A stretch of 53,821 bases of DNA from Rhodospirillales bacterium. GTDB lineage: Bacteria; Pseudomonadota; Alphaproteobacteria; Rhodospirillales; JAPHRK01. Shown here in pieces: positions 1 to 53,821 of this stretch; position 1 is the first letter of the stretch; each line of letters starts with the position of its first letter. Under the pieces are notes generated by a model, which was not told where the DNA came from, searched no databases, and saw only the letters and a program-made list of their open reading frames with translations. The stretch is from the NCBI GenBank assembly GCA_026196105.1, contig JAPHRK010000018.1, positions 1 to 53,821 of the forward strand. The letters run 5' to 3'. The position numbers and the translations under genes were made by a program.

Positions 1-480
1 GCCATGAACAATACAGCCAACGGTCAAGCCAAGGAATTCAAATATCTGTCCCATCCAGGCAGCATCGCGCTGGGCGAGATAATCATTGACGGTAACCACG
101 TGGACACCGCCACCGCTAATGGCATTGAGGTAAACGGGCAGGGTAGAAACAAGGGTCTTACCTTCACCAGTTTTCATTTCTGAGATCATGCCGCGATGGA
201 GGACAATACCACCCATCAGCTGAACATCGAAATGACGTTGCCCCAATGTGCGTTTGGCAGCTTCTCGAACTGTTGCAAAAGCATCCGGAAGAAGCTCGTC
301 CAGGGTGGCTCCTTCTTCACGACGGCCGCGCAACCAGTCAGTGCGGGCGCGCAACTCGTCGTCGCTTAAAGCCTCTAATTGAGGCTCAATTGCGTTAATT
401 TCATCAATGGTTCTTTGCAGACCTTTAACAAAACGATCATTGGCGGAACCAAAAAGCTTCCGGGCGATGGTGCCGAACAT
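1..480 (-). CDS. secA: Preprotein translocase ATPase SecA, N-terminal part (runs off the window)
   Basis: The first 160 residues of SecA, the cytosolic motor ATPase that drives unfolded proteins through SecYEG. The N-terminus [20 protein letters not shown] is typical. The DEAD-type motor begins in this part: [14 protein letters not shown] is followed by Walker A GEGKT at residues 105-109 and then [13 protein letters not shown]. An AGGGGG ribosome-binding site lies six bases before the ATG at 478-480. The gene reads leftwards and is cut by the window edge, so the helicase, preprotein-binding and C-terminal zinc regions are not visible. It is divergent from the parvulin gene, an arrangement I know from alphaproteobacteria. 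Confidence 0.96.
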
Positions 481-791
481 CGCACCCCCTCTTAAATATC
501 TATTAAAAAACGCTCTTAGAAATGGAATCTATGAGCCGGCAAGAGATAAGGTTATAGGGGGCTTGTGTCAACGATTGGCGCTTCCATATGGACATATAAT
601 GTCAGTTTGTTGCATCTACATGTGGGTAATTTAACAAACTTGGTCCAAAGCTGCCCTTTTTTGGCCCTTATTTAGCCGTAAGCCCTCTTGCTCAGGACGT
701 ATCAATATGGTTTATGCGTGTATTAATTTTTTGCGATAAATTTTGCGGAGGTACTTAAAACTTGCCGCTTTTTTACAATGGGATGGTTTAG
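481..791. other. Divergent intergenic region between secA and the parvulin gene
   Basis: A 311-base stretch between two divergently transcribed genes that must hold both promoters. The secA ribosome-binding site is at its left end. No RNA gene, strong terminator hairpin or clear sigma-70 hexamer pair was found. The short open frames across it have no ribosome-binding sites and look like chance. Confidence 0.5.
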
Positions 792-1661
792 ATGAAAGCT
801 CGGATTTTAGCGACTGCATTGGGCGGCGCACTTTTGATGACAGTTTCCGCACCTGTGTTTGCAGAGGACAAAGATCCAAGCAAACAAGTTGCTGCAGTTG
901 TGAATAATGAAAAAATCTACCGTAACGAAGTAGAAGATGCCCGTTTCCTGCTGCCAAGGGAATATCAAAACCTCCCTCTTAAAGTTGTTTACCCTCAGTT
1001 GTTGAATAGCATCATTGACCGCAAACTGACTGCTGCTGCTGGCCGCAAAGAAGGCTTGGCTAACAATGCTGACGTTAAAGAGCAATTGGCACGGATTGAA
1101 GAACAGTTGCTTCAACGGGCTTACTTGGCAAAACACATCACATCTCAAGTGAGTGATGATAAGCTGAAAGCAGCTTATGAAACCCTTAAAGCCAGCACGC
1201 CACAAGAAGACGAAGTTCACGCCCGTCACATTCTTTTAGAAACCGAAGAGCAGGCTAATGAAGTGATTAAAGCTATTGCTGGCGGTAAAGATTTCGCTGA
1301 GTTGGCGAAAGAGAAATCCAAAGGCCCAAGCGGTGCAAACGGTGGTGATCTTGGCTTTTTTAAAGCGGGTGCCATGGTTCCGGAGTTTTCAAAAGCTGCT
1401 TTTGAAATGAAACCTGGTGAAAGCAGCAAAACTGCTATCAGGACCCAATTCGGTTGGCACGTGATTAAAGTCGAAGAACGTCGTCCTATCAAAGCGCCGA
1501 CTTTTGAAGAAGCTAAGCCACAACTTGAGAACGAAGTTGCCCGTGAAATTGGCGCTGATATTCTCGGCAAGTTGCGCACAAATGCTTCAATCGAACGTTT
1601 CGACCTTGAAGGAAAAGTCATTGCAGCCCCTACCGCTCCTGCTGCACCTGAAAAAAAGTAG
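792..1661 (+). CDS. Periplasmic peptidyl-prolyl cis-trans isomerase, parvulin (PpiC/SurA) family
   Basis: A 289-residue exported foldase. Residues 1-24 form a Sec signal peptide ending at SAPVFA-ED. A helical chaperone-like N-domain follows (about 30-135). A parvulin domain occupies about 137-232, with the hallmarks EVHARHILLET, GGDLGFF, MVPEFSKAAF and FGWHVIKVEE. The C-terminus is alanine and proline rich. It is expected to catalyse prolyl isomerisation and assist folding of outer-membrane or periplasmic proteins. Its place beside secA fits a role in handling exported proteins. argJ follows after 17 bases, so the two may be cotranscribed. The exact subfamily (PpiC, PrsA-like or SurA-like) cannot be settled by eye. 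Confidence 0.9.
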   Translation: MKARILATALGGALLMTVSAPVFAEDKDPSKQVAAVVNNEKIYRNEVEDARFLLPREYQNLPLKVVYPQLLNSIIDRKLTAAAGRKEGLANNADVKEQLARIEEQLLQRAYLAKHITSQVSDDKLKAAYETLKASTPQEDEVHARHILLETEEQANEVIKAIAGGKDFAELAKEKSKGPSGANGGDLGFFKAGAMVPEFSKAAFEMKPGESSKTAIRTQFGWHVIKVEERRPIKAPTFEEAKPQLENEVAREIGADILGKLRTNASIERFDLEGKVIAAPTAPAAPEKK

Positions 1662-1678
1662 CTCGATAGGCAAGCCCT

Positions 1679-2911
1679 ATGACTATGAAATTATCGCCGC
1701 TCGCCCCTAAATTTTTCCCTTCTTTGCCAACTGTGGCTGGAGTTCGCTTTGCCACGGGTGAAGCAGGGGTGAAGTACCAAGGGCGGACGGATGTCATGGT
1801 CGCTGAGTTAGCTCAAGGAACCACAGTGGCAGGTGTCTTCACCAAGTCACTGTGCCCCTCAGCCCCCGTCGATTGGTGCCGGGAGGTTTTGCCCGAAGGC
1901 AAAGCACGGGTTCTGGTCGTAAATTCAGGCAATGCCAATGCTTTTACAGGGCGCGAAGGGGTTAACTCAGTTGAGCGGACCGCTAAAGCGGCCTCTAAGG
2001 TCTTTAAGTGCGCTGAGTCTGAGGTCTACTTGGCTTCTACGGGCGTGATTGGTGAGAAGTTGCCTGATGGCGTGATTACTGATGCTTTACCCGCTCTGAA
2101 AAAAGAACTCGATGGCAATAGCTGGCAATCTGCTGCAGAAGCCATCATGACCACGGATACTTTTCCCAAAGGGGCTTCCGTTAAAACCAAAATTGGCGAT
2201 GCCGAAGTCAACATATGTGGCTTCGTAAAAGGCTCAGGCATGATTGCCCCTAATATGGGGACCATGCTGGCTTTCTTGTTCACCGATGCCAACCTGCCGG
2301 CTTCTGTGTTGCAAAAACTCCTCGCCAAAGCCAATGATAAAACCTTTAACTGCGTCACCGTGGACAGCGATACCTCGACCAGTGATACAGCCCTGCTTTT
2401 CGCTACAGGCCTGGCAGGGAATCACAAAGTTTCCAAAGCCAAAGACCCAAGGCTTAAAGGTTTCAAAAAAGCTCTCAAAACCCTGATGACCGATCTCGCT
2501 CAGCAATTAGCGAAAGACGGCGAGGGCGCAGAGAAATTCATCACGATCAATGTCACGGGTGCCGCAACTGAAAAGGCCGCTCGCACCATTGCTCTTTCAA
2601 TCGGGAACTCACCTTTGGTCAAAACCGCCGTTGCTGGCGAAGATGCCAACTGGGGCCGAATTGTCATGGCTGTCGGTAAAGCTGGCGAAAAAGCCAACCG
2701 CGACAAAATCGCCATCAAAATAGGCGGCGTCGCTGTTTCAGAATTCGGCGAAGCCGTAGAAGGTTACGACGAAACCCCTGTGGCCGCTCACATGAAGGGC
2801 AGAGATATTTCTATTGAAGTTGATGTGGGAGTAGGGAAGAGCAAAGCTACCGTATGGACCTGTGACCTGACCCATCGGTACATCGATATCAATGCGGATT
2901 ATCGGACTTAG
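1679..2911 (+). CDS. argJ: Bifunctional glutamate N-acetyltransferase / N-acetylglutamate synthase ArgJ
   Basis: A 410-residue enzyme of the cyclic arginine pathway. It moves acetyl groups from N-acetylornithine to glutamate and can also use acetyl-CoA. The self-cleavage region is intact: KGSGMIAPNMG precedes Thr195 of TMLAF, which becomes the new N-terminal nucleophile of the beta chain. NSGNANAFTG and the C-terminal AGEDANWGRI are further family signatures. Length matches the family (about 400). The start overlaps a plausible in-frame TTATG context just after the parvulin stop. In related alphaproteobacteria I expect a mutT-type gene next; here a gene-poor region follows. Confidence 0.96.
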   Translation: MTMKLSPLAPKFFPSLPTVAGVRFATGEAGVKYQGRTDVMVAELAQGTTVAGVFTKSLCPSAPVDWCREVLPEGKARVLVVNSGNANAFTGREGVNSVERTAKAASKVFKCAESEVYLASTGVIGEKLPDGVITDALPALKKELDGNSWQSAAEAIMTTDTFPKGASVKTKIGDAEVNICGFVKGSGMIAPNMGTMLAFLFTDANLPASVLQKLLAKANDKTFNCVTVDSDTSTSDTALLFATGLAGNHKVSKAKDPRLKGFKKALKTLMTDLAQQLAKDGEGAEKFITINVTGAATEKAARTIALSIGNSPLVKTAVAGEDANWGRIVMAVGKAGEKANRDKIAIKIGGVAVSEFGEAVEGYDETPVAAHMKGRDISIEVDVGVGKSKATVWTCDLTHRYIDINADYRT

Positions 2912-3052
2912 GCTTCTATGTTTTTTGGGAACTGTTCATCCCTGGCTTTCCCATTGGACCAGTTGGCATTATTGGCCAATCAATTTTTGGTTCAACTGCG
3001 TTGTTACTCCCTATTTTCTTAAATGAACATTGGACATTTGAACTTTTTTTGT
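2911..3052 (+). pseudogene. Possible relic of a membrane transporter C-terminus
   Basis: Directly after argJ one frame stays open for about 46 codons and reads like the end of a polytopic transporter: PGFPIGPVGIIGQ, then a hydrophobic run, ending EHWTFELFL before a TAG. It has no credible start codon or ribosome-binding site of its own and runs upstream into argJ out of frame. It may be the remains of a deleted gene or simply chance hydrophobic reading. I cannot name a family. Confidence 0.2.
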
Positions 3053-3169
3053 AGAACACAATTGATTCCTAACTTTCAAATTCGCAGTAAATTTTTCCAG
3101 ATGGGTGATAATGAATATTTCCTCTTCTCCTAATACTGAAACGTCAGCTTTACGCCACCTTAAAACTGA

Positions 3170-3393
3170 TTATTCAACGCTATAAATGACTATGGAATCT
3201 TTTTTAAGAGTCTCTTTTATTATCCTTGGGCTAGTATCAAGAGGGCTTTTATTGAGTCTGACTAATTTACAAAAGTAGTTAGCAATTTCTTTTGCCTCAT
3301 CAATAAACGATTGGGGTGGGGGCTGATTGTCACGCATGCTGATATTGATACTATGCCTGCAAATGTACCCAAAAATGAAGTAAATCGTTTCAT
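3170..3393 (-). pseudogene. Small lipoprotein gene, apparently frameshifted
   Basis: Two overlapping frames each look like half of one protein. From an ATG at 3391-3393 the first gives MKRFTSFLGTFAGIVSISAC, a lipoprotein signal with a lipobox SISA-C. The other carries PPPQSFIDEAKEIANYFCKL and a basic, ordinary-looking C-terminus ending at 3170. They join if one base is added or removed in the C-rich run CCCCCACCCC at about 3314-3323. The joined product would be about 74 residues and its acyl anchor would sit in the inner or outer membrane. It may be a decayed gene or a sequencing or assembly error. It lies 40 bases downstream of another lipoprotein gene on the same strand. Function unknown. 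Confidence 0.35.
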
Positions 3394-3433
3394 GATTTCT
3401 ATGCTGTATATTTGTTTGTAACAAATGGTTTTT

Positions 3434-4114
3434 TTAAATTGCTTTGCCACCATTAAGGAGAGGTACTTTTTTAATTCGCTTAGGCATATTGAAGGGTATT
3501 TCATCAGCAGAACCACCATGTTGGACCCATAATTCTTTAAAGTTTTTTTCTTTTAAATCTGTTGGATCAATTCCATAAATCACTGCTATTAATCCTCCTT
3601 CATATGGCAAAGCACCTGTTCCCATTCCTCTCCCTTTAAAAGGACCTTTGGGTTGTCTCCCTATCGTGCGAATTTTTCCTTTAACCTCGGCTCCTTCTTC
3701 AAAGCACCTGAGTTCGACGTCGCTGGTACTCCCAAAACCTGACCAGTCATAATAACCCTGACACACTAGGTCACCTTGAATATCGCGGTAAGATAAGTAT
3801 TTCGCCCCTAGTGGGGATAACCGGCCATCATAAACGGTAGTTCCCGCAAAAATAAATCCTTTCAAATTTGCAATATCAGACAAAGTAACTTTTTTAAGAT
3901 TACCGTTAGTTAATTTGTTTCTGATCGCCAACATAAGAACTGGCGTTTTACTGCAGCGGCCTGATCTACAATACTCATTAGATTTAGCTAAGGCATATGT
4001 TTCATAAGATTTATAGGAAGTTAGAGCGAGACCCGTTTTAGGATCAATTTCAATTTTGCCAGAAGCACAACCAACTAAAGTAATAAACAATAAAGGGGTG
4101 ACCCATAGTCTCAT
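3434..4114 (-). CDS. Hypothetical lipoprotein
   Basis: A 226-residue protein with a lipoprotein signal peptide: MRLWVTPLLFITLVGC has lipobox LVG-C with the acylated Cys at residue 16. The mature part is mixed alpha/beta and contains several cysteines that could form disulfides (NEYCRSGRC, VCQGYYD, LRCFEEG). A glycine-rich basic segment KGPFKGRGMGTGALPYEGG sits near residue 160. I recognise no domain. It may be cotranscribed with the small frameshifted lipoprotein downstream. Surrounding DNA is AT-rich and gene-poor, which suggests accessory sequence. Membrane-anchored, function unknown. Confidence 0.65.
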   Translation of the reverse strand: MRLWVTPLLFITLVGCASGKIEIDPKTGLALTSYKSYETYALAKSNEYCRSGRCSKTPVLMLAIRNKLTNGNLKKVTLSDIANLKGFIFAGTTVYDGRLSPLGAKYLSYRDIQGDLVCQGYYDWSGFGSTSDVELRCFEEGAEVKGKIRTIGRQPKGPFKGRGMGTGALPYEGGLIAVIYGIDPTDLKEKNFKELWVQHGGSADEIPFNMPKRIKKVPLLNGGKAI

Positions 4115-4363
4115 CTGTGATTTCTTCTCAATAATGTTGACACAAGTTCTTAATTTATAGGTAAATATATTACTATTTTAAGTACATAGAATGATTAATT
4201 TTTGTCCCTCTATCTTACGTGAAATTTCATCAGCGGTATATGCTTATGCCTAGGCGATGTTATTTGGGGTTAAGCCAATAATATTGATCACGATTGGTAT
4301 TCAGCAATAAAAGTTGATATAATGATTTGATTTAGCAAGATATTTTGAAAGCTCTATCGTTAA

Positions 4364-5107
4364 ATGGCAGATGAACTGATCATAACTATTGCGGTCGTCT
4401 TCCTTATTGCGGGGGCCATTAAGGGGACGGTGGGGATTGGGTTGCCGACGGCGTCGGTTTCTTTGCTCACACAGTTTTTTGATCCCCATACGGCTGTGGT
4501 TTTGGTGATCTTTCCCATGCTTTTGTCAAATGTTTGGCAGGTCTACAGGTCGGGGGAGGCTCTTCGAATTGCCAAGATGATGTGGCCCTTTGCTTTTATG
4601 TTGATTGTCTTTGTTTGGGTGTTCTCAGGGATAACTACGTCAATTCCCCACCATATTTTGATGATCTGCCTCGGCGGAGTTGTGATCACCTTCTCTCTGA
4701 CTAGTCTGTTTCTTCATCCGCCCACCTTGCCGCCTCGGTTTGATCGTTTGGGGCAACTATTCTTTGGTACGCTATCTGGCATGATGGGAGGGCTTACGGC
4801 TATTTGGGCACCGCCTTTGGTTATTTACTTGGTTTCTCGGCGCATCAACAAAGATGATTTTGTCCGGATTACCGGGTTTATTGTAACTATGGGAAGTTTG
4901 CCTTTGTGCCTGGGTTATTGGCAAAATGGCTTAATGACCGGGACCTTGGCATTGACCTCCCTTGCCATGTTTATCCCTACCTTGATCGGCTTTAGCTTAG
5001 GCGAGCTTATCCGGCGTAGAGTGGATGCTCAGCGGTTTCAAAAGGTTGTTTTAGTCGTGTTCCTGCTGATGGGCCTGAACATTATCCGCAAAGCTTTTAT
5101 GGCGTAA
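4364..5107 (+). CDS. TauE/SafE family sulfite or organic-anion exporter-type permease
   Basis: A 247-residue integral inner-membrane protein with about seven or eight hydrophobic segments. The family pattern is visible: an N-terminal helix with GAIKGTVGIGLPT, a central break, and a second half with FFGTLSGMMGGLTAIWAPPLVIYL, the internally repeated glycine-rich motif of TauE/SafE (formerly DUF81). Members export sulfite, sulfonates or other small anions; the substrate here cannot be read from sequence. It stands alone, convergent with the DUF2855 operon, and a shared palindrome separates the two. The AT-rich 250 bases upstream would hold its promoter, but no clear hexamers were picked out. Confidence 0.85.
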   Translation: MADELIITIAVVFLIAGAIKGTVGIGLPTASVSLLTQFFDPHTAVVLVIFPMLLSNVWQVYRSGEALRIAKMMWPFAFMLIVFVWVFSGITTSIPHHILMICLGGVVITFSLTSLFLHPPTLPPRFDRLGQLFFGTLSGMMGGLTAIWAPPLVIYLVSRRINKDDFVRITGFIVTMGSLPLCLGYWQNGLMTGTLALTSLAMFIPTLIGFSLGELIRRRVDAQRFQKVVLVVFLLMGLNIIRKAFMA

Positions 5108-5111
5108 TCTC

Positions 5112-5150
5112 TGTTCCGTCATGCCTGATCAAGCCGGGCATGACGGGAGA
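5112..5150. repeat. Palindromic repeat, probable bidirectional terminator
   Basis: CCGTCATGCC (5116-5125) pairs perfectly with GGCATGACGG (5137-5146), with TCTC/GAGA flanks extending the symmetry. It lies between two convergent stop codons, so it can end transcription from both sides, though no T-run follows. The sequence resembles the dispersed CGTCATGCCCGG...-type intergenic palindrome common in alphaproteobacteria. A decayed relative lies at 47897-47930. Confidence 0.6.
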
Positions 5151-5155
5151 GATAA

Positions 5156-6244
5156 TCAAGGGGACAGCACCAATCCTTGGCTTGGTTTTACTTTCCCCGC
5201 CAAGGTTTCCAAATAAGCGCTTTTGATCGCGTCGCCGCCTTGAGTGTGGCTAACAGAAATCCAATCGTTTAAGGGCTCTAGGAAGGCTTTCCAAGAAGCT
5301 CCGAACCTTTGCATAACCCCTTGAGGGCCCCAATCTTTATTGCGTTTTTTGATTTGGTCAGGCGCAAAGAAGAGAATGGGCTTAGGGCCGGGCATAGCTT
5401 TGCTCATGCCTTGTTGGTCCCAGTGAGAAGCTCCGATCATTGAGCTAAATTTAAGTTGATCACCAAAGCGTTCATGGATCGCACTGCGGACTTCTTTGCT
5501 TCCGGCAAAGTCGATGTAGACAGCGGGTGAGGTGTTATCCATTTCGGAAATATCATCATAGACGACCACTTCGTCATAAACGCCTAATCCCGTGACAAAA
5601 CCTTTGTTCCCGGGAGAGGTGAGGCCAATCACCTTGCAACTATCAGAACGGTTGCGTTTGAGTAGGAAGGCTGTTCCTAGGGCTGTCTTGCTAGAGGCGC
5701 TGGAGAGGATAACGGAATTTCCGCCAAAAAAGTCGTTATCGGCGAAATAATCATCAATCAGGAACGAGGTCATGAATAAGGGCCGCAACAACATTTCATA
5801 ATCTTCGTTGGCTTTTGAATAAACTGGATCAGCAGCACATCGTGAATATCCGTTATAAACGGCGTGTAACTTCAGACGATGTTCAGTTCCGTCCTGGAAA
5901 CCATGGTCGGTTATTTTGATAGGTGTCATCACCAAATAACTGGACATGGGGAAATAACCATAAAGGCGCTCCCCTTCGGATATGCCATCGCAATTAGATG
6001 TGACGACATCGGCAAAGCCCCAAACAGGAACCCGGCCCCAGCCATCAGCCGCGGGGAAATAATCCCAGTAGGAGAACATGTCTCCGATAGCGGCATAGGT
6101 GACGTTATTTGCTGTTAAGGCGAAGCGATCAATTTTGACGATGATCTCTCCTGCTTGAGGGGTTAAATCGTCTAGTTCAGTTGCTGGCGCAATTTCACAG
6201 GTGCCAATATTGTCTTTGCGAACCTTAAAATCATAAGCTGTCAT
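5156..6244 (-). CDS. DUF2855 family protein (medium-chain oxidoreductase-like)
   Basis: A 362-residue cytosolic protein that I recognise as DUF2855. The N-terminal part (GEIIVKIDRFALTANNVTYA) resembles the catalytic domain of medium-chain dehydrogenase/reductases, and DGWGRVPVWGFADVV follows. Around residues 180-260 a Rossmann-like region appears (SVILSSASSKTALGTAF, then CKVIGLTSPGNKGFV), without a fully canonical GxGxxG. An NAD(P)H-linked reaction is therefore plausible but not shown. It is the last gene of a tight three-gene operon, four bases after the 87-residue protein. The operon sits just downstream of the liv/benzoate island on the same strand, which makes an aromatic or quinone substrate a fair guess only. 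Confidence 0.75.
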   Translation of the reverse strand: MTAYDFKVRKDNIGTCEIAPATELDDLTPQAGEIIVKIDRFALTANNVTYAAIGDMFSYWDYFPAADGWGRVPVWGFADVVTSNCDGISEGERLYGYFPMSSYLVMTPIKITDHGFQDGTEHRLKLHAVYNGYSRCAADPVYSKANEDYEMLLRPLFMTSFLIDDYFADNDFFGGNSVILSSASSKTALGTAFLLKRNRSDSCKVIGLTSPGNKGFVTGLGVYDEVVVYDDISEMDNTSPAVYIDFAGSKEVRSAIHERFGDQLKFSSMIGASHWDQQGMSKAMPGPKPILFFAPDQIKKRNKDWGPQGVMQRFGASWKAFLEPLNDWISVSHTQGGDAIKSAYLETLAGKVKPSQGLVLSP

Positions 6245-6247
6245 TTT

Positions 6248-6511
6248 TTATTCAACCTCATCACTGCGGGGCAGGGTAATGACCCGGCCGGTATCTTTTC
6301 GGGCATCAATGCCATAGCCTTCACGGATTTTGACATTACGGGTCATGACGTCAAGGGCAGTCATATCAAAGGGGTCAACGGCTTGGGCTTCAAAATACTT
6401 GTTCTTGAGGCTGTGGTACATCTCAAGCTCGTTGGGGCTTAGTTTTTCTTCTAGCTCTGCAACTTCGGTGAGCAGATTTTTTAGTTCATTATATTCGACG
6501 AGATTGACCAT
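6248..6511 (-). CDS. Hypothetical 87-residue protein
   Basis: A small acidic, mainly helical, soluble protein with no signal peptide. Residues 6-45 (YNELKNLLTEVAELEEKLSP and onward) could form a short coiled coil or helical hairpin. The C-terminus is DARKDTGRVITLPRSDEVE. No family recognised. It is sandwiched between the DUF2855 gene (stop-to-start gap of three bases) and the YdhR-like gene (four bases), which strongly suggests translational coupling and a shared function, perhaps as a small subunit or partner of one of them. Confidence 0.7.
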   Translation of the reverse strand: MVNLVEYNELKNLLTEVAELEEKLSPNELEMYHSLKNKYFEAQAVDPFDMTALDVMTRNVKIREGYGIDARKDTGRVITLPRSDEVE

Positions 6512-6515
6512 GATT

Positions 6516-6809
6516 CTAATTTTCCACCGTCACAGGGGTATCGTAGTAGTCGACCGTTGGTGTGGCTCCAAAGCGGGCTTCTATGCCCTTACGCCATTCT
6601 TCATTATAAACGGCTTCAGCAGCCTCTCGGCTATCCCAGAGGTAAACACCCCCACCAACCCCCGTTTTGTTATCTTGCCCCAAGAGATAATGCTTGCGGC
6701 GTAAACCGGGGAGATCTTGGTAGCGTGGGACGGAGGCTTCAAACAACTTTGCGGCTTCCTCATTGCTCATACCTTCGGGGAGGGAGAAATTTACAACGGT
6801 AATGATCAT
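6516..6809 (-). CDS. YdhR/ABM-type dimeric alpha-beta barrel protein (putative monooxygenase)
   Basis: A 97-residue single-domain protein: MIITVVNFSLPEGMSNEEA, PRYQDLPGLRRKHYLL and GGGVYLWDSREAAEAVYNEE are the pattern of the YdhR branch of the antibiotic-biosynthesis-monooxygenase fold. Such proteins form ferredoxin-like homodimers and act on quinone-like or polycyclic aromatic substrates, or bind heme; activity for this one is unproven. It is first in the YdhR / 87-residue / DUF2855 operon. The promoter must lie between 6810 and 6941, overlapping the liv terminator, unless the operon relies on readthrough from liv. Confidence 0.75.
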   Translation of the reverse strand: MIITVVNFSLPEGMSNEEAAKLFEASVPRYQDLPGLRRKHYLLGQDNKTGVGGGVYLWDSREAAEAVYNEEWRKGIEARFGATPTVDYYDTPVTVEN

Positions 6810-6860
6810 AGAAATCCTTTCGAAGGATAGGCGCTTAGCATAAATAAGATGCCCACGACA

Positions 6861-6897
6861 AAAGGCTAGAGCATTTCTTAAAATTACTCTAGCCTTT
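6861..6897 (-). terminator. Hairpin downstream of livF
   Basis: AAAGGCTAGAG (6861-6871) and CTCTAGCCTTT (6887-6897) form a perfect 11-base-pair stem with a 15-base loop, 45 bases beyond the livF stop. On the minus strand it ends in a short T-run (CCTTTTG). Probably the end of the liv operon transcript, perhaps leaky into the YdhR operon. Confidence 0.6.
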
Positions 6898-6941
6898 TAT
6901 TAAAAGGATTATAACCTGTTTTTAGATGAGGAATTAAGTAC

Positions 6942-7664
6942 CTAAACGCCCATATGCTGAATGTGGATATCCGGGTTGGCGTCCAAGTGTTCTGCTGTAT
7001 TAGCGTAGACCACTTTACCTTTTGAGACGATGACGCATTTATCTGAGATAGACAGTAAAGACTTGATGTCTTTATCGACAATCAATGTGGCAATCCCTGT
7101 TTCTTTAATCATCTTGACCACGCCCCAGATTTCCTTGCGGATCAAAGGGGCAAGCCCTTCAGTTGCTTCATCAAGGATCAAGAGTTCAGGATTGGTCATC
7201 AAAGCACGACCAATGGAGAGCATTTGTTGTTCACCACCGGAAAGCTGGTCGCCCATATTGTCTAGGCGTTCACTAATCCGAGGAAAGATGCCGAGGACCC
7301 TTTCGAAGGTCCAATCCTCTTTACCATTGTGAGGGCGAGCTGACATTTGCAGGTTTTCCCGCACGGTCAGATTAGGGAAAATGCCTCGGCCTTCAGGGAC
7401 AAGGGCAATGCCCATTTTAGAGACATTATGAGGCTCTGCCCCTGTCATGTCTTTGCCATTAATTTTAACCGTGCCGCTTTTAGGGGGGGTTAAGCCGAGG
7501 ATAGACCGGATCGTCGTGGTTTTCCCCATGCCGTTACGACCAATTAGGCTAACGGTTTCCCCTTTGCCGATGGTTAGGTCCACTCCATGCAGGATGTGGC
7601 TGGCACCATAAAATGTATTGAGCCCATTGGCTTCGACGAGGGGTGTGTTGGTGTTATCTGACAT
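6942..7664 (-). CDS. livF: Branched-chain/aromatic acid ABC transporter ATP-binding protein LivF
   Basis: A 240-residue cytoplasmic ATPase of a LivFGMHK importer. Walker A is GRNGMGKTT, the signature is LSGGEQQM and Walker B is LLILDEATEGLAP. FPNLTVRENL and the short length are typical of LivF. An in-frame start at 7721 also exists, but I chose ATG 7662-7664: it sits one base after the livG stop and begins MSDNTNTPLVEANGLNT, where the LivF homology starts. It pairs with LivG as the second ATPase. The benzoate-CoA ligase and box genes upstream on this strand suggest that aromatic acids, not leucine, are the substrate (inference). Confidence 0.9.
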   Translation of the reverse strand: MSDNTNTPLVEANGLNTFYGASHILHGVDLTIGKGETVSLIGRNGMGKTTTIRSILGLTPPKSGTVKINGKDMTGAEPHNVSKMGIALVPEGRGIFPNLTVRENLQMSARPHNGKEDWTFERVLGIFPRISERLDNMGDQLSGGEQQMLSIGRALMTNPELLILDEATEGLAPLIRKEIWGVVKMIKETGIATLIVDKDIKSLLSISDKCVIVSKGKVVYANTAEHLDANPDIHIQHMGV

Positions 7665-7665
7665 C

Positions 7666-8424
7666 TTAGTGGTCCCCGTCTTCATCGCCGAGATAGGCTT
7701 CTTGAACGGCTTTTGAAGCACGTATTTGTTCAGGCGTTCCTGTTTCTAAGACTGCTCCGTTAACCATCACGGTCAAGGTATCAGCCACAGCAAAAACCGC
7801 ATCCATATCGTGTTCGATGAGAATGATTGTATGGTCTTCTGAGAGCTTTTTGATCAACTTGGTGACCTCAGTAGCTTCTTCTGTGCCCATACCTGCTAGA
7901 GGTTCATCAAGTAGCAAGAGGTCAGGTTCTGTTGCCAGCATCATGGCTATTTCAAGTTGCCTTTGCTCACCATAGCTCATGGCTGAGGCGACTGTGTTTG
8001 CTTGCGAAGTTAACCCAGCCATTTCCAAGCCTTTTTCTGCCCTTACATGAACTTCTTTCAAGCGAGAAGCCGCTTTGAAAAACTTCATTGAGGAGCCTTG
8101 GCGTGATTGTCCTGCCAACCAGCAATTTTCCTTACATGTGAACTCAGGGAAAATGTTGGTTTTCTGATAGCTCCGCCCAATCCCTAAAAGAGAAATTTGA
8201 TCAGGGGGGAGGTCTGTGATCTCTTGGTCTTTATAATGGATAGTCCCGCCAGTTGGCAGAAGGTCACCAGATAAAAGATTGATCAGTGTGGTTTTACCAG
8301 CTCCATTTGGGCCAATGATGACATGCACTTCGCTTTGCTTGAAATCAATTGTGGCATGGTCAACAGCGCTTAAAGCACCAAATTGTTTGTAGAGCCCAAC
8401 AGTTTTGAGGATTATGTCACTCAT
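7666..8424 (-). CDS. livG: Branched-chain/aromatic acid ABC transporter ATP-binding protein LivG
   Basis: A 252-residue ATPase, the partner of LivF. It has Walker A GPNGAGKTT (about 39-47), the LivG-typical IGRSYQKTNIFPEFT, a slightly unusual signature MSYGEQRQ, and Walker B LLLLDEPLAGMG followed by the H-loop region ILIEHDMDAVF. The start codon overlaps the livM stop by four bases (8421-8424), so translation is coupled. It couples ATP hydrolysis to import through LivH/LivM at the inner membrane. Confidence 0.92.
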   Translation of the reverse strand: MSDIILKTVGLYKQFGALSAVDHATIDFKQSEVHVIIGPNGAGKTTLINLLSGDLLPTGGTIHYKDQEITDLPPDQISLLGIGRSYQKTNIFPEFTCKENCWLAGQSRQGSSMKFFKAASRLKEVHVRAEKGLEMAGLTSQANTVASAMSYGEQRQLEIAMMLATEPDLLLLDEPLAGMGTEEATEVTKLIKKLSEDHTIILIEHDMDAVFAVADTLTVMVNGAVLETGTPEQIRASKAVQEAYLGDEDGDH

Positions 8425-9431
8425 TTTGCATCCTCTTTCTTACCGAGCGCCTGAGAAATTTTTGCAAGCAAGCTAACTGCACCATTTGGTACCAAAAGAA
8501 CCACAAGGATAATGAAGATACCTTGAAATAGGTGCCAATGATCAGCCATGCCAGACATGAAATCCGGCATAAGCTCGACCATGCCTGTATACTTATCTTG
8601 CAAGAGTGTGAGGATAAAAGCACCAAAGACGGCACCGTAAAGGGTGCCCATGCCGCCAAGAATAACCAACATGATGACGATACCACTATGATGCCAATGG
8701 AGATTTCCAGGGCTGACAATGCCCGAGGAGGCGGCTTCTAAGAACCCGGCAAAACCTGCCATCGTTCCGGCAATGATAAAGACAACCAGTTTATAGTTTT
8801 GAGTATTGTAACCCAAAGCTTTGGTGCGATGTTCGTTGGCTTTGATACCTTTAATCACTTGCCCGAAAGGTGCATTCAAGATGGTGCGTAATAGGAAGTA
8901 ACTGGCAAGCAATCCTGCGAAAACCAAGTAATAAAGAGAGGTGGTGTTTTCCAGATCAAGGAATTGGAAATCCCCCCAGCCAACGAGAGGTTTGTTACTG
9001 ATAAACATGCCGTCAGAGCCGCCAAGATCATTATTTTCATTGAAGTAATAGAAGAACATTTGGGCAAATGCCAATGTGATCATAATGAAATAAATGCCGG
9101 AAGTTCTGACAGAGAACCAGCCAATCACTGCAGCAGCAATAGCACAACCAGCCAAAACGACAGGCAGAGATATCCATATAGCTGTGGGTTCAGTTTCTGG
9201 CGTGACGATAGCGAGCAGATAACCAGCTAGGCCAAAGAAGGCAGCATGTCCAAAACTTACCAAACCTGTGTAGCCAATCAGGAGATCCAAACTCATGGCA
9301 AAGATACCGAGGACCATCATGTGGATGAAGAGTTCTGTGTAGTAGGTTTCTAGATATAAGGGGCCTGCAGCTAGAATTGCAACGAAACCAATCAAAATGA
9401 AGCGCATAATTTTTTCTTGTGTCATGTCCAT
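8421..9431 (-). CDS. livM: Branched-chain/aromatic acid ABC transporter permease LivM
   Basis: A 336-residue inner-membrane permease with about ten hydrophobic segments. The motif LDLLIGYTGLVSFGHAAFFG and the later NEHRTKALGYNTQNYKL with AGFLEAASSGIVSPGNLHW are LivM hallmarks. It lies six bases after livH and overlaps livG by four bases. Together with LivH it forms the membrane channel of the importer. Confidence 0.92.
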   Translation of the reverse strand: MDMTQEKIMRFILIGFVAILAAGPLYLETYYTELFIHMMVLGIFAMSLDLLIGYTGLVSFGHAAFFGLAGYLLAIVTPETEPTAIWISLPVVLAGCAIAAAVIGWFSVRTSGIYFIMITLAFAQMFFYYFNENNDLGGSDGMFISNKPLVGWGDFQFLDLENTTSLYYLVFAGLLASYFLLRTILNAPFGQVIKGIKANEHRTKALGYNTQNYKLVVFIIAGTMAGFAGFLEAASSGIVSPGNLHWHHSGIVIMLVILGGMGTLYGAVFGAFILTLLQDKYTGMVELMPDFMSGMADHWHLFQGIFIILVVLLVPNGAVSLLAKISQALGKKEDAK

Positions 9432-9437
9432 GGTTCC

Positions 9438-10304
9438 TTATGTCTGCCCAAACAGCCCTTGGGGCCGCCAGAGAAGGACGATGGCCATGACCGCATAAAC
9501 AACGACCGAGGCGAATTCAGGGAGGAGGACTGTACCGAATGTATCAGCAAGCCCGATGATCATGGCGCCAACAAAGGCCCCTTTAACAGAACCAATCCCG
9601 CCGACAACAACAACGACAAAGGAAACAATAAGAATTTCGCTGCCCATGCCCGGGAAAACCGAGCTAATAGGAGAGCCGATCATGCCGGAGAAGGCGGCCA
9701 GGGTAACCCCAAGGCTAAAAACGATGGCAAAGATTTTACTGATATCAATACCCAAAGCTTGGCTCATCTCGCGATTAGAAGCCCCTGCCCGGATCATCAT
9801 GCCTAGTTTTGTCTTGTTGATTAGGACATAAAGCCCTGCAGCTAAGATCATACAGACAACAGAGATAAACAGGCGGTAGATGGGATATTCTTGGTTCTCA
9901 GTCATCTGGATGCCACCGGCAAGGATTTCCGGAACAGGTACACTGTAGAAATCGGTACCCCAAAGAATTTTTTGCAAATCATCAATAATTAAAATCAGTC
10001 CATAGGTCAGCAAGACCTGATGGAGGTGGTCTCGATCATAGAGATACGAGATTGCCAACCGTTCAATCAGATAGCCAAGGACAGCCATAATCAAGATGCC
10101 CCCTAAGATGGCAAGGAACAGGTTGCCCGTATAGCCTATCAGCCAATAGGTCAGATATGCTCCCAGCATATAAAACGCGCCGTGGGCAAGGTTAATAATA
10201 CCCATAATGCCAAAGACGAGGGTCAAACCGCTAGCAACCAGAAACAGTAAGAAACCGTACTGGAAACCGTTGAGGACTTGAATAAGAAAAGTAGAAAAAT
10301 CCAT
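9438..10304 (-). CDS. livH: Branched-chain/aromatic acid ABC transporter permease LivH
   Basis: A 288-residue inner-membrane permease, with about eight hydrophobic segments. FQYGFLLFLVASGLTLVFG, IMGIINLAHGAFYMLGAY and the EAA-like loop SNREMSQALGIDISKIFA are typical of LivH. It is the first gene of the four-gene livHMGF block, which follows the livK terminator by about 30 bases, so its expression depends on readthrough from livK or on an unseen promoter. Confidence 0.92.
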   Translation of the reverse strand: MDFSTFLIQVLNGFQYGFLLFLVASGLTLVFGIMGIINLAHGAFYMLGAYLTYWLIGYTGNLFLAILGGILIMAVLGYLIERLAISYLYDRDHLHQVLLTYGLILIIDDLQKILWGTDFYSVPVPEILAGGIQMTENQEYPIYRLFISVVCMILAAGLYVLINKTKLGMMIRAGASNREMSQALGIDISKIFAIVFSLGVTLAAFSGMIGSPISSVFPGMGSEILIVSFVVVVVGGIGSVKGAFVGAMIIGLADTFGTVLLPEFASVVVYAVMAIVLLWRPQGLFGQT

Positions 10305-10336
10305 GTATAAAACGCCATATGCGTTGGAATTTAGGT

Positions 10337-10372
10337 AAAAAAGACCCCGGCACCCGCAAAAGTACCGGGGTC
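10337..10372 (-). terminator. Rho-independent terminator between livK and livH
   Basis: On the minus strand GACCCCGG pairs with CCGGGGTC (10365-10372 with 10343-10350) around a 14-base loop and is followed at once by six T residues (10337-10342). This is a textbook intrinsic terminator 17 bases past the livK stop. Partial termination here would give more binding protein than membrane components. Confidence 0.9.
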
Positions 10373-10388
10373 ATAAACGTGGGTATTT

Positions 10389-11603
10389 TTAAGCGAGCTT
10401 ACAACCTTTTGCAGGGTCTTCCAGAGCTTCAGCAGCAATGCCGAGAAGTTTCTGTTTTCCACCCTGAACCTGACGCAGATAGATGTTCTGGATCGGGTTA
10501 TGAGCTTTAGACATTTTCCATTGACCACGTGGGCTATCAAGGAAGACGGCATTTTCCATCGCTGTGATCACATCACCTGTTGCGCCCATGTCGCCTTGAA
10601 CCGCGGCAGCAGCTTGGAGCATGAGGCTTGCGGTATCAAAGCCTTGAACGGAGAATACGTTCGGGCCTTTGCCATAAGCTTTGGTGTAGTCAGTACGGAA
10701 TTTTTGGTTTGCTGCGTTATCAAGGTCTGCAGAGTAATGCAGGGTGGTCTTGATACCTTCAGCCGCTGCACCTTGAGCCGCAGATACGCCTTCGGTCAAG
10801 AAGCCTGGTCCGTACAGTGGAATATTTTCTTTCAAACCTGCTGCTGCGTAATCTTTGACGAATTTAACAGCACCGCCGCCTGAGAAGAAGGCGAAGACGG
10901 CATCGGGTTTAAGAGCCGCGATGTCAGAAAGGAAAGCTTGGAATTCCACTTTAGGGAAAGGAACCTGAATGTCTTTAATGACTTTACCGCCATTAGCTTC
11001 AAAGCTCTCTGTACCCGCAGCCATCATTTGGATGCCAGCACCATATTTCCAGGAAATGGTAATTGCTGTTTTGTGACCTTCGTCAGCCATCAATTTACCA
11101 CCTGGGAAAGCAGGCTGCCAGTTGCTGAATGAGCAACGGAAAATATTTGGAGCACAAAGAGGACCAGTCACAGCGTTAGAGCCAGCATTAGGAACGATCA
11201 TGATCGGGGTTTTACGTTTGCCGACAATTTTCGCCATGGCTGCTGCGATGCCTGAGTGAACAGGGCCAACCAGGAAGTCGACTTTTTCTTTATCGATCAG
11301 CTTCTTGGTGTTTGGTGCTGCTTTAGGTACAGACATTTCAGAGTCAACGCCGATATATTTAATCGGACGACCACCGAGCATGCCGCCGGCTTGCTCTAAA
11401 CGCATTTTCATTGCGTTGGTGATAGAGTTGCCGAGCATGGCGTATGTGCCGGAGTAAGGCAGGAGGATACCTACTTTAACTGGGGCTTTGCCAGCGATAG
11501 CAAATTTGGTTGGGACAAAGCTGGAGGCCGCGGCCACACCAGCCGTTGCTGCTACACCACCAAGAAACTGGCGGCGAGAGTTATCTGATACTTTTTTAGT
11601 CAT
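10389..11603 (-). CDS. Tat-exported ABC transporter substrate-binding protein, LivK/aromatic-acid type
   Basis: A 404-residue periplasmic binding protein of the Leu/Ile/Val family (Peripla_BP_6). The signal peptide carries a twin-arginine motif, SRRQFLGGVAATAGVAAAS, so export is probably by Tat. The mature protein opens with VKVGILLPYSGTYAMLGNS, then VDFLVGPVHSGIAAAM, as in binding proteins of aromatic-acid importers. I chose ATG 11601-11603 rather than the upstream in-frame ATG because GGGAG lies eight bases before it. Adjacent bclA and box genes suggest benzoate or a related aromatic acid as ligand (inference). Confidence 0.88.
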   Translation of the reverse strand: MTKKVSDNSRRQFLGGVAATAGVAAASSFVPTKFAIAGKAPVKVGILLPYSGTYAMLGNSITNAMKMRLEQAGGMLGGRPIKYIGVDSEMSVPKAAPNTKKLIDKEKVDFLVGPVHSGIAAAMAKIVGKRKTPIMIVPNAGSNAVTGPLCAPNIFRCSFSNWQPAFPGGKLMADEGHKTAITISWKYGAGIQMMAAGTESFEANGGKVIKDIQVPFPKVEFQAFLSDIAALKPDAVFAFFSGGGAVKFVKDYAAAGLKENIPLYGPGFLTEGVSAAQGAAAEGIKTTLHYSADLDNAANQKFRTDYTKAYGKGPNVFSVQGFDTASLMLQAAAAVQGDMGATGDVITAMENAVFLDSPRGQWKMSKAHNPIQNIYLRQVQGGKQKLLGIAAEALEDPAKGCKLA

Positions 11604-11745
11604 ATGATGCTCCCTGATTTTAATCAATAAAGTTAATTTTTTCTTCGTTTTGATATCCCCAGCTTATTGTATTCAACTGGTTTTTATCTTTATGGAAAAA
11701 AGCTTAGGTCAATTTTTTGCTTCTCGCCACATAAACTTCAATCCA

Positions 11746-13326
11746 TTAGCTTCTTAATTTGAAACGTTGGATTTTACCTGTTGCGGTTTTGGGTAATTCT
11801 TGTTCAAAATTAAACCACCTTGGGTACTTATAACGAGCCAACCCATCTTTGCAGTGGGTGAGGAGCTCGTTCTTAAGTTCGTCGGAAGGTTCTTCACCTT
11901 CATTGAGAACGATAAAAGCTTCTGGTTTGATCAAGTCTTGATCATCGGCACGTCCAACGATGGCGGCCTCTAACACTTTAGGGTGTTCGATGAGTTTGGC
12001 TTCGATCTCAAAGGGTGAGCACCAAATGCCACCCACTTTGAGCATGTCGTCATCACGACCACAATAAACGAAGTAACCTTCTTCATCCAAAATATAGGTA
12101 TCTCCCGTGCTGAGCCAACCATCAACCATAGTTGTGGCGGTTTTCTCGGGGTTGTTCCAGTAATATTTAGCGGTTGAACCACCTTTGATAAACAGACGAC
12201 CAGATTCTCCAACGGGAACTTCCTTGTCATTTTCATCAATGATCTTGGCTTCGTAGCCTGGAACCATCAATCCACTTGTGCCTGCTTTAACTTTGCCGTC
12301 ACGGTTGGAGATGAAAATATGCAGGGCTTCTGTTGAGCCAATACCGTCCAGAATAGTTAAGCCGGTTTTTATTTTCCAACGATTAAACACATCAGCAGGA
12401 AGAGCTTCACCAGCAGAAACACACCAACGGACAGAAGAGAAATCAACTGTCCTGCTCTCTAGAGCTTGAAGTTGTGCCGCATAAAGGGTCGGTACGCCGA
12501 AATAAAGAGTTGGTTTGAATTTCTCAATGGTATCAAAAGTATTGTCTGGCATCGGACGACCAGGGAACAAGACTGCCGTAGCGCCAACCCAAAGCGGGAA
12601 GGTCATGCCATTGCCCAAGCCATAAGCAAAGAACAACTTAGCGGCAGAGAAGCAAACATCATCTTCAGTCACGCCAAGGGTATCAACGCCGTAATGTTGG
12701 CTGGTAACAACCATGTCTTGGTGGCTGTGAACGGTACCTTTAGGGGTGCCAGTTGAGCCTGAAGAGTAAAGCCAAAAGCAATCATCTTTTGCGGTTGCGT
12801 CAGCAGGGGGTAACTGATCAGAGCCCGCTTCAATCAATGAATTGAAAGTCGTATCGCCACTATCAGTGCAATAAGCATGTGCTGGTTTGGTTTTAACATT
12901 CGCGAGGGCGGGTTCTACTTCTTCTGCAAATTCTGAGGAGTAAATCACAGCGCCACAGGCTGAATCATCAATCATGAAGGTATAATCTTTGGCGCGCAAC
13001 AGGGTATTGAGTGCGACCGGGACGAAGCCGGCTTTAATGGCACCAAAGAAAACATAATAAAATTCTGGGGCATCCTTGATCATCATCAGGACGCGATCAC
13101 CTTTGTTCAGTCCCAAGTTAACCAGAGCATTGCCAGCTTTATTCACCATGGTTGCCAAGGTGCCGAAGGTCACTTCTTCACCCGTGGTGTTACGGATCAC
13201 GGTTTTATCTGCGCGCCCTTCATCCAAATGGCGATCAATAAAAGACACCGCAACATTGAAGTTGGGGGCAAAAGTCAAACCCGTTGGGCTTTGTGAAGTA
13301 TCGACTGATACGGAATGATCCCGCAT
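11746..13326 (-). CDS. bclA: Benzoate-CoA ligase
   Basis: A 526-residue AMP-forming acyl-CoA synthetase. The adenylation P-loop reads YSSGSTGTPKGTVHSHQD (about residues 190-207), followed by AKLFFAYGLGNGMTFPLW as in benzoate-CoA ligases, the A5 motif ILDGIGSTEALHIF, the A7 region GWLSTGDTYILDEEGYF, and a C-terminal PKTATGKIQRF with the catalytic lysine. It activates benzoate to benzoyl-CoA, the substrate of BoxAB. It sits between the liv importer and the box genes on the same strand. About 370 bases upstream hold a 27-base element also found before boxC. Specificity for benzoate against hydroxy- or amino-benzoate is inferred. Confidence 0.9.
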   Translation of the reverse strand: MRDHSVSVDTSQSPTGLTFAPNFNVAVSFIDRHLDEGRADKTVIRNTTGEEVTFGTLATMVNKAGNALVNLGLNKGDRVLMMIKDAPEFYYVFFGAIKAGFVPVALNTLLRAKDYTFMIDDSACGAVIYSSEFAEEVEPALANVKTKPAHAYCTDSGDTTFNSLIEAGSDQLPPADATAKDDCFWLYSSGSTGTPKGTVHSHQDMVVTSQHYGVDTLGVTEDDVCFSAAKLFFAYGLGNGMTFPLWVGATAVLFPGRPMPDNTFDTIEKFKPTLYFGVPTLYAAQLQALESRTVDFSSVRWCVSAGEALPADVFNRWKIKTGLTILDGIGSTEALHIFISNRDGKVKAGTSGLMVPGYEAKIIDENDKEVPVGESGRLFIKGGSTAKYYWNNPEKTATTMVDGWLSTGDTYILDEEGYFVYCGRDDDMLKVGGIWCSPFEIEAKLIEHPKVLEAAIVGRADDQDLIKPEAFIVLNEGEEPSDELKNELLTHCKDGLARYKYPRWFNFEQELPKTATGKIQRFKLRS

Positions 13327-13695
13327 GCTATTCTCTCCCAGAATTCAGAACCAACCTAATAAATCTTTTTATTTTTATTTAGGCAGCTTATCACGAGCTT
13401 GTTTTCTTGACGACTCCTTCAGAATTGAAAATCTCAAGGGTCTATGAAACTTCTCCCGTATACTCTCGGATGGTTAAACGTAAACCGGTACCGAAATATG
13501 TGTTTATTGGTATAGGGGATTATTTTACCCCCTGTCAAGCATGAAAAATCGCAGAAATCCGCGGTATTGTTGGGGTTCCGAACAACTTTATGGCTTTGAC
13601 TAGTGGTATAACTTTTTGGAATATACGGCTCCATCCTATGGAAAAGGCGGCATACAGGACGCCACCTTTGGGGTGGTGCTTACTAGAGGTTGCGC
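13327..13695. other. Intergenic region upstream of bclA
   Basis: This 369-base gap holds the bclA promoter region and the element at 13480-13506 shared with boxC. At its right end CCACC (13662-13666) pairs with GGTGG (13672-13676) about 20 bases beyond the pirin stop, a possible weak pirin terminator without a T-run. The short frames crossing the gap show no ribosome-binding site and no recognisable protein. Confidence 0.5.
13480..13506 (-). promoter_or_regulatory. Candidate operator upstream of bclA, shared with boxC
   Basis: This 27-base stretch matches 20702-20728 at 21 positions without gaps, and both carry CGGTACC followed by (A/G)AAATA. It lies about 154 bases before the bclA start in the same orientation relative to the gene. 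It is centred on a GGTACC palindrome. Likely a binding site for a common regulator; identity unproven. Confidence 0.45.
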
Positions 13696-14535
13696 TTAAA
13701 ATTGTCCTGCCCGGTAGTCTTTGAATGCCTGAGAAATCTCTTCTCGGGTGTTCATGACGAATGGCCCGTGTCGAGCGACTGGTTCGTTAATCGGAGTCCC
13801 GGCGACAAGTATAAAACGCCCGCCCTTTTTGCCGCCAACCACACGGATATTTTCACCCTCAGTAAGAACCGCCAGAGTGCTTGTTGTCACCTTCTTAGGG
13901 GAGGCCTCACCCACGGCAATATCACCTTCAAAAACATAAAGAAAAGCAGATTGTTCTTTTTCAATTATGTGGGTGAATTCAGTACCAGCCGGAAGGTTTA
14001 CATCGAAATAAGTCGGGGCCGTCGCAATACCTTCAACCGCTCCTGATGTGCCAGCATAGTTTCCGGCAATAACACGTATTTTAGTACCATTCTCACTAAC
14101 CACTTCAGGAATTTCATCAGGGGAAAAATTCTGATACCGAGGCTCCCCCATCTTTTTTGAGGCCGGAAGATTAACCCAAAGCTGAAACCCTCTCATCAGG
14201 CCTTCTTTTTGTTCTGGCATTTCGGAGTGAACAATACCACGTCCGGCGGTCATCCATTGAACTCCACCAGGAAGCAACGACCCACCATTTCCTGCATTGT
14301 CTTCATGGCGCATAATGCCATCAAGCATATATGTGACCGTTTCAAATCCGCGGTGAGGGTGATCTGGAAAGCCGCCAATATAATCAACGCCATCTTCTGA
14401 ACCGAATTCATCAAGTAGTAAAAAGGGATCAAGATAATCCAGCTGGGCCGTGCCAAGGCTCCTTTTCAGCACCACACCAGCCCCATCGCTGGTCTCTAGC
14501 CCACTAATAAGTTGTTGCACTTCACGAGTCGTCAT
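13696..14535 (-). CDS. Pirin family protein
   Basis: A 279-residue bicupin. The N-terminal cupin has DPFLLLDEFG, the metal-binding FPDHPHRGFETVTYML, and WMTAGRGIVHSEMP, giving the usual His/His/His/Glu iron set. The C-terminal cupin ends with GTPINEPVARHGPFVMNT and a tail EISQAFKDYRAGQF that is typical of bacterial pirins. Pirins can act as quercetin-2,3-dioxygenase or as redox-sensing proteins; the role here is unknown. It stands in the benzoate island but has its own upstream palindrome (14592-14624), so it is probably a separate unit. Confidence 0.9.
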   Translation of the reverse strand: MTTREVQQLISGLETSDGAGVVLKRSLGTAQLDYLDPFLLLDEFGSEDGVDYIGGFPDHPHRGFETVTYMLDGIMRHEDNAGNGGSLLPGGVQWMTAGRGIVHSEMPEQKEGLMRGFQLWVNLPASKKMGEPRYQNFSPDEIPEVVSENGTKIRVIAGNYAGTSGAVEGIATAPTYFDVNLPAGTEFTHIIEKEQSAFLYVFEGDIAVGEASPKKVTTSTLAVLTEGENIRVVGGKKGGRFILVAGTPINEPVARHGPFVMNTREEISQAFKDYRAGQF

Positions 14536-14591
14536 GACCGTTACTCCTTAAAATTTTTCTGTTGAGGAAAAGGTAGGAGGAGAAGGAGGCG

Positions 14592-14624
14592 GAAACAATC
14601 GGTTAAAATCGAAAAGATTGTTTC
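14592..14624 (-). promoter_or_regulatory. Inverted repeat between the DUF4336 gene and pirin
   Basis: GAAACAATC (14592-14600) and GATTGTTTC (14616-14624) are perfect inverted arms around 15 bases, with CGGTTAAAATCG inside. It lies 57 bases before the pirin ATG and 59 bases after the DUF4336 stop. It could be an operator for pirin or a terminator for the upstream operon; no T-run follows, which favours an operator. Confidence 0.4.
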
Positions 14625-14682
14625 GTAGTTCTATCTAATCGGTTTCTTGTGATTTCTTACTCGCTTTTGCATTCGTTGTGAT

Positions 14683-15438
14683 TCATTCAGGTTTTGGGGG
14701 CAATCCTTTGACCCATCTAAAGGCACGGTATAATTCACTTACTCCGTCACGCTCAAACCACTTTCCATGGGATAGAATGATCCGTTCAGGATGCCAGGCG
14801 ATCATTTGTTCTACAGCGGGCAAAATTTCTTTATGCCGTCCCCAATATGTAAGTTGGAGGTCACGTGGGGTGCAACCATCTGGGGCTGAGTTCTTGCCAA
14901 TCCGGGTGAGAAAACGCATGAACCAAGAGTGAATTTTATGAGGTTCAAAATTTTCGATCAGATCGGTTAGAATAAGTGTTTGCGATGCCTGGTGGAAAAA
15001 GACGACTTCATCAAGATATCTTCCTCCCCGAACAATGATTTGATCTATTTCATCTTCCCAAGCCTTATCAGGCTGCTCGCCTAAATCTTGATTGAATTCC
15101 CAACCTTGTTTTTTTGCCAGAGGCTGAACACCAGGAGAGGCAAACTTCAGCGCCTCTGGGAAATGGTTTCCCCATTCCCCTATCCACCAGTAGTGAATTT
15201 TATTTGGTGAAATCAAATACCGTACCTTCCCTAAAGCAATGATTTCAGCTTTCAGGCTTGAGGTTAGGCGAGTCGGAGAATGAATAAAAAGCTCACCTGA
15301 GGCCAACCGAATAATAGTCATTCGAGTGGTAAATGGAACAGCCTTAAATGAAATAATTGGCCCATCAACCACCCAAATATTATTGGTGATAGGTTTAAGT
15401 GTATTAAGAGGCTCGTAGGTTTCGAGTTTAAAAACCAA
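14683..15438 (-). CDS. DUF4336 domain protein (metallo-beta-lactamase-like)
   Basis: A 251-residue soluble protein that I place in DUF4336, a degenerate relative of the metallo-beta-lactamase fold: NNIWVVDGPIISF..TTRMTIIRL, FIHSPTRL, KVRYLISPNKIHYWWIGEW, LILTDLIENF and RIILSHGKW follow the order of the fold. The canonical HxHxDH zinc motif is absent; HYWWIGEW stands in its place. No signal peptide was seen. It follows the MaoC gene by 54 bases and is probably last in the boxA-maoC-DUF4336 transcript. Function unknown; a role in clearing a CoA or ring-opened intermediate is speculation. Confidence 0.75.
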   Translation of the reverse strand: MVFKLETYEPLNTLKPITNNIWVVDGPIISFKAVPFTTRMTIIRLASGELFIHSPTRLTSSLKAEIIALGKVRYLISPNKIHYWWIGEWGNHFPEALKFASPGVQPLAKKQGWEFNQDLGEQPDKAWEDEIDQIIVRGGRYLDEVVFFHQASQTLILTDLIENFEPHKIHSWFMRFLTRIGKNSAPDGCTPRDLQLTYWGRHKEILPAVEQMIAWHPERIILSHGKWFERDGVSELYRAFRWVKGLPPKPE

Positions 15439-15492
15439 TTTTTAAATTCTCTTTCAATTTCACGGAACTTTTGTACTCCTCCAATAGCTATA

Positions 15493-15954
15493 TTATTTTG
15501 CTTTTTTCCTAGCGATAAAGTTTGTTGCTGTCATATCCATCACCACGACATTGCTTTGGTTTATTACTTCAATCAGTGAAATAACAATTCCACGATCTGG
15601 TTTTGAGGATGATGTGCGGGCATCAGTAATAGTTACACGCACGGTCAAGACATCATTGGGGCGCACGGGGGCTAGCCATCTCAATTCTTTAACGCCTGGA
15701 GAACCGAGGCTTGATTTTTCAGATAGGTACTTGGTGGCAAGTAGACTCATCATCATGCTGCCTGTATGCCATCCGCTCGCAATGATGCCGCCGTACATGC
15801 TTTCTTGCGCTTTTGTAGGGTCGACATGAAAGAGTTGGTTGTCAAATTGACGTGCGAAATCAATGATTTCACTTTCACTTACTGAGACGGTTCCCAAGTC
15901 GTGTACCGCTCCCACAACATAGTCCTCAAAGTAGCGAACGTTATCTTCTAACAT
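15493..15954 (-). CDS. MaoC family (R)-specific hydratase-like protein
   Basis: A 153-residue single hot-dog domain. The hydratase core is visible: FDNQLFHVDPTKAQESMYGG followed by IIASGWHTGSMMM, in which Asp and His of the D-x4-H-type motif are the expected catalytic pair. LRWLAPVRPNDVLTVRVTI is also typical of MaoC. It starts 12 bases after boxA stops, so it is almost surely cotranscribed. It could hydrate an unsaturated CoA-thioester in the lower box pathway; the actual substrate is unknown. Confidence 0.85.
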   Translation of the reverse strand: MLEDNVRYFEDYVVGAVHDLGTVSVSESEIIDFARQFDNQLFHVDPTKAQESMYGGIIASGWHTGSMMMSLLATKYLSEKSSLGSPGVKELRWLAPVRPNDVLTVRVTITDARTSSSKPDRGIVISLIEVINQSNVVVMDMTATNFIARKKAK

Positions 15955-15966
15955 TGTTATAACTTC

Positions 15967-17154
15967 CTAATAAGTTTCCACATGATAACGTCCACTTTCT
16001 TTCATCTCTGCTTCAAGCGACGGCCAATCGAGGCCACGGGCAGCGCAGACTCCGGCGAAAGATTCTTCCACACCTTTTTCCATGCCTTTTAGTCCGCAAA
16101 TATAAACGTAGGTATTGTTGCTTTTGAGTAACTCAGCCAGCTTTTCACCCTCTTTGTGCATACGGTCCTGCACATATTCTTTCGGCTGATCCGCCATCCG
16201 CGAAAACGACAGGTTAACGTCTATGAACTCTTTCGGCAGTTTTTTTAACGGCCCGAAATAAGGTTGATCGCCTGGTGTTCTAGCACCAAGGAATAGCATG
16301 AGTTTGCCGGGGGCGTCGGGATGGACTCGTTGGCGGCGCATGGTCATGGCACGCATGGGAGCCGCGCCCGTACCAGTAGCAACCATTATAATGTTGGCTT
16401 CCGGATGGTCGGGCATCAGGAAAGTTTGTCCAAAGGGGCCTGTGACAAGCACTTCGTCACCCTTCTTGAGATCACACATATAGTTTGAGCCCACACCTTT
16501 GATATCGCCATCGACCACACGCTTGATGGTCAGGGCCAGATTGTTGCGGTTGGGGCGTTCTCCATCGCGAGGACTAGCAATGGAATAAAGCCGGATGTGG
16601 TGTGGTTTACCTTTTTCATCTTCGCCGGGAGGTAGAATACCAATGCTTTGCCCCTCAAGGACAGGGAATGAGGTTGCTCCAAAATCAAGGACAATGTGGC
16701 GGATATCTGTGTCTGAATCCTTATCGGTAATGCGGTAGTTACCTGCGACGACTGCTTTAGCTGGTTTGTTGCGGCTATAGAGATGCAGTTTTGGTTTTGG
16801 AGCAGTTTTGGGCGGGATGATTTTTGCCCGGTCCTTACCTTCGGCCACATCGAACATGGCGACAATCTCGCGGTCCACATCCTCTTCCTCAACAGCGTCG
16901 CCTTCCTGATCGTCGGGCAGATCATCCCAGGTTAGTTGTTCTTCCACCGACCAGGGTTTGGCAACCGCCCTCCAGCTATCAATAGCACCTGTAGGGCAGG
17001 GAGAAATGCAGTGCATACAGCTTTCGCATTTATCAAAGTCGACCACGTAGTTGAGGTCGTTATGGGTAATTGCATCTATAGGACAAGCTTCCTCGCAGGT
17101 ATTACAGCGAATGCAAATAGCGGGGTCGATCAGGTGTTGTCTTTGGAGCTCCAT
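15967..17154 (-). CDS. boxA: Benzoyl-CoA 2,3-epoxidase reductase subunit BoxA
   Basis: A 395-residue reductase that passes electrons from NADPH to the BoxB oxygenase. Residues 1-65 hold two [4Fe-4S] motifs, CIRCNTCEEACP and CESCMHCISPCP. An acidic linker follows (DDQEGDAVEEEDVDREI). The rest is a ferredoxin-NADP reductase module with FAD-binding RLYSIASP and NADPH-binding ATGTGAAPMRA, ending ESGRYHVETY. Order and length match BoxA. Two palindromes lie just before the start codon (17175-17204). maoC follows after 12 bases. Confidence 0.96.
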   Translation of the reverse strand: MELQRQHLIDPAICIRCNTCEEACPIDAITHNDLNYVVDFDKCESCMHCISPCPTGAIDSWRAVAKPWSVEEQLTWDDLPDDQEGDAVEEEDVDREIVAMFDVAEGKDRAKIIPPKTAPKPKLHLYSRNKPAKAVVAGNYRITDKDSDTDIRHIVLDFGATSFPVLEGQSIGILPPGEDEKGKPHHIRLYSIASPRDGERPNRNNLALTIKRVVDGDIKGVGSNYMCDLKKGDEVLVTGPFGQTFLMPDHPEANIIMVATGTGAAPMRAMTMRRQRVHPDAPGKLMLFLGARTPGDQPYFGPLKKLPKEFIDVNLSFSRMADQPKEYVQDRMHKEGEKLAELLKSNNTYVYICGLKGMEKGVEESFAGVCAARGLDWPSLEAEMKESGRYHVETY

Positions 17155-17174
17155 AACGTGCCTCTTTTATTAAT

Positions 17175-17204
17175 ATTGGTTGAAACCAATCTACGTTCAA
17201 ACGT
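17175..17204 (-). promoter_or_regulatory. Pair of palindromes immediately upstream of boxA
   Basis: ATTGGTTGAAACCAAT (17175-17190) is a perfect 7+7 palindrome and ACGTTCAAACGT (17193-17204) a perfect 5+5 palindrome, separated by two bases. Both have the core GTT-NN-AAC. They sit 20-50 bases before the boxA ATG, where an operator or a translation-controlling hairpin would act. Confidence 0.45.
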
Positions 17205-17326
17205 CACGCAGGCTCATGCCAAATAATCGGCGGTCCCGCGGTCGTGGACCTTGAGTAAAGCATGAGAATATTTAATCACAAATTGTTATTCGTTGCTGCG
17301 ATAGAAAAGGGGCAAAGCTTCTCAGC

Positions 17327-17360
17327 CTCGCCCCTCCCTTAATCTCGCCCCTCCCTTAAT
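17327..17360. repeat. Perfect 17-base tandem duplication between boxB and boxA
   Basis: CTCGCCCCTCCCTTAAT occurs twice back to back (17327-17343 and 17344-17360), 22 bases beyond the boxB stop. On the minus strand it is G-rich. A recent slippage duplication is the simplest reading; no regulatory meaning is evident. Confidence 0.8.
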
Positions 17361-17382
17361 ATAGTGAACTCGAATTGGTTTT

Positions 17383-18798
17383 CTAGTTAAAGCGAACGTA
17401 TTCGAATTCAGGCGCTTGGTTGTTGATACCCCGGTCAGGAGCCGCAATCCAGTTCGCCATTTTACCTGGTTCGGTAACAGGAGCCATCAGGGACAGAACA
17501 TATTCACGGTCTTCATTAGAAGGCAGCCATTCGTCTTGACGAGCTTCCCATTCAGCTTGGCTGATGATCTTGCCATCAGGTGTCGCATTGATGGAAGAGA
17601 ATGAACCAATACCACGGTGGAAGGCCCGGTGTGGGATGGTCAATTCAAAATCAATGCCCAGTTTCTGGATGATTTTGTTCCAACGGTTCACGCCCAACTG
17701 ACAGTCAGCGATGTAATCATCACGCAGACGCTCGTTGATGGCGGTCAGGGCTGGAGCTTCAGTGGTGCCAATGACGTCGCCTTTGATTTCAGAGACGATA
17801 TAGGAGTCATCATGGAGGCTGTGGTTGTCATCGATTTTGGTTTCTTGATAACGACCTTTAAGGCCCATGTTGTAGAAGTTGGCTGCGTTGGTAGAGAGCT
17901 CTTGACCGAAGAGATCAACAGAAACACTGAAGTGGAAGTTTAAGTATTTTTGCAGCAGTTCAAGTTCAATACCGCCGTAAGCACGAACGTCATCGGTTTT
18001 GTTGTCGCGCATGATTTCGCAAGCACGCTTGATGACTCGACCAACGCCGCTTTCACCAACAAACATGTGGTGAGCCTCTTCGGTCAACATGAAACGACAG
18101 CTACGAGCTAGCGGATCAAAACCGGATTCAGCCAAGGAAGCCAACTGGTATTTACCATCACGATCGGTGAAGAATGTGAACATAAAGAAGGAGAGCCAAT
18201 CAGGGGTCTCTTCGTTAAAGGCTTGCAAGATCCGTGGTTTGTCTGGGTCACCTGAGTGACGCTCAAGCATCTCATCAGCTTCTTCACGACCATCACGACC
18301 AAAGTGAGCATGAAGCAGGTAAACCATCGCCCAAAGGTGACGGCCTTCTTCAACGTTCACTTGGAACAGGTTGCGAAGGTCATAAAGTGATGGGCAGGTT
18401 TTACCAAGAGCGCGCTGTTGTTCAACAGAAGCTGGCTCAGTGTCACCTTGGGTCACGATGAGGCGGCGAAGTTCACCACGGTATTCACCTGGAACCTCTT
18501 GCCAGGCGGCTTCACCTTTGTGCTGACCGAAGTTAATTTGGCGTTCACCTTCAACTGGTGTCAGGAAGATACCCCAACGGTAGTCAGGCATTTTGACATG
18601 CTCAAAGTGAGCCCAGCCTTTAGGGTCAACGCTGACAGCGGTACGAAGGTATACGTCGTAATCTGTAGATCCGTTTGGACCAAGATCATCCCACCATTTC
18701 AGGTAGTTTGGTTGCCAATTTTCAAGGGCACGTTGTAAACGACGGTCGTCGTTAAGGTTAACGTTATTGGGAATTTTTTGACTATAATCGATGCTCAT
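17383..18798 (-). CDS. boxB: Benzoyl-CoA 2,3-epoxidase oxygenase subunit BoxB
   Basis: A 471-residue diiron oxygenase that, with BoxA and O2, converts benzoyl-CoA to 2,3-epoxybenzoyl-CoA. Diiron ligand regions are seen in VEEGRHLWAMVYLLHAHFG and LTEEAHHMFVGESGVGRV. DYDVYLRTAVSVDPKGWAHF near the start and DEWLPSNEDREYVLSLMAPV near the end match BoxB. Length matches the family (about 470). It is separated from boxC by a repeat-rich 150-base spacer and from boxA by a 228-base spacer, so the three genes are not tightly packed and may be differently expressed. Confidence 0.97.
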   Translation of the reverse strand: MSIDYSQKIPNNVNLNDDRRLQRALENWQPNYLKWWDDLGPNGSTDYDVYLRTAVSVDPKGWAHFEHVKMPDYRWGIFLTPVEGERQINFGQHKGEAAWQEVPGEYRGELRRLIVTQGDTEPASVEQQRALGKTCPSLYDLRNLFQVNVEEGRHLWAMVYLLHAHFGRDGREEADEMLERHSGDPDKPRILQAFNEETPDWLSFFMFTFFTDRDGKYQLASLAESGFDPLARSCRFMLTEEAHHMFVGESGVGRVIKRACEIMRDNKTDDVRAYGGIELELLQKYLNFHFSVSVDLFGQELSTNAANFYNMGLKGRYQETKIDDNHSLHDDSYIVSEIKGDVIGTTEAPALTAINERLRDDYIADCQLGVNRWNKIIQKLGIDFELTIPHRAFHRGIGSFSSINATPDGKIISQAEWEARQDEWLPSNEDREYVLSLMAPVTEPGKMANWIAAPDRGINNQAPEFEYVRFN

Positions 18799-18831
18799 AA
18801 TACTAAATCCTTAAATAGTAATTTATCTGTT

Positions 18832-18940
18832 CATTCCTCCCTTTCTAGGGGAGGTTTGGAGGGGTATTCCCCAGGCTTGAAATGGAAAATTCGAATTCTA
18901 CCATCTGTACCCCCTCCGGCTCCCCCTACAGGGGGAGTGG
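18832..18940. repeat. Inverted pair of GGGGAGG-type hairpin repeats between boxC and boxB
   Basis: Copy A (18832-18870) contains the hairpin CCTCCC-TTTCTA-GGGGAGG followed by TTTGGAGGGGTA. Copy B (18908-18940) lies in the opposite direction: read on the minus strand it is CTCCCCC-TGTA-GGGGGAG followed by CCGGAGGGGGTA. The two look like members of one dispersed family placed head to head. They begin 10 bases beyond the boxC stop and could slow RNA decay or end transcription. Confidence 0.65.
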
Positions 18941-18949
18941 ATGTTTTGT

Positions 18950-20599
18950 TTAAACTCGCTTGAGGTCGTATGTTGCTTGCTTACCTGTACCGAAGAGCTT
19001 GAGGGCCCCATCAGCACCAACAGCATTAGGCCGTTGGAAAATCCAGTTTTGCCAAGCAGAAAGACGACCAAATATTTTGGTTTCCATGGTTTCAGGCCCC
19101 GCCCAACGAAGGCTTGCTTCCATGCCCGTGCAGGCATCTGGAGAGAAGCTGGCGCGCTCTTCAATAGCGATCCGTACTTCATCGTCCCAGTCCAGATCAT
19201 CGGGAATGAAAGTCACAAGGCCAAATTCATCGGCTCCAGCTGCGTCAATGTCATTGCCTTTTTCATCAGCGATTTCTTCGACTTTTTCTGGCGTGTCGAG
19301 GAAACGAGTTTGCAGACGAGTAAGGCCGTTGCACATTTCCAATGGACCAAAATTCATACCTGTTGGGCGCACAGTTGGAGCAGGACGGTTGTCACCTTCA
19401 TAGGTGCCATCCAACATGAAACTACGATCTGCAACCAGGAGAAATTCAAGGAAGGTTCCTGTAAAGCAACTACCAGGATCAACAACCGTGATTAGGCTGC
19501 GTGAGGTTACATCAATACGTTTGAAGACACGTTTGATGAACAATGTGGTTTCACGAACAAGCCAGTGGCTGGCGTTATCAAGTAACGATTGATCAGCAGA
19601 CTCTACTTTGTCAGCATCGCCACTGGTTTTAAATACCCAAGTGCCGATCTCGATTTCATTGGCACGCAAGTGCAAGATGGCGTCGTCCATGTCGCGAGCA
19701 AATGCTAAAGGCCAGTATTTAACGCCTTGAGCTTCAATGGTTGCAATATCAGAAGGAACATTTTCCGTTGGTGCGTGGGCTGTGATTTCAGCAGTGCGGT
19801 TGGTGCGGTCTATTTTGATGGAAACCGTGTCGTAGGAAACTTCATCACCTTTGATGGTGCGGCTTACTTCGGTAAACTCAACGCCTTTGGCATCACTTGG
19901 GCGGTCAGATTTAGCAGCCCATTCATCGGCACGTTCTTTAGCGACATCCATAAGCTTGGAAAGAGGGACGATCTCATCAACCAGTTTCCAAGAAACAGCC
20001 CGTTTGCCTTTGATGCCTTCATTGATGGTGCAGAAGAAATCAGCGTGATCACGACGCACATAACGTTTGTCGACAACGCGTGTGAGGCCACCCGTGCCAG
20101 GAAGCACTGCCAGAAGGGGAACTTCTGGAAGAGAAACGGCGCTGGTGCCATCATCGACCAAAATAATATGGTCAGTGGCTAGAGCCAACTCGTAACCACC
20201 GCCAGCTGCAGTGCCGTTAACAGCAGAGAAATACTTTTGACCAGAATTTTCGGAGGCGTCTTCAATAGAGTTCCGAGTTTCATTAGTGAACTTACAGAAG
20301 TTCACTTTGTGATGATGGGTAGATTGACCTAACATGCTGATATTCGCCCCAGAGCAGAATACTTTTTCTTTTGCAGAAGTGACAATCACTGATTTAACTT
20401 CTGGGTGCTCAAAACGAAGCCGTTGGATGGCATCATAAAGTTCAATATCAACGCCGAGATCATAAGAGTTGAGTTTCAACTCGTAACCTGGGACCAGACC
20501 ACCATCTTCGGCAATATCCATCGTCAATGTTGCGGTAGATCCATCGTAGTCTACTGACCAGTGACGATACTTGTTTGGATTCGTTCTAAAATCAATCAT
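18950..20599 (-). CDS. boxC: 2,3-epoxybenzoyl-CoA dihydrolase BoxC
   Basis: A 549-residue enzyme of the crotonase superfamily that hydrolytically opens the ring of 2,3-epoxybenzoyl-CoA and releases formate. The first crotonase half is clear: VIVTSAKEKVFCSGANISML and NGTAAGGGYELALATDHIIL form the oxyanion-hole regions, then LPEVPLLAVLPGTGGL. The second half (FTGTFLEFLLVADRSFML) is the divergent repeat seen in BoxC. I chose ATG 20597-20599 (MIDFRTNPNKYRHWSVDYDG) because GAGG lies 11 bases upstream and homology begins there; an upstream in-frame ATG at 20680 lacks a site. First gene of the box block, divergent from the GNAT/Rrf2 genes. Confidence 0.96.
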   Translation of the reverse strand: MIDFRTNPNKYRHWSVDYDGSTATLTMDIAEDGGLVPGYELKLNSYDLGVDIELYDAIQRLRFEHPEVKSVIVTSAKEKVFCSGANISMLGQSTHHHKVNFCKFTNETRNSIEDASENSGQKYFSAVNGTAAGGGYELALATDHIILVDDGTSAVSLPEVPLLAVLPGTGGLTRVVDKRYVRRDHADFFCTINEGIKGKRAVSWKLVDEIVPLSKLMDVAKERADEWAAKSDRPSDAKGVEFTEVSRTIKGDEVSYDTVSIKIDRTNRTAEITAHAPTENVPSDIATIEAQGVKYWPLAFARDMDDAILHLRANEIEIGTWVFKTSGDADKVESADQSLLDNASHWLVRETTLFIKRVFKRIDVTSRSLITVVDPGSCFTGTFLEFLLVADRSFMLDGTYEGDNRPAPTVRPTGMNFGPLEMCNGLTRLQTRFLDTPEKVEEIADEKGNDIDAAGADEFGLVTFIPDDLDWDDEVRIAIEERASFSPDACTGMEASLRWAGPETMETKIFGRLSAWQNWIFQRPNAVGADGALKLFGTGKQATYDLKRV

Positions 20600-20681
20600 G
20601 AGCCAAAAACCTCTTATCCGGGCAATGCCGTTAAGCCTCTCTATATAGTCAAAAGTGGGAACCTGTTTCGCGGAATTCAAT

Positions 20682-20728
20682 GCTGCAAAATCAGGTTAGC
20701 TGCAAATCGGTACCAAAATACCTATTTA
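20682..20728 (-). promoter_or_regulatory. Candidate operator region between boxC and the GNAT gene
   Basis: 20702-20728 is the partner of the bclA-upstream element (21 of 27 positions equal, core CGGTACCAAAATA). It lies about 103 bases before boxC and 65 bases before the GNAT start, so it could serve both directions. A near-direct repeat GCTGCAAAATC (20682-20692) / GCTGCAAATC (20699-20708) adjoins it. The natural candidate regulator is the Rrf2 protein encoded at 21294. Confidence 0.45.
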
Positions 20729-20792
20729 CATATTGGCTTCGGCCTTACAAACTGTCAAGAAGATTCGGAAATTATTCTGGTGGGAGAAAAAA

Positions 20793-21269
20793 ATGTCTAA
20801 TAAAACGAATGGGGAAGAGTATTTATTCGAATTAGACGAACTAGTAATTAGGCGTGCTTCAGCAGGTGATATGAGTGCTGTCGTTGACATTGATCAGTTA
20901 AATACGGGCATAACCAAGCCAGAATATTGGAAAGATACCTTTGTTCGCTTTGGTAGTCGTTCTGATCGATTCTTTCTAGTCGCTGAAGATTCTGGTGAAG
21001 TAATTGCCTTCATCATTGGCGAAATGCGGGCATGGGAATTTGGCTCTCCTCCTTGTGGGTGGATTTTTGCCATGGGCGTAAATCCCAATGCGCGTTTAAA
21101 AAAGGTCGGTAGTCATATGTTTAATGTGATGTGTGAGTGCTTGAACAAAGCAGGAGCCGATAAAGTAAGAACAATGTTGGCCAGGGATGACAATCTCAAC
21201 ATGGCCTTCTTTAGAAGTCAGGGCATGATGGGTGGTCCGTTTATTGAACTCGAAATGCCGTTGGATTAA
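20793..21269 (+). CDS. GNAT family N-acetyltransferase, possibly BadL-like
   Basis: A 158-residue single-domain acetyltransferase: LVIRRASAGDMSAVVDID opens the fold, VAEDSGEVIAFIIGEM forms the central strands, MGVNPNARLKKVGSHMF is the acetyl-CoA binding motif A, and NLNMAFFRSQGMM the late helix. I chose ATG 20793 because GGGAG lies eight bases before it; a 20-residue in-frame extension upstream is unlikely. In Rhodopseudomonas palustris the acetyltransferase BadL, encoded with benzoate genes, acetylates aminobenzoates so that they are not wrongly activated to CoA esters. Divergence from boxC and linkage to an Rrf2 gene make that role plausible here; it is not proven. Confidence 0.8.
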   Translation: MSNKTNGEEYLFELDELVIRRASAGDMSAVVDIDQLNTGITKPEYWKDTFVRFGSRSDRFFLVAEDSGEVIAFIIGEMRAWEFGSPPCGWIFAMGVNPNARLKKVGSHMFNVMCECLNKAGADKVRTMLARDDNLNMAFFRSQGMMGGPFIELEMPLD

Positions 21270-21293
21270 TGGCATGATTGGGCAAGGGGTATT

Positions 21294-21728
21294 ATGAAAC
21301 TTCAAAAAGCGACTCGTTGTGCATTATTTGCCGTACTTGAATTGGCAAATAATCCAGAAACGCAGCTTTCGGCAACAGATATTGCGGATAAGTACAATAT
21401 TTCAGCCAACCATCTGGCAAAAGTCTTAAGAGATTTAGGGCGAGCTGGATTGGTCGAATCCGTTCGTGGTGCTGGTGGGGGCTATCGATTCTGCGGTAAT
21501 TCAAAACGCACCACTCTTTATGATCTTGTTCTTCTCTTTGAAGATGTAGGTGAAGCTCAACAAGGTGACGGAGATGACGGTGAGCATACCGAAGTCGGCG
21601 CAGCTTTGGGACGGATCCTTAATGAGATAGATGAAATTGCTATTGCTACATTAAGGTCGATTACCATAGCGACCCTTCTTAAGACTATGCATTGGCATGC
21701 AGAAAGGGAAAGCCGTGGGGTTGCCTAA
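21294..21728 (+). CDS. Rrf2 family transcriptional regulator, BadM-like candidate
   Basis: A 144-residue winged-helix regulator. KLQKATRCALFAVLELANNP, SATDIADKYNISANHLAKVL and GLVESVRGAGGGYRF are the standard Rrf2 recognition-helix and wing. The cysteine triad that binds an iron-sulfur cluster in IscR is missing: only Cys9 and Cys67 are present. It may therefore sense something other than Fe-S or redox state. BadM of R. palustris is an Rrf2 repressor of anaerobic benzoate genes. The gene starts 24 bases after the GNAT gene, and its end overlaps the KdsC-like frame. Probably controls the boxC/bclA-type promoters (inference). Confidence 0.85.
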   Translation: MKLQKATRCALFAVLELANNPETQLSATDIADKYNISANHLAKVLRDLGRAGLVESVRGAGGGYRFCGNSKRTTLYDLVLLFEDVGEAQQGDGDDGEHTEVGAALGRILNEIDEIAIATLRSITIATLLKTMHWHAERESRGVA

Positions 21729-22230
21729 ATTATCTAAGGACGCACTTATCGAAAAGCTCAAATCTATTAAGCTTTTCTCTCTTGATGTTGATGGTACCCT
21801 GACCGATGGCGGTCTTTATTATATGGAAGACGGAACTGAATACCGTCGTTTTAATGTCCGTGATGGCATGGGGATTAAGCTTTCTCAGAAAGCTGGAATG
21901 GAATTCGCCATTGTTACAGCCAGTTTCACCCCGTCAATTACCCATCGAGCCGAACGGTTAGGCATTGAACACCTCCACCTCAAAGTTGAGGACAAAGTAA
22001 TCTCTATTGGAGAAATATGTGCCGAAAAGGGTTGGTCTATGGATCATGTTGCTCATATTGGTGATGATGTGAATGATCTCGGTATCCTTGAAGTTGTCGG
22101 TCTGCCCCTTTGTCCTGCTGATGCTATTGACTCTGTAAAAGAAAAATCGGCATATATCTGTGAAAATAAAGGTGGCATGGGCGCAGTACGTGAAATCTGC
22201 GACCTGATTTTAATTTCACGGGGGCAATAA
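21715..22230 (+). CDS. KdsC-like HAD phosphatase
   Basis: A 171-residue HAD-superfamily C0-type phosphatase, as in 3-deoxy-D-manno-octulosonate 8-phosphate phosphatase. All motifs are present: LFSLDVDGTLTDGGLYY (nucleophile and acid/base Asp), IVTAS, the conserved Lys of KVEDK, and AHIGDDVNDLGIL; C-terminal GGMGAVREICD is KdsC-like. The start is uncertain: ATG 21697 lacks a ribosome-binding site, GTG 21715 follows AAGGGAAAG, and TTG 21721 is also possible. It overlaps the Rrf2 gene. No kdsD, kdsB or lpt genes are nearby, unusual for a housekeeping kdsC, so another sugar phosphate is possible. Confidence 0.8.
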   Translation: MGLPKLSKDALIEKLKSIKLFSLDVDGTLTDGGLYYMEDGTEYRRFNVRDGMGIKLSQKAGMEFAIVTASFTPSITHRAERLGIEHLHLKVEDKVISIGEICAEKGWSMDHVAHIGDDVNDLGILEVVGLPLCPADAIDSVKEKSAYICENKGGMGAVREICDLILISRGQ

Positions 22231-22231
22231 A

Positions 22232-22630
22232 TTGAAGTGGTTTTGGCCAACGATTAAAGATGAAGATTCTGCTCTGTCAGCTTTGATGATGGGGGTGGCC
22301 GTATCAGGTTTGATATGGATCGCCTTCGCTATTTATGCTGCTGTCAACATTACACCGCTATGCAACCCTGTCTGGGGGGAGAGTTGTACTTCTTCAGTAG
22401 TTATCGCCAATGTTTATCTCATCATCTTAGGCGGCCTGATCTTTATGATGAGGCGTCGTTCATTTTCTTTTAGTGTAAGCCTTTTTGTTTTTATTGGCCT
22501 ACCGATGGCTTTGAATGGGATGGTACCGACCCTATATATACCTGCAGTAATAATAACCGGAGTTTTACTTTTTCAAGGTATACGTGGTTGTTATTGGTTC
22601 CACCAGCAATCGCTTAAGGAACGAGATTAA
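22232..22630 (+). CDS. Hypothetical four-helix inner-membrane protein
   Basis: A 132-residue protein with about four hydrophobic segments (near residues 17-38, 53-70, 76-98 and 100-118). The start is TTG, one base after the KdsC-like stop, with GGGGG eight bases upstream, so translation is probably coupled. Two cysteines lie in the first external loop (LCNPVWGESC), a likely periplasmic disulfide. No family recognised. It precedes the patatin gene by 23 bases. Confidence 0.65.
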   Translation: MKWFWPTIKDEDSALSALMMGVAVSGLIWIAFAIYAAVNITPLCNPVWGESCTSSVVIANVYLIILGGLIFMMRRRSFSFSVSLFVFIGLPMALNGMVPTLYIPAVIITGVLLFQGIRGCYWFHQQSLKERD

Positions 22631-22653
22631 TAATCCTTCTTGAAGGAAAAAAA

Positions 22654-23757
22654 ATGAATTTAGGGCTGGATAATGCTCTCTCAGGATGGGGAGGATGGAT
22701 TAAACGTCGGTTAGCCCAAGCTGGTTATGGCGAAGGGGAGGGCAAAAGCGATGAGCGCCTGATAACTCCTGGAAAAGTCCGTATTCTTTCCATTGATGGC
22801 GGTGGAATACGTGGTGTTATCCCTGCAATTTTTCTTCGGGAAATTGAAAAACGCCTTCAACAAGAAGCTGGAACAACTGAAATTCGTCTGGCAGATCGGT
22901 TTGATTTGATTGCCGGTACTTCTGCTGGTGGAATTCTTGCTCTAGTCATGACCGTTCCCGGACCAGATGGCCGTCCTTTACACAGTTCTCAAGATTTAAT
23001 CGACCTATGGGCCGAACGAGGTGATGAGGTGTTTGGGGTAAATATCTTTACCGAACTCATGTCCATGGGGACACGTAAATATTCATCAGAAGGTATGCAC
23101 AAACTCCTGACCGATTATATGCGGGAAACCAAGTTAAGTGATGCGTTAAGGGAAGTTTTGATCACAAGTTTTTGCCTCGACACAGGGCAATCGCAATTTT
23201 TTAAACGCCGCCGGGCACGCATTGAACCCCACGAGGATTTTTTAATGCGTGACGTGGCTCTTGCCACCGCTTCGGCTCCTATCTATTTCGCCCCGGCTGT
23301 TTTTAAGGATTTAGGGGGCGGGGAAGAGCATGGTTATATTGATGGTGGTGTTATTGCCAACAACCCGGCCATATGTGCGGTTACCGAAGCGCGGAGACGT
23401 TTCCCCCAAGCCAACGATGTAGTGGTTGTTTCCTTGGGGACAGGCTACTGCTATGACCCAATTGACCACAAAAAAGCAGCTAATTGGGGGAGTATACAAT
23501 GGGCACGCCCCTTGGTGGATGTGTTAATTGATGGCCCCCGGGCCGCTGTTGATCACCAATTGCGAGAGTTGTTGGTTTCAGCGCCTGAAGAAGGGGCTCG
23601 TTATTTCCGTTTCCAGACACAATTAGCTTCTGATGAAACGGCAACTGATAACGCTCTGCCTGAAAACATAGACAAGCTTTGTGCCAGGGCTACAGGATAT
23701 TTAGAAAAGCCAGAAACCAAGGCCATGTTAGACCAACTTATCCCTTTAATATGCTAA
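22654..23757 (+). CDS. Patatin-like phospholipase
   Basis: A 367-residue lipid acyl hydrolase. The oxyanion loop is SIDGGGIRGVIPAIFL, the nucleophile elbow is GTSAGG with Ser90, and the catalytic dyad partner is Asp230 in YIDGGVIANNPA. This glycine-rich pattern and the length match cytosolic bacterial patatins related to CapV-type effectors and plant patatins. No signal peptide. GAAAAAAATG-type spacing with GAAGG precedes the start. It follows the membrane protein, which could place it at the membrane. No CD-NTase, DNA-binding or other CBASS component is nearby, so an anti-phage role is not supported. Confidence 0.85.
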   Translation: MNLGLDNALSGWGGWIKRRLAQAGYGEGEGKSDERLITPGKVRILSIDGGGIRGVIPAIFLREIEKRLQQEAGTTEIRLADRFDLIAGTSAGGILALVMTVPGPDGRPLHSSQDLIDLWAERGDEVFGVNIFTELMSMGTRKYSSEGMHKLLTDYMRETKLSDALREVLITSFCLDTGQSQFFKRRRARIEPHEDFLMRDVALATASAPIYFAPAVFKDLGGGEEHGYIDGGVIANNPAICAVTEARRRFPQANDVVVVSLGTGYCYDPIDHKKAANWGSIQWARPLVDVLIDGPRAAVDHQLRELLVSAPEEGARYFRFQTQLASDETATDNALPENIDKLCARATGYLEKPETKAMLDQLIPLIC

Positions 23758-23853
23758 ACTGTACCTTGGTCTAATCTTGATGAAGATCAATGGTTGTTAA
23801 TAAAAGCGTGGTTATGTTCCCAAAAGATTATCTAAATTGAAGAGTTCAAAACT

Positions 23854-24180
23854 ATGCCAAACAACATGCTGGGCCACAATTCTGAAGGCGTTAATATCAA
23901 GGTTGAAGTTCGCCTGTTTAATAGTGTGGGTCACTATAACCGGGAGAAAAGCGGCTGGCCCGTTGTGAGCCTCCCTGCTGGTGGCAGTATTGGCGATGTC
24001 GCGCGCGAACTCGGCGTTCCCAAAGAAAAAATCTTCGTTGCTCTCGTTAATGGCAAAGACGTCACCCCCGGCCTTGTCGGTGCAGAAGTACGTGAGGGCT
24101 ATGAGCTAGAAGACGGCGACGTCATCGCCTTTTCCGGCCCCGTCCCCTACAGTTACGGTTACGGTGCGCCCGTGGTTTAA
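23854..24180 (+). CDS. MoaD/ThiS-like beta-grasp protein without a terminal Gly-Gly
   Basis: A 108-residue small protein. KVEVRLFNSVGHYN, GGSIGDVARELGVPKEKIFVAL, VNGKDV and ELEDGDVIAFSGPVPY follow the ubiquitin-like sulfur-carrier fold of MoaD and ThiS. The C-terminus, SYGYGAPVV, lacks the GG needed for thiocarboxylate formation unless it is trimmed. It lies 96 bases after the patatin gene, perhaps with its own promoter. It could be a redox-enzyme partner or a carrier processed after a glycine; unknown. Confidence 0.65.
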   Translation: MPNNMLGHNSEGVNIKVEVRLFNSVGHYNREKSGWPVVSLPAGGSIGDVARELGVPKEKIFVALVNGKDVTPGLVGAEVREGYELEDGDVIAFSGPVPYSYGYGAPVV

Positions 24181-24190
24181 GGCCATGTAA

Positions 24191-24958
24191 TTATTCAGGA
24201 ATCCCCAGGCCGGGCCAAATTACTCGATCTTCCTTAATCTCCTTCATAAACCAATCATGGTACCCCCGAGCTAAGACCCACTCAATTCGGTCGCCGCGCC
24301 AGAAGATGCGGTCAGTTTCTAGGTTGGCGGTGTCGATATTTGTCAGGAAGGCTTTGGTGCGTTCAAGGTCGGCTTGAAAAACGGGGTGGGTCCGAAGGCG
24401 TTTTATCCATTTCCCTATTGCCCCATGGCGGTCGCGGGAAAAAGGGATGCCGAGGGAGTGGGCCGCAGTTAAATGGGGGAAGAGGGCAAGTTCAGCGGTT
24501 GTGATTGTGCCATATAAATAATCTTTATCTGCGAGGTCCCGCTCTAGGGCATCGTACAAGCGTTCCATATCAGCTTGAGCGGCTTTCAAAAGACCTTCAG
24601 GTTGCTTGTCCTTTCGATTGGCCCAGGACCAATAAGAGATATCGACTAAAATTGCGTCGATCACCGTATCAGAACATCTCTCCCAAGCTCGTGCTTTGAC
24701 CCGAAGGGCAGGGTCGCTAGGCATCAATGGGTCTTCTGGATATCGGTGATCCAGGTAGGCAAGAATGTCGGCAGAGTTAACAACGCGAAGCTCTCCATCT
24801 TCAAGAACCGGGACCTCAATACGTTGGTTGGCGCCTAGTAGCTCTCCATGGTTCTTTTTGTTGAGACCATCAACCACATCATATTCCAACCCTTTCCAAT
24901 CCAGGGCCATGCGGACCTTACGGGCAAAGGGGCTAAACCCATTGTCATAGAGTTTCAT
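24191..24958 (-). CDS. Glutathione S-transferase family protein
   Basis: A 255-residue protein. The N-terminal thioredoxin-like domain reads KLYDNGFSPFARKVRMALDWKGLEYDVVD, with RIEVPVLEDGELRVVNSADILAYLD as the glutathione-binding strand and Ser motif; the C-terminal helical domain follows (KDYLYGTITTAELALFPHL). Slightly longer than common GSTs. It is the last gene of a minus-strand run with the CNT transporter (13-base gap). The substrate is unknown. Confidence 0.88.
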   Translation of the reverse strand: MKLYDNGFSPFARKVRMALDWKGLEYDVVDGLNKKNHGELLGANQRIEVPVLEDGELRVVNSADILAYLDHRYPEDPLMPSDPALRVKARAWERCSDTVIDAILVDISYWSWANRKDKQPEGLLKAAQADMERLYDALERDLADKDYLYGTITTAELALFPHLTAAHSLGIPFSRDRHGAIGKWIKRLRTHPVFQADLERTKAFLTNIDTANLETDRIFWRGDRIEWVLARGYHDWFMKEIKEDRVIWPGLGIPE

Positions 24959-24971
24959 ATTTGTATTCCTT

Positions 24972-26207
24972 CTAGCTCAACAACCCAACGACTGTTCCGG
25001 TCATGCAAGTTGCCAAAGTTGCTCCGAGGACGGCCTTAAAGCCTAACTCGACAATCTCTTTTCTTCGCTCTGGTACCATTGCTCCCATACCCCCAATCAT
25101 GATGCCGAGGCTAGGGAGGCTGGCGAAACCACAGAGTCCATAGAGCATGATAACACGGGCGCGTTCTGAAAGTTGGTCCGCAGAGATTTTTGCCATGTCG
25201 AGGTAAGCTACAAATTCAGTAAGAACAAGGCGGGTACCTAACAATTGTCCCCCGATTTGGGCTTCCGACCAGCTAAGGCCCATCAGCCAAGCCAGTGGTG
25301 AGAAGATATATCCGGATATTCCTTGAATGGTCAGGTTTTCATCAAAGATACTTAGGATCATATTGCCTAAATGAACCAAGGCGACGACCACTATCAAAAT
25401 AGCTACGATGTTGAGGATAAGTTTAATCCCGGTTTCAGTGCTGTTGACCAAAGCTTCCATGGCGCTGTCAGCTTCAACCGGGGGAGTCATCTCATCGGCT
25501 TCAGTAGCTTCACCGCTATCAGGGACCATGAGACGCGCGATAAGCAAGGCAGCAGGGGCGCTGATGAGGGAGGCCGTAAGGATGTGACCGAGAACGTTAT
25601 TAATAACTTGCCCTAGGATCGCAGCATAAAGCACCATGACAGTTCCGGCAACGGTCGCGAGACCGCAGGTCATGACCATGAAGAGTTCGCTGCGATTAAG
25701 TTTAGTGAGGTAGGGGCGAATGAACAGCGGGGCTTCGACCATGCCTACGAATACATTTGCTGCTGCGCTCACACCGACAGCACCGCCAATGCCGAGAGAG
25801 CGACGGAGCACCCAGGAAAATCCATGGACGATAGCGGGGAGAATTTTCCAGTAAAACAGGAGGGCAGAGACAGCACTCATGACCAAGATTAGAGGCAAGC
25901 CTCTAAAAGCGAAAATCCAGGCAGCACCCGGGAAAGGCTCTTTAAAAGGCAGGGGGCCGCCGCCAATAAAACCGAAAACCAAGGAGGTTCCTTTTTCGGT
26001 CGCTTCCTGAACGGCGAGGACAAGGGAATTAAGCCAAACAAAAGCCTCTTGGAAAGGAGGGAATTTGAGTAACAAAACGGCAATAACAATCTGAAGGGCA
26101 ATGCCGACCACAGGCACTTTCCAGGATACGGCCCTTTTGTTTTCACTAATCAGCCAGGCAATGGCACAGAAGCTAATTAACCCCACAATTCCTTGCAATA
26201 ATTCCAC
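24972..26207 (-). CDS. Concentrative nucleoside transporter (CNT/NupC family)
   Basis: A 411-residue inner-membrane symporter. The N-terminal CNT domain (VSWKVPVVGIALQIVIAVLL), the gate domain, and the C-terminal core with GVSAAANVFVGMVEAPLFIRPYL and YGLCGFASLPSLGIMIGGMGAM are family signatures. It imports nucleosides with H+ or Na+. It lies 13 bases after metY on the same strand. A second nucleoside-type uptake system (BMP ABC transporter) lies at 49-53.6 kb. Confidence 0.93.
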   Translation of the reverse strand: MELLQGIVGLISFCAIAWLISENKRAVSWKVPVVGIALQIVIAVLLLKFPPFQEAFVWLNSLVLAVQEATEKGTSLVFGFIGGGPLPFKEPFPGAAWIFAFRGLPLILVMSAVSALLFYWKILPAIVHGFSWVLRRSLGIGGAVGVSAAANVFVGMVEAPLFIRPYLTKLNRSELFMVMTCGLATVAGTVMVLYAAILGQVINNVLGHILTASLISAPAALLIARLMVPDSGEATEADEMTPPVEADSAMEALVNSTETGIKLILNIVAILIVVVALVHLGNMILSIFDENLTIQGISGYIFSPLAWLMGLSWSEAQIGGQLLGTRLVLTEFVAYLDMAKISADQLSERARVIMLYGLCGFASLPSLGIMIGGMGAMVPERRKEIVELGFKAVLGATLATCMTGTVVGLLS

Positions 26208-26220
26208 GGCTTTTCCCCCT

Positions 26221-27504
26221 TTATAAATTTAGCGCTTCGTCTAAATCTCGGATCAAATCATCTGCCGTTTCAAGGCCGACCGACAGTCTCAAAACATCTG
26301 GCCCAGCGCCCGAAGCTATTTGTTGTTCTTCGCTCAGTTGACGGTGGGTGGTTGAGGCTGGGTGAATGATGAGGCTTCGGGTGTCGCCAATGTTGGCGAG
26401 GTGGGAGAATAGGTTGACCCCTTCCACCACCTTGACGCCCGCTTCGTAACCGCCTTTGACCCCGAAGGTGAAGACGGAGCCGGGACCTTTGGGCATGTAT
26501 TTCTTAGCAAGATCATGGAAGGGACTATCGGGGAGACCTGCGTAAGAAACCCAGGAAACCGCTTTATGATTGATCAAGAACTCTGCAACCTTTTGGGCGT
26601 TTTCGACATGACGGTCCATACGGATGGGGAGGGTCTCGATGCCAGTAATGGTGTTGAAAGCATTAGTGGGCGACAAGGCCGGGCCGAAATCACGTAGAGC
26701 CACGGCACGAGCCTTCATGGTGAAGCCGAAATCACCAAAGGTCTCATAGAAGGTTAGGCCGTGATAGGCATCGTCGGGAGTTGTCATAGAGGGGAATTTA
26801 TCGTTCTGGTTCCAATCAAATTTCCCAGATTCGATCACGGCACCGCCCATAGAAGTTCCATGCCCAGCGAGGAATTTAGTAGTGGAATGGGTGACCAGAT
26901 CAATGCCCCATTCAAAAGGTTTGCACAGATAAGGGGTTGCCATAGTGTTGTCGGCAATAACGGGGATACTCGCATCCTTGGCGACAGCAGAAATGGCTTC
27001 CAGGTCAAGAACAATACCGCCTGGGTTGGCTAGGGGCTCAATGAACAAGGCCTTTGTTTTTGGTGTGATAGCTTCTTTGAAATTGTTGGGATCGGTGGGG
27101 TCAACGAAGGTGCAGTTCCACCCCAAACGCTTAAAGCTGATACCAAACTGAGTGAGAGAACCTCCATAGAGATTACGTGAGGCAACGAAGTGATCGCCGG
27201 GTTCCAGCAGTGTGAAGAAAGCCAGGAATTGAGCGGCATGTCCTGAGCCCGCACAACAAGCGGCTCGCCCGCCTTCTAGAGTGGCGAGTCGTTCTTCTAG
27301 AGTTGCGACGGTGGGGTTGGTGATTCTTGAATAGATAAAGCCGAAGGTTTGGAGGTTAAACAGATCAGCAGCGTGATCCGCATTTTCAAATACATAGGAT
27401 GTGGTTTGGTAAATGGGGGTATTGCGTGCTCCGGTGACGGGGTCAGGGTGAGCGCCTGCATGAATGGCTTGCGTCTCAATACCGTAAGTCTTCTCTTTGC
27501 TCAT
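26221..27504 (-). CDS. metY: O-acetylhomoserine sulfhydrylase (aminocarboxypropyltransferase)
   Basis: A 427-residue PLP enzyme of the Cys/Met metabolism family. TQAIHAGAHPDPVTGARNTP and YQTTSYVFENADHAADLFNL open it; the PLP lysine is Lys210 in HSTTKFLAGHGTSMGG; the C-terminal NIGDTRSLIIHPASTTHRQL is characteristic. It makes homocysteine from O-acetylhomoserine and sulfide, supporting methionine synthesis. It starts two bases before the stop of the CoA-binding gene. No SAM riboswitch was seen upstream of the operon. Confidence 0.94.
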   Translation of the reverse strand: MSKEKTYGIETQAIHAGAHPDPVTGARNTPIYQTTSYVFENADHAADLFNLQTFGFIYSRITNPTVATLEERLATLEGGRAACCAGSGHAAQFLAFFTLLEPGDHFVASRNLYGGSLTQFGISFKRLGWNCTFVDPTDPNNFKEAITPKTKALFIEPLANPGGIVLDLEAISAVAKDASIPVIADNTMATPYLCKPFEWGIDLVTHSTTKFLAGHGTSMGGAVIESGKFDWNQNDKFPSMTTPDDAYHGLTFYETFGDFGFTMKARAVALRDFGPALSPTNAFNTITGIETLPIRMDRHVENAQKVAEFLINHKAVSWVSYAGLPDSPFHDLAKKYMPKGPGSVFTFGVKGGYEAGVKVVEGVNLFSHLANIGDTRSLIIHPASTTHRQLSEEQQIASGAGPDVLRLSVGLETADDLIRDLDEALNL

Positions 27505-27506
27505 AC

Positions 27507-28004
27507 CTATCTCCTCGTCGCAGGACGCTTGGAGGAAATGACGCCTGTGTTAACGCCGCACCAGCCGAGCTCATTGAACAATCGCCCATATTCAATCTTA
27601 GGGCAGCGATCCATAATCACTGTTAACCCGGCGGCCTTGGCCTTGGCAGCAGCTTCGTCATTTTGAACACCGAGCTGCATCCAGATAATTTTGATACCTT
27701 TTTCGTCTTTTAACTCGATGGCTTTGTCGACAATAGGTCCGGCAGCAGCTGAACTGCGAAAGATATCGACCATATCAAATTTACCAGGGATGGAATCCAA
27801 ATCTCCATAAACCGTCTGTTTGAGAATCTCTTTCCCCACCTGACCCGGATTAACCGGAATGACTTTGTAGTCTTTGCCAAGCATATATTTCAAAACGAAG
27901 TTGCTGGGCCTTTCCCACTTAGGGGACGCCCCAACCATGGCTATGGTTTGGGTCTCCGTAAGGATTTTGCATATAAGTTCGTCCGAATATGAAAGGTCAG
28001 TCAT
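27507..28004 (-). CDS. CoA-binding domain protein (YccU-like)
   Basis: A 165-residue Rossmann-type protein. TIAMVGASPKWERPSNFVLKY is the CoA-binding motif of the succinyl-CoA-synthetase-alpha-like family, and KVIPVNPGQVGKEILKQTVY with IKIIWMQLGVQND completes the fold. No catalytic partner domain is present. First gene of the metY operon, two bases before metY; this pair is often seen together. The promoter must lie between 28005 and the divergent riboswitch promoter. Confidence 0.88.
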   Translation of the reverse strand: MTDLSYSDELICKILTETQTIAMVGASPKWERPSNFVLKYMLGKDYKVIPVNPGQVGKEILKQTVYGDLDSIPGKFDMVDIFRSSAAAGPIVDKAIELKDEKGIKIIWMQLGVQNDEAAAKAKAAGLTVIMDRCPKIEYGRLFNELGWCGVNTGVISSKRPATRR

Positions 28005-28093
28005 AGGGTGCCTATGTTTGGATTAAGCTAATTTAAGCGAAAGTCTATGATGGCCTAACCAGTTTTCCAACAACAAAGTAGGTCTTCCTCCTA

Positions 28094-28122
28094 TTGACAG
28101 GATGTTCCTCTTGCGGCATTTT
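28094..28122 (+). promoter_or_regulatory. Probable sigma-70 promoter of the cobalamin riboswitch transcript
   Basis: A perfect TTGACA (28094-28099) is followed 17 bases later by a weak -10, CATTTT (28117-28122). Transcription would start near 28130, right at the 5' edge of the riboswitch. Confidence 0.5.
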
Positions 28123-28133
28123 CATCCTCGTCG

Positions 28134-28330
28134 AAGGTTCCCCACTAAAGGCGAAGAGCCTGGGGATAATAGGGAACACGGTGGAATTGACCCAATAGGG
28201 AATTCCGAGCCGTGGCTGCCCCCGCAACTGTAAGCGGCGAGCGTGTGCTCAATTTAGGCCACTGAGAAATCGGGAAGGCCGAGTGCTAAAACGCTAAGAC
28301 CCGCAAGCCAGGAGACCTGCCCTCGTCAGC
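28134..28330 (+). ncRNA. Cobalamin (adenosylcobalamin) riboswitch
   Basis: The conserved B12-box AAGCCAGGAGACCTGCC is at 28305-28321. Upstream are the other signatures in order: GGTTCCC...GGGAACACGGTG, GCCGTGGCTGCCCCCGCAACTGTAAGCGG, and GGCCACTG. When cobalamin is abundant the RNA folds to shut off the downstream genes. It precedes the cobalt transporter operon, the expected target. About 200 bases of leader follow before the first ORF and would hold the expression platform. Confidence 0.96.
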
Positions 28331-28429
28331 GTCACTCTACCGTTGGGCGGGGCGAACCAGTGGTGCGGACATCCGTTGTGGTGACGTGGACTGTGCTTGT
28401 CGAATAGACAGCGGGTGTCGACGTAAATC

Positions 28430-28492
28430 ATGGGGGAGGTCTTTAAAACGCTCTCTTTATATTTTCCTAACGCCCGTACTCTCTTTCGATGA
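28430..28492 (+). other. Possible 20-codon leader ORF after the riboswitch
   Basis: ATG at 28430-28432 opens a frame that ends in a TGA at 28490-28492. That TGA overlaps (ATGA) an ATG at 28489 which is in frame with the DUF4198 gene. There is no clear ribosome-binding site for it, and GGGGGAGG lies inside its first codons. It may be coincidence. Confidence 0.15.
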
Positions 28493-28527
28493 GCCGTTTA
28501 TGTATTAACGGATTGAGAGTTTGTATA

Positions 28528-29319
28528 ATGAAAAACCTAAAGATTGTTTCTGCTCTACTACTTGGCCTTATTGTTTCCAGCCCAGCGCTAGCCCACTTCC
28601 AACTGGTCTACACACCAGAAGTTAACATCGAACGCCCTACAAATTTACCGTTCCGATTGGTTTTCACCCATCCATTTGAGAATGGACACACCATGGAAAT
28701 GGGAACTCCTGAAGAGTTTGTCTATTATTACAAAGGCAAAAAAGTTGATCTTAAATCCAGTTTAAAACCAATCACTTGGACCGGGTCAAGTAACCAGGCT
28801 TCTGCTTATGCAGCAGACGTAAAAATTAAGCGAAATGGAGATTATATCTTTACGCTAACACCTTCTCCTTATTATGAGAAAAGCGAAGATATCTATATCC
28901 AGCAAATTACAAAATCATTTGTCAATAAAGGTGGGATTCCAACTGAGTGGAATGAAGCTGTTGGCTTGCCCACTGAGATTGTTCCCCTCAACAAACCAAC
29001 TAATGTGCTCGCTGGTTCAACCTTTTCAGGAGTGGTGCTAAGCAATGGAAAGCCTGTTGTCGGAGCTGAAATTGAAATTGAATATATGGCGGCTGTTCCT
29101 GATTTGAAAAATAATAAACCGAACAAACCTACGGTTGAGCCAATGCCAGGTGGAGCCGTTGTCGCAATCACCGATGCTCGCGGAGTGTTCACCTTTGGAG
29201 TGCCACGAGCAGGTTTTTGGGGCTTTGCGGCTTTGGGTGTAGGGCCAGTAGACAGTCATAATGGTAAAGAACTCTCTCAAGATGCGGTCCTTTGGGTCCG
29301 CGCCTATGACATGAAATAG
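28528..29319 (+). CDS. DUF4198 periplasmic protein, cobalt-transport associated
   Basis: A 263-residue exported protein. The signal peptide MKNLKIVSALLLGLIVSSPALA ends just before HFQLVYTP, giving a mature N-terminal histidine that could bind metal (as in CbiK/NikK-type DUF4198 proteins). Ig-like domain features follow, with GSTFSGVVLSNGKPVVGAEIEIEY and a late RAGFWGFAALGVG. Start ATG 28528 has GAGAG 10 bases upstream; an ATG at 28489 would add 13 residues before the signal and is less likely. First gene of the cbi transport operon under the cobalamin riboswitch, so it probably delivers Co2+ to CbiM. Confidence 0.8.
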   Translation: MKNLKIVSALLLGLIVSSPALAHFQLVYTPEVNIERPTNLPFRLVFTHPFENGHTMEMGTPEEFVYYYKGKKVDLKSSLKPITWTGSSNQASAYAADVKIKRNGDYIFTLTPSPYYEKSEDIYIQQITKSFVNKGGIPTEWNEAVGLPTEIVPLNKPTNVLAGSTFSGVVLSNGKPVVGAEIEIEYMAAVPDLKNNKPNKPTVEPMPGGAVVAITDARGVFTFGVPRAGFWGFAALGVGPVDSHNGKELSQDAVLWVRAYDMK

Positions 29320-29333
29320 GGAAGGCGAAACAG

Positions 29334-29966
29334 ATGCATATTGTTGATGGTGCCTTAAGTGGAGAAGTTGTTATTGTTGGTAGCGCCCTCGCTGCTGCAG
29401 GAACAGCATACGGACTCAAATCTCTAGACATGGATAAAATACCCCAGGCAGGTGTTTTGAGTGCAGTATTCTTTGTTGCTTCCTTGGTTCATGTACCGAT
29501 TGGTTTTTCGAGCGTTCACTTGATCATGAACGGCCTTGCAGGACTTGTGCTTGGGTGGGCTGCCTTTCCTACTTTGCTCGTTGCCCTCCTTTTACAAGCG
29601 GTTTTCTTTGGATTCGGAGGATTAACAGTTCTAGGCATCAATGCTCTTAATATTGCCCTTCCTGCGGTGATCATTGGAATTCTTTGTCGTCGTGGGGTTC
29701 GTAGCCAAAACGCAAAGATCGCGGCGATTTGGGGAGGTGTTGCTGGGTCGTTAGCGATTGCTTTTACAACCCTGTTTGTTGCCCTTTCTCTGGCTTTAAG
29801 CGGGGAAGAGTTCATCGCTGCGGCTAAGTTGGTTTTTGTTGCCCATATTCCAGTTATGGTTATCGAAGGCTTGCTCTGTGCATCTGCTGTGTACCTGATG
29901 AACAAAGTTAAACCAGAACTTTTTGGAGCTCTGACAGTTACAGCAGTGCAGAAAGTAGATGCGTAA
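29334..29966 (+). CDS. cbiM: Cobalt ECF transporter substrate-specificity component CbiM
   Basis: A 210-residue inner-membrane S-component. The N-terminus MHIVDGAL is the conserved metal-binding end of CbiM, in which the amino group and His2 coordinate Co2+. VPIGFSSVHLIMNGLAGLVLG and ALLLQAVFFGFGGLTVLGINALN are family motifs. About six helices. It lies 14 bases after the DUF4198 gene and overlaps cbiL by eight bases. Cobalt rather than nickel is inferred from the cobalamin riboswitch. Confidence 0.94.
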   Translation: MHIVDGALSGEVVIVGSALAAAGTAYGLKSLDMDKIPQAGVLSAVFFVASLVHVPIGFSSVHLIMNGLAGLVLGWAAFPTLLVALLLQAVFFGFGGLTVLGINALNIALPAVIIGILCRRGVRSQNAKIAAIWGGVAGSLAIAFTTLFVALSLALSGEEFIAAAKLVFVAHIPVMVIEGLLCASAVYLMNKVKPELFGALTVTAVQKVDA

Positions 29967-30513
29967 ATCTATTGCCTTTTTTGTATGTTTTTCCTTATGG
30001 GCGACTCCAACCCTTGCCCATAAGGTCGTCTTTTCCGTTTATGACGAAGGAGAATCTGTTGAGGGGGAAGTGGGTTTTTCTAATGGAGATATGGCTGTTG
30101 GAGCAAAAATTGAAATTTTTGATAAAAATAACCAAAAGCTCAGCGAAATTATTTCTGATGAAGATGGTTTTTTTAAATTACCCCTCAAGGGGGATGGCCC
30201 ATTCACGTTTCAAGCTAACCTTGGTGCCGGGCATATTGCAGAAGTAGTTTTAGAAAGAGACGTGGCAATTTCTGCCCAGCGACAACAAGGTGAAGTTAAT
30301 ACTATTCAAGCAGTAATAGGCGGGGCTGAACTTGAAAAAATTATCAACCGTTCGGTAGCTTCCCAAATAAAGCCTCTTACAAAAGAACTTGCTGCCTACA
30401 AAGAGCAAAATGATTTGCAGAAAATTCTTGGAGGGCTTGGTTATATTCTGGGGATTGCTGGAATCGGTTTTTATTTTGCTGCTCGCCATAAACTTCAGGG
30501 CCAATCTAAATGA
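29959..30513 (+). CDS. cbiL: Cobalt transporter accessory protein CbiL
   Basis: A 184-residue protein with a signal peptide (to about residue 20, TPTLAHK), an Ig-like domain (EGEVGFSNGDMAVGAKIEIF, GFFKLPLKGDGPFTFQANLG), then a helix with IKPLTKELAAYKEQNDLQKILGGLGYILGIAGIGFYF, the conserved end of transport-type CbiL with one C-terminal membrane anchor. This is not the cobalamin methyltransferase of the same name. It overlaps cbiM and cbiQ, so translation is coupled. Confidence 0.88.
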   Translation: MRKSIAFFVCFSLWATPTLAHKVVFSVYDEGESVEGEVGFSNGDMAVGAKIEIFDKNNQKLSEIISDEDGFFKLPLKGDGPFTFQANLGAGHIAEVVLERDVAISAQRQQGEVNTIQAVIGGAELEKIINRSVASQIKPLTKELAAYKEQNDLQKILGGLGYILGIAGIGFYFAARHKLQGQSK

Positions 30514-31283
30514 GTTCTGTTGTAAAAGCTGTAGGAGTAGCTGGGGTCTTTAAGGACATTGACCCAAGAGTTCGTATTATCACGGCATCTCTTCTGGCTA
30601 TCGTTGTTGTTTCATTAAGTAGTTTCCTTGCATTAGGATCCGCTCTTGCTGGAGCGTTTGTTGTATTTACCATAACTTTTGCTCAAGGAGGAATGGGAGC
30701 GGCATTGAAGAAAGTTCTAGCTATGGATGCTTTTATCTTTCTGGTTTTGATCATTCTGCCGTTTTCTACTCCTGGAACACCTTTGTTTAGTATTGGGGAA
30801 TGGGTTGCCTCTGAGGAGGGGTTATTCAAAGCGATTGCTATTGCGATGAAGGCAAATATTGCGGTTATGTTGTTGCTCTCCCAAGTTGGAACCATAGAGC
30901 CTGTTACCATGGGGCACGCACTTCATCGCCTTAAAGTACCGGCAAAACTTATCCATTTACTTCTATTTACTCTGCGCTACTTGAATGTTCTTCATGAGGA
31001 ATATTCAAGAATGCGTACAGCAATGAAAATCAGAGGCTTTCGGCCGGGTACGAACCTGCATACATATAAAAGCTTTGGCTATCTCCTCGGTATGATGTTG
31101 GTGAGGAGCCTAGAACGTTCTGAACGTATCTATGGAGCGATGAAATGCCGTGGGTTTAGGGGGCAGTTCTTTCTTTTTGATGAAGAGAAGATTGATTTAA
31201 ACGATATGGTTTATGGATCTGCAGCTTTATTTGCTCTTGGGGCTATAATTGCTTTGGAGGTCGGGTATGTCTCCTATGTTTGA
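30510..31283 (+). CDS. cbiQ: Cobalt ECF transporter transmembrane component CbiQ
   Basis: A 257-residue inner-membrane T-component. DPRVRIITASLLAIVVVSL opens it. The two coupling-helix signatures are both present: RTAMKIRGFRPG (Ala-Arg-Gly type) and YGAMKCRGFRG. They contact CbiO. It overlaps cbiL by four bases and cbiO by 17. Confidence 0.94.
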   Translation: MSSVVKAVGVAGVFKDIDPRVRIITASLLAIVVVSLSSFLALGSALAGAFVVFTITFAQGGMGAALKKVLAMDAFIFLVLIILPFSTPGTPLFSIGEWVASEEGLFKAIAIAMKANIAVMLLLSQVGTIEPVTMGHALHRLKVPAKLIHLLLFTLRYLNVLHEEYSRMRTAMKIRGFRPGTNLHTYKSFGYLLGMMLVRSLERSERIYGAMKCRGFRGQFFLFDEEKIDLNDMVYGSAALFALGAIIALEVGYVSYV

Positions 31284-31944
31284 CCTTGAAAACATTCATT
31301 TTTCTTATCCCCAACGGCCCCCGATTTTATCGGGAGTCTCTTTGCAACTTTATCCCGATGAACGGCTTTGTTTGACCGGGCATAATGGTACAGGGAAAAG
31401 TACCTTATTACAGTTGATGGTTGGTTTGCTTCAACCAACAAGTGGAGACATTTCAGCTTTTGGTAAAATTCGGAAAGAGGAAAAGGATTTCCTAGAGGTG
31501 CGCAAAGCTGCCGGGTTTGTTTTCCAAGACCCTGACGATCAATTATTTTGCCCAACAGTTTTAGAAGATGTCGCTTTTGGGCCTTTAAATTTGGGGAAAA
31601 GCAAAGACGAAGTTTTGTCTATTGTTGACAAGACATTGCTTTCTTTGGGGCTTTCAGAATTTAAAGATCGAATTACTCATAAATTATCGGGTGGGGAAAA
31701 ACGCCTGGTTGCTCTGGCGACAGTATTGGCGATGGAACCGCAAGTCCTGTTATTAGATGAGCCAACCACGAACCTTGATGAAGAAACGACGGAGAAATTA
31801 ATCGGTATTTTGCTCGATCTTCCCCAATCAATGATCATCGTCTCTCACGACCCCCATTTCCGTCGAAGAATTGCTACCCGAATGGTTCAACTGAGGGCAG
31901 GGGTGGTCATTGAACCTCAATCAAAGTGTAAACATGCGGTATGA
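31267..31944 (+). CDS. cbiO: Cobalt ECF transporter ATP-binding component CbiO
   Basis: A 225-residue ATPase. Walker A GHNGTGKST, Q-loop FVFQDPDDQLFCPTVLEDVAFGPLN (typical of CbiO), signature LSGGEKRLVAL and Walker B VLLLDEPTTNLD are intact. I chose ATG 31267 because GGAGG lies eight bases upstream, within cbiQ; an in-frame start at 31249 lacks a site. Last gene of the operon. A single ATPase implies a homodimer. Confidence 0.94.
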   Translation: MSPMFDLENIHFSYPQRPPILSGVSLQLYPDERLCLTGHNGTGKSTLLQLMVGLLQPTSGDISAFGKIRKEEKDFLEVRKAAGFVFQDPDDQLFCPTVLEDVAFGPLNLGKSKDEVLSIVDKTLLSLGLSEFKDRITHKLSGGEKRLVALATVLAMEPQVLLLDEPTTNLDEETTEKLIGILLDLPQSMIIVSHDPHFRRRIATRMVQLRAGVVIEPQSKCKHAV

Positions 31945-32049
31945 ATCAATATAAAAACTAAAATTTCATTGCATCAATAGGGTGATTCCAGCTAAGCCTC
32001 TCATGGAATATTCGGGGGAATATTTAAAACGAAATAAGGGATTAGCCAG

Positions 32050-33213
32050 TTGCCCAAAGACAGAAATATCAAAAGAGTATCAGCAGACGAGGTCAAACGT
32101 GCCGCCGAGGATTTAGATTACCTCTCCCCCATCGAAGAAATCATCGAAGATGCTCGCAATGGTAAAATGTATATCCTTGTTGATGATGAAGATCGAGAAA
32201 ATGAGGGTGATCTTATCATTCCTGCTCAGATGGCAACCCCCGACGCAGTTAACTTTATGGCGACTCATGGACGAGGATTGATCTGTCTCTCAATGACGCG
32301 AGAACGGATTGAAGCTCTTGGTATTCCATTGATGCCTCAACATAACGAATCCCGCCATGGAACAGCATTTACGGTTTCTATTGAAGCTAAAGAAGGCGTG
32401 GACACCGGTATCTCTGCCCCAGACCGGGCACGTACCATTGCTGTTGCGATTGACCCTACGAAAGATAAAAAAGATTTAGCGACTCCAGGGCATGTGTTCC
32501 CGCTAGTTGCACAGGATGGTGGAGTGTTGGTTCGCACAGGCCACACGGAAGCTTCCGTTGATATTTCTCGTATGGCAGGCCTTAACCCTTCAGCAGTTAT
32601 CTGTGAAATCATGAATGAAGACGGCACTATGTCTCGGTTGCCTGAATTGGTTAAATTTGCCCAATTTCATGGTTTGAAGATTGGGTGTATTGCTGATTTA
32701 ATTGCCTATCGCTTGACCCATGATAAGGTTGTCACTCGTTCAGTTGAATCAACGATCAACAGTGTTTATGGTGGCGAGTTCAAGATGTATATCTATACCA
32801 ATGAACTGGTATATGCTGAACATATCGCCTTAGTTAAAGGAGACGTTGCCGGAGATGAACCTGTTTATGTCCGGATGCATGGCGTCAATATGCTCAATGA
32901 TATTTTAGCTGCTGATGGGGGTGGCAAAGAAAATGAGCTCCAAACGGCAATGCGTATGATTAGTGAAACCGGAGGGGTGTTAGTTCTTATCAGAGAACCC
33001 AGAGCGACAACACTATCAGATACATTAACCACAATGGAAGGCAAGACCGCAGGACCACAAGGAGCTTTGCGGGATTATGGTATTGGTGCTCAGATTATCC
33101 GAGATTTAGGGGTTAAAAACATGACACTTCTAACCAATACTAAACGTAATATTGTTGGTCTTGAGGGCTACGGCTTAAGGGTAGTTGGCCAGAAGAGAAT
33201 CTCTAACAACTGA
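32050..33213 (+). CDS. ribB: 3,4-dihydroxy-2-butanone-4-phosphate synthase with degenerate GTP cyclohydrolase II domain (RibBX type)
   Basis: A 387-residue two-domain protein. Residues about 25-230 are a complete RibB: DDEDRENEGDLIIPAQMAT and RTGHTEASVDISRMAGL hold the metal and substrate residues. The C-terminal domain has RibA shape (LTNTKRNIVGLEGYGLRVV) but the zinc-binding HSECLTGD...RCDCG is replaced by HGVNMLNDILAADGGGKE, so all three zinc cysteines are missing and GTP cyclohydrolase activity is unlikely. This matches the RibBX variant described in proteobacteria. The start codon is TTG. No FMN riboswitch precedes it. A separate ribA is expected elsewhere. Confidence 0.9.
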   Translation: MPKDRNIKRVSADEVKRAAEDLDYLSPIEEIIEDARNGKMYILVDDEDRENEGDLIIPAQMATPDAVNFMATHGRGLICLSMTRERIEALGIPLMPQHNESRHGTAFTVSIEAKEGVDTGISAPDRARTIAVAIDPTKDKKDLATPGHVFPLVAQDGGVLVRTGHTEASVDISRMAGLNPSAVICEIMNEDGTMSRLPELVKFAQFHGLKIGCIADLIAYRLTHDKVVTRSVESTINSVYGGEFKMYIYTNELVYAEHIALVKGDVAGDEPVYVRMHGVNMLNDILAADGGGKENELQTAMRMISETGGVLVLIREPRATTLSDTLTTMEGKTAGPQGALRDYGIGAQIIRDLGVKNMTLLTNTKRNIVGLEGYGLRVVGQKRISNN

Positions 33214-33357
33214 GAAAAAACTCACCTATATTAAATAATTGGTCAATTAGTTTTGTTTATTGGATATATCCATAATAGAATAATTAACCCTCTGCGCTAA
33301 AGAGGGGTGACGAAATTTAATAGGGCTCCAGGTTGAAGTCTTGGAGAGAGGAATCAT

Positions 33358-35799
33358 TTGAAAGTACGTTGGTGGGATAAAGTTGCCATCAGGCAAGCAC
33401 GCCATGTGATTACTGTGGCGCTCACGATTGGTATTGCTCTTACCTGTTTTCAAATTTACTACGATTATTCGAAAGAAAAATCTCTCCTAACCAGCACAAT
33501 TCTACAAGTCATTAACACCACAAAAAATGCGGCGGCTGAATCTGCCTACAACATTGATATCCAGTTGGCTAACGAGGTGGCTAATGGCTTGTTCGAATTC
33601 GAGCCAATCCTTGAGATTAAAATTGTTGATGAGTTAGGAACGCTCCTTGCTGATAGAAAACGCGAACTAGGAGATCATAATTTCCGCTGGTTGGCGGATA
33701 AACTTTTTGGGGAAAAATCAGAATACTCCGTAAAACTTTATCACAACGAAAAGCCAAATTTTAGTGTTGGTACTTTGAATGTTCGTGTTGATCCGAGAGA
33801 AACAGCGGTTGCTTTCTTCGACCGTTCACTCATTGCTTTTGGTTCAGGCATATTTAGAAACTTAATCTTAGCTCTTATCTTAACTATTGTTTTTATTCGT
33901 TTTTTAGCAAAACCACTTGTGGAAATTAGCGAAGCTTTTGCGAAGTTTGACCCGAAGATGCCTGCGCAAACAGTCCTTCCTGTTCTTAAAAACCATGAAA
34001 AAGATGAATTTCGGGTCCTGACCAATGCGGGGAACCGTATGTTGGAAGCTATTAATAGTGAACTTGGGAACAGGGCGAGGGTAGAGGAAGAGCTACGGCA
34101 GGAGAACGAGGAAAGACAGAAAATCGAAGGCAAGTTACGCCTAGCTCATGAAGAGTTAGAACAACGGGTTGAAGAACGAACGCAGGATTTACGAAGGGAA
34201 ATTGCAGAGAGAAAGTTTGTTGAAGCAACTCTGCGCCAAAGCCAAGAGCGGTTCCGTGATATTGCCGAATCGACCTCCGATTGGTTTTGGGAAATGGGTC
34301 CAGACCTTTGCTTTACTTACGTTTCAAGGAAGGGGTATGATTCTATCGGCCTCACTCCTGGGGATGTCATCGGCAAATCTCGTTTTGAGCTCCTTTCACA
34401 AGATGAACTTGGCGAAAATTCTGAGAAATGGCGCTTACATAAAGAAGATTTAGAAAACCGCTTGCCCTTCCAGAAATTAGAATATTCTGTGGAGCTCAAA
34501 GGAGAAGGGATGCACCATTACCAAGTGAGTGGTAAACCCTTCTTTGATGAAGCTGGCGAGTTTTTGGGCTATCGCGGCGCTGCAAGAGATATTACTCAAC
34601 GTATTCAACGGGAGAAAGATCTTAGTGTTGCTAAGGAAGAAGCCGATCTGGCTAACCAAGCCAAATCAGAATTCCTTTCTTCAATGAGTCATGAATTGCG
34701 CACCCCCTTAAATGGCGTCTTGGGTTTTGCCCAGCTCTTGGAATACTCCCCAGATGAGCCCTTAAGCGAACGCCAAACGGAGTATGTTGATCATATTCTC
34801 AAAGCTGGAGATCATCTTTTAGAGTTGATTAACGAAGTTCTTGATCTAGCCAAAATCGAGTCGGGAAGTATCAGCTTATCTATTGAGCCAATTGAACCTT
34901 CTATTGTTATCCAGGAATGCATTGAGTTGCTCTCTCCTCTTGCTGAGAAACACGAAGTTCATATCATTGGTGATGATAGTGGTGACAGTGAGGATGCCTT
35001 GGTTTTGGCTGATTTCACCCGGCTTAAACAAATCCTGGTAAACCTCATGTCTAACGCGATTAAGTATAATCGCAAAGGTGGCCAAGTTACCCTGGCTTGT
35101 CATCGGCATAGGGAGTTCTTCCGTTTCTTAATTACTGATACAGGATATGGAATACCAGAAGATCGAATCGAAGCATTGTTCTTACCTTTCAATAGGTTAG
35201 AGGCTGAAAATAGCGAGATTGAAGGTACTGGGGTTGGCCTTACAATCACCAAACGTTTGGTTGAACTAATGGGGGGAGGTATTAGCCTTGAAAGTACGGT
35301 AGGCAAAGGAAGTACCTTCTGGATCGATCTCCCTGTTCTTTCAGAGGAAGAAACTTTTACACAGGTTCGCAGTGAGACAAGAGAGAAAAGCTATCCTCTC
35401 GCTACAGAGCAAACATTCGGTGAGAAGAAAATGGTTCTGTATGTTGAAGATAATCCAGCTAATCTGGATTTGATGCGCGAGCTTATGGTGCAATTTTCTG
35501 ACGTGAAAATGATCTCAGCTCACACGGCTGAACTCGGTTTGGAGCTAGCTGAGGCCCATAGACCAGACCTTATCTTGCTCGATATCAATCTCCCGGGTAT
35601 GAATGGCTTTGAAGCCTTGGAAAGGTTGCAGGAAATGGAAGAGATCAAAGATACTCCTATCCTGGCCTTAAGTGCCAACGCCATGGAACGTGATATCGAA
35701 CGGGGGCTAGAGGCAGGCTTTCTAGATTACTTAACAAAGCCTTTGAATATTGAGAAAACACTCAACGCGATCCGAACTGCTTTGGAATCAAAAAGCTAG
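33358..35799 (+). CDS. PAS-containing hybrid sensor histidine kinase
   Basis: An 813-residue membrane kinase starting at TTG with GGAGAGAGG seven bases upstream. Order: TM helix (about 18-35), periplasmic sensor (36-160), TM helix (162-181), a linker and long coiled coil (about 235-292, EELRQENEERQKIEGKLRL), PAS (about 293-425), HisKA with H-box SMSHELRTPLNGVLGFAQLL (His445), HATPase with GTGVGLTITKRLVELMGGG, and a C-terminal receiver ending in LLDINLPGMNGFEAL with Asp742 as phospho-acceptor. No output domain, so a separate response regulator or phosphotransfer protein is needed. It converges with the diheme cytochrome gene, 10 bases away, next to the nos genes. Confidence 0.92.
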   Translation: MKVRWWDKVAIRQARHVITVALTIGIALTCFQIYYDYSKEKSLLTSTILQVINTTKNAAAESAYNIDIQLANEVANGLFEFEPILEIKIVDELGTLLADRKRELGDHNFRWLADKLFGEKSEYSVKLYHNEKPNFSVGTLNVRVDPRETAVAFFDRSLIAFGSGIFRNLILALILTIVFIRFLAKPLVEISEAFAKFDPKMPAQTVLPVLKNHEKDEFRVLTNAGNRMLEAINSELGNRARVEEELRQENEERQKIEGKLRLAHEELEQRVEERTQDLRREIAERKFVEATLRQSQERFRDIAESTSDWFWEMGPDLCFTYVSRKGYDSIGLTPGDVIGKSRFELLSQDELGENSEKWRLHKEDLENRLPFQKLEYSVELKGEGMHHYQVSGKPFFDEAGEFLGYRGAARDITQRIQREKDLSVAKEEADLANQAKSEFLSSMSHELRTPLNGVLGFAQLLEYSPDEPLSERQTEYVDHILKAGDHLLELINEVLDLAKIESGSISLSIEPIEPSIVIQECIELLSPLAEKHEVHIIGDDSGDSEDALVLADFTRLKQILVNLMSNAIKYNRKGGQVTLACHRHREFFRFLITDTGYGIPEDRIEALFLPFNRLEAENSEIEGTGVGLTITKRLVELMGGGISLESTVGKGSTFWIDLPVLSEEETFTQVRSETREKSYPLATEQTFGEKKMVLYVEDNPANLDLMRELMVQFSDVKMISAHTAELGLELAEAHRPDLILLDINLPGMNGFEALERLQEMEEIKDTPILALSANAMERDIERGLEAGFLDYLTKPLNIEKTLNAIRTALESKS

Positions 35800-35809
35800 A
35801 GTCTAATAC

Positions 35810-36490
35810 CTAGTCGTCCAAGGTTGCTAAATACGCCAAGATATTTTTGATATCGTCAGCTTCTAACTCTGCAAATGTTTCTTCAGCGTCTTCATGCTGA
35901 CGTGCGCCTGTTTTAAAATGCTCAACCTGTGTGAAGAGGTAATCTGAGAATTGTCCAACAAGTTGAGGCGTATTCTTTTTACCTTGGCCTTTCTTGCCAT
36001 GGCAAAGAGCACAATCGGAGCGATAAGAGATTTCTCCTTTTTTAATATCCCCAGGATAAGGAGGAATTTGAACAACTTTTTTGCTCTTGTTCAGGATGAT
36101 AATAGCCCTTGTACCTTCTGGGAATACTGGAATGCGTGTTCCTAGTTTTTGCTGAGAATGAAAGGTTGTGATGTTAAAGATGTCTTCTGCTGATAACTCT
36201 CGCTCATTGGCAAAAGGAAGCATAGGAATATTGACTCGTTTGCGTTCAAAGAACTCCTTCATTTGGTCAACGAGGTATTTCCGCGGTAATCCAGCTAGCC
36301 TAGGATAAACTCCACCGCCGCCGCCTTGACCGAACTCCCCATGACAAGCAGCGCAGACTCGATTGATATCTTCTGCTTCATATTCGTCGTATTCAAATTC
36401 TTCCTCATTAGCATAAGAAAGTGATGAAATTGTTATAAAACAGATGGTTAGGAGGAAGAATAAGCTAGATTTGAAATGACCGAGTGACAT
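35810..36490 (-). CDS. Diheme cytochrome c (c4-like)
   Basis: A 226-residue periplasmic electron carrier. The signal peptide ends near SSLSYA-NEEE. Two heme c sites, VCAACHGE (about residue 45) and DCALCHGK (about 155), lie in two similar halves; the C-terminus FAELEADDIKNILAYLATLDD is c4-like. An acidic stretch (EEEFEYDEYEAED) follows the signal. Divergent from nosZ with a 247-base spacer. It probably passes electrons to NosZ or another periplasmic acceptor. Confidence 0.9.
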   Translation of the reverse strand: MSLGHFKSSLFFLLTICFITISSLSYANEEEFEYDEYEAEDINRVCAACHGEFGQGGGGGVYPRLAGLPRKYLVDQMKEFFERKRVNIPMLPFANERELSAEDIFNITTFHSQQKLGTRIPVFPEGTRAIIILNKSKKVVQIPPYPGDIKKGEISYRSDCALCHGKKGQGKKNTPQLVGQFSDYLFTQVEHFKTGARQHEDAEETFAELEADDIKNILAYLATLDD

Positions 36491-36634
36491 GGAAACCCTA
36501 AATTCTTGTTAGTAATTACGATTAAAAACAGGTGCGCGAATGGAACATGTAGAGTTTCTACTCTAAATGACTTTCATCAAATTATATTGAGACTGCGCCA
36601 TATGACACAATTTTTTGTGCCAAAAGACCCTTTT

Positions 36635-36681
36635 TTGACTGAAGTCAATTGACCTTTCAGTTAAAACATATAAGTTTTCTC
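36635..36681 (+). promoter_or_regulatory. FNR/DNR-type box and -10 element of the nosZ promoter
   Basis: TTGACTGAAGTCAA (36635-36648) is a perfectly symmetric FNR-superfamily site (TTGAC-N4-GTCAA). TATAAG (36669-36674) would be the -10, placing the start near 36681 and the box centre at about -40, the spacing of a class II activated promoter. Fits anaerobic or NO-dependent control of nosZ. A second inverted repeat, CACAA-TTTT-TTGTG, lies about 28 bases upstream. Confidence 0.65.
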
Positions 36682-36737
36682 CCGTATATCTTTAGGGGTT
36701 TATACTTCACACAAATATAATGAAGATAGGTAGGAAC

Positions 36738-39035
36738 ATGAAGCTGTCATTTAAAAACATGGTCGCTGCGGCGACTGTCTTAGGGGTAAGCTTGGCTGCC
36801 GGCGTTAGTGCCAATGCTCAAGACACTCTTCAAGACGTCATGAAAAAGCGAGGATTGACTGAAAAGGATATCCTCTCTGCTGCCAAGACTTACACACCAA
36901 CAGGTGGACGTGATGAATTCATTGCATTCGCTTCTGGTGGACAGTCTGGACAAATTATTGTCTACGGCATCCCTTCTATGCGTATTCTTAAGTATATTTC
37001 TGTTTTCACACCTGAACCATGGCAAGGTTATGGCTTTGATGAAGAATCAAAGAAAGTTCTCGCTATGGGGAACATGAATGACCAAGAAATTACCTGGGGT
37101 GATGTTCACCATCCAGCAATTTCTGAAACCAATGGTGAGTACGACGGACGTTACTTGTTTACCAACGATAAAGCTAATCCACGGATTGCCGTTATCGATT
37201 TGCACGATTTTGAGACTAAACAAATTGTTGTTAATCCGGTCTTCAAATCAAACCATGGCGGTGCGTTTGTAACGCCTAACACCGATTATGTCATCGAAGC
37301 AGCTCAATACCCTGCTCCTCTGACCAACGAATATGTACCACTTTCTCAATTTAACGAAAAATATCGTGGTGGTGTAACCTACTGGAAGTTTGATCGCAAA
37401 AAAGGTCGTATCATTCCAGAAGAATCATTCACCGTTGAAATGCCTCCATACTCACAAGATCTTTCCGATTTCGGTAAAGGCCCTTCTGATGGCTGGTCAT
37501 TCACCAACTCATTCTGCACTGAGCGTTATGTAGGTGGTATTGAGAATGGTCGTCCTCCATTTGAGGCTGGTTGTTCTCAAAAAGATACCGATTTCTTCCA
37601 CATGGTTAATTGGAAGAAAGCCGCTGAATTGGTTAAAGCTGGTAAAGCTAACAAAATCAACGGCCACGACGTTCTAAGCATTGATACCGCTGTGAAAGAA
37701 GGCATCTTGTACCTAGTACCAGAGCCAAAATCTCCACACGGTATGGATGTTAGCCCAGACGGTAAATTCATGATTGTTGCTGGTAAATTGGATACACATG
37801 CATCCGTTTACTCATTCGAAAAAATCATGGGTCTGATCAAAGCTAAGGACTTCGCAGGTAAAGATCCTTATGGTATTCCAATTCTCGACATGAAAAAATC
37901 TCTGCACTTGCAGCTTTCTGTTGGTCTTGGTCCTCTTCACACCCAGTATGATTCCAAACCTTGTATCGTTTACACCTCTATCTACGTAGACAGTCAAGTC
38001 ACCAAATGGAACTACTGTGAAGGTAAAGTTCTCGATAAACTTAACATTCACTATAACATTGGCCACTTAATGACCATGGAAGGCGATTCTGTTAAGCCTA
38101 AAGGTAAGTACCTTGTATCCATGAACAAATTGGCTATTGATCGTTTCAACCCTGTTGGCCCTCTGCACCCGCAGAACCACCAGTTGATCGACATCAGCGG
38201 CGACAAAATGCAACTTCTATATGATATGCCTATCCCACTGGGTGAGCCACACTATGCTGTTGCTATTGCTGCCGAAACTCTGAAACCGATCATTCGTTAC
38301 AAAGTTGGTTGGAACAGCCGTGAAGACGTGAAGCACGAGTATCGTTCTCGTCCGGGTCGTGAAAAAGTTGTTCGTGATGGCACCAATGTACATGTATACG
38401 GTACCCTCATTCGTTCACACATCACACCTGAAATTGTTGAAGTTGAACAAGGCGATACAGTTTACTTCCACATGACTAACCTTGAGCGTGCTCAAGATCA
38501 AACCCACGGTTTCGCTGTCGACATGCACAATGCTAACTTGTCAGTTGAACCTGGTAAAACAGCTACCGCAAAGATTGTGGCTAAAAATGCTGGTGTATTC
38601 CCATACTTCTGCTCTGAGTTCTGCTCAGCGCTGCACTTGGAAATGCAAGGTTACTTACTTGTTAAACCTAAAGGCACGAAGAGCGATGCATCTGGTCCTT
38701 CTGTTGGTACCAAATACACCGAAGCTGACTACAAAGGTGAACTTGCTACCATTAAAGGTACTCAAGACGTCATCAACAGCGTTGTTGGTTTCATCACCAG
38801 CCAAAACTACACAGATTTCAAACCTGTTGTAGCCTTGGTTGAAGATGCTACTGATCAGCTGAACTTCGCTGCCGATGCAGAGAAGAAACACAAAGCTGCT
38901 GCTGAGAAGAAAGATTGGCAAAACGCTACTCTTTGGGCTCAACAACACTTCCAATACCAAGTTAAAGCTGCTGACATTGGTCTGCGCGCTAAAACTTACC
39001 TGGAAGAGCACGGTTCTAAGACGGTTAAAAAATAA
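36738..39035 (+). CDS. nosZ: Nitrous oxide reductase NosZ, clade II (Sec-dependent)
   Basis: A 765-residue periplasmic enzyme that reduces N2O to N2. Residues 1-28 form a Sec signal without twin arginines (FKNMVAAATVLGVSLAAGVS), the clade II hallmark. The beta-propeller holds the CuZ histidines in DVHHPAIS, SPHGMDVSPDGK, PLHTQYD, NIGHLM, PLHPQNH and GEPHYA. The CuA site is CSEFCSALHLEM (Cys625, Cys629, His633, Met636) with THGF upstream. About 119 extra residues follow the CuA domain (from about 647), mostly helical, without a CxxCH. I chose ATG 36738 for its AGGTAGG site; an in-frame ATG at 36720 has none. First gene of the nos cluster. Confidence 0.97.
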   Translation: MKLSFKNMVAAATVLGVSLAAGVSANAQDTLQDVMKKRGLTEKDILSAAKTYTPTGGRDEFIAFASGGQSGQIIVYGIPSMRILKYISVFTPEPWQGYGFDEESKKVLAMGNMNDQEITWGDVHHPAISETNGEYDGRYLFTNDKANPRIAVIDLHDFETKQIVVNPVFKSNHGGAFVTPNTDYVIEAAQYPAPLTNEYVPLSQFNEKYRGGVTYWKFDRKKGRIIPEESFTVEMPPYSQDLSDFGKGPSDGWSFTNSFCTERYVGGIENGRPPFEAGCSQKDTDFFHMVNWKKAAELVKAGKANKINGHDVLSIDTAVKEGILYLVPEPKSPHGMDVSPDGKFMIVAGKLDTHASVYSFEKIMGLIKAKDFAGKDPYGIPILDMKKSLHLQLSVGLGPLHTQYDSKPCIVYTSIYVDSQVTKWNYCEGKVLDKLNIHYNIGHLMTMEGDSVKPKGKYLVSMNKLAIDRFNPVGPLHPQNHQLIDISGDKMQLLYDMPIPLGEPHYAVAIAAETLKPIIRYKVGWNSREDVKHEYRSRPGREKVVRDGTNVHVYGTLIRSHITPEIVEVEQGDTVYFHMTNLERAQDQTHGFAVDMHNANLSVEPGKTATAKIVAKNAGVFPYFCSEFCSALHLEMQGYLLVKPKGTKSDASGPSVGTKYTEADYKGELATIKGTQDVINSVVGFITSQNYTDFKPVVALVEDATDQLNFAADAEKKHKAAAEKKDWQNATLWAQQHFQYQVKAADIGLRAKTYLEEHGSKTVKK

Positions 39036-39059
39036 CTGTTGATGTGCGCTACAATATTG

Positions 39060-39089
39060 GAGGGGGGCGCCTTTTGCCCCCCTCTTTTT
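39060..39089 (+). terminator. Intrinsic terminator after nosZ
   Basis: GAGGGGGGC (39060-39068) pairs with GCCCCCCTC (39076-39084), followed by five T residues. A strong hairpin 25 bases past the nosZ stop. Partial termination would raise NosZ over the assembly proteins. Confidence 0.9.
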
Positions 39090-39141
39090 GTCAATTTTTA
39101 GACATCTTTTTTGAAGATAATATAATTTTTGGAGGTTCCTT

Positions 39142-39891
39142 ATGAACAAATGGATTGCTGGAGCAGCGTTGGTAATTGGGACAACGCTTGCAATGACACA
39201 ATTCGAAACCAGATCGGCTTTTGCTGCTGGTCTTAATGATACAGACGGCGCCATCCAACTCGCAGCCAATGAGACAGCGCCTAAAAAGGCGAAGAAGAAA
39301 AAGCACCCCGGTAAAAGAGTCTACGGAGCCCGCGGTGGTTTCGGTTGTTTAGCCTGTCATGGTAGGAATGGCGCAAAAGCTATTAAAGATTATCCAAATG
39401 TTGCTGGGCAAGATAAAAAGTATATTGAAAATCAAATCAAACACATCATGAATGGCAAACGTGTTTCAAGCATTGACCCTGCTGATGGCCAACCTCGTAC
39501 CGCTGGTATGAAAGGAGCTTTGCTGACTCCAGATGGGGAGCCTCGTATGACCAAGCAACAAATCAAGGATGTTGCTGCTTGGTTATCTAGCCTTAAGCCC
39601 GCTAAAATAAAAGAACCTGCAGAGCCTTTAGATCCAGCCCGTGTTGCAAAAGGCGCAAAGCTTTATAAAAAGAGTTGTAAAAGTTGTCATGGCAAAGAAG
39701 GAAAGAAACCTTTAAAAGGCAATCCTTATGTTGCAGGTCAGAAAATTCCTTACCTTGTGAACCAGATGATGGATATTAAAAATAAGGTACGTAAAAATGG
39801 GCGTAGCAAAACTATGGTCCCGGTTATTAAAAAGTTCTCTGATGACGACATCAAAGTAGTGGCCGAGTACTTGTCTCAAGTCAAACGCTAA
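39142..39891 (+). CDS. Diheme cytochrome c of the nos cluster
   Basis: A 249-residue periplasmic cytochrome. Signal peptide to about residue 30 (ETRSAFA-AG). A lysine-rich linker (PKKAKKKKHPGKRVY) precedes heme site GCLACHGR (about residue 70); the second is SCKSCHGK (about 178). Both halves read like class I/c4 cytochromes, ending KVVAEYLSQVKR. GGAGG lies eight bases before the ATG. Strongly basic, unlike the acidic cytochrome at 35810, which could help the two dock. Likely an electron donor to NosZ, in the place of nosC genes in other clade II clusters. Confidence 0.92.
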   Translation: MNKWIAGAALVIGTTLAMTQFETRSAFAAGLNDTDGAIQLAANETAPKKAKKKKHPGKRVYGARGGFGCLACHGRNGAKAIKDYPNVAGQDKKYIENQIKHIMNGKRVSSIDPADGQPRTAGMKGALLTPDGEPRMTKQQIKDVAAWLSSLKPAKIKEPAEPLDPARVAKGAKLYKKSCKSCHGKEGKKPLKGNPYVAGQKIPYLVNQMMDIKNKVRKNGRSKTMVPVIKKFSDDDIKVVAEYLSQVKR

Positions 39892-39940
39892 GCCACCTAA
39901 AGATTATATATAAAGCCCAGATATTTATTGGAGCATGTAA

Positions 39941-40666
39941 ATGAACGTAAAAATGAAAACTTTGGTCGCAGCCGTGGCCTTAACCTTTGGTTTCTCTGCT
40001 GGCGCAATGGCCGCAGATGCTAAAAAATGGAATGAAGGCGGTGGGGAACAGGGCGATGCGCTTAAACTCACTCCAAACCTCGAAAACGGTGTTGAAGTTT
40101 ATGAAGTTTGTTCTGCTTGCCATCTCCCTGAGGGTTGGGGGCTACCAGATGGCACCTTCCCCATGCTTGCTGGTCAACACGCAAAAGTAACGATCAAACA
40201 ATTGGCTGATATCCGGGCTCTGAACCGCGATAACCCAACCATGTACCCTTTCGCACTTCCAAGTGAAATTGGTGGCCCGCAATCTATTGCTGACGTTGCT
40301 GCCTATATCGCTAAATTGCCCATGAACCCTAAGCCAGGTCTTGGTGAATGGGCAGAAGGCACACCTGAATTTGAACATGGTAAAAAACTATATGCAGATA
40401 ACTGCGTCCGTTGCCATGGTGCAAATGGTGAAGGTATACCTGATAAATATTACCCTCGTATTCAAGGACAGCACTATAATTACCTTGTGCGCCAATTCGA
40501 GTGGATCAGGGATGGTAAACGTCGTAATGCTAACCCAGACATGGTTGAGCAAATCAAAGGCTTCTCAGATGACGATATGAAGCAAGTAATGAACTTCGTT
40601 TCTCGTCAGAAACCTCCTGCGAAAGATGTTGGACCCGAAGGCTGGTTAAACCCAGATTTCGACTAA
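39941..40666 (+). CDS. Second diheme cytochrome c of the nos cluster
   Basis: A 241-residue periplasmic cytochrome with signal peptide to about residue 25 (FSAGAMA-AD). Heme sites are VCSACHLP (about 53) and NCVRCHGA (about 155). PRIQGQHYNYLVRQFEWIRDGKRR and DDDMKQVMNFVSRQ follow the c4 pattern. GGAG precedes the start. Cotranscription with the preceding cytochrome is likely (49-base gap). Probable electron carrier between the quinol-linked NosGH and NosZ. Confidence 0.92.
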   Translation: MNVKMKTLVAAVALTFGFSAGAMAADAKKWNEGGGEQGDALKLTPNLENGVEVYEVCSACHLPEGWGLPDGTFPMLAGQHAKVTIKQLADIRALNRDNPTMYPFALPSEIGGPQSIADVAAYIAKLPMNPKPGLGEWAEGTPEFEHGKKLYADNCVRCHGANGEGIPDKYYPRIQGQHYNYLVRQFEWIRDGKRRNANPDMVEQIKGFSDDDMKQVMNFVSRQKPPAKDVGPEGWLNPDFD

Positions 40667-40681
40667 GACACGATTGAAAAA

Positions 40682-40711
40682 GGGCTGCGCCCCGGGGGGG
40701 AAGCGCAGCCC
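40682..40711 (+). terminator. GC-rich hairpin before nosB
   Basis: GGGCTGCGC (40682-40690) pairs with GCGCAGCCC (40703-40711) around CCCGGGGGGGAA. No T-run follows, so it may stabilise the upstream mRNA rather than terminate. Confidence 0.55.
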
Positions 40712-40775
40712 CAAGTCCATTGAACATCAAATTTACGCCTGTTCATGGAATTGATTATTGCTACGGAAAAAAACA

Positions 40776-41765
40776 ATGACAACTGAAGCAAACGGTAATT
40801 TGGGCCTCCTTTCCAGGTTGCTAACACTCGTAGGACTCGTCTTCATCGTCGCTGCCTACTTCTCCCCCATTTGGTGGGTATCTCTGACCGCTCCGCAATA
40901 TCCTGATGATGCCTTCCCACAAGGTATTCGCATACACTTCCATGTTGATTCTGTTTCCAATGGCTGTAAAAAAGTTGTAGTCAAAGAAAGGCATCATGAA
41001 GAGGAAGCGCTAAACTGTAAGCACGAGATGGATGCCATTAACCACTATGTGGGTATGTATCCAATTTCTTCTGGTGGCCCTGTTGAGCGAGCTTATGCGC
41101 CCTTCATGTTCTCCCTTCTTGTATTGATGTTGCTGACCTTTATGGTGCCAGGACAAGGAAAGAGGGCTGTCGTTTTTGCTGGGGGAGGCGCTGCCATTAT
41201 CGGGTGGATGTCCTTAGCAATGATGACCAAAGGGGGAATGGCCTATTTGTCTCCCAACTACATTTATGACCTTACCACGACGATGTCTCTCTACGATGAA
41301 GATTGGGCCGATTGGTCTGGTATGATGGCGATCAAAGAAAGCTATTCGGAAGGTTTAGGTCGTTATTTTCGGGATGTAGTTAATAATAACAAAGCTGTTG
41401 CTGTGATGATGACGGCAGCTAACGTTGTCTATTGGGCAATTATAGCTGCTGTAATTGTCGTTGCCATAGGTTTGTGGAAGTTTCGCCCAACCATGTGGCT
41501 CCTGGCTCTTGTCCCTGCTGCTCTGCCTATATTCTTCGTTGTAGAATACGCCGCATGGCTATGGTGGTTTGGTCATAGCTTGCACGAAATGGCGGCCTTT
41601 ACGGTGAAGCCTTTCATGCCAACGGTTTTGGGCCAGGGTAAAGTTGCCCAGTTCGCCACCTATTCTTACCCCCATTACGGATTTGGATTTTTTGTAGCTA
41701 CTTTCTTTGCCTTAGCTCTTGCAATGCTCCTAAGACGTAAACAAATGAAGGAAAACGGTGAGTAA
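40776..41765 (+). CDS. nosB: NosB-like membrane protein of clade II nos clusters
   Basis: A 329-residue inner-membrane protein with about six hydrophobic segments. The N-terminal helix is followed by SPIWWVSLTAPQYPDDAFPQGI and then a periplasmic loop rich in His and Cys (KKVVVKERHHEEEALNCKHEMDAINHYVGMYP), a possible metal site. Later segments include YAAWLWWFGHSLHEMAAFTVKPFMP. Place and character match NosB, a marker of clade II clusters whose exact role is unknown. I prefer ATG 40776 to a TTG 18 bases upstream. Confidence 0.85.
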   Translation: MTTEANGNLGLLSRLLTLVGLVFIVAAYFSPIWWVSLTAPQYPDDAFPQGIRIHFHVDSVSNGCKKVVVKERHHEEEALNCKHEMDAINHYVGMYPISSGGPVERAYAPFMFSLLVLMLLTFMVPGQGKRAVVFAGGGAAIIGWMSLAMMTKGGMAYLSPNYIYDLTTTMSLYDEDWADWSGMMAIKESYSEGLGRYFRDVVNNNKAVAVMMTAANVVYWAIIAAVIVVAIGLWKFRPTMWLLALVPAALPIFFVVEYAAWLWWFGHSLHEMAAFTVKPFMPTVLGQGKVAQFATYSYPHYGFGFFVATFFALALAMLLRRKQMKENGE

Positions 41766-41785
41766 TTCACTGTTTTAGGTGAGGC

Positions 41786-43111
41786 ATGGTTCGTTTAAGC
41801 ACCATCCTTCTAGCCCTTATAATTGGCTTCATCATGCCATCGTTTGCTGCGGAGGTTCTCCCTTTGCAGCAAATGATTGATGATGCCAATAAAGGAGATG
41901 TGGTCACCCCTCCACCCGGCATTTATAAAGGCCCCATCATTATTGATAAAGCCTTGGTCCTAGATGGTTTGGGCAAGGTCACTATTGATGCTGGTGGTGA
42001 AGGGACTATCATCACCCTTGATACTGATGGCGCAACAATCAAGAACCTAATTTTACGAAACTCAGGAGATCAGCATAATGATCTCGACTCCGGTGTTCAA
42101 ATTAGGGGTAACTACAATGTGGTCAAAGATAACGTCATGGAAAACGTTCTCTTTGGAGTTGAACTCCAGCAGTCCAATAATAATATCGTCCGCCGGAATA
42201 AAATTGGCTCGCACCCATTTTCTTTAGGGGTTCGTGGTGATGGTATTCGTCTTTGGTACAGTATGGAAAACAAGATCACAGACAATGTCATTGATGGCGC
42301 TCGTGATATGGTCATTTGGTATTCTACCAATAACGAAATCATGAGAAACAAGATTAGTAATGGTCGTTATGGTCTGCACTTTATGTATTCCAAGTACAAT
42401 CTGGTTGAGGAAAACGACATCTTTAATAACAATGTCGGCATTTTCCTCATGTATTCAGACGATGTTGTTATTAAGAAAAATCGTATTGTCCAGGCCTTAG
42501 GCCCAACGGGTATGGGCATTGGCATGAAAGAGTCCAGCAATGTGGAGGTGAGTGATAATAAAATCCTCTATGCCGCCATTGGTATTTACCTGGATGTTTC
42601 CCCTTACCAACCTGATACCACTAACCGTTTTTACCGTAACACCCTGGCTTTTACCGGTATCGGAGTGAAGTTCCTCAACGATTGGCAAGGCAACTTGCTT
42701 GCTGATAATCGCTTTGAAAATAATATTCATCAGGTTTCTGTAGCTGCTGGCGCAACGGCTAAGCGCAACGAGTGGGATGGCAATTACTGGGACGATTACG
42801 AAGGGTTTGATCGTAACAAAGATAACACAGGGGATTTCCCCTACGATATACAGGTTTTCGCTGATCGGATATGGATGGATGTCCCCCATGCGGCATATTT
42901 TAAAGGCTCACCAATCCTAACTGCACTAGACTTTATGGAACGCTTGGCACCCTTTACCGAACCCATTTTGATGCTGCGTGATGCCAAGCCTAAAATGGAC
43001 ACCACCTTTAAAGCACCAAAAGCCTCTGAAGCTAAGGCAGTTGAAGGTATGGGAACCGATGACCGAATTGACCCCTTCGGGTTAAACAAACGCTTGCAGA
43101 AAAAAGAGTAA
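41786..43111 (+). CDS. nosD: Nitrous oxide reductase maturation protein NosD
   Basis: A 441-residue periplasmic protein. Signal peptide to about residue 21 (FIMPSFA-AE). The body is a right-handed beta-helix of CASH/NosD repeats: NYNVVKDNVMENVLFGVELQ, NNIVRRNKIGSH, ENKITDNVIDGA, NEIMRNKISNGRYGLHFMYS. It supplies copper to NosZ during CuZ assembly, together with NosF and NosY. AGGTGAGG precedes the start. Confidence 0.95.
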   Translation: MVRLSTILLALIIGFIMPSFAAEVLPLQQMIDDANKGDVVTPPPGIYKGPIIIDKALVLDGLGKVTIDAGGEGTIITLDTDGATIKNLILRNSGDQHNDLDSGVQIRGNYNVVKDNVMENVLFGVELQQSNNNIVRRNKIGSHPFSLGVRGDGIRLWYSMENKITDNVIDGARDMVIWYSTNNEIMRNKISNGRYGLHFMYSKYNLVEENDIFNNNVGIFLMYSDDVVIKKNRIVQALGPTGMGIGMKESSNVEVSDNKILYAAIGIYLDVSPYQPDTTNRFYRNTLAFTGIGVKFLNDWQGNLLADNRFENNIHQVSVAAGATAKRNEWDGNYWDDYEGFDRNKDNTGDFPYDIQVFADRIWMDVPHAAYFKGSPILTALDFMERLAPFTEPILMLRDAKPKMDTTFKAPKASEAKAVEGMGTDDRIDPFGLNKRLQKKE

Positions 43112-43116
43112 GTAGG

Positions 43117-43902
43117 ATGTCTGACTCCAAAAAAACGGACAAAGCTCCAGAGAAAAAGAAAAAGCCGAAAAAGCTTTCGAAAAACCAACGAAAAGCTCGA
43201 CGTGAATTCATGCGTTCGGTGGCTATTGGTGGCGGTGTCGTAGGCGCTTCTTTGCTTGGGTTTTTCCCGGTTGAAAAGAATTGGAACCCGAGGCTTCGTC
43301 CTCCTGGGGCCATTGATGAAAAAGATTTTCTAGCGGCCTGTATCAAGTGTGGCCAATGTGTTCAGGTTTGCCCGGTAGAAGCTATTTTCCTTGGTGATCT
43401 GGATGAAGGCTTTGGTATTGGTGCTCCCTATATCGACTCACGCGCTCAGGCCTGTGATTTCTCTTGTGATGCTTTGCAATGTATTTTGGCCTGTCCAACA
43501 GAGGCTCTAACTCACAAGATAGATAAAAAAGAGCAGGTCCGTATGGGCCTTGCTCGTGTTGTGCGTCCGAATGCATGCCTCGCCAAAGAAGCTAAACCCT
43601 TCAAAGGTACAATTAGAGGGCCTGACTATAATGGCTTGATGCGCATAACAGAAATTGACCGTTGGGTACCCGTTAAGCTCGGCGAACATGAGTTTGATCG
43701 CACGGTTTGTGATCTTTGCGTTAAGTATTGTCCAATTCCAGGTGCCCTTGATCTGGAGCCTCTCTATGAGAATGCTAGTCGCGATGGTTGGCTGCCAGTT
43801 GTCGATAAAGAGTGTGTCGGCTGTGGATTGTGTGACATGGTTTGCCCGGTTGAACCCAGCGTGTTCACAATTGATGAACGTAAGACATGGAGTGACACAT
43901 GA
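43117..43902 (+). CDS. nosG: Tat-exported ferredoxin-type protein NosG (NapG family)
   Basis: A 261-residue protein. A basic lead (KKTDKAPEKKKKPKKLS) is followed by a twin-arginine signal ARREFMRSVAIGG. Four [4Fe-4S] cluster motifs are present: CIKCGQCVQVCP, CDFSCDALQCILACP, CDLCVKYCPIPGA and CVGCGLCDMVCP. With NosH it carries electrons from menaquinol toward the periplasm. It starts five bases after nosD and overlaps nosH by four. Confidence 0.94.
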   Translation: MSDSKKTDKAPEKKKKPKKLSKNQRKARREFMRSVAIGGGVVGASLLGFFPVEKNWNPRLRPPGAIDEKDFLAACIKCGQCVQVCPVEAIFLGDLDEGFGIGAPYIDSRAQACDFSCDALQCILACPTEALTHKIDKKEQVRMGLARVVRPNACLAKEAKPFKGTIRGPDYNGLMRITEIDRWVPVKLGEHEFDRTVCDLCVKYCPIPGALDLEPLYENASRDGWLPVVDKECVGCGLCDMVCPVEPSVFTIDERKTWSDT

Positions 43903-44873
43903 GTGGTTTTGTGAACTCCCTATCGGTGATGCTGGGGGCCAAACCTTTGGCAATGGATACAAAACGTCAAAGTGAAGAGGTTCGTCAGCTCCACAAGGAC
44001 AAACGATCTCCAGAAGCCATCGCTGAACGCAACCAGGCTATGCTCGACGAAGAGCATATGAAGCCGAAAAATAAATGGCTTATTCGCCGTTGGATTTCTA
44101 TCTTCCTGGTGAATATAATCTTTGTCATTTCCTTTTATTTCGATGTCCAGCTTGTAGAGGGGGCTTTGACGGCTTCCCGGGTTATCGGTTTCCATTTTGC
44201 GGACCTCAATTCTGCTATACAGGTAATGTTGGCCCATAAAGCGTTCCTCATCAATCTGGTGATTGGGTTCGTAACAGTCTTTGTCCTCTGGTGGTTGGTA
44301 GGGGGGCGTTCCTTCTGTTCCTGGGCTTGCCCATACCACCTTGTTTCAGAATGGGCTGAAATGGCCCACCTGTGGCTGCGCGCCCGTAAGTATATTAAAA
44401 ATCGTGAACTTCATCGCGGTACGAGGACAGTACTCTACGTTATCTTCAGCCTCTTAGCCCTCGTGACAGGCTATACTGTTTTCGAAGCTATTTCTCCGGT
44501 TGGTATTCTCAGCCGTGCTATCATCTATGGCCCGACTCTGGCGCTGATCTGGGTTGCTGGCTTATTGGTGGTGGAAATCTTTTTCTCACGCCGTTTCTGG
44601 TGTCGCTATATTTGCCCTATCGGGGTGACTTATGCTTTTGTTGGATCGATTTCACCCGTTCAAATTAAGTATGATGCGGTCGAATGCCACCACGATGGCG
44701 CTTGTCGTAGAGTCTGCTTGGTTCCCCATGTTTTGGAAACCACCAAGATGGGCTATGCCGACGATATGGAGGTGTCCATTGGGGCCGATTGTACCCGTTG
44801 TGGTATGTGTGTTGATGTTTGCCCCACTGGTTCTCTTGCTTTTGAAGTTAAAGGGCTTAAAAGTCTATTATGA
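43899..44873 (+). CDS. nosH: Membrane-bound iron-sulfur quinol oxidase NosH (NapH family)
   Basis: A 324-residue inner-membrane protein with four main helices. Conserved CSWACPYH and CRYICPIG are the NapH-type CX3CP motifs on the cytosolic side. The C-terminal domain has CHHDGACRRVCLVPHVL and CTRCGMCVDVCPTG for iron-sulfur clusters. It oxidises quinol and passes electrons to NosG. Overlaps both neighbours by four bases. Confidence 0.94.
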   Translation: MSGFVNSLSVMLGAKPLAMDTKRQSEEVRQLHKDKRSPEAIAERNQAMLDEEHMKPKNKWLIRRWISIFLVNIIFVISFYFDVQLVEGALTASRVIGFHFADLNSAIQVMLAHKAFLINLVIGFVTVFVLWWLVGGRSFCSWACPYHLVSEWAEMAHLWLRARKYIKNRELHRGTRTVLYVIFSLLALVTGYTVFEAISPVGILSRAIIYGPTLALIWVAGLLVVEIFFSRRFWCRYICPIGVTYAFVGSISPVQIKYDAVECHHDGACRRVCLVPHVLETTKMGYADDMEVSIGADCTRCGMCVDVCPTGSLAFEVKGLKSLL

Positions 44874-45745
44874 TCAAATTTGAAAATGTCTCCAAAACCT
44901 TTAAAAAACGCCCGGTTCTGGACCAGGTCAGTCTGCATATCAAAGAGCAGAACCGTATCGCCTTAGTTGGCTCAAACGGGGCTGGAAAAACCACCCTGAT
45001 CCGTTGCCTGTTAGGTGAATATAATTATGAAGGTAGTGTTGAGGTCTTAGGCAAGAATCCACGTATAGATCGTCGGGACGTTCTTAAGCGTATTGGCTTT
45101 GTCCCTCAGTTACCACCTCCCTTGAAGATGCCTGTCGGTGAGTTAATCCGTTTTTCTGCAGGTATTTGCGGGTCTAATCCCGCTGCTATGGAAGATGTAG
45201 CCACTAAGCTGGGGTTAGATATTGCTCAAATTCGCAGCCAATCTTTTGTTAAGCTCTCTGGTGGGCAGAAACAAAAGCTGCTGATTGGTATTGCTCTGGG
45301 TCGAGAATGTGATGTGCTGATGATGGATGAGCCTGCCGCAAACCTTGATCCTGAAGCACGGCATATCTTTTTTAATCTCTTAGCAGAGCGCCAAAAGAAC
45401 ACGACTATGATCCTTTCAAGCCATCGCTTGGATGAGGTTGCTTCATTGGTTAATCGCGTGGTGGAGTTAGACCGAGGTAAAATCGTTCTTGATGACTATG
45501 TTGCCGACCAAGTTGACATGGATAGTATTTTGATCTGCCGTGTGACTATGAACAGAGATGAAGCCTCCTTTGCTAATGCTTTGAAGGAATGGAAGTTTAA
45601 ACCTGGTTTAGGTGAGCTAACTTGGGAAGGCCAAGTTGCTGGACCTGATCGCCTTCGCTTTTTAGGTGTGATTTCTCGCTACGCTGCTGTGGTTAAAAGT
45701 TTTGCCCTGGAGCCTAATGAAAAGAGCCAGGAGGCAGCTCAATGA
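44870..45745 (+). CDS. nosF: ABC transporter ATP-binding protein NosF
   Basis: A 291-residue ATPase: Walker A GSNGAGKTT, signature LSGGQKQKLL, Walker B VLMMDEPAANLDP and the H-loop ILSSHRLDE. With NosY and NosD it forms the copper- or sulfur-handling machine for CuZ assembly. Overlaps nosH and nosL by four bases each. Confidence 0.94.
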   Translation: MIKFENVSKTFKKRPVLDQVSLHIKEQNRIALVGSNGAGKTTLIRCLLGEYNYEGSVEVLGKNPRIDRRDVLKRIGFVPQLPPPLKMPVGELIRFSAGICGSNPAAMEDVATKLGLDIAQIRSQSFVKLSGGQKQKLLIGIALGRECDVLMMDEPAANLDPEARHIFFNLLAERQKNTTMILSSHRLDEVASLVNRVVELDRGKIVLDDYVADQVDMDSILICRVTMNRDEASFANALKEWKFKPGLGELTWEGQVAGPDRLRFLGVISRYAAVVKSFALEPNEKSQEAAQ

Positions 45746-46335
45746 GGATACTTCTTGTTACAGTAATTTCTTTATTGCTCGCCGGCTGTTTTAGCGAAGA
45801 GAAAACCGGGGCAGTGGATGTTCACCTGGATCGAGATTCATGTGAAATGTGCCGTATGCTGATTAGTGACCCGCGCTTTATGGCTCAAGTACGCGGGGGA
45901 CCTGACATGAAGGCTTACAAGTTTGATGATATTGGTGATGCGCTTCATTGGATTAATAAGAAAGATTGGAAAAATCAGGCTAGCACTGAAATCTGGGTTG
46001 CTGACATGAACAGTGAAAAGTCCATTACCTGGCTTGATGCCAAGAAAGCCTTCTACATTGATGGGCAGATGACCCCAATGAATTATGGTTATGGGGCGTT
46101 GGCAGAGCAAAGCGATAAAGCTGTTACTTTTGAAACCATGAAAGACACGATCTTGGGAAAAGGCAATAACTTGCTCTGTGCTATTCCTTTGAATGGTGAA
46201 AACTCAGAGGGTACTCATGGAATGGAAGGCCATACTCAGGCCGACCACGAGCGCCATATGAAAGACCCCAACCACAAGCATAACCCGGACCATAATCATG
46301 ACTCGTCTCATGATAAAATGGGGGATCACAAATGA
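45742..46335 (+). CDS. nosL: Copper chaperone lipoprotein NosL with His-rich tail
   Basis: A 197-residue lipoprotein: the signal ends at lipobox LLAG-C (Cys16). The copper-binding CEMCRMLISDPRFMAQV is conserved, as are YKFDDIGDALHWIN and ITWLDAKKAFYI. The C-terminus (about residues 155-197) adds a His-rich tail with nine histidines in motifs such as NHKHN and DHNHD, which many NosL proteins lack. It hands Cu(I) to NosD. Confidence 0.94.
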   Translation: MRILLVTVISLLLAGCFSEEKTGAVDVHLDRDSCEMCRMLISDPRFMAQVRGGPDMKAYKFDDIGDALHWINKKDWKNQASTEIWVADMNSEKSITWLDAKKAFYIDGQMTPMNYGYGALAEQSDKAVTFETMKDTILGKGNNLLCAIPLNGENSEGTHGMEGHTQADHERHMKDPNHKHNPDHNHDSSHDKMGDHK

Positions 46336-47159
46336 AAAACCTCCTTCTCACCGCGCGTTTGGATATGAGCGAGTCCCTTCGGTCTAAGTGGTTTAGCCTT
46401 TATGCCATTATCTTTGGTGGCTTGATTGTAGTGCTGTTCCTTTCCGGTGTTAGTGATTCAAGAGTTATGGGCTTTACAGGTCTGTCGCGGTTGCTCTTGA
46501 TCTATATCCAAATTTGCATGGCCCTGCTGCCTGTCTTCATTCTCCTAACGACTGTGCGGTCAGTAGCGGGTGATCGAGAAGCTGGGGTTTTCGAATACCT
46601 TCTGTCCTTACCAGTCCCTTTGTCAGCTTGGTTCTGGGGTAAAACCTTTGGGCGCTTTGCTGTGGTTTTTCTCCCTGTGTTAGGGGCAATGGTTCTAGCG
46701 GCTGTCTGGGGAATGGTTAAAGGGATTGAAGTTCCTTGGGCCTCTTTGGGACTTTATGTGGCACTGCTCATTTCACTGGCATGGTGCTTCTTGGGCATTG
46801 GCATGATGATCTCCAGCATGGCCCGCTCTATCGATATTGCGCAAGGAGCAGCCTTTCTGGTCTGGCTTCTATTGTTGATGTTCATGGATTTGATCCTGCT
46901 TGGTTTGATGGTGAAGGCCTCTTGGCCTCCTGAAATTGTTATTGGCATTTCTCTTGTTAACCCCATGCAGGTCTTCCGCACAGCGGCTTTGGTTTTGTTT
47001 GATCCAGCCCTTATGATCATGGGGCCTGCCGCCTTTGTTATCTTGGATAATTTTGGTACTGAGGGCTTTGTTTCCTTTGCCATCGTCTATCCAGCCGTGC
47101 TTGGTACAATTGCGGCATCTCTGGGGTACCTGATTTTCCGCCGAGGTGATCTCCCTTAA
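46332..47159 (+). CDS. nosY: ABC-2 type permease NosY
   Basis: A 275-residue inner-membrane protein with six hydrophobic segments. LTARLDMSESLRSKWFSLYA opens it and VRSVAGDREAGVFEYLLSLPVPLSAWFWGK is the NosY signature. It works with NosF and NosD in CuZ maturation. Overlaps nosL by four bases; ubiE begins one base after its stop. Confidence 0.94.
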   Translation: MKNLLLTARLDMSESLRSKWFSLYAIIFGGLIVVLFLSGVSDSRVMGFTGLSRLLLIYIQICMALLPVFILLTTVRSVAGDREAGVFEYLLSLPVPLSAWFWGKTFGRFAVVFLPVLGAMVLAAVWGMVKGIEVPWASLGLYVALLISLAWCFLGIGMMISSMARSIDIAQGAAFLVWLLLLMFMDLILLGLMVKASWPPEIVIGISLVNPMQVFRTAALVLFDPALMIMGPAAFVILDNFGTEGFVSFAIVYPAVLGTIAASLGYLIFRRGDLP

Positions 47160-47160
47160 G

Positions 47161-47883
47161 ATGGGTGAAGAGTTAGATAAAACATTTGGGTTTGAAGACG
47201 TAGAGCCTCAAGAAAGACAAAAGCGTGTACGCCAAGTCTTTCAAGCCGTTGCAGGTCGTTATGATTTGATGAACGATGTCATGAGTTTTGGCATCCATCG
47301 CCTGTGGAAGCGCTTAATGGCGCGTAGGGCTGACCCTAAGCCTGAGCAGGTGATTGTTGATCTTGCAGGCGGTACAGGTGACGTGGCGGCCCTGATGGGC
47401 GACTACGACCGCTCTGTCATCGTTTGTGATCCCAGCAGCGCTATGATGACCGCAGGGGTCATGCGAGGTCATGGCCCTTTGACATGGGTCGCCGGAAGTG
47501 GTGAAGCTCTGCCTTTCCCCGATAATTCCGTTGATACCCTCACTATTGCCTTTGGTTTGCGCAATGTCACGCAGCTCGATGCCTGCCTCTCAGAAATTCA
47601 TAGGGTTTTAAAACCGGGAGGGCGTATGCTTTGCCTGGAATTTTCCAAGCCTATGCCTTTGATCAAACCCTTCTACGACTTTCACTCTTTCCATATCATC
47701 CCCCGCCTTGGTGCCTGGATCGCCAAACAACCGATTGCCTATACTTACCTCGTCGAGTCTATCCGCAAATTCCCTGATCAAAAGGAACTGGTGGATTTAA
47801 TGGAAACGGCAGGGTTTAAAAGTGTGAGGTATTGTAACCTCTCTTTCGGGATTGCTTGTTTGCATGTGGGGGAGAAGGGGTAA
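47161..47883 (+). CDS. ubiE: Demethylmenaquinone / 2-polyprenyl-benzoquinol methyltransferase UbiE
   Basis: A 240-residue SAM-dependent methyltransferase: FGFEDVEPQERQKRVRQVF opens it, VVDLAGGTGDVA-type motif I is IVDLAGGTGDVAALM, TIAFGLRNVTQLDACLSEIHRVLKPGG is the UbiE signature, and YTYLVESIRKFPDQKEL follows. It methylates the quinone ring of ubiquinone and menaquinone precursors. It starts one base after nosY, so it is translationally tied to the nos cluster, an uncommon place for ubiE. AGGTGAT lies 11 bases before the chosen ATG; a GTG 15 bases upstream is also in frame. Confidence 0.92.
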   Translation: MGEELDKTFGFEDVEPQERQKRVRQVFQAVAGRYDLMNDVMSFGIHRLWKRLMARRADPKPEQVIVDLAGGTGDVAALMGDYDRSVIVCDPSSAMMTAGVMRGHGPLTWVAGSGEALPFPDNSVDTLTIAFGLRNVTQLDACLSEIHRVLKPGGRMLCLEFSKPMPLIKPFYDFHSFHIIPRLGAWIAKQPIAYTYLVESIRKFPDQKELVDLMETAGFKSVRYCNLSFGIACLHVGEKG

Positions 47884-47896
47884 TCCTTCTCAAATA

Positions 47897-47930
47897 CCGT
47901 CATGCGAGAGTTGGGTCGGACATCTAGAAG
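47897..47930. repeat. Degenerate copy of the dispersed CCGTCATGC repeat
   Basis: CCGTCATGC at its start and GGACATCTAGAAG at its end match the ends of the common alphaproteobacterial intergenic repeat (CCGTCATGC...CATCCAGAAG). The inverted arms have decayed. It follows ubiE by 14 bases. The better-preserved relative is at 5116-5146. Confidence 0.4.
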
Positions 47931-48062
47931 TTACAGATAAATTTGATTGACTTCATGGTCGTCTCTTTTACGTGGCTTTTTCGTCTTTGTAAGCCATCAA
48001 AAACATTATATTTTACGGGAAAATTTAATTATTTAAAGGGATAAAACTACAAAAAATTGACG

Positions 48063-48794
48063 TTATTTTGGGTTTAAGTCAATAATAGCAAAGGGTTTTT
48101 TTGTTTTCAGGTAGGCTGAAAACCGCTTCATGAAAGGAGCAAACTCTTTGCCTAAATAATGGAAGACGGGAACGGTTGAAATATTCTTTTTTATGTAAGG
48201 TGGTGTGCGGAAAAAGCCGGAATTTATCTTTGTTTTAACATTGTAATCAGTCGCTAGAAAATCTTTTAATAAATCTTCGTCGTAAGCCTGGAATAGCTTC
48301 TTGGTGTTGTGATAAGCTTTTTTAATCGAAGAAATATGGTACTGTTCTTGCCAAATAATTCCGAGAGTGTAACCCGTATTAGTACCCCTAATTATATCAG
48401 GGAATGGGTGCGCCCAGAGAGAATTTGAAACAGAAAACAAGGGTGCTTCAGAACGGATAAATTCACGTTCGTATAAAGTTTCAGCTTTTTTTATGCGGAA
48501 AACTTCTCCATCTACCAACTTGTGATTGAACTGCTGAATTCCCCTTCTGCCAGGGGATTTTGAAAGGGTAATTGAGCAACCTAGCTCTGCGTAGGTTTGT
48601 CTGAGGATATCTGCGGCTGCAGCGGTTAGGGTGTTTTTAGAAACAACAGCAATGGACTTAGGGCAATCATTGTTATCTTGCCCAATTGAAGGAGTAGAAT
48701 AAGTAGTAACAAGAAAAAAGGTGAGTAAAACTGATCTGTACAGTTTTGTCAGTATCTCACCATTAGATCTCATATTAAGGCCTTGGTTTTTCAT
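48063..48794 (-). CDS. Periplasmic solute-binding protein, family 3-like
   Basis: A 243-residue protein with a late signal peptide (YRSVLLTFFLVTTYSTPSIGQ). It reads like the bacterial extracellular solute-binding family 3: IAVVSKNTLTAAAADILRQTYAELGC, then GEVFRIKKAETLYEREFIRSEAPL, and a C-terminal KRFSAYLKTKKPFAIID. Most such stand-alone proteins in alphaproteobacteria have no cognate permease and no known ligand; none is near. The first 7 residues may be extra, as a second ATG lies at 48773. AT-rich surroundings. Confidence 0.65.
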   Translation of the reverse strand: MKNQGLNMRSNGEILTKLYRSVLLTFFLVTTYSTPSIGQDNNDCPKSIAVVSKNTLTAAAADILRQTYAELGCSITLSKSPGRRGIQQFNHKLVDGEVFRIKKAETLYEREFIRSEAPLFSVSNSLWAHPFPDIIRGTNTGYTLGIIWQEQYHISSIKKAYHNTKKLFQAYDEDLLKDFLATDYNVKTKINSGFFRTPPYIKKNISTVPVFHYLGKEFAPFMKRFSAYLKTKKPFAIIDLNPK

Positions 48795-48862
48795 TTCGAA
48801 AAAAGATATTATTTTTCTTAAGTATTCAAGGTACCTTCAAATAACTTGTGGGGGAAGAATTT

Positions 48863-48911
48863 AATGGCCTGTTCTTCTTCTAGGAGATCAACTTAATGTG
48901 AACAGGCCATT
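48863..48911 (-). terminator. Inverted repeat after the BMP binding-protein gene
   Basis: AATGGCCTGTTC (48863-48874) and GAACAGGCCATT (48900-48911) form a perfect 12-base-pair stem with a 25-base loop, 14 bases beyond the stop of the BMP gene. No strong T-run follows on the minus strand. Confidence 0.6.
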
Positions 48912-48924
48912 ATTGTGTGTTGTT

Positions 48925-50007
48925 TTATTTAGGTAAAGAGCCTTCGACTCCTTCGATGTAAAAATTCATACTGGCTAAAACACCATCTGTGATGACCTCT
49001 CCATCTGCGAGGAAGGGGGTACCATCTTGCTTTTTAAGAGGACCTGTAAAGGGGTGGAATTTACCAGCTGAAATAGCATCAACGGTGGTTTTAAATTCAG
49101 CAGCAACTTCAGCCGGAACAACCTTGTTCATTTCGGGAAAGCTCAACATCCCTGAGTTAATGCCACCCCAGACGTCTTCAGACTTCCAAGTACCCTCCAT
49201 GGCTTCTTTTACTCGCTTAATATAATATGGGTTCCAGGAATCAATTAAAGATGTCAGTTGAGCATCTGGGCCAAAGCTGTGCATATCAGATGCTTGACCT
49301 ATCGCGTAGATGCCTTCTTGCTGAGCTAGCTTCATAGGGGCTGCTGAATCAGTGTGCTGGAACATGACGTCAACTCCCTGGTCGCGCAGTGCTTTGGCTG
49401 CGGCTGTCTCTTTGCCAGGATCAAACCAGCTACTCACCCAAACGATTTTTAATTTGATATTTGGGTTAACGGATTTAGCTCCGAGATAAGTGGCGTTAAT
49501 ACCCATGACAACTTCAGGAATTGGGAAAGAGGCTATGTAGCCAAGTGTGTTGGTTTTTGTCATACGCCCAGCAACGATCCCTGCTGCATACCTTCCCTCA
49601 TAAAATCGAACGTTATAGGTTGAAACGTTTTTAGCTCTTTTGAACCCCGTAGCGTGTTCAAATTTCACTTTGGGAAAACGCTTAGCAACCTTAATAACAG
49701 GATTCATATATCCAAAAGAAGTCGCAAAAATAAGGTCAGCGCCTTTTTGAGCCATTTGGGTTATTACCCGTTCAGCATCGGGCCCCTCAGAAACACTCTC
49801 TGCATAAGTGGTTTCAACCTTATCGCCAAATGCTTTTTGAACGGCTTTGAGGCCTTCGTGATGTTGATAAGACCAGCCATGATCACCCACAGGTCCAACA
49901 TAAACAAAGCCGACTTTAAATTTATCAGCGGCCTGAGCTGATATATTCAGCGAAAATCCTGCACAAAGAGCCACAATGCCCCAAGCTAATAGTCTCCAAC
50001 GTTTCAT
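48925..50007 (-). CDS. BMP family ABC transporter substrate-binding protein
   Basis: A 360-residue periplasmic protein with signal peptide to about residue 26 (LNISAQA-AD). KVGFVYVGPVGDHGWSYQHHEGL is the BMP/PnrA signature, followed by GADLIFATSFGY and KFEHATGFKR. Such proteins bind purine nucleosides or related compounds (in other species riboflavin or xanthine-type ligands). It is last in the transport operon, 37 bases after a permease gene. Confidence 0.93.
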   Translation of the reverse strand: MKRWRLLAWGIVALCAGFSLNISAQAADKFKVGFVYVGPVGDHGWSYQHHEGLKAVQKAFGDKVETTYAESVSEGPDAERVITQMAQKGADLIFATSFGYMNPVIKVAKRFPKVKFEHATGFKRAKNVSTYNVRFYEGRYAAGIVAGRMTKTNTLGYIASFPIPEVVMGINATYLGAKSVNPNIKLKIVWVSSWFDPGKETAAAKALRDQGVDVMFQHTDSAAPMKLAQQEGIYAIGQASDMHSFGPDAQLTSLIDSWNPYYIKRVKEAMEGTWKSEDVWGGINSGMLSFPEMNKVVPAEVAAEFKTTVDAISAGKFHPFTGPLKKQDGTPFLADGEVITDGVLASMNFYIEGVEGSLPK

Positions 50008-50044
50008 TGTAAAACTCCAAAAAACAATTCGAACAAATTTACTC

Positions 50045-50965
50045 TTATTGGGAGGCGTAAAAAGGCGTTCCCAAGCACGCCGGTGATCTCATTTTAGATT
50101 TAACGGTTTCACGAGAAATCAAAACAAGAACAACAATTGTTGCTAAATAAGGCAACATGGATAGCAGTTGTGGATCAATAGTAATTCCAAAGCCTTGGCT
50201 GTGAAGTTGCAAAATTGTAATGCCACCAAACAGGTAGGCTCCAAGCATCGCACGCACCGGCTGCCATGCTCCAAAAACAACCAAAGCTAAAGCTATCCAC
50301 CCTCGCCCTGAAGACATATTTTCAACCCATAAAGGGGTTAGTACAAGAGATAAATAAGCCCCACCTATCCCTGCACAGGCTCCACCAAACATAATTGTTA
50401 AGTAGCGATATTTTTTTACCGAATAGCCAATAGAATGAGCTGCATGGTGATTATCTCCAATAGCTCTGACAGTTAAGCCCGTCCGGGTTTTCTCAAAGAA
50501 CCATAAAACACCGATTACAAGAGCAATCGAGAGATAGACAAGAATATCAAACTTAAAAAATAGATCGCCTATAAAAGGCAAGTCAGAGAGGTAGGGGATG
50601 TCGACCTTAGGAAAGGTGGGGACGGATTTTCCTGAATACCCTTGGCCCAACAGAGCACTTAATCCCAATCCGAACATGGTAAGGGCTAGGCCTGTGGCGA
50701 CCTGATTTGTCATCAGAGATTGGGTGAGTACGGCAAAAAGAAAAGCCATTGCTGCTCCTGCAACCATTGAAGCAATAACCCCAAGGGAAAAGCTGCCTGT
50801 CTCAACCGTAAAGGCAAACCCGGCAAGAGCCCCTATGATTATCATACCTTCGACGCCTAAGTTCAAAACACCAGACCTTTCGACAACAACTTCACCAATT
50901 GCTGCAAAAACAAGAGGGGTTGCGGCAATTATTATCCCGACAAATATGCTTGTAAATAACTCCAT
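50045..50965 (-). CDS. BMP-type ABC transporter permease, second subunit
   Basis: A 306-residue inner-membrane permease of the YufQ/NupQ type: IGEVVVERSGVLNLGVEGMIIIGA is the signature, and VRAIGDNHHAAHSIGYSVKKYR the coupling loop. About nine hydrophobic segments. It follows the first permease gene by 12 bases. Confidence 0.92.
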   Translation of the reverse strand: MELFTSIFVGIIIAATPLVFAAIGEVVVERSGVLNLGVEGMIIIGALAGFAFTVETGSFSLGVIASMVAGAAMAFLFAVLTQSLMTNQVATGLALTMFGLGLSALLGQGYSGKSVPTFPKVDIPYLSDLPFIGDLFFKFDILVYLSIALVIGVLWFFEKTRTGLTVRAIGDNHHAAHSIGYSVKKYRYLTIMFGGACAGIGGAYLSLVLTPLWVENMSSGRGWIALALVVFGAWQPVRAMLGAYLFGGITILQLHSQGFGITIDPQLLSMLPYLATIVVLVLISRETVKSKMRSPACLGTPFYASQ

Positions 50966-50977
50966 ACTGCCGCCCCC

Positions 50978-52066
50978 CTAATTACTTTTCACGGATGGTT
51001 TTGCCACCGAAAGCCATTTGATTTGGTAATTAATCAAGATATCTGTCGCCAATAAGAAGAACAGGAGAAGCCCCTGGAAGACACTCGTAGTTGCGCTGGG
51101 GAGGTTCAAGGATATTTGGGCATTTTCGCCGCCAATATAGGTGAGGGCCATCAATAAGCCTCCGAGCAATATACCCACAGGATTAAGCCGCCCCAGAAAG
51201 GCGACAATAATGGCTGTGAATCCATAGCCCACGGGCAAAGCAGGGACCAATTGTCCGACAGGGCCAGCAGCTTCAAATATACCTGCTAAGCCTGCTAATC
51301 CTCCAGAAAACAAAAAGGTCATCCAAACCAGTTTTTTAGAGGAGAACCCTGCATACTTTGCGGCACCATCTGCTTGCCCTGATACTTTGATTTGAAAACC
51401 AATGATATGGCGTTCCTGGATAACCCAGGCAATGCCAACAAATATAAGGGCGACAACAAAACCAATATGGGCACGCCCATCTTCCATCAGCAAGGGAAGC
51501 AGGGCTGAATCGCTAAAGAGCCTACTTTGAGGGAAATTCATGCCCTCGGGGTCTTTCATTGGGCCATGTACGAGGACGTTTAACAACAAAGTCGATACAT
51601 AGACCAGCATCAGGCTAACCAATATTTCGTTGGTATTAAAGCGGGTTCTTAAGAGTGCGGGGATTGCTGCCCAAGCCATACCACCTAGCATGCCAGCCAA
51701 GCACATGAGGGGCAGAATATAAAACCCTTCCATTTCATAAAAATAAAGAGCAACAGCGCTTCCGGCGATTGCTCCTATGGTAAATTGGCCTTCAGCGCCA
51801 ATATTCCACACTCCAGCCTTAAATCCAGCCGAAAGCCCTAAGCCAATCAAGATGAGGGGGGCAGCTTTCACCATTAATTCAGAAATGTTGTAGAAGGAGG
51901 TGAGGGGTTCAAAGAAGAACATTTTAGTCGCTTGAAGTGGGTCTTTCCCCATAAGGGTAAATAAGAAAAAACCAGATAAAATCGTAAGAATAAGTGCCAG
52001 CAAAGGAGTAGCATAAAGCATGACCTTTGAAGGTTCTGTACGTTGCTCAATCTTAAGCATAAGCAC
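50978..52066 (-). CDS. BMP-type ABC transporter permease, first subunit
   Basis: A 362-residue inner-membrane permease of the YufP/NupP type. KAAPLILIGLGLSAGFKAGVWNIGAEGQFTIGA is typical, as is KVSGQADGAAKYAGFSSKKL at the coupling loop. It overlaps the ATPase gene by 14 bases. It forms a heterodimer with the next permease. Confidence 0.92.
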   Translation of the reverse strand: MLMLKIEQRTEPSKVMLYATPLLALILTILSGFFLFTLMGKDPLQATKMFFFEPLTSFYNISELMVKAAPLILIGLGLSAGFKAGVWNIGAEGQFTIGAIAGSAVALYFYEMEGFYILPLMCLAGMLGGMAWAAIPALLRTRFNTNEILVSLMLVYVSTLLLNVLVHGPMKDPEGMNFPQSRLFSDSALLPLLMEDGRAHIGFVVALIFVGIAWVIQERHIIGFQIKVSGQADGAAKYAGFSSKKLVWMTFLFSGGLAGLAGIFEAAGPVGQLVPALPVGYGFTAIIVAFLGRLNPVGILLGGLLMALTYIGGENAQISLNLPSATTSVFQGLLLFFLLATDILINYQIKWLSVAKPSVKSN

Positions 52067-53582
52067 GTTCCGCTTCTACTTTACCACCCATTTCGAGGCC
52101 GATCTGTTCAATGGTTATGGCTTCAATATCGGTTGCTTTTGAAAGTCTGCCTTCAGAGATCACCGCAATTCGATCCGCTATGGTAAATAGCTCATCTAAA
52201 TCCTGTGAAATAATCAGAACTGCGGTGCCGTTTCTTGCCAGATCTAAAATAGCTTCGTGAATTTCAGAAGCCGCCCCAGCATCAACGCCCCAAGTAGGTT
52301 GGGAGGCAACGAACACATCTGGAGCCTGCATGATTTCACGCCCCATGATGAACTTTTGCAGGTTCCCCCCAGATAAACTCCGGGCAATTTTGTCTGTACC
52401 AACGGTTTTAACCTTAAAGGTTTCGACCACCTCATTTGCCATTTTTGCGGCGCTTGAAGTCATTAGAAATCCCCTATGAATGAGATTCCTACGCACTCGA
52501 GCTGAGAGGAATATGTTTTCAATGAGGGTCATGTCTGAAACAGCCGCATGACCTAACCGTTCTTCAGGCACACAACACATGCCAATAGCGCGACGTTTGT
52601 CAGGGCTTTTATGACCAATAGCAATATTTTCAAGAATGATATTTTCGCGTTTGTCGGTGGGAGTTTCCCCAATCAATGTCGACATTAGATTCCGCTGTCC
52701 ATTGCCAGCGACCCCGGCAATTCCTATGATTTCACCTGCCCGTAAACTAAGAGAAATATTTTTTAAAGGTGTTCCGTGTTCCCCCCGTCCTGGGACAGAC
52801 AAATCATTAATTTCAAGACGGACAGGGCCATACTTGTTTTTTTCTCTTTTTGTTGAGATCAGCGTGTTGCCGATCATCATTTCAGCGAGGCTTTTTGCGG
52901 TTTCTTCCTGAGGGATGCAGGTTCCGACAACTTTTCCACCACGTAAGACAGTTGCGTGATGGCACAGGGCTTTGATCTCGTCGAGTTTATGGGAGATGTA
53001 GAGGATAGAGCAACCTTCTTCCGTCAACTGGCGCAATACCTTGAAAAGAGTTTCCACTTCACCGGGGGTTAGAACAGAGGTGGGTTCATCCATAATAATG
53101 AGCTTTGGGTTTTGGAGGAGACAGCGGACAATCTCAACTCGCTGTTTAATCCCGACAGAAAGGTCTCCCACACTATGGTCGGGGTCTAATTTTAGACCGT
53201 AAAATTCAGATACTTCAATGATGCGGCTTCTTAAGTCACCTTTTGCAAGTTCAGGTGAAATACCTAGAGCGATGTTTTCACAAACAGTTAAAGCATCAAA
53301 AAGAGAGAAATGCTGAAAGACCATGCCGACTCCATGGGCTCTTGCTTCAGCAGGACGGGAAGGGGCATAACTTTCACCATGAAGGTGCATGACCCCTTGG
53401 TCAGGTTTCATAACTCCATAGATCATTTTGACCAGAGTTGATTTGCCTGCCCCATTTTCACCAAGCAAAGCATGGATTTCTCCATGACCAATTCTGAAAG
53501 ACACACTGTCATTAGCGACCACACCTGGAAAAGCTTTTGTAATGTGGTCCAAATCCAGCAAATAGTCTTTCTGTGAGGTCAT
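52053..53582 (-). CDS. BMP-type ABC transporter ATP-binding protein (two nucleotide-binding domains)
   Basis: A 509-residue fused ATPase of the RbsA/YufO type. The first domain has Walker A GENGAGKST, signature LSVGIKQRVEI and Walker B LIIMDEPTSVL. The second has the usual degenerate Walker A (GVAGNGQRN), signature LSGGNLQKF and VFVASQPTWGVD. It is the first gene of the four-gene operon, so any operator should lie in 53583-53821. Confidence 0.95.
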   Translation of the reverse strand: MTSQKDYLLDLDHITKAFPGVVANDSVSFRIGHGEIHALLGENGAGKSTLVKMIYGVMKPDQGVMHLHGESYAPSRPAEARAHGVGMVFQHFSLFDALTVCENIALGISPELAKGDLRSRIIEVSEFYGLKLDPDHSVGDLSVGIKQRVEIVRCLLQNPKLIIMDEPTSVLTPGEVETLFKVLRQLTEEGCSILYISHKLDEIKALCHHATVLRGGKVVGTCIPQEETAKSLAEMMIGNTLISTKREKNKYGPVRLEINDLSVPGRGEHGTPLKNISLSLRAGEIIGIAGVAGNGQRNLMSTLIGETPTDKRENIILENIAIGHKSPDKRRAIGMCCVPEERLGHAAVSDMTLIENIFLSARVRRNLIHRGFLMTSSAAKMANEVVETFKVKTVGTDKIARSLSGGNLQKFIMGREIMQAPDVFVASQPTWGVDAGAASEIHEAILDLARNGTAVLIISQDLDELFTIADRIAVISEGRLSKATDIEAITIEQIGLEMGGKVEAERAYA

Positions 53583-53743
53583 ATATTTCTCCAGTTGATC
53601 GAAGTGTCTTAATCAGTGACGCTTTTCTCAAAATAGGTAACCAAAATAAAATATTCTTTGTTTTTGTCTTTGAGATGCTGTCCTCAAAAAAATGACAATT
53701 GTTCTTATTCCACACCCCCCTTTAAATGTCTAAATCTTCCTTT

Positions 53744-53762
53744 TGTGGATAGCTGTGGATAG
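53744..53762 (-). promoter_or_regulatory. Two tandem DnaA-box-like 9-mers
   Basis: TGTGGATAG occurs at 53744-53752 and 53754-53762. Read on the other strand each is CTATCCACA, one base from the DnaA box TTATCCACA, spaced 10 bases apart (one helical turn). They are in the AT-rich 240-base region before the ABC ATPase gene. They could be DnaA-regulated promoter sites or the edge of an origin; no AT-rich 13-mer array is seen, and the window ends here. Confidence 0.35.
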
Positions 53763-53821
53763 TTTTTTATCTGACAAACGATCACCATGTTTTCAGTAAG
53801 TAGAAACATAAGAGAACCTAA

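Follow-up and report, generated by a model that had tools for sequence, protein, structure and literature searches.

A BadL/BadM-type gene pair divergent from boxC is a candidate switch for the aerobic and anaerobic benzoyl-CoA routes of a Rhodospirillales bacterium

The window analysed here, a stretch of 53,821 nucleotides from a Rhodospirillales bacterium, contained a badL-like GNAT acetyltransferase gene (20793–21269, plus strand, ATG at 20793, 158 aa; PF00583, E 2.9e-10) followed in tandem by a badM-like Rrf2 regulator gene (21294–21728, plus strand, 144 aa; PF02082, E 4.4e-26, and TIGR00738 above its cut-off). On the minus strand were boxC (18950–20599; TIGR03222), boxB (17383–18798; TIGR03225), boxA (15967–17154; TIGR03224) and bclA of the benzoate-CoA ligase family (11746–13326; TIGR02262), all four above the NCBIfam cut-offs. 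The minus-strand order was bclA, the genes of a pirin, a DUF4336 protein and a MaoC-type protein, and then boxA-boxB-boxC, and the starts of boxC (20599) and the GNAT gene diverged across a gap of 193 bp. Open reading frames, strands and family matches agreed with a preliminary description of this DNA, which had reported a GNAT–Rrf2 tandem divergent from boxC, and the matches to PF00583, PF02082 and TIGR00738 bore out its assignment of the two proteins to the families of BadL and BadM. Profile searches of the PDB returned distant structures only, the lowest E being 5.6e-8 with the GNAT and 4.5e-14 with the Rrf2 protein, and a search of viral contigs for a relative of the GNAT confirmed none. 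Elsewhere in the window (33358–47159) the translations alone pointed to a nosR, nosZ, nosD, nosF, nosL and nosY-like set for nitrous oxide reduction. Among 29 fetched BoxB loci, a BoxA match was present at the window locus and at L113 only; elsewhere bclA tends to directly succeed boxB.

A KdsC-like HAD phosphatase frame (21697–22230, plus strand, start ATG 21697 or GTG 21718; TIGR01670 above its cut-off), absent from the preliminary description, overlapped the 3′ end of the Rrf2 frame. It is probably the third gene of the badL-badM operon in the window. Its product was 39% identical to the other KdsC of the genome, encoded by a second KdsC-like gene. As a general third member of the operon the gene was rejected, being found downstream of the pair in only 18 of 100 loci (14 of 94 when six duplicates were removed).

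The pair resembled BadL/BadM of Rhodopseudomonas palustris in its GNAT and Rrf2 families and its link to benzoyl-CoA, and clustered badL and badM genes, as found here, also occur in M. magneticum and G. metallireducens, according to the available text of PMC6191541. In R. palustris, BadL makes acetamidobenzoates and these release BadM, and the BadL homologues of the other two species have the same activity (PMC6191541, available text). This chemistry speaks against the protective role that had been proposed for the acetyltransferase. The target of R. palustris BadM is the anaerobic badDEFGAB operon (same text), whereas the pair described here adjoins the aerobic boxC.

A GNAT match (E 0.001) was detected in 21 of 60 genomes of the order, the window's own included, and 19 strong orthologous loci were fetched from 18 other genomes. 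The next gene after the GNAT encoded an Rrf2 protein in all 19. When named genomes were scanned with a profile, at least 532 relatives were confirmed, and among the best 80, which were kept, Rrf2 was again the next gene at 80 of 80 loci; at least four loci were common to the two sets. The pairing is not due to chance. Records in the named-genome scan were mostly alphaproteobacterial, some being labelled Acidobacteria, Terriglobia, Myxococcales, SAR324, Beta-, Gamma- or Deltaproteobacteria, and the nearest named proxies to the GNAT were from Paramagnetospirillum kuznetsovii (L093) and Magnetospirillum fulvum (L102), both 54% identical. GNATs of R. palustris are involved in lysine acetylation of acyl-CoA ligases, and a GNAT sequence does not reveal its substrate, so that the enzyme could acetylate a protein, for example benzoate-CoA ligase, instead of aminobenzoate. 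This is very unlikely, because the GNAT was tied to Rrf2 at every fetched locus, also where no ligase was nearby, and because the BadL homologues acetylated aminobenzoates but not BadM (PMC6191541, available text).

At other loci the pair was divergent from boxC, bcrC or bclA, or lay within reach of a bcr operon; at five (L018, L037, L040, L044 and L050) it was flanked by boxC and, on the opposite side, by bcr genes. The 112 loci of a tree set had box genes (32), bcr genes (33), both (5), bclA (9) or other genes (33, including stretches ended by contig ends) beside the pair, so box, bcr or bclA was near it in 79. The BadL and BadM sequences of these 112 loci were joined, and a tree was built from them by a quick method. 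Box-side and bcr-side copies interleaved, the box label needing nine changes, at least three of them forced by starred branches, and a separate box-specific subfamily was therefore rejected. The window pair fell in a box-rich part of the tree, next to Terasakiella-type copies, without starred support.

Co-occurrence was assessed by searching 385 genomes of the class, among them the window's own, for BadL (E 1e-20), BoxB and BcrB, which were found in 21, 81 and 15 genomes, respectively. BoxB was present in 20 of the 21 BadL genomes, and the 15 BcrB genomes included 14 with BadL and 15 with BoxB. In the 370 genomes without BcrB, BadL was detected in 6 of 66 with BoxB versus 1 of 304 without (p 1.6e-4, relatedness ignored). 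In all six box-only BadL genomes (G124, G171, G180, G243, G336 and G413) badL adjoined boxC. The BadL match in G145 was a fragment at a contig end. These counts, together with the neighbourhoods in the tree set, upheld the expectation that benzoyl-CoA genes accompany the pair in other genomes. In the window's own genome, matches to PF01869 led to a contig (C5) carrying had-oah-dch-bcrCBAD, which the preliminary description had lacked; Had and BcrB were above their cut-offs, and genes apparently of the 4-hydroxybenzoyl-CoA reductase type were located downstream of the operon.

Reading of the upstream regions revealed a common inverted repeat, AAATnGGTA-n6-TACnTATTT. In the boxC–badL gap it formed a predicted BadM operator (20704–20727, no strand assigned) with 9-bp arms and a 6-bp spacer, scoring 42.1 bits with a matrix from which it had been withheld. 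A second predicted operator (13482–13505, likewise unstranded), upstream of bclA, scored 27.3 bits, was entered at 13477 in the own-genome scan and was outside the training regions, the matrix being trained on badL upstream regions only. This badL-grown matrix found 69 of 94 badL upstreams above 15 bits, against a maximum of 4.9 in 470 mononucleotide shuffles, a comparison that is circular. When a matrix was derived from 31 box-side sites instead, 28 of 61 other badL upstreams exceeded 10 bits, versus 9 of 610 stretches drawn at random from the same loci. Over 2,281 kb, 126 sites exceeded 18 bits, while 30 column-permuted matrices gave a mean of 0.17 and at most 1. As a plain pattern with two mismatches the repeat was uninformative (56 matches versus 60 in the reversed control). 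A tighter pattern gave 11 versus 2; it was built from four of its own matches, so that the informative ones were a fifth exact match (on contig C63) and two one-mismatch matches on contig C54.

Untrained sites in the own genome were found before had-oah-dch-bcrCBAD (C5:799, 26.6 bits), between a double-GNAT gene and an SDR gene (C5:11151, 25.0 bits), at two positions on C54 (26.4 and 23.8 bits) and on C63, before a gene whose product belongs to no known family (28.8 bits). The C54 cluster contained a phenylacetate-CoA-ligase-like gene (below cut-off) and molybdopterin-oxidoreductase-like genes, suggestive of a role in phenylacetate metabolism. Among 18 sites away from the core genes in the wider scan, nine adjoined double-GNAT or SDR genes, seven adjoined genes that look hemerythrin-like and two were inside badL. 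The last two (L032:10030 and L093:10148) were strong matches within the coding region, with no site upstream of badL there. At L085:5112, L090:7961, L150:4738 and L152:1189 the predicted operators were 31–38 bp before the hemerythrin-like genes, which belong to bcr clusters or lie near them. At L121:10054–11007, beside the bcr operon of the window's own genome, lay the gene of a two-domain GNAT protein with a distant likeness to BadL and a predicted operator of its own; in other genomes, too, similar double GNATs have predicted sites.

The distribution of the repeat leads us to infer BadM as its binding protein. Alternatively, the repeat could be the site of another regulator and merely travel with these genes: binding by BadM is a prediction, the pair lacks an upstream repeat in some genomes, and one genome (G362) has the repeat but no BadL match. 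We regard this as unlikely, since the repeat was at the badL promoter in those 69 of 94 loci whatever the neighbouring genes, even without box and bcr, and since an unsystematic look noticed no regulator gene that tracks the pair equally well.

Promoters were scanned for sites above 18 bits within 300 bp upstream. Such sites were present before 38 of 50 boxC genes, 28 of 42 leading genes of bcr operons and 6 of 29 bclA genes, and before none of 143 operon-internal controls (0/49 BcrB, 0/43 BoxB and 0/51 BcrD); in some of the bcr operons scored as lacking a site, the leading gene was lost at a contig end. As 31 boxC and 6 bcr upstreams shared a region with the training set, the untrained ones were counted separately, giving 8 of 19 boxC and 23 of 36 bcr leaders. 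The untrained boxC promoters split by linkage, 6 of 6 beside badL versus 2 of 13 unlinked ones being above 18 bits (5 of 13 unlinked above 12 bits). The sites between badL and boxC in the six box-only genomes, none of which was in training, scored 30.0–39.8 bits. Seven box-side genomes with a distant bcr operon, or one on another contig, had a had gene in reach (the own genome, L144, L147, L148, L149, L154 and L157); six of their sites were above 18 bits and the seventh scored 14.7.

A putative −35-like element of the boxC promoter, TTGACA, was located at 20753–20758 (minus strand), 42 bp before the operator centre. TTGAC started at this same distance in 30 of the 38 site-bearing boxC promoters; among 28 Had, BcrC and Oah promoters, 13 had it starting 20 bp ahead of the operator centre. 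Both placements would be compatible with a repressor that competes against RNA polymerase. Given their difference, the aerobic promoter may have come under this control independently instead of having been moved as a block. An FNR-like site (TTGAN6TCAA), considered as the oxygen signal, was rejected as too rare (4 of 50 boxC and 2 of 42 bcr upstreams).

These promoter data bear on a reading in which BadL and BadM control only the anaerobic bcr genes (with bclA), adjacency to box being positional and box being regulated otherwise. It would explain why unlinked box promoters mostly lack a site and why BadL accompanies BcrB so closely. It is quite improbable, given that badL is retained next to boxC, with strong sites, in the six class genomes that have box but lack bcr, that the same holds for box-side genomes without a BcrB match (e.g. 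G018, G029, G039 and G055), and that the distance from the operator to the boxC −35 element is so widely kept. Joint control of both routes is preferred, and box and bcr are suggested by the common repeat as joint predicted targets, unlike in R. palustris.

Known regulators of the BoxR/BzdR type combine an XRE domain with a shikimate-kinase-like domain. The own genome, searched with PF01202 (shikimate kinase), yielded a single protein, in a 195-aa frame, so this architecture was not seen in the genome and no BoxR/BzdR-type protein was found by that search, as the preliminary description had held for the locus. Three Rrf2 proteins (E 0.001) were detected in the genome, the window protein included; the genes of the other two appear to adjoin cysteine desulfurase genes and a cysteine synthase gene, respectively. 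The window protein had two cysteines (residues 9 and 67) and thus lacked the three cysteine ligands of iron-sulfur Rrf2 regulators of the IscR/NsrR type. Among the BadM proteins of the 112 loci, 59 had no cysteine and 110 had fewer than three, which makes an iron-sulfur cluster on three cysteines unlikely in this family. BoxR/BzdR proteins of Azoarcus/Aromatoleum and other Betaproteobacteria control box and bzd where both routes may coexist (PMC10803450, available text), whereas the candidate here is an Rrf2 protein with a predicted inducer-making partner. The same 2024 survey, as far as its available text goes, places BadM only in alphaproteobacterial (ligase) contexts and describes the anaerobic pathway there; this text contains no occurrence of BadL and no link between BadM and box (PMC10803450). 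No publication connecting BadM or BadL with box genes was found in the open-licence literature, outside which most subscription papers fall, nor was such a connection seen in the available texts of PMC10803450 and PMC6678401.

Taken together, the GNAT and Rrf2 proteins would form a BadL/BadM-type sensing module that gates both the aerobic and the anaerobic benzoyl-CoA route, a reading to which we give a probability of about 65%. By analogy with R. palustris, BadM would act as a repressor and acetamidobenzoate as inducer. BadM would bind the inverted repeat across the boxC promoter, just upstream of badL, and so repress the box genes and its own badL-badM operon; it would also bind the unlinked repeats before bclA, had-oah-dch-bcrCBAD, the double-GNAT/SDR pair and the phenylacetate-like cluster. 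BadL would acetylate aminobenzoates, and its products would release BadM from the repeats at both routes, so that the presence of aromatic acids would gate both. The choice between the routes would be left to a separate oxygen signal.

Several observations count against this model. In the 11 class genomes with badL away from box, the box promoter had a site above 18 bits in 2 and above 12 bits in 5, and 25 of the 94 badL upstreams had no clear site. One bcr operator, of 31.1 bits, belonged to a genome lacking a BadL match (G362, 94% complete). About 10 mM ligand was required for the effect in R. palustris (PMC6191541, available text). Five genomes (G015, G036, G028, G046 and G440, the last Terasakiella brassicae) had the pair but no BoxB or BcrB match; their loci (L021, L020, L027, L025 and L054, respectively) retain the operator at badL.

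The finding is real, and stronger than first stated; pairing, linkage and operator distribution support the proposed switch on both routes. The two families, the benzoyl-CoA company and the failure to find a BoxR-type regulator stood, and the ideas of protection and of genes "borrowed" between the routes did not. Borrowing is too simple, since the same genome carries a bcr operon and the predicted operator precedes both routes; the module looks shared between the routes in this genome and looks reassigned in genomes with box but without bcr. For a fuller version, in which BadL/BadM gates box, bcr, benzoate-CoA ligase and part of phenylacetate breakdown, the aerobic promoter was recruited separately and the module is a purely aerobic regulator where bcr is missing, we see roughly even odds.

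The analysis provides a candidate regulator, a 24-bp predicted operator and a short list of promoters for the control of box genes in bacteria without BoxR. The regulator pair retains its predicted operator while the neighbouring pathway changes. This suggests that alphaproteobacteria with both routes may prime them by one substrate signal, with oxygen sensing choosing between them.
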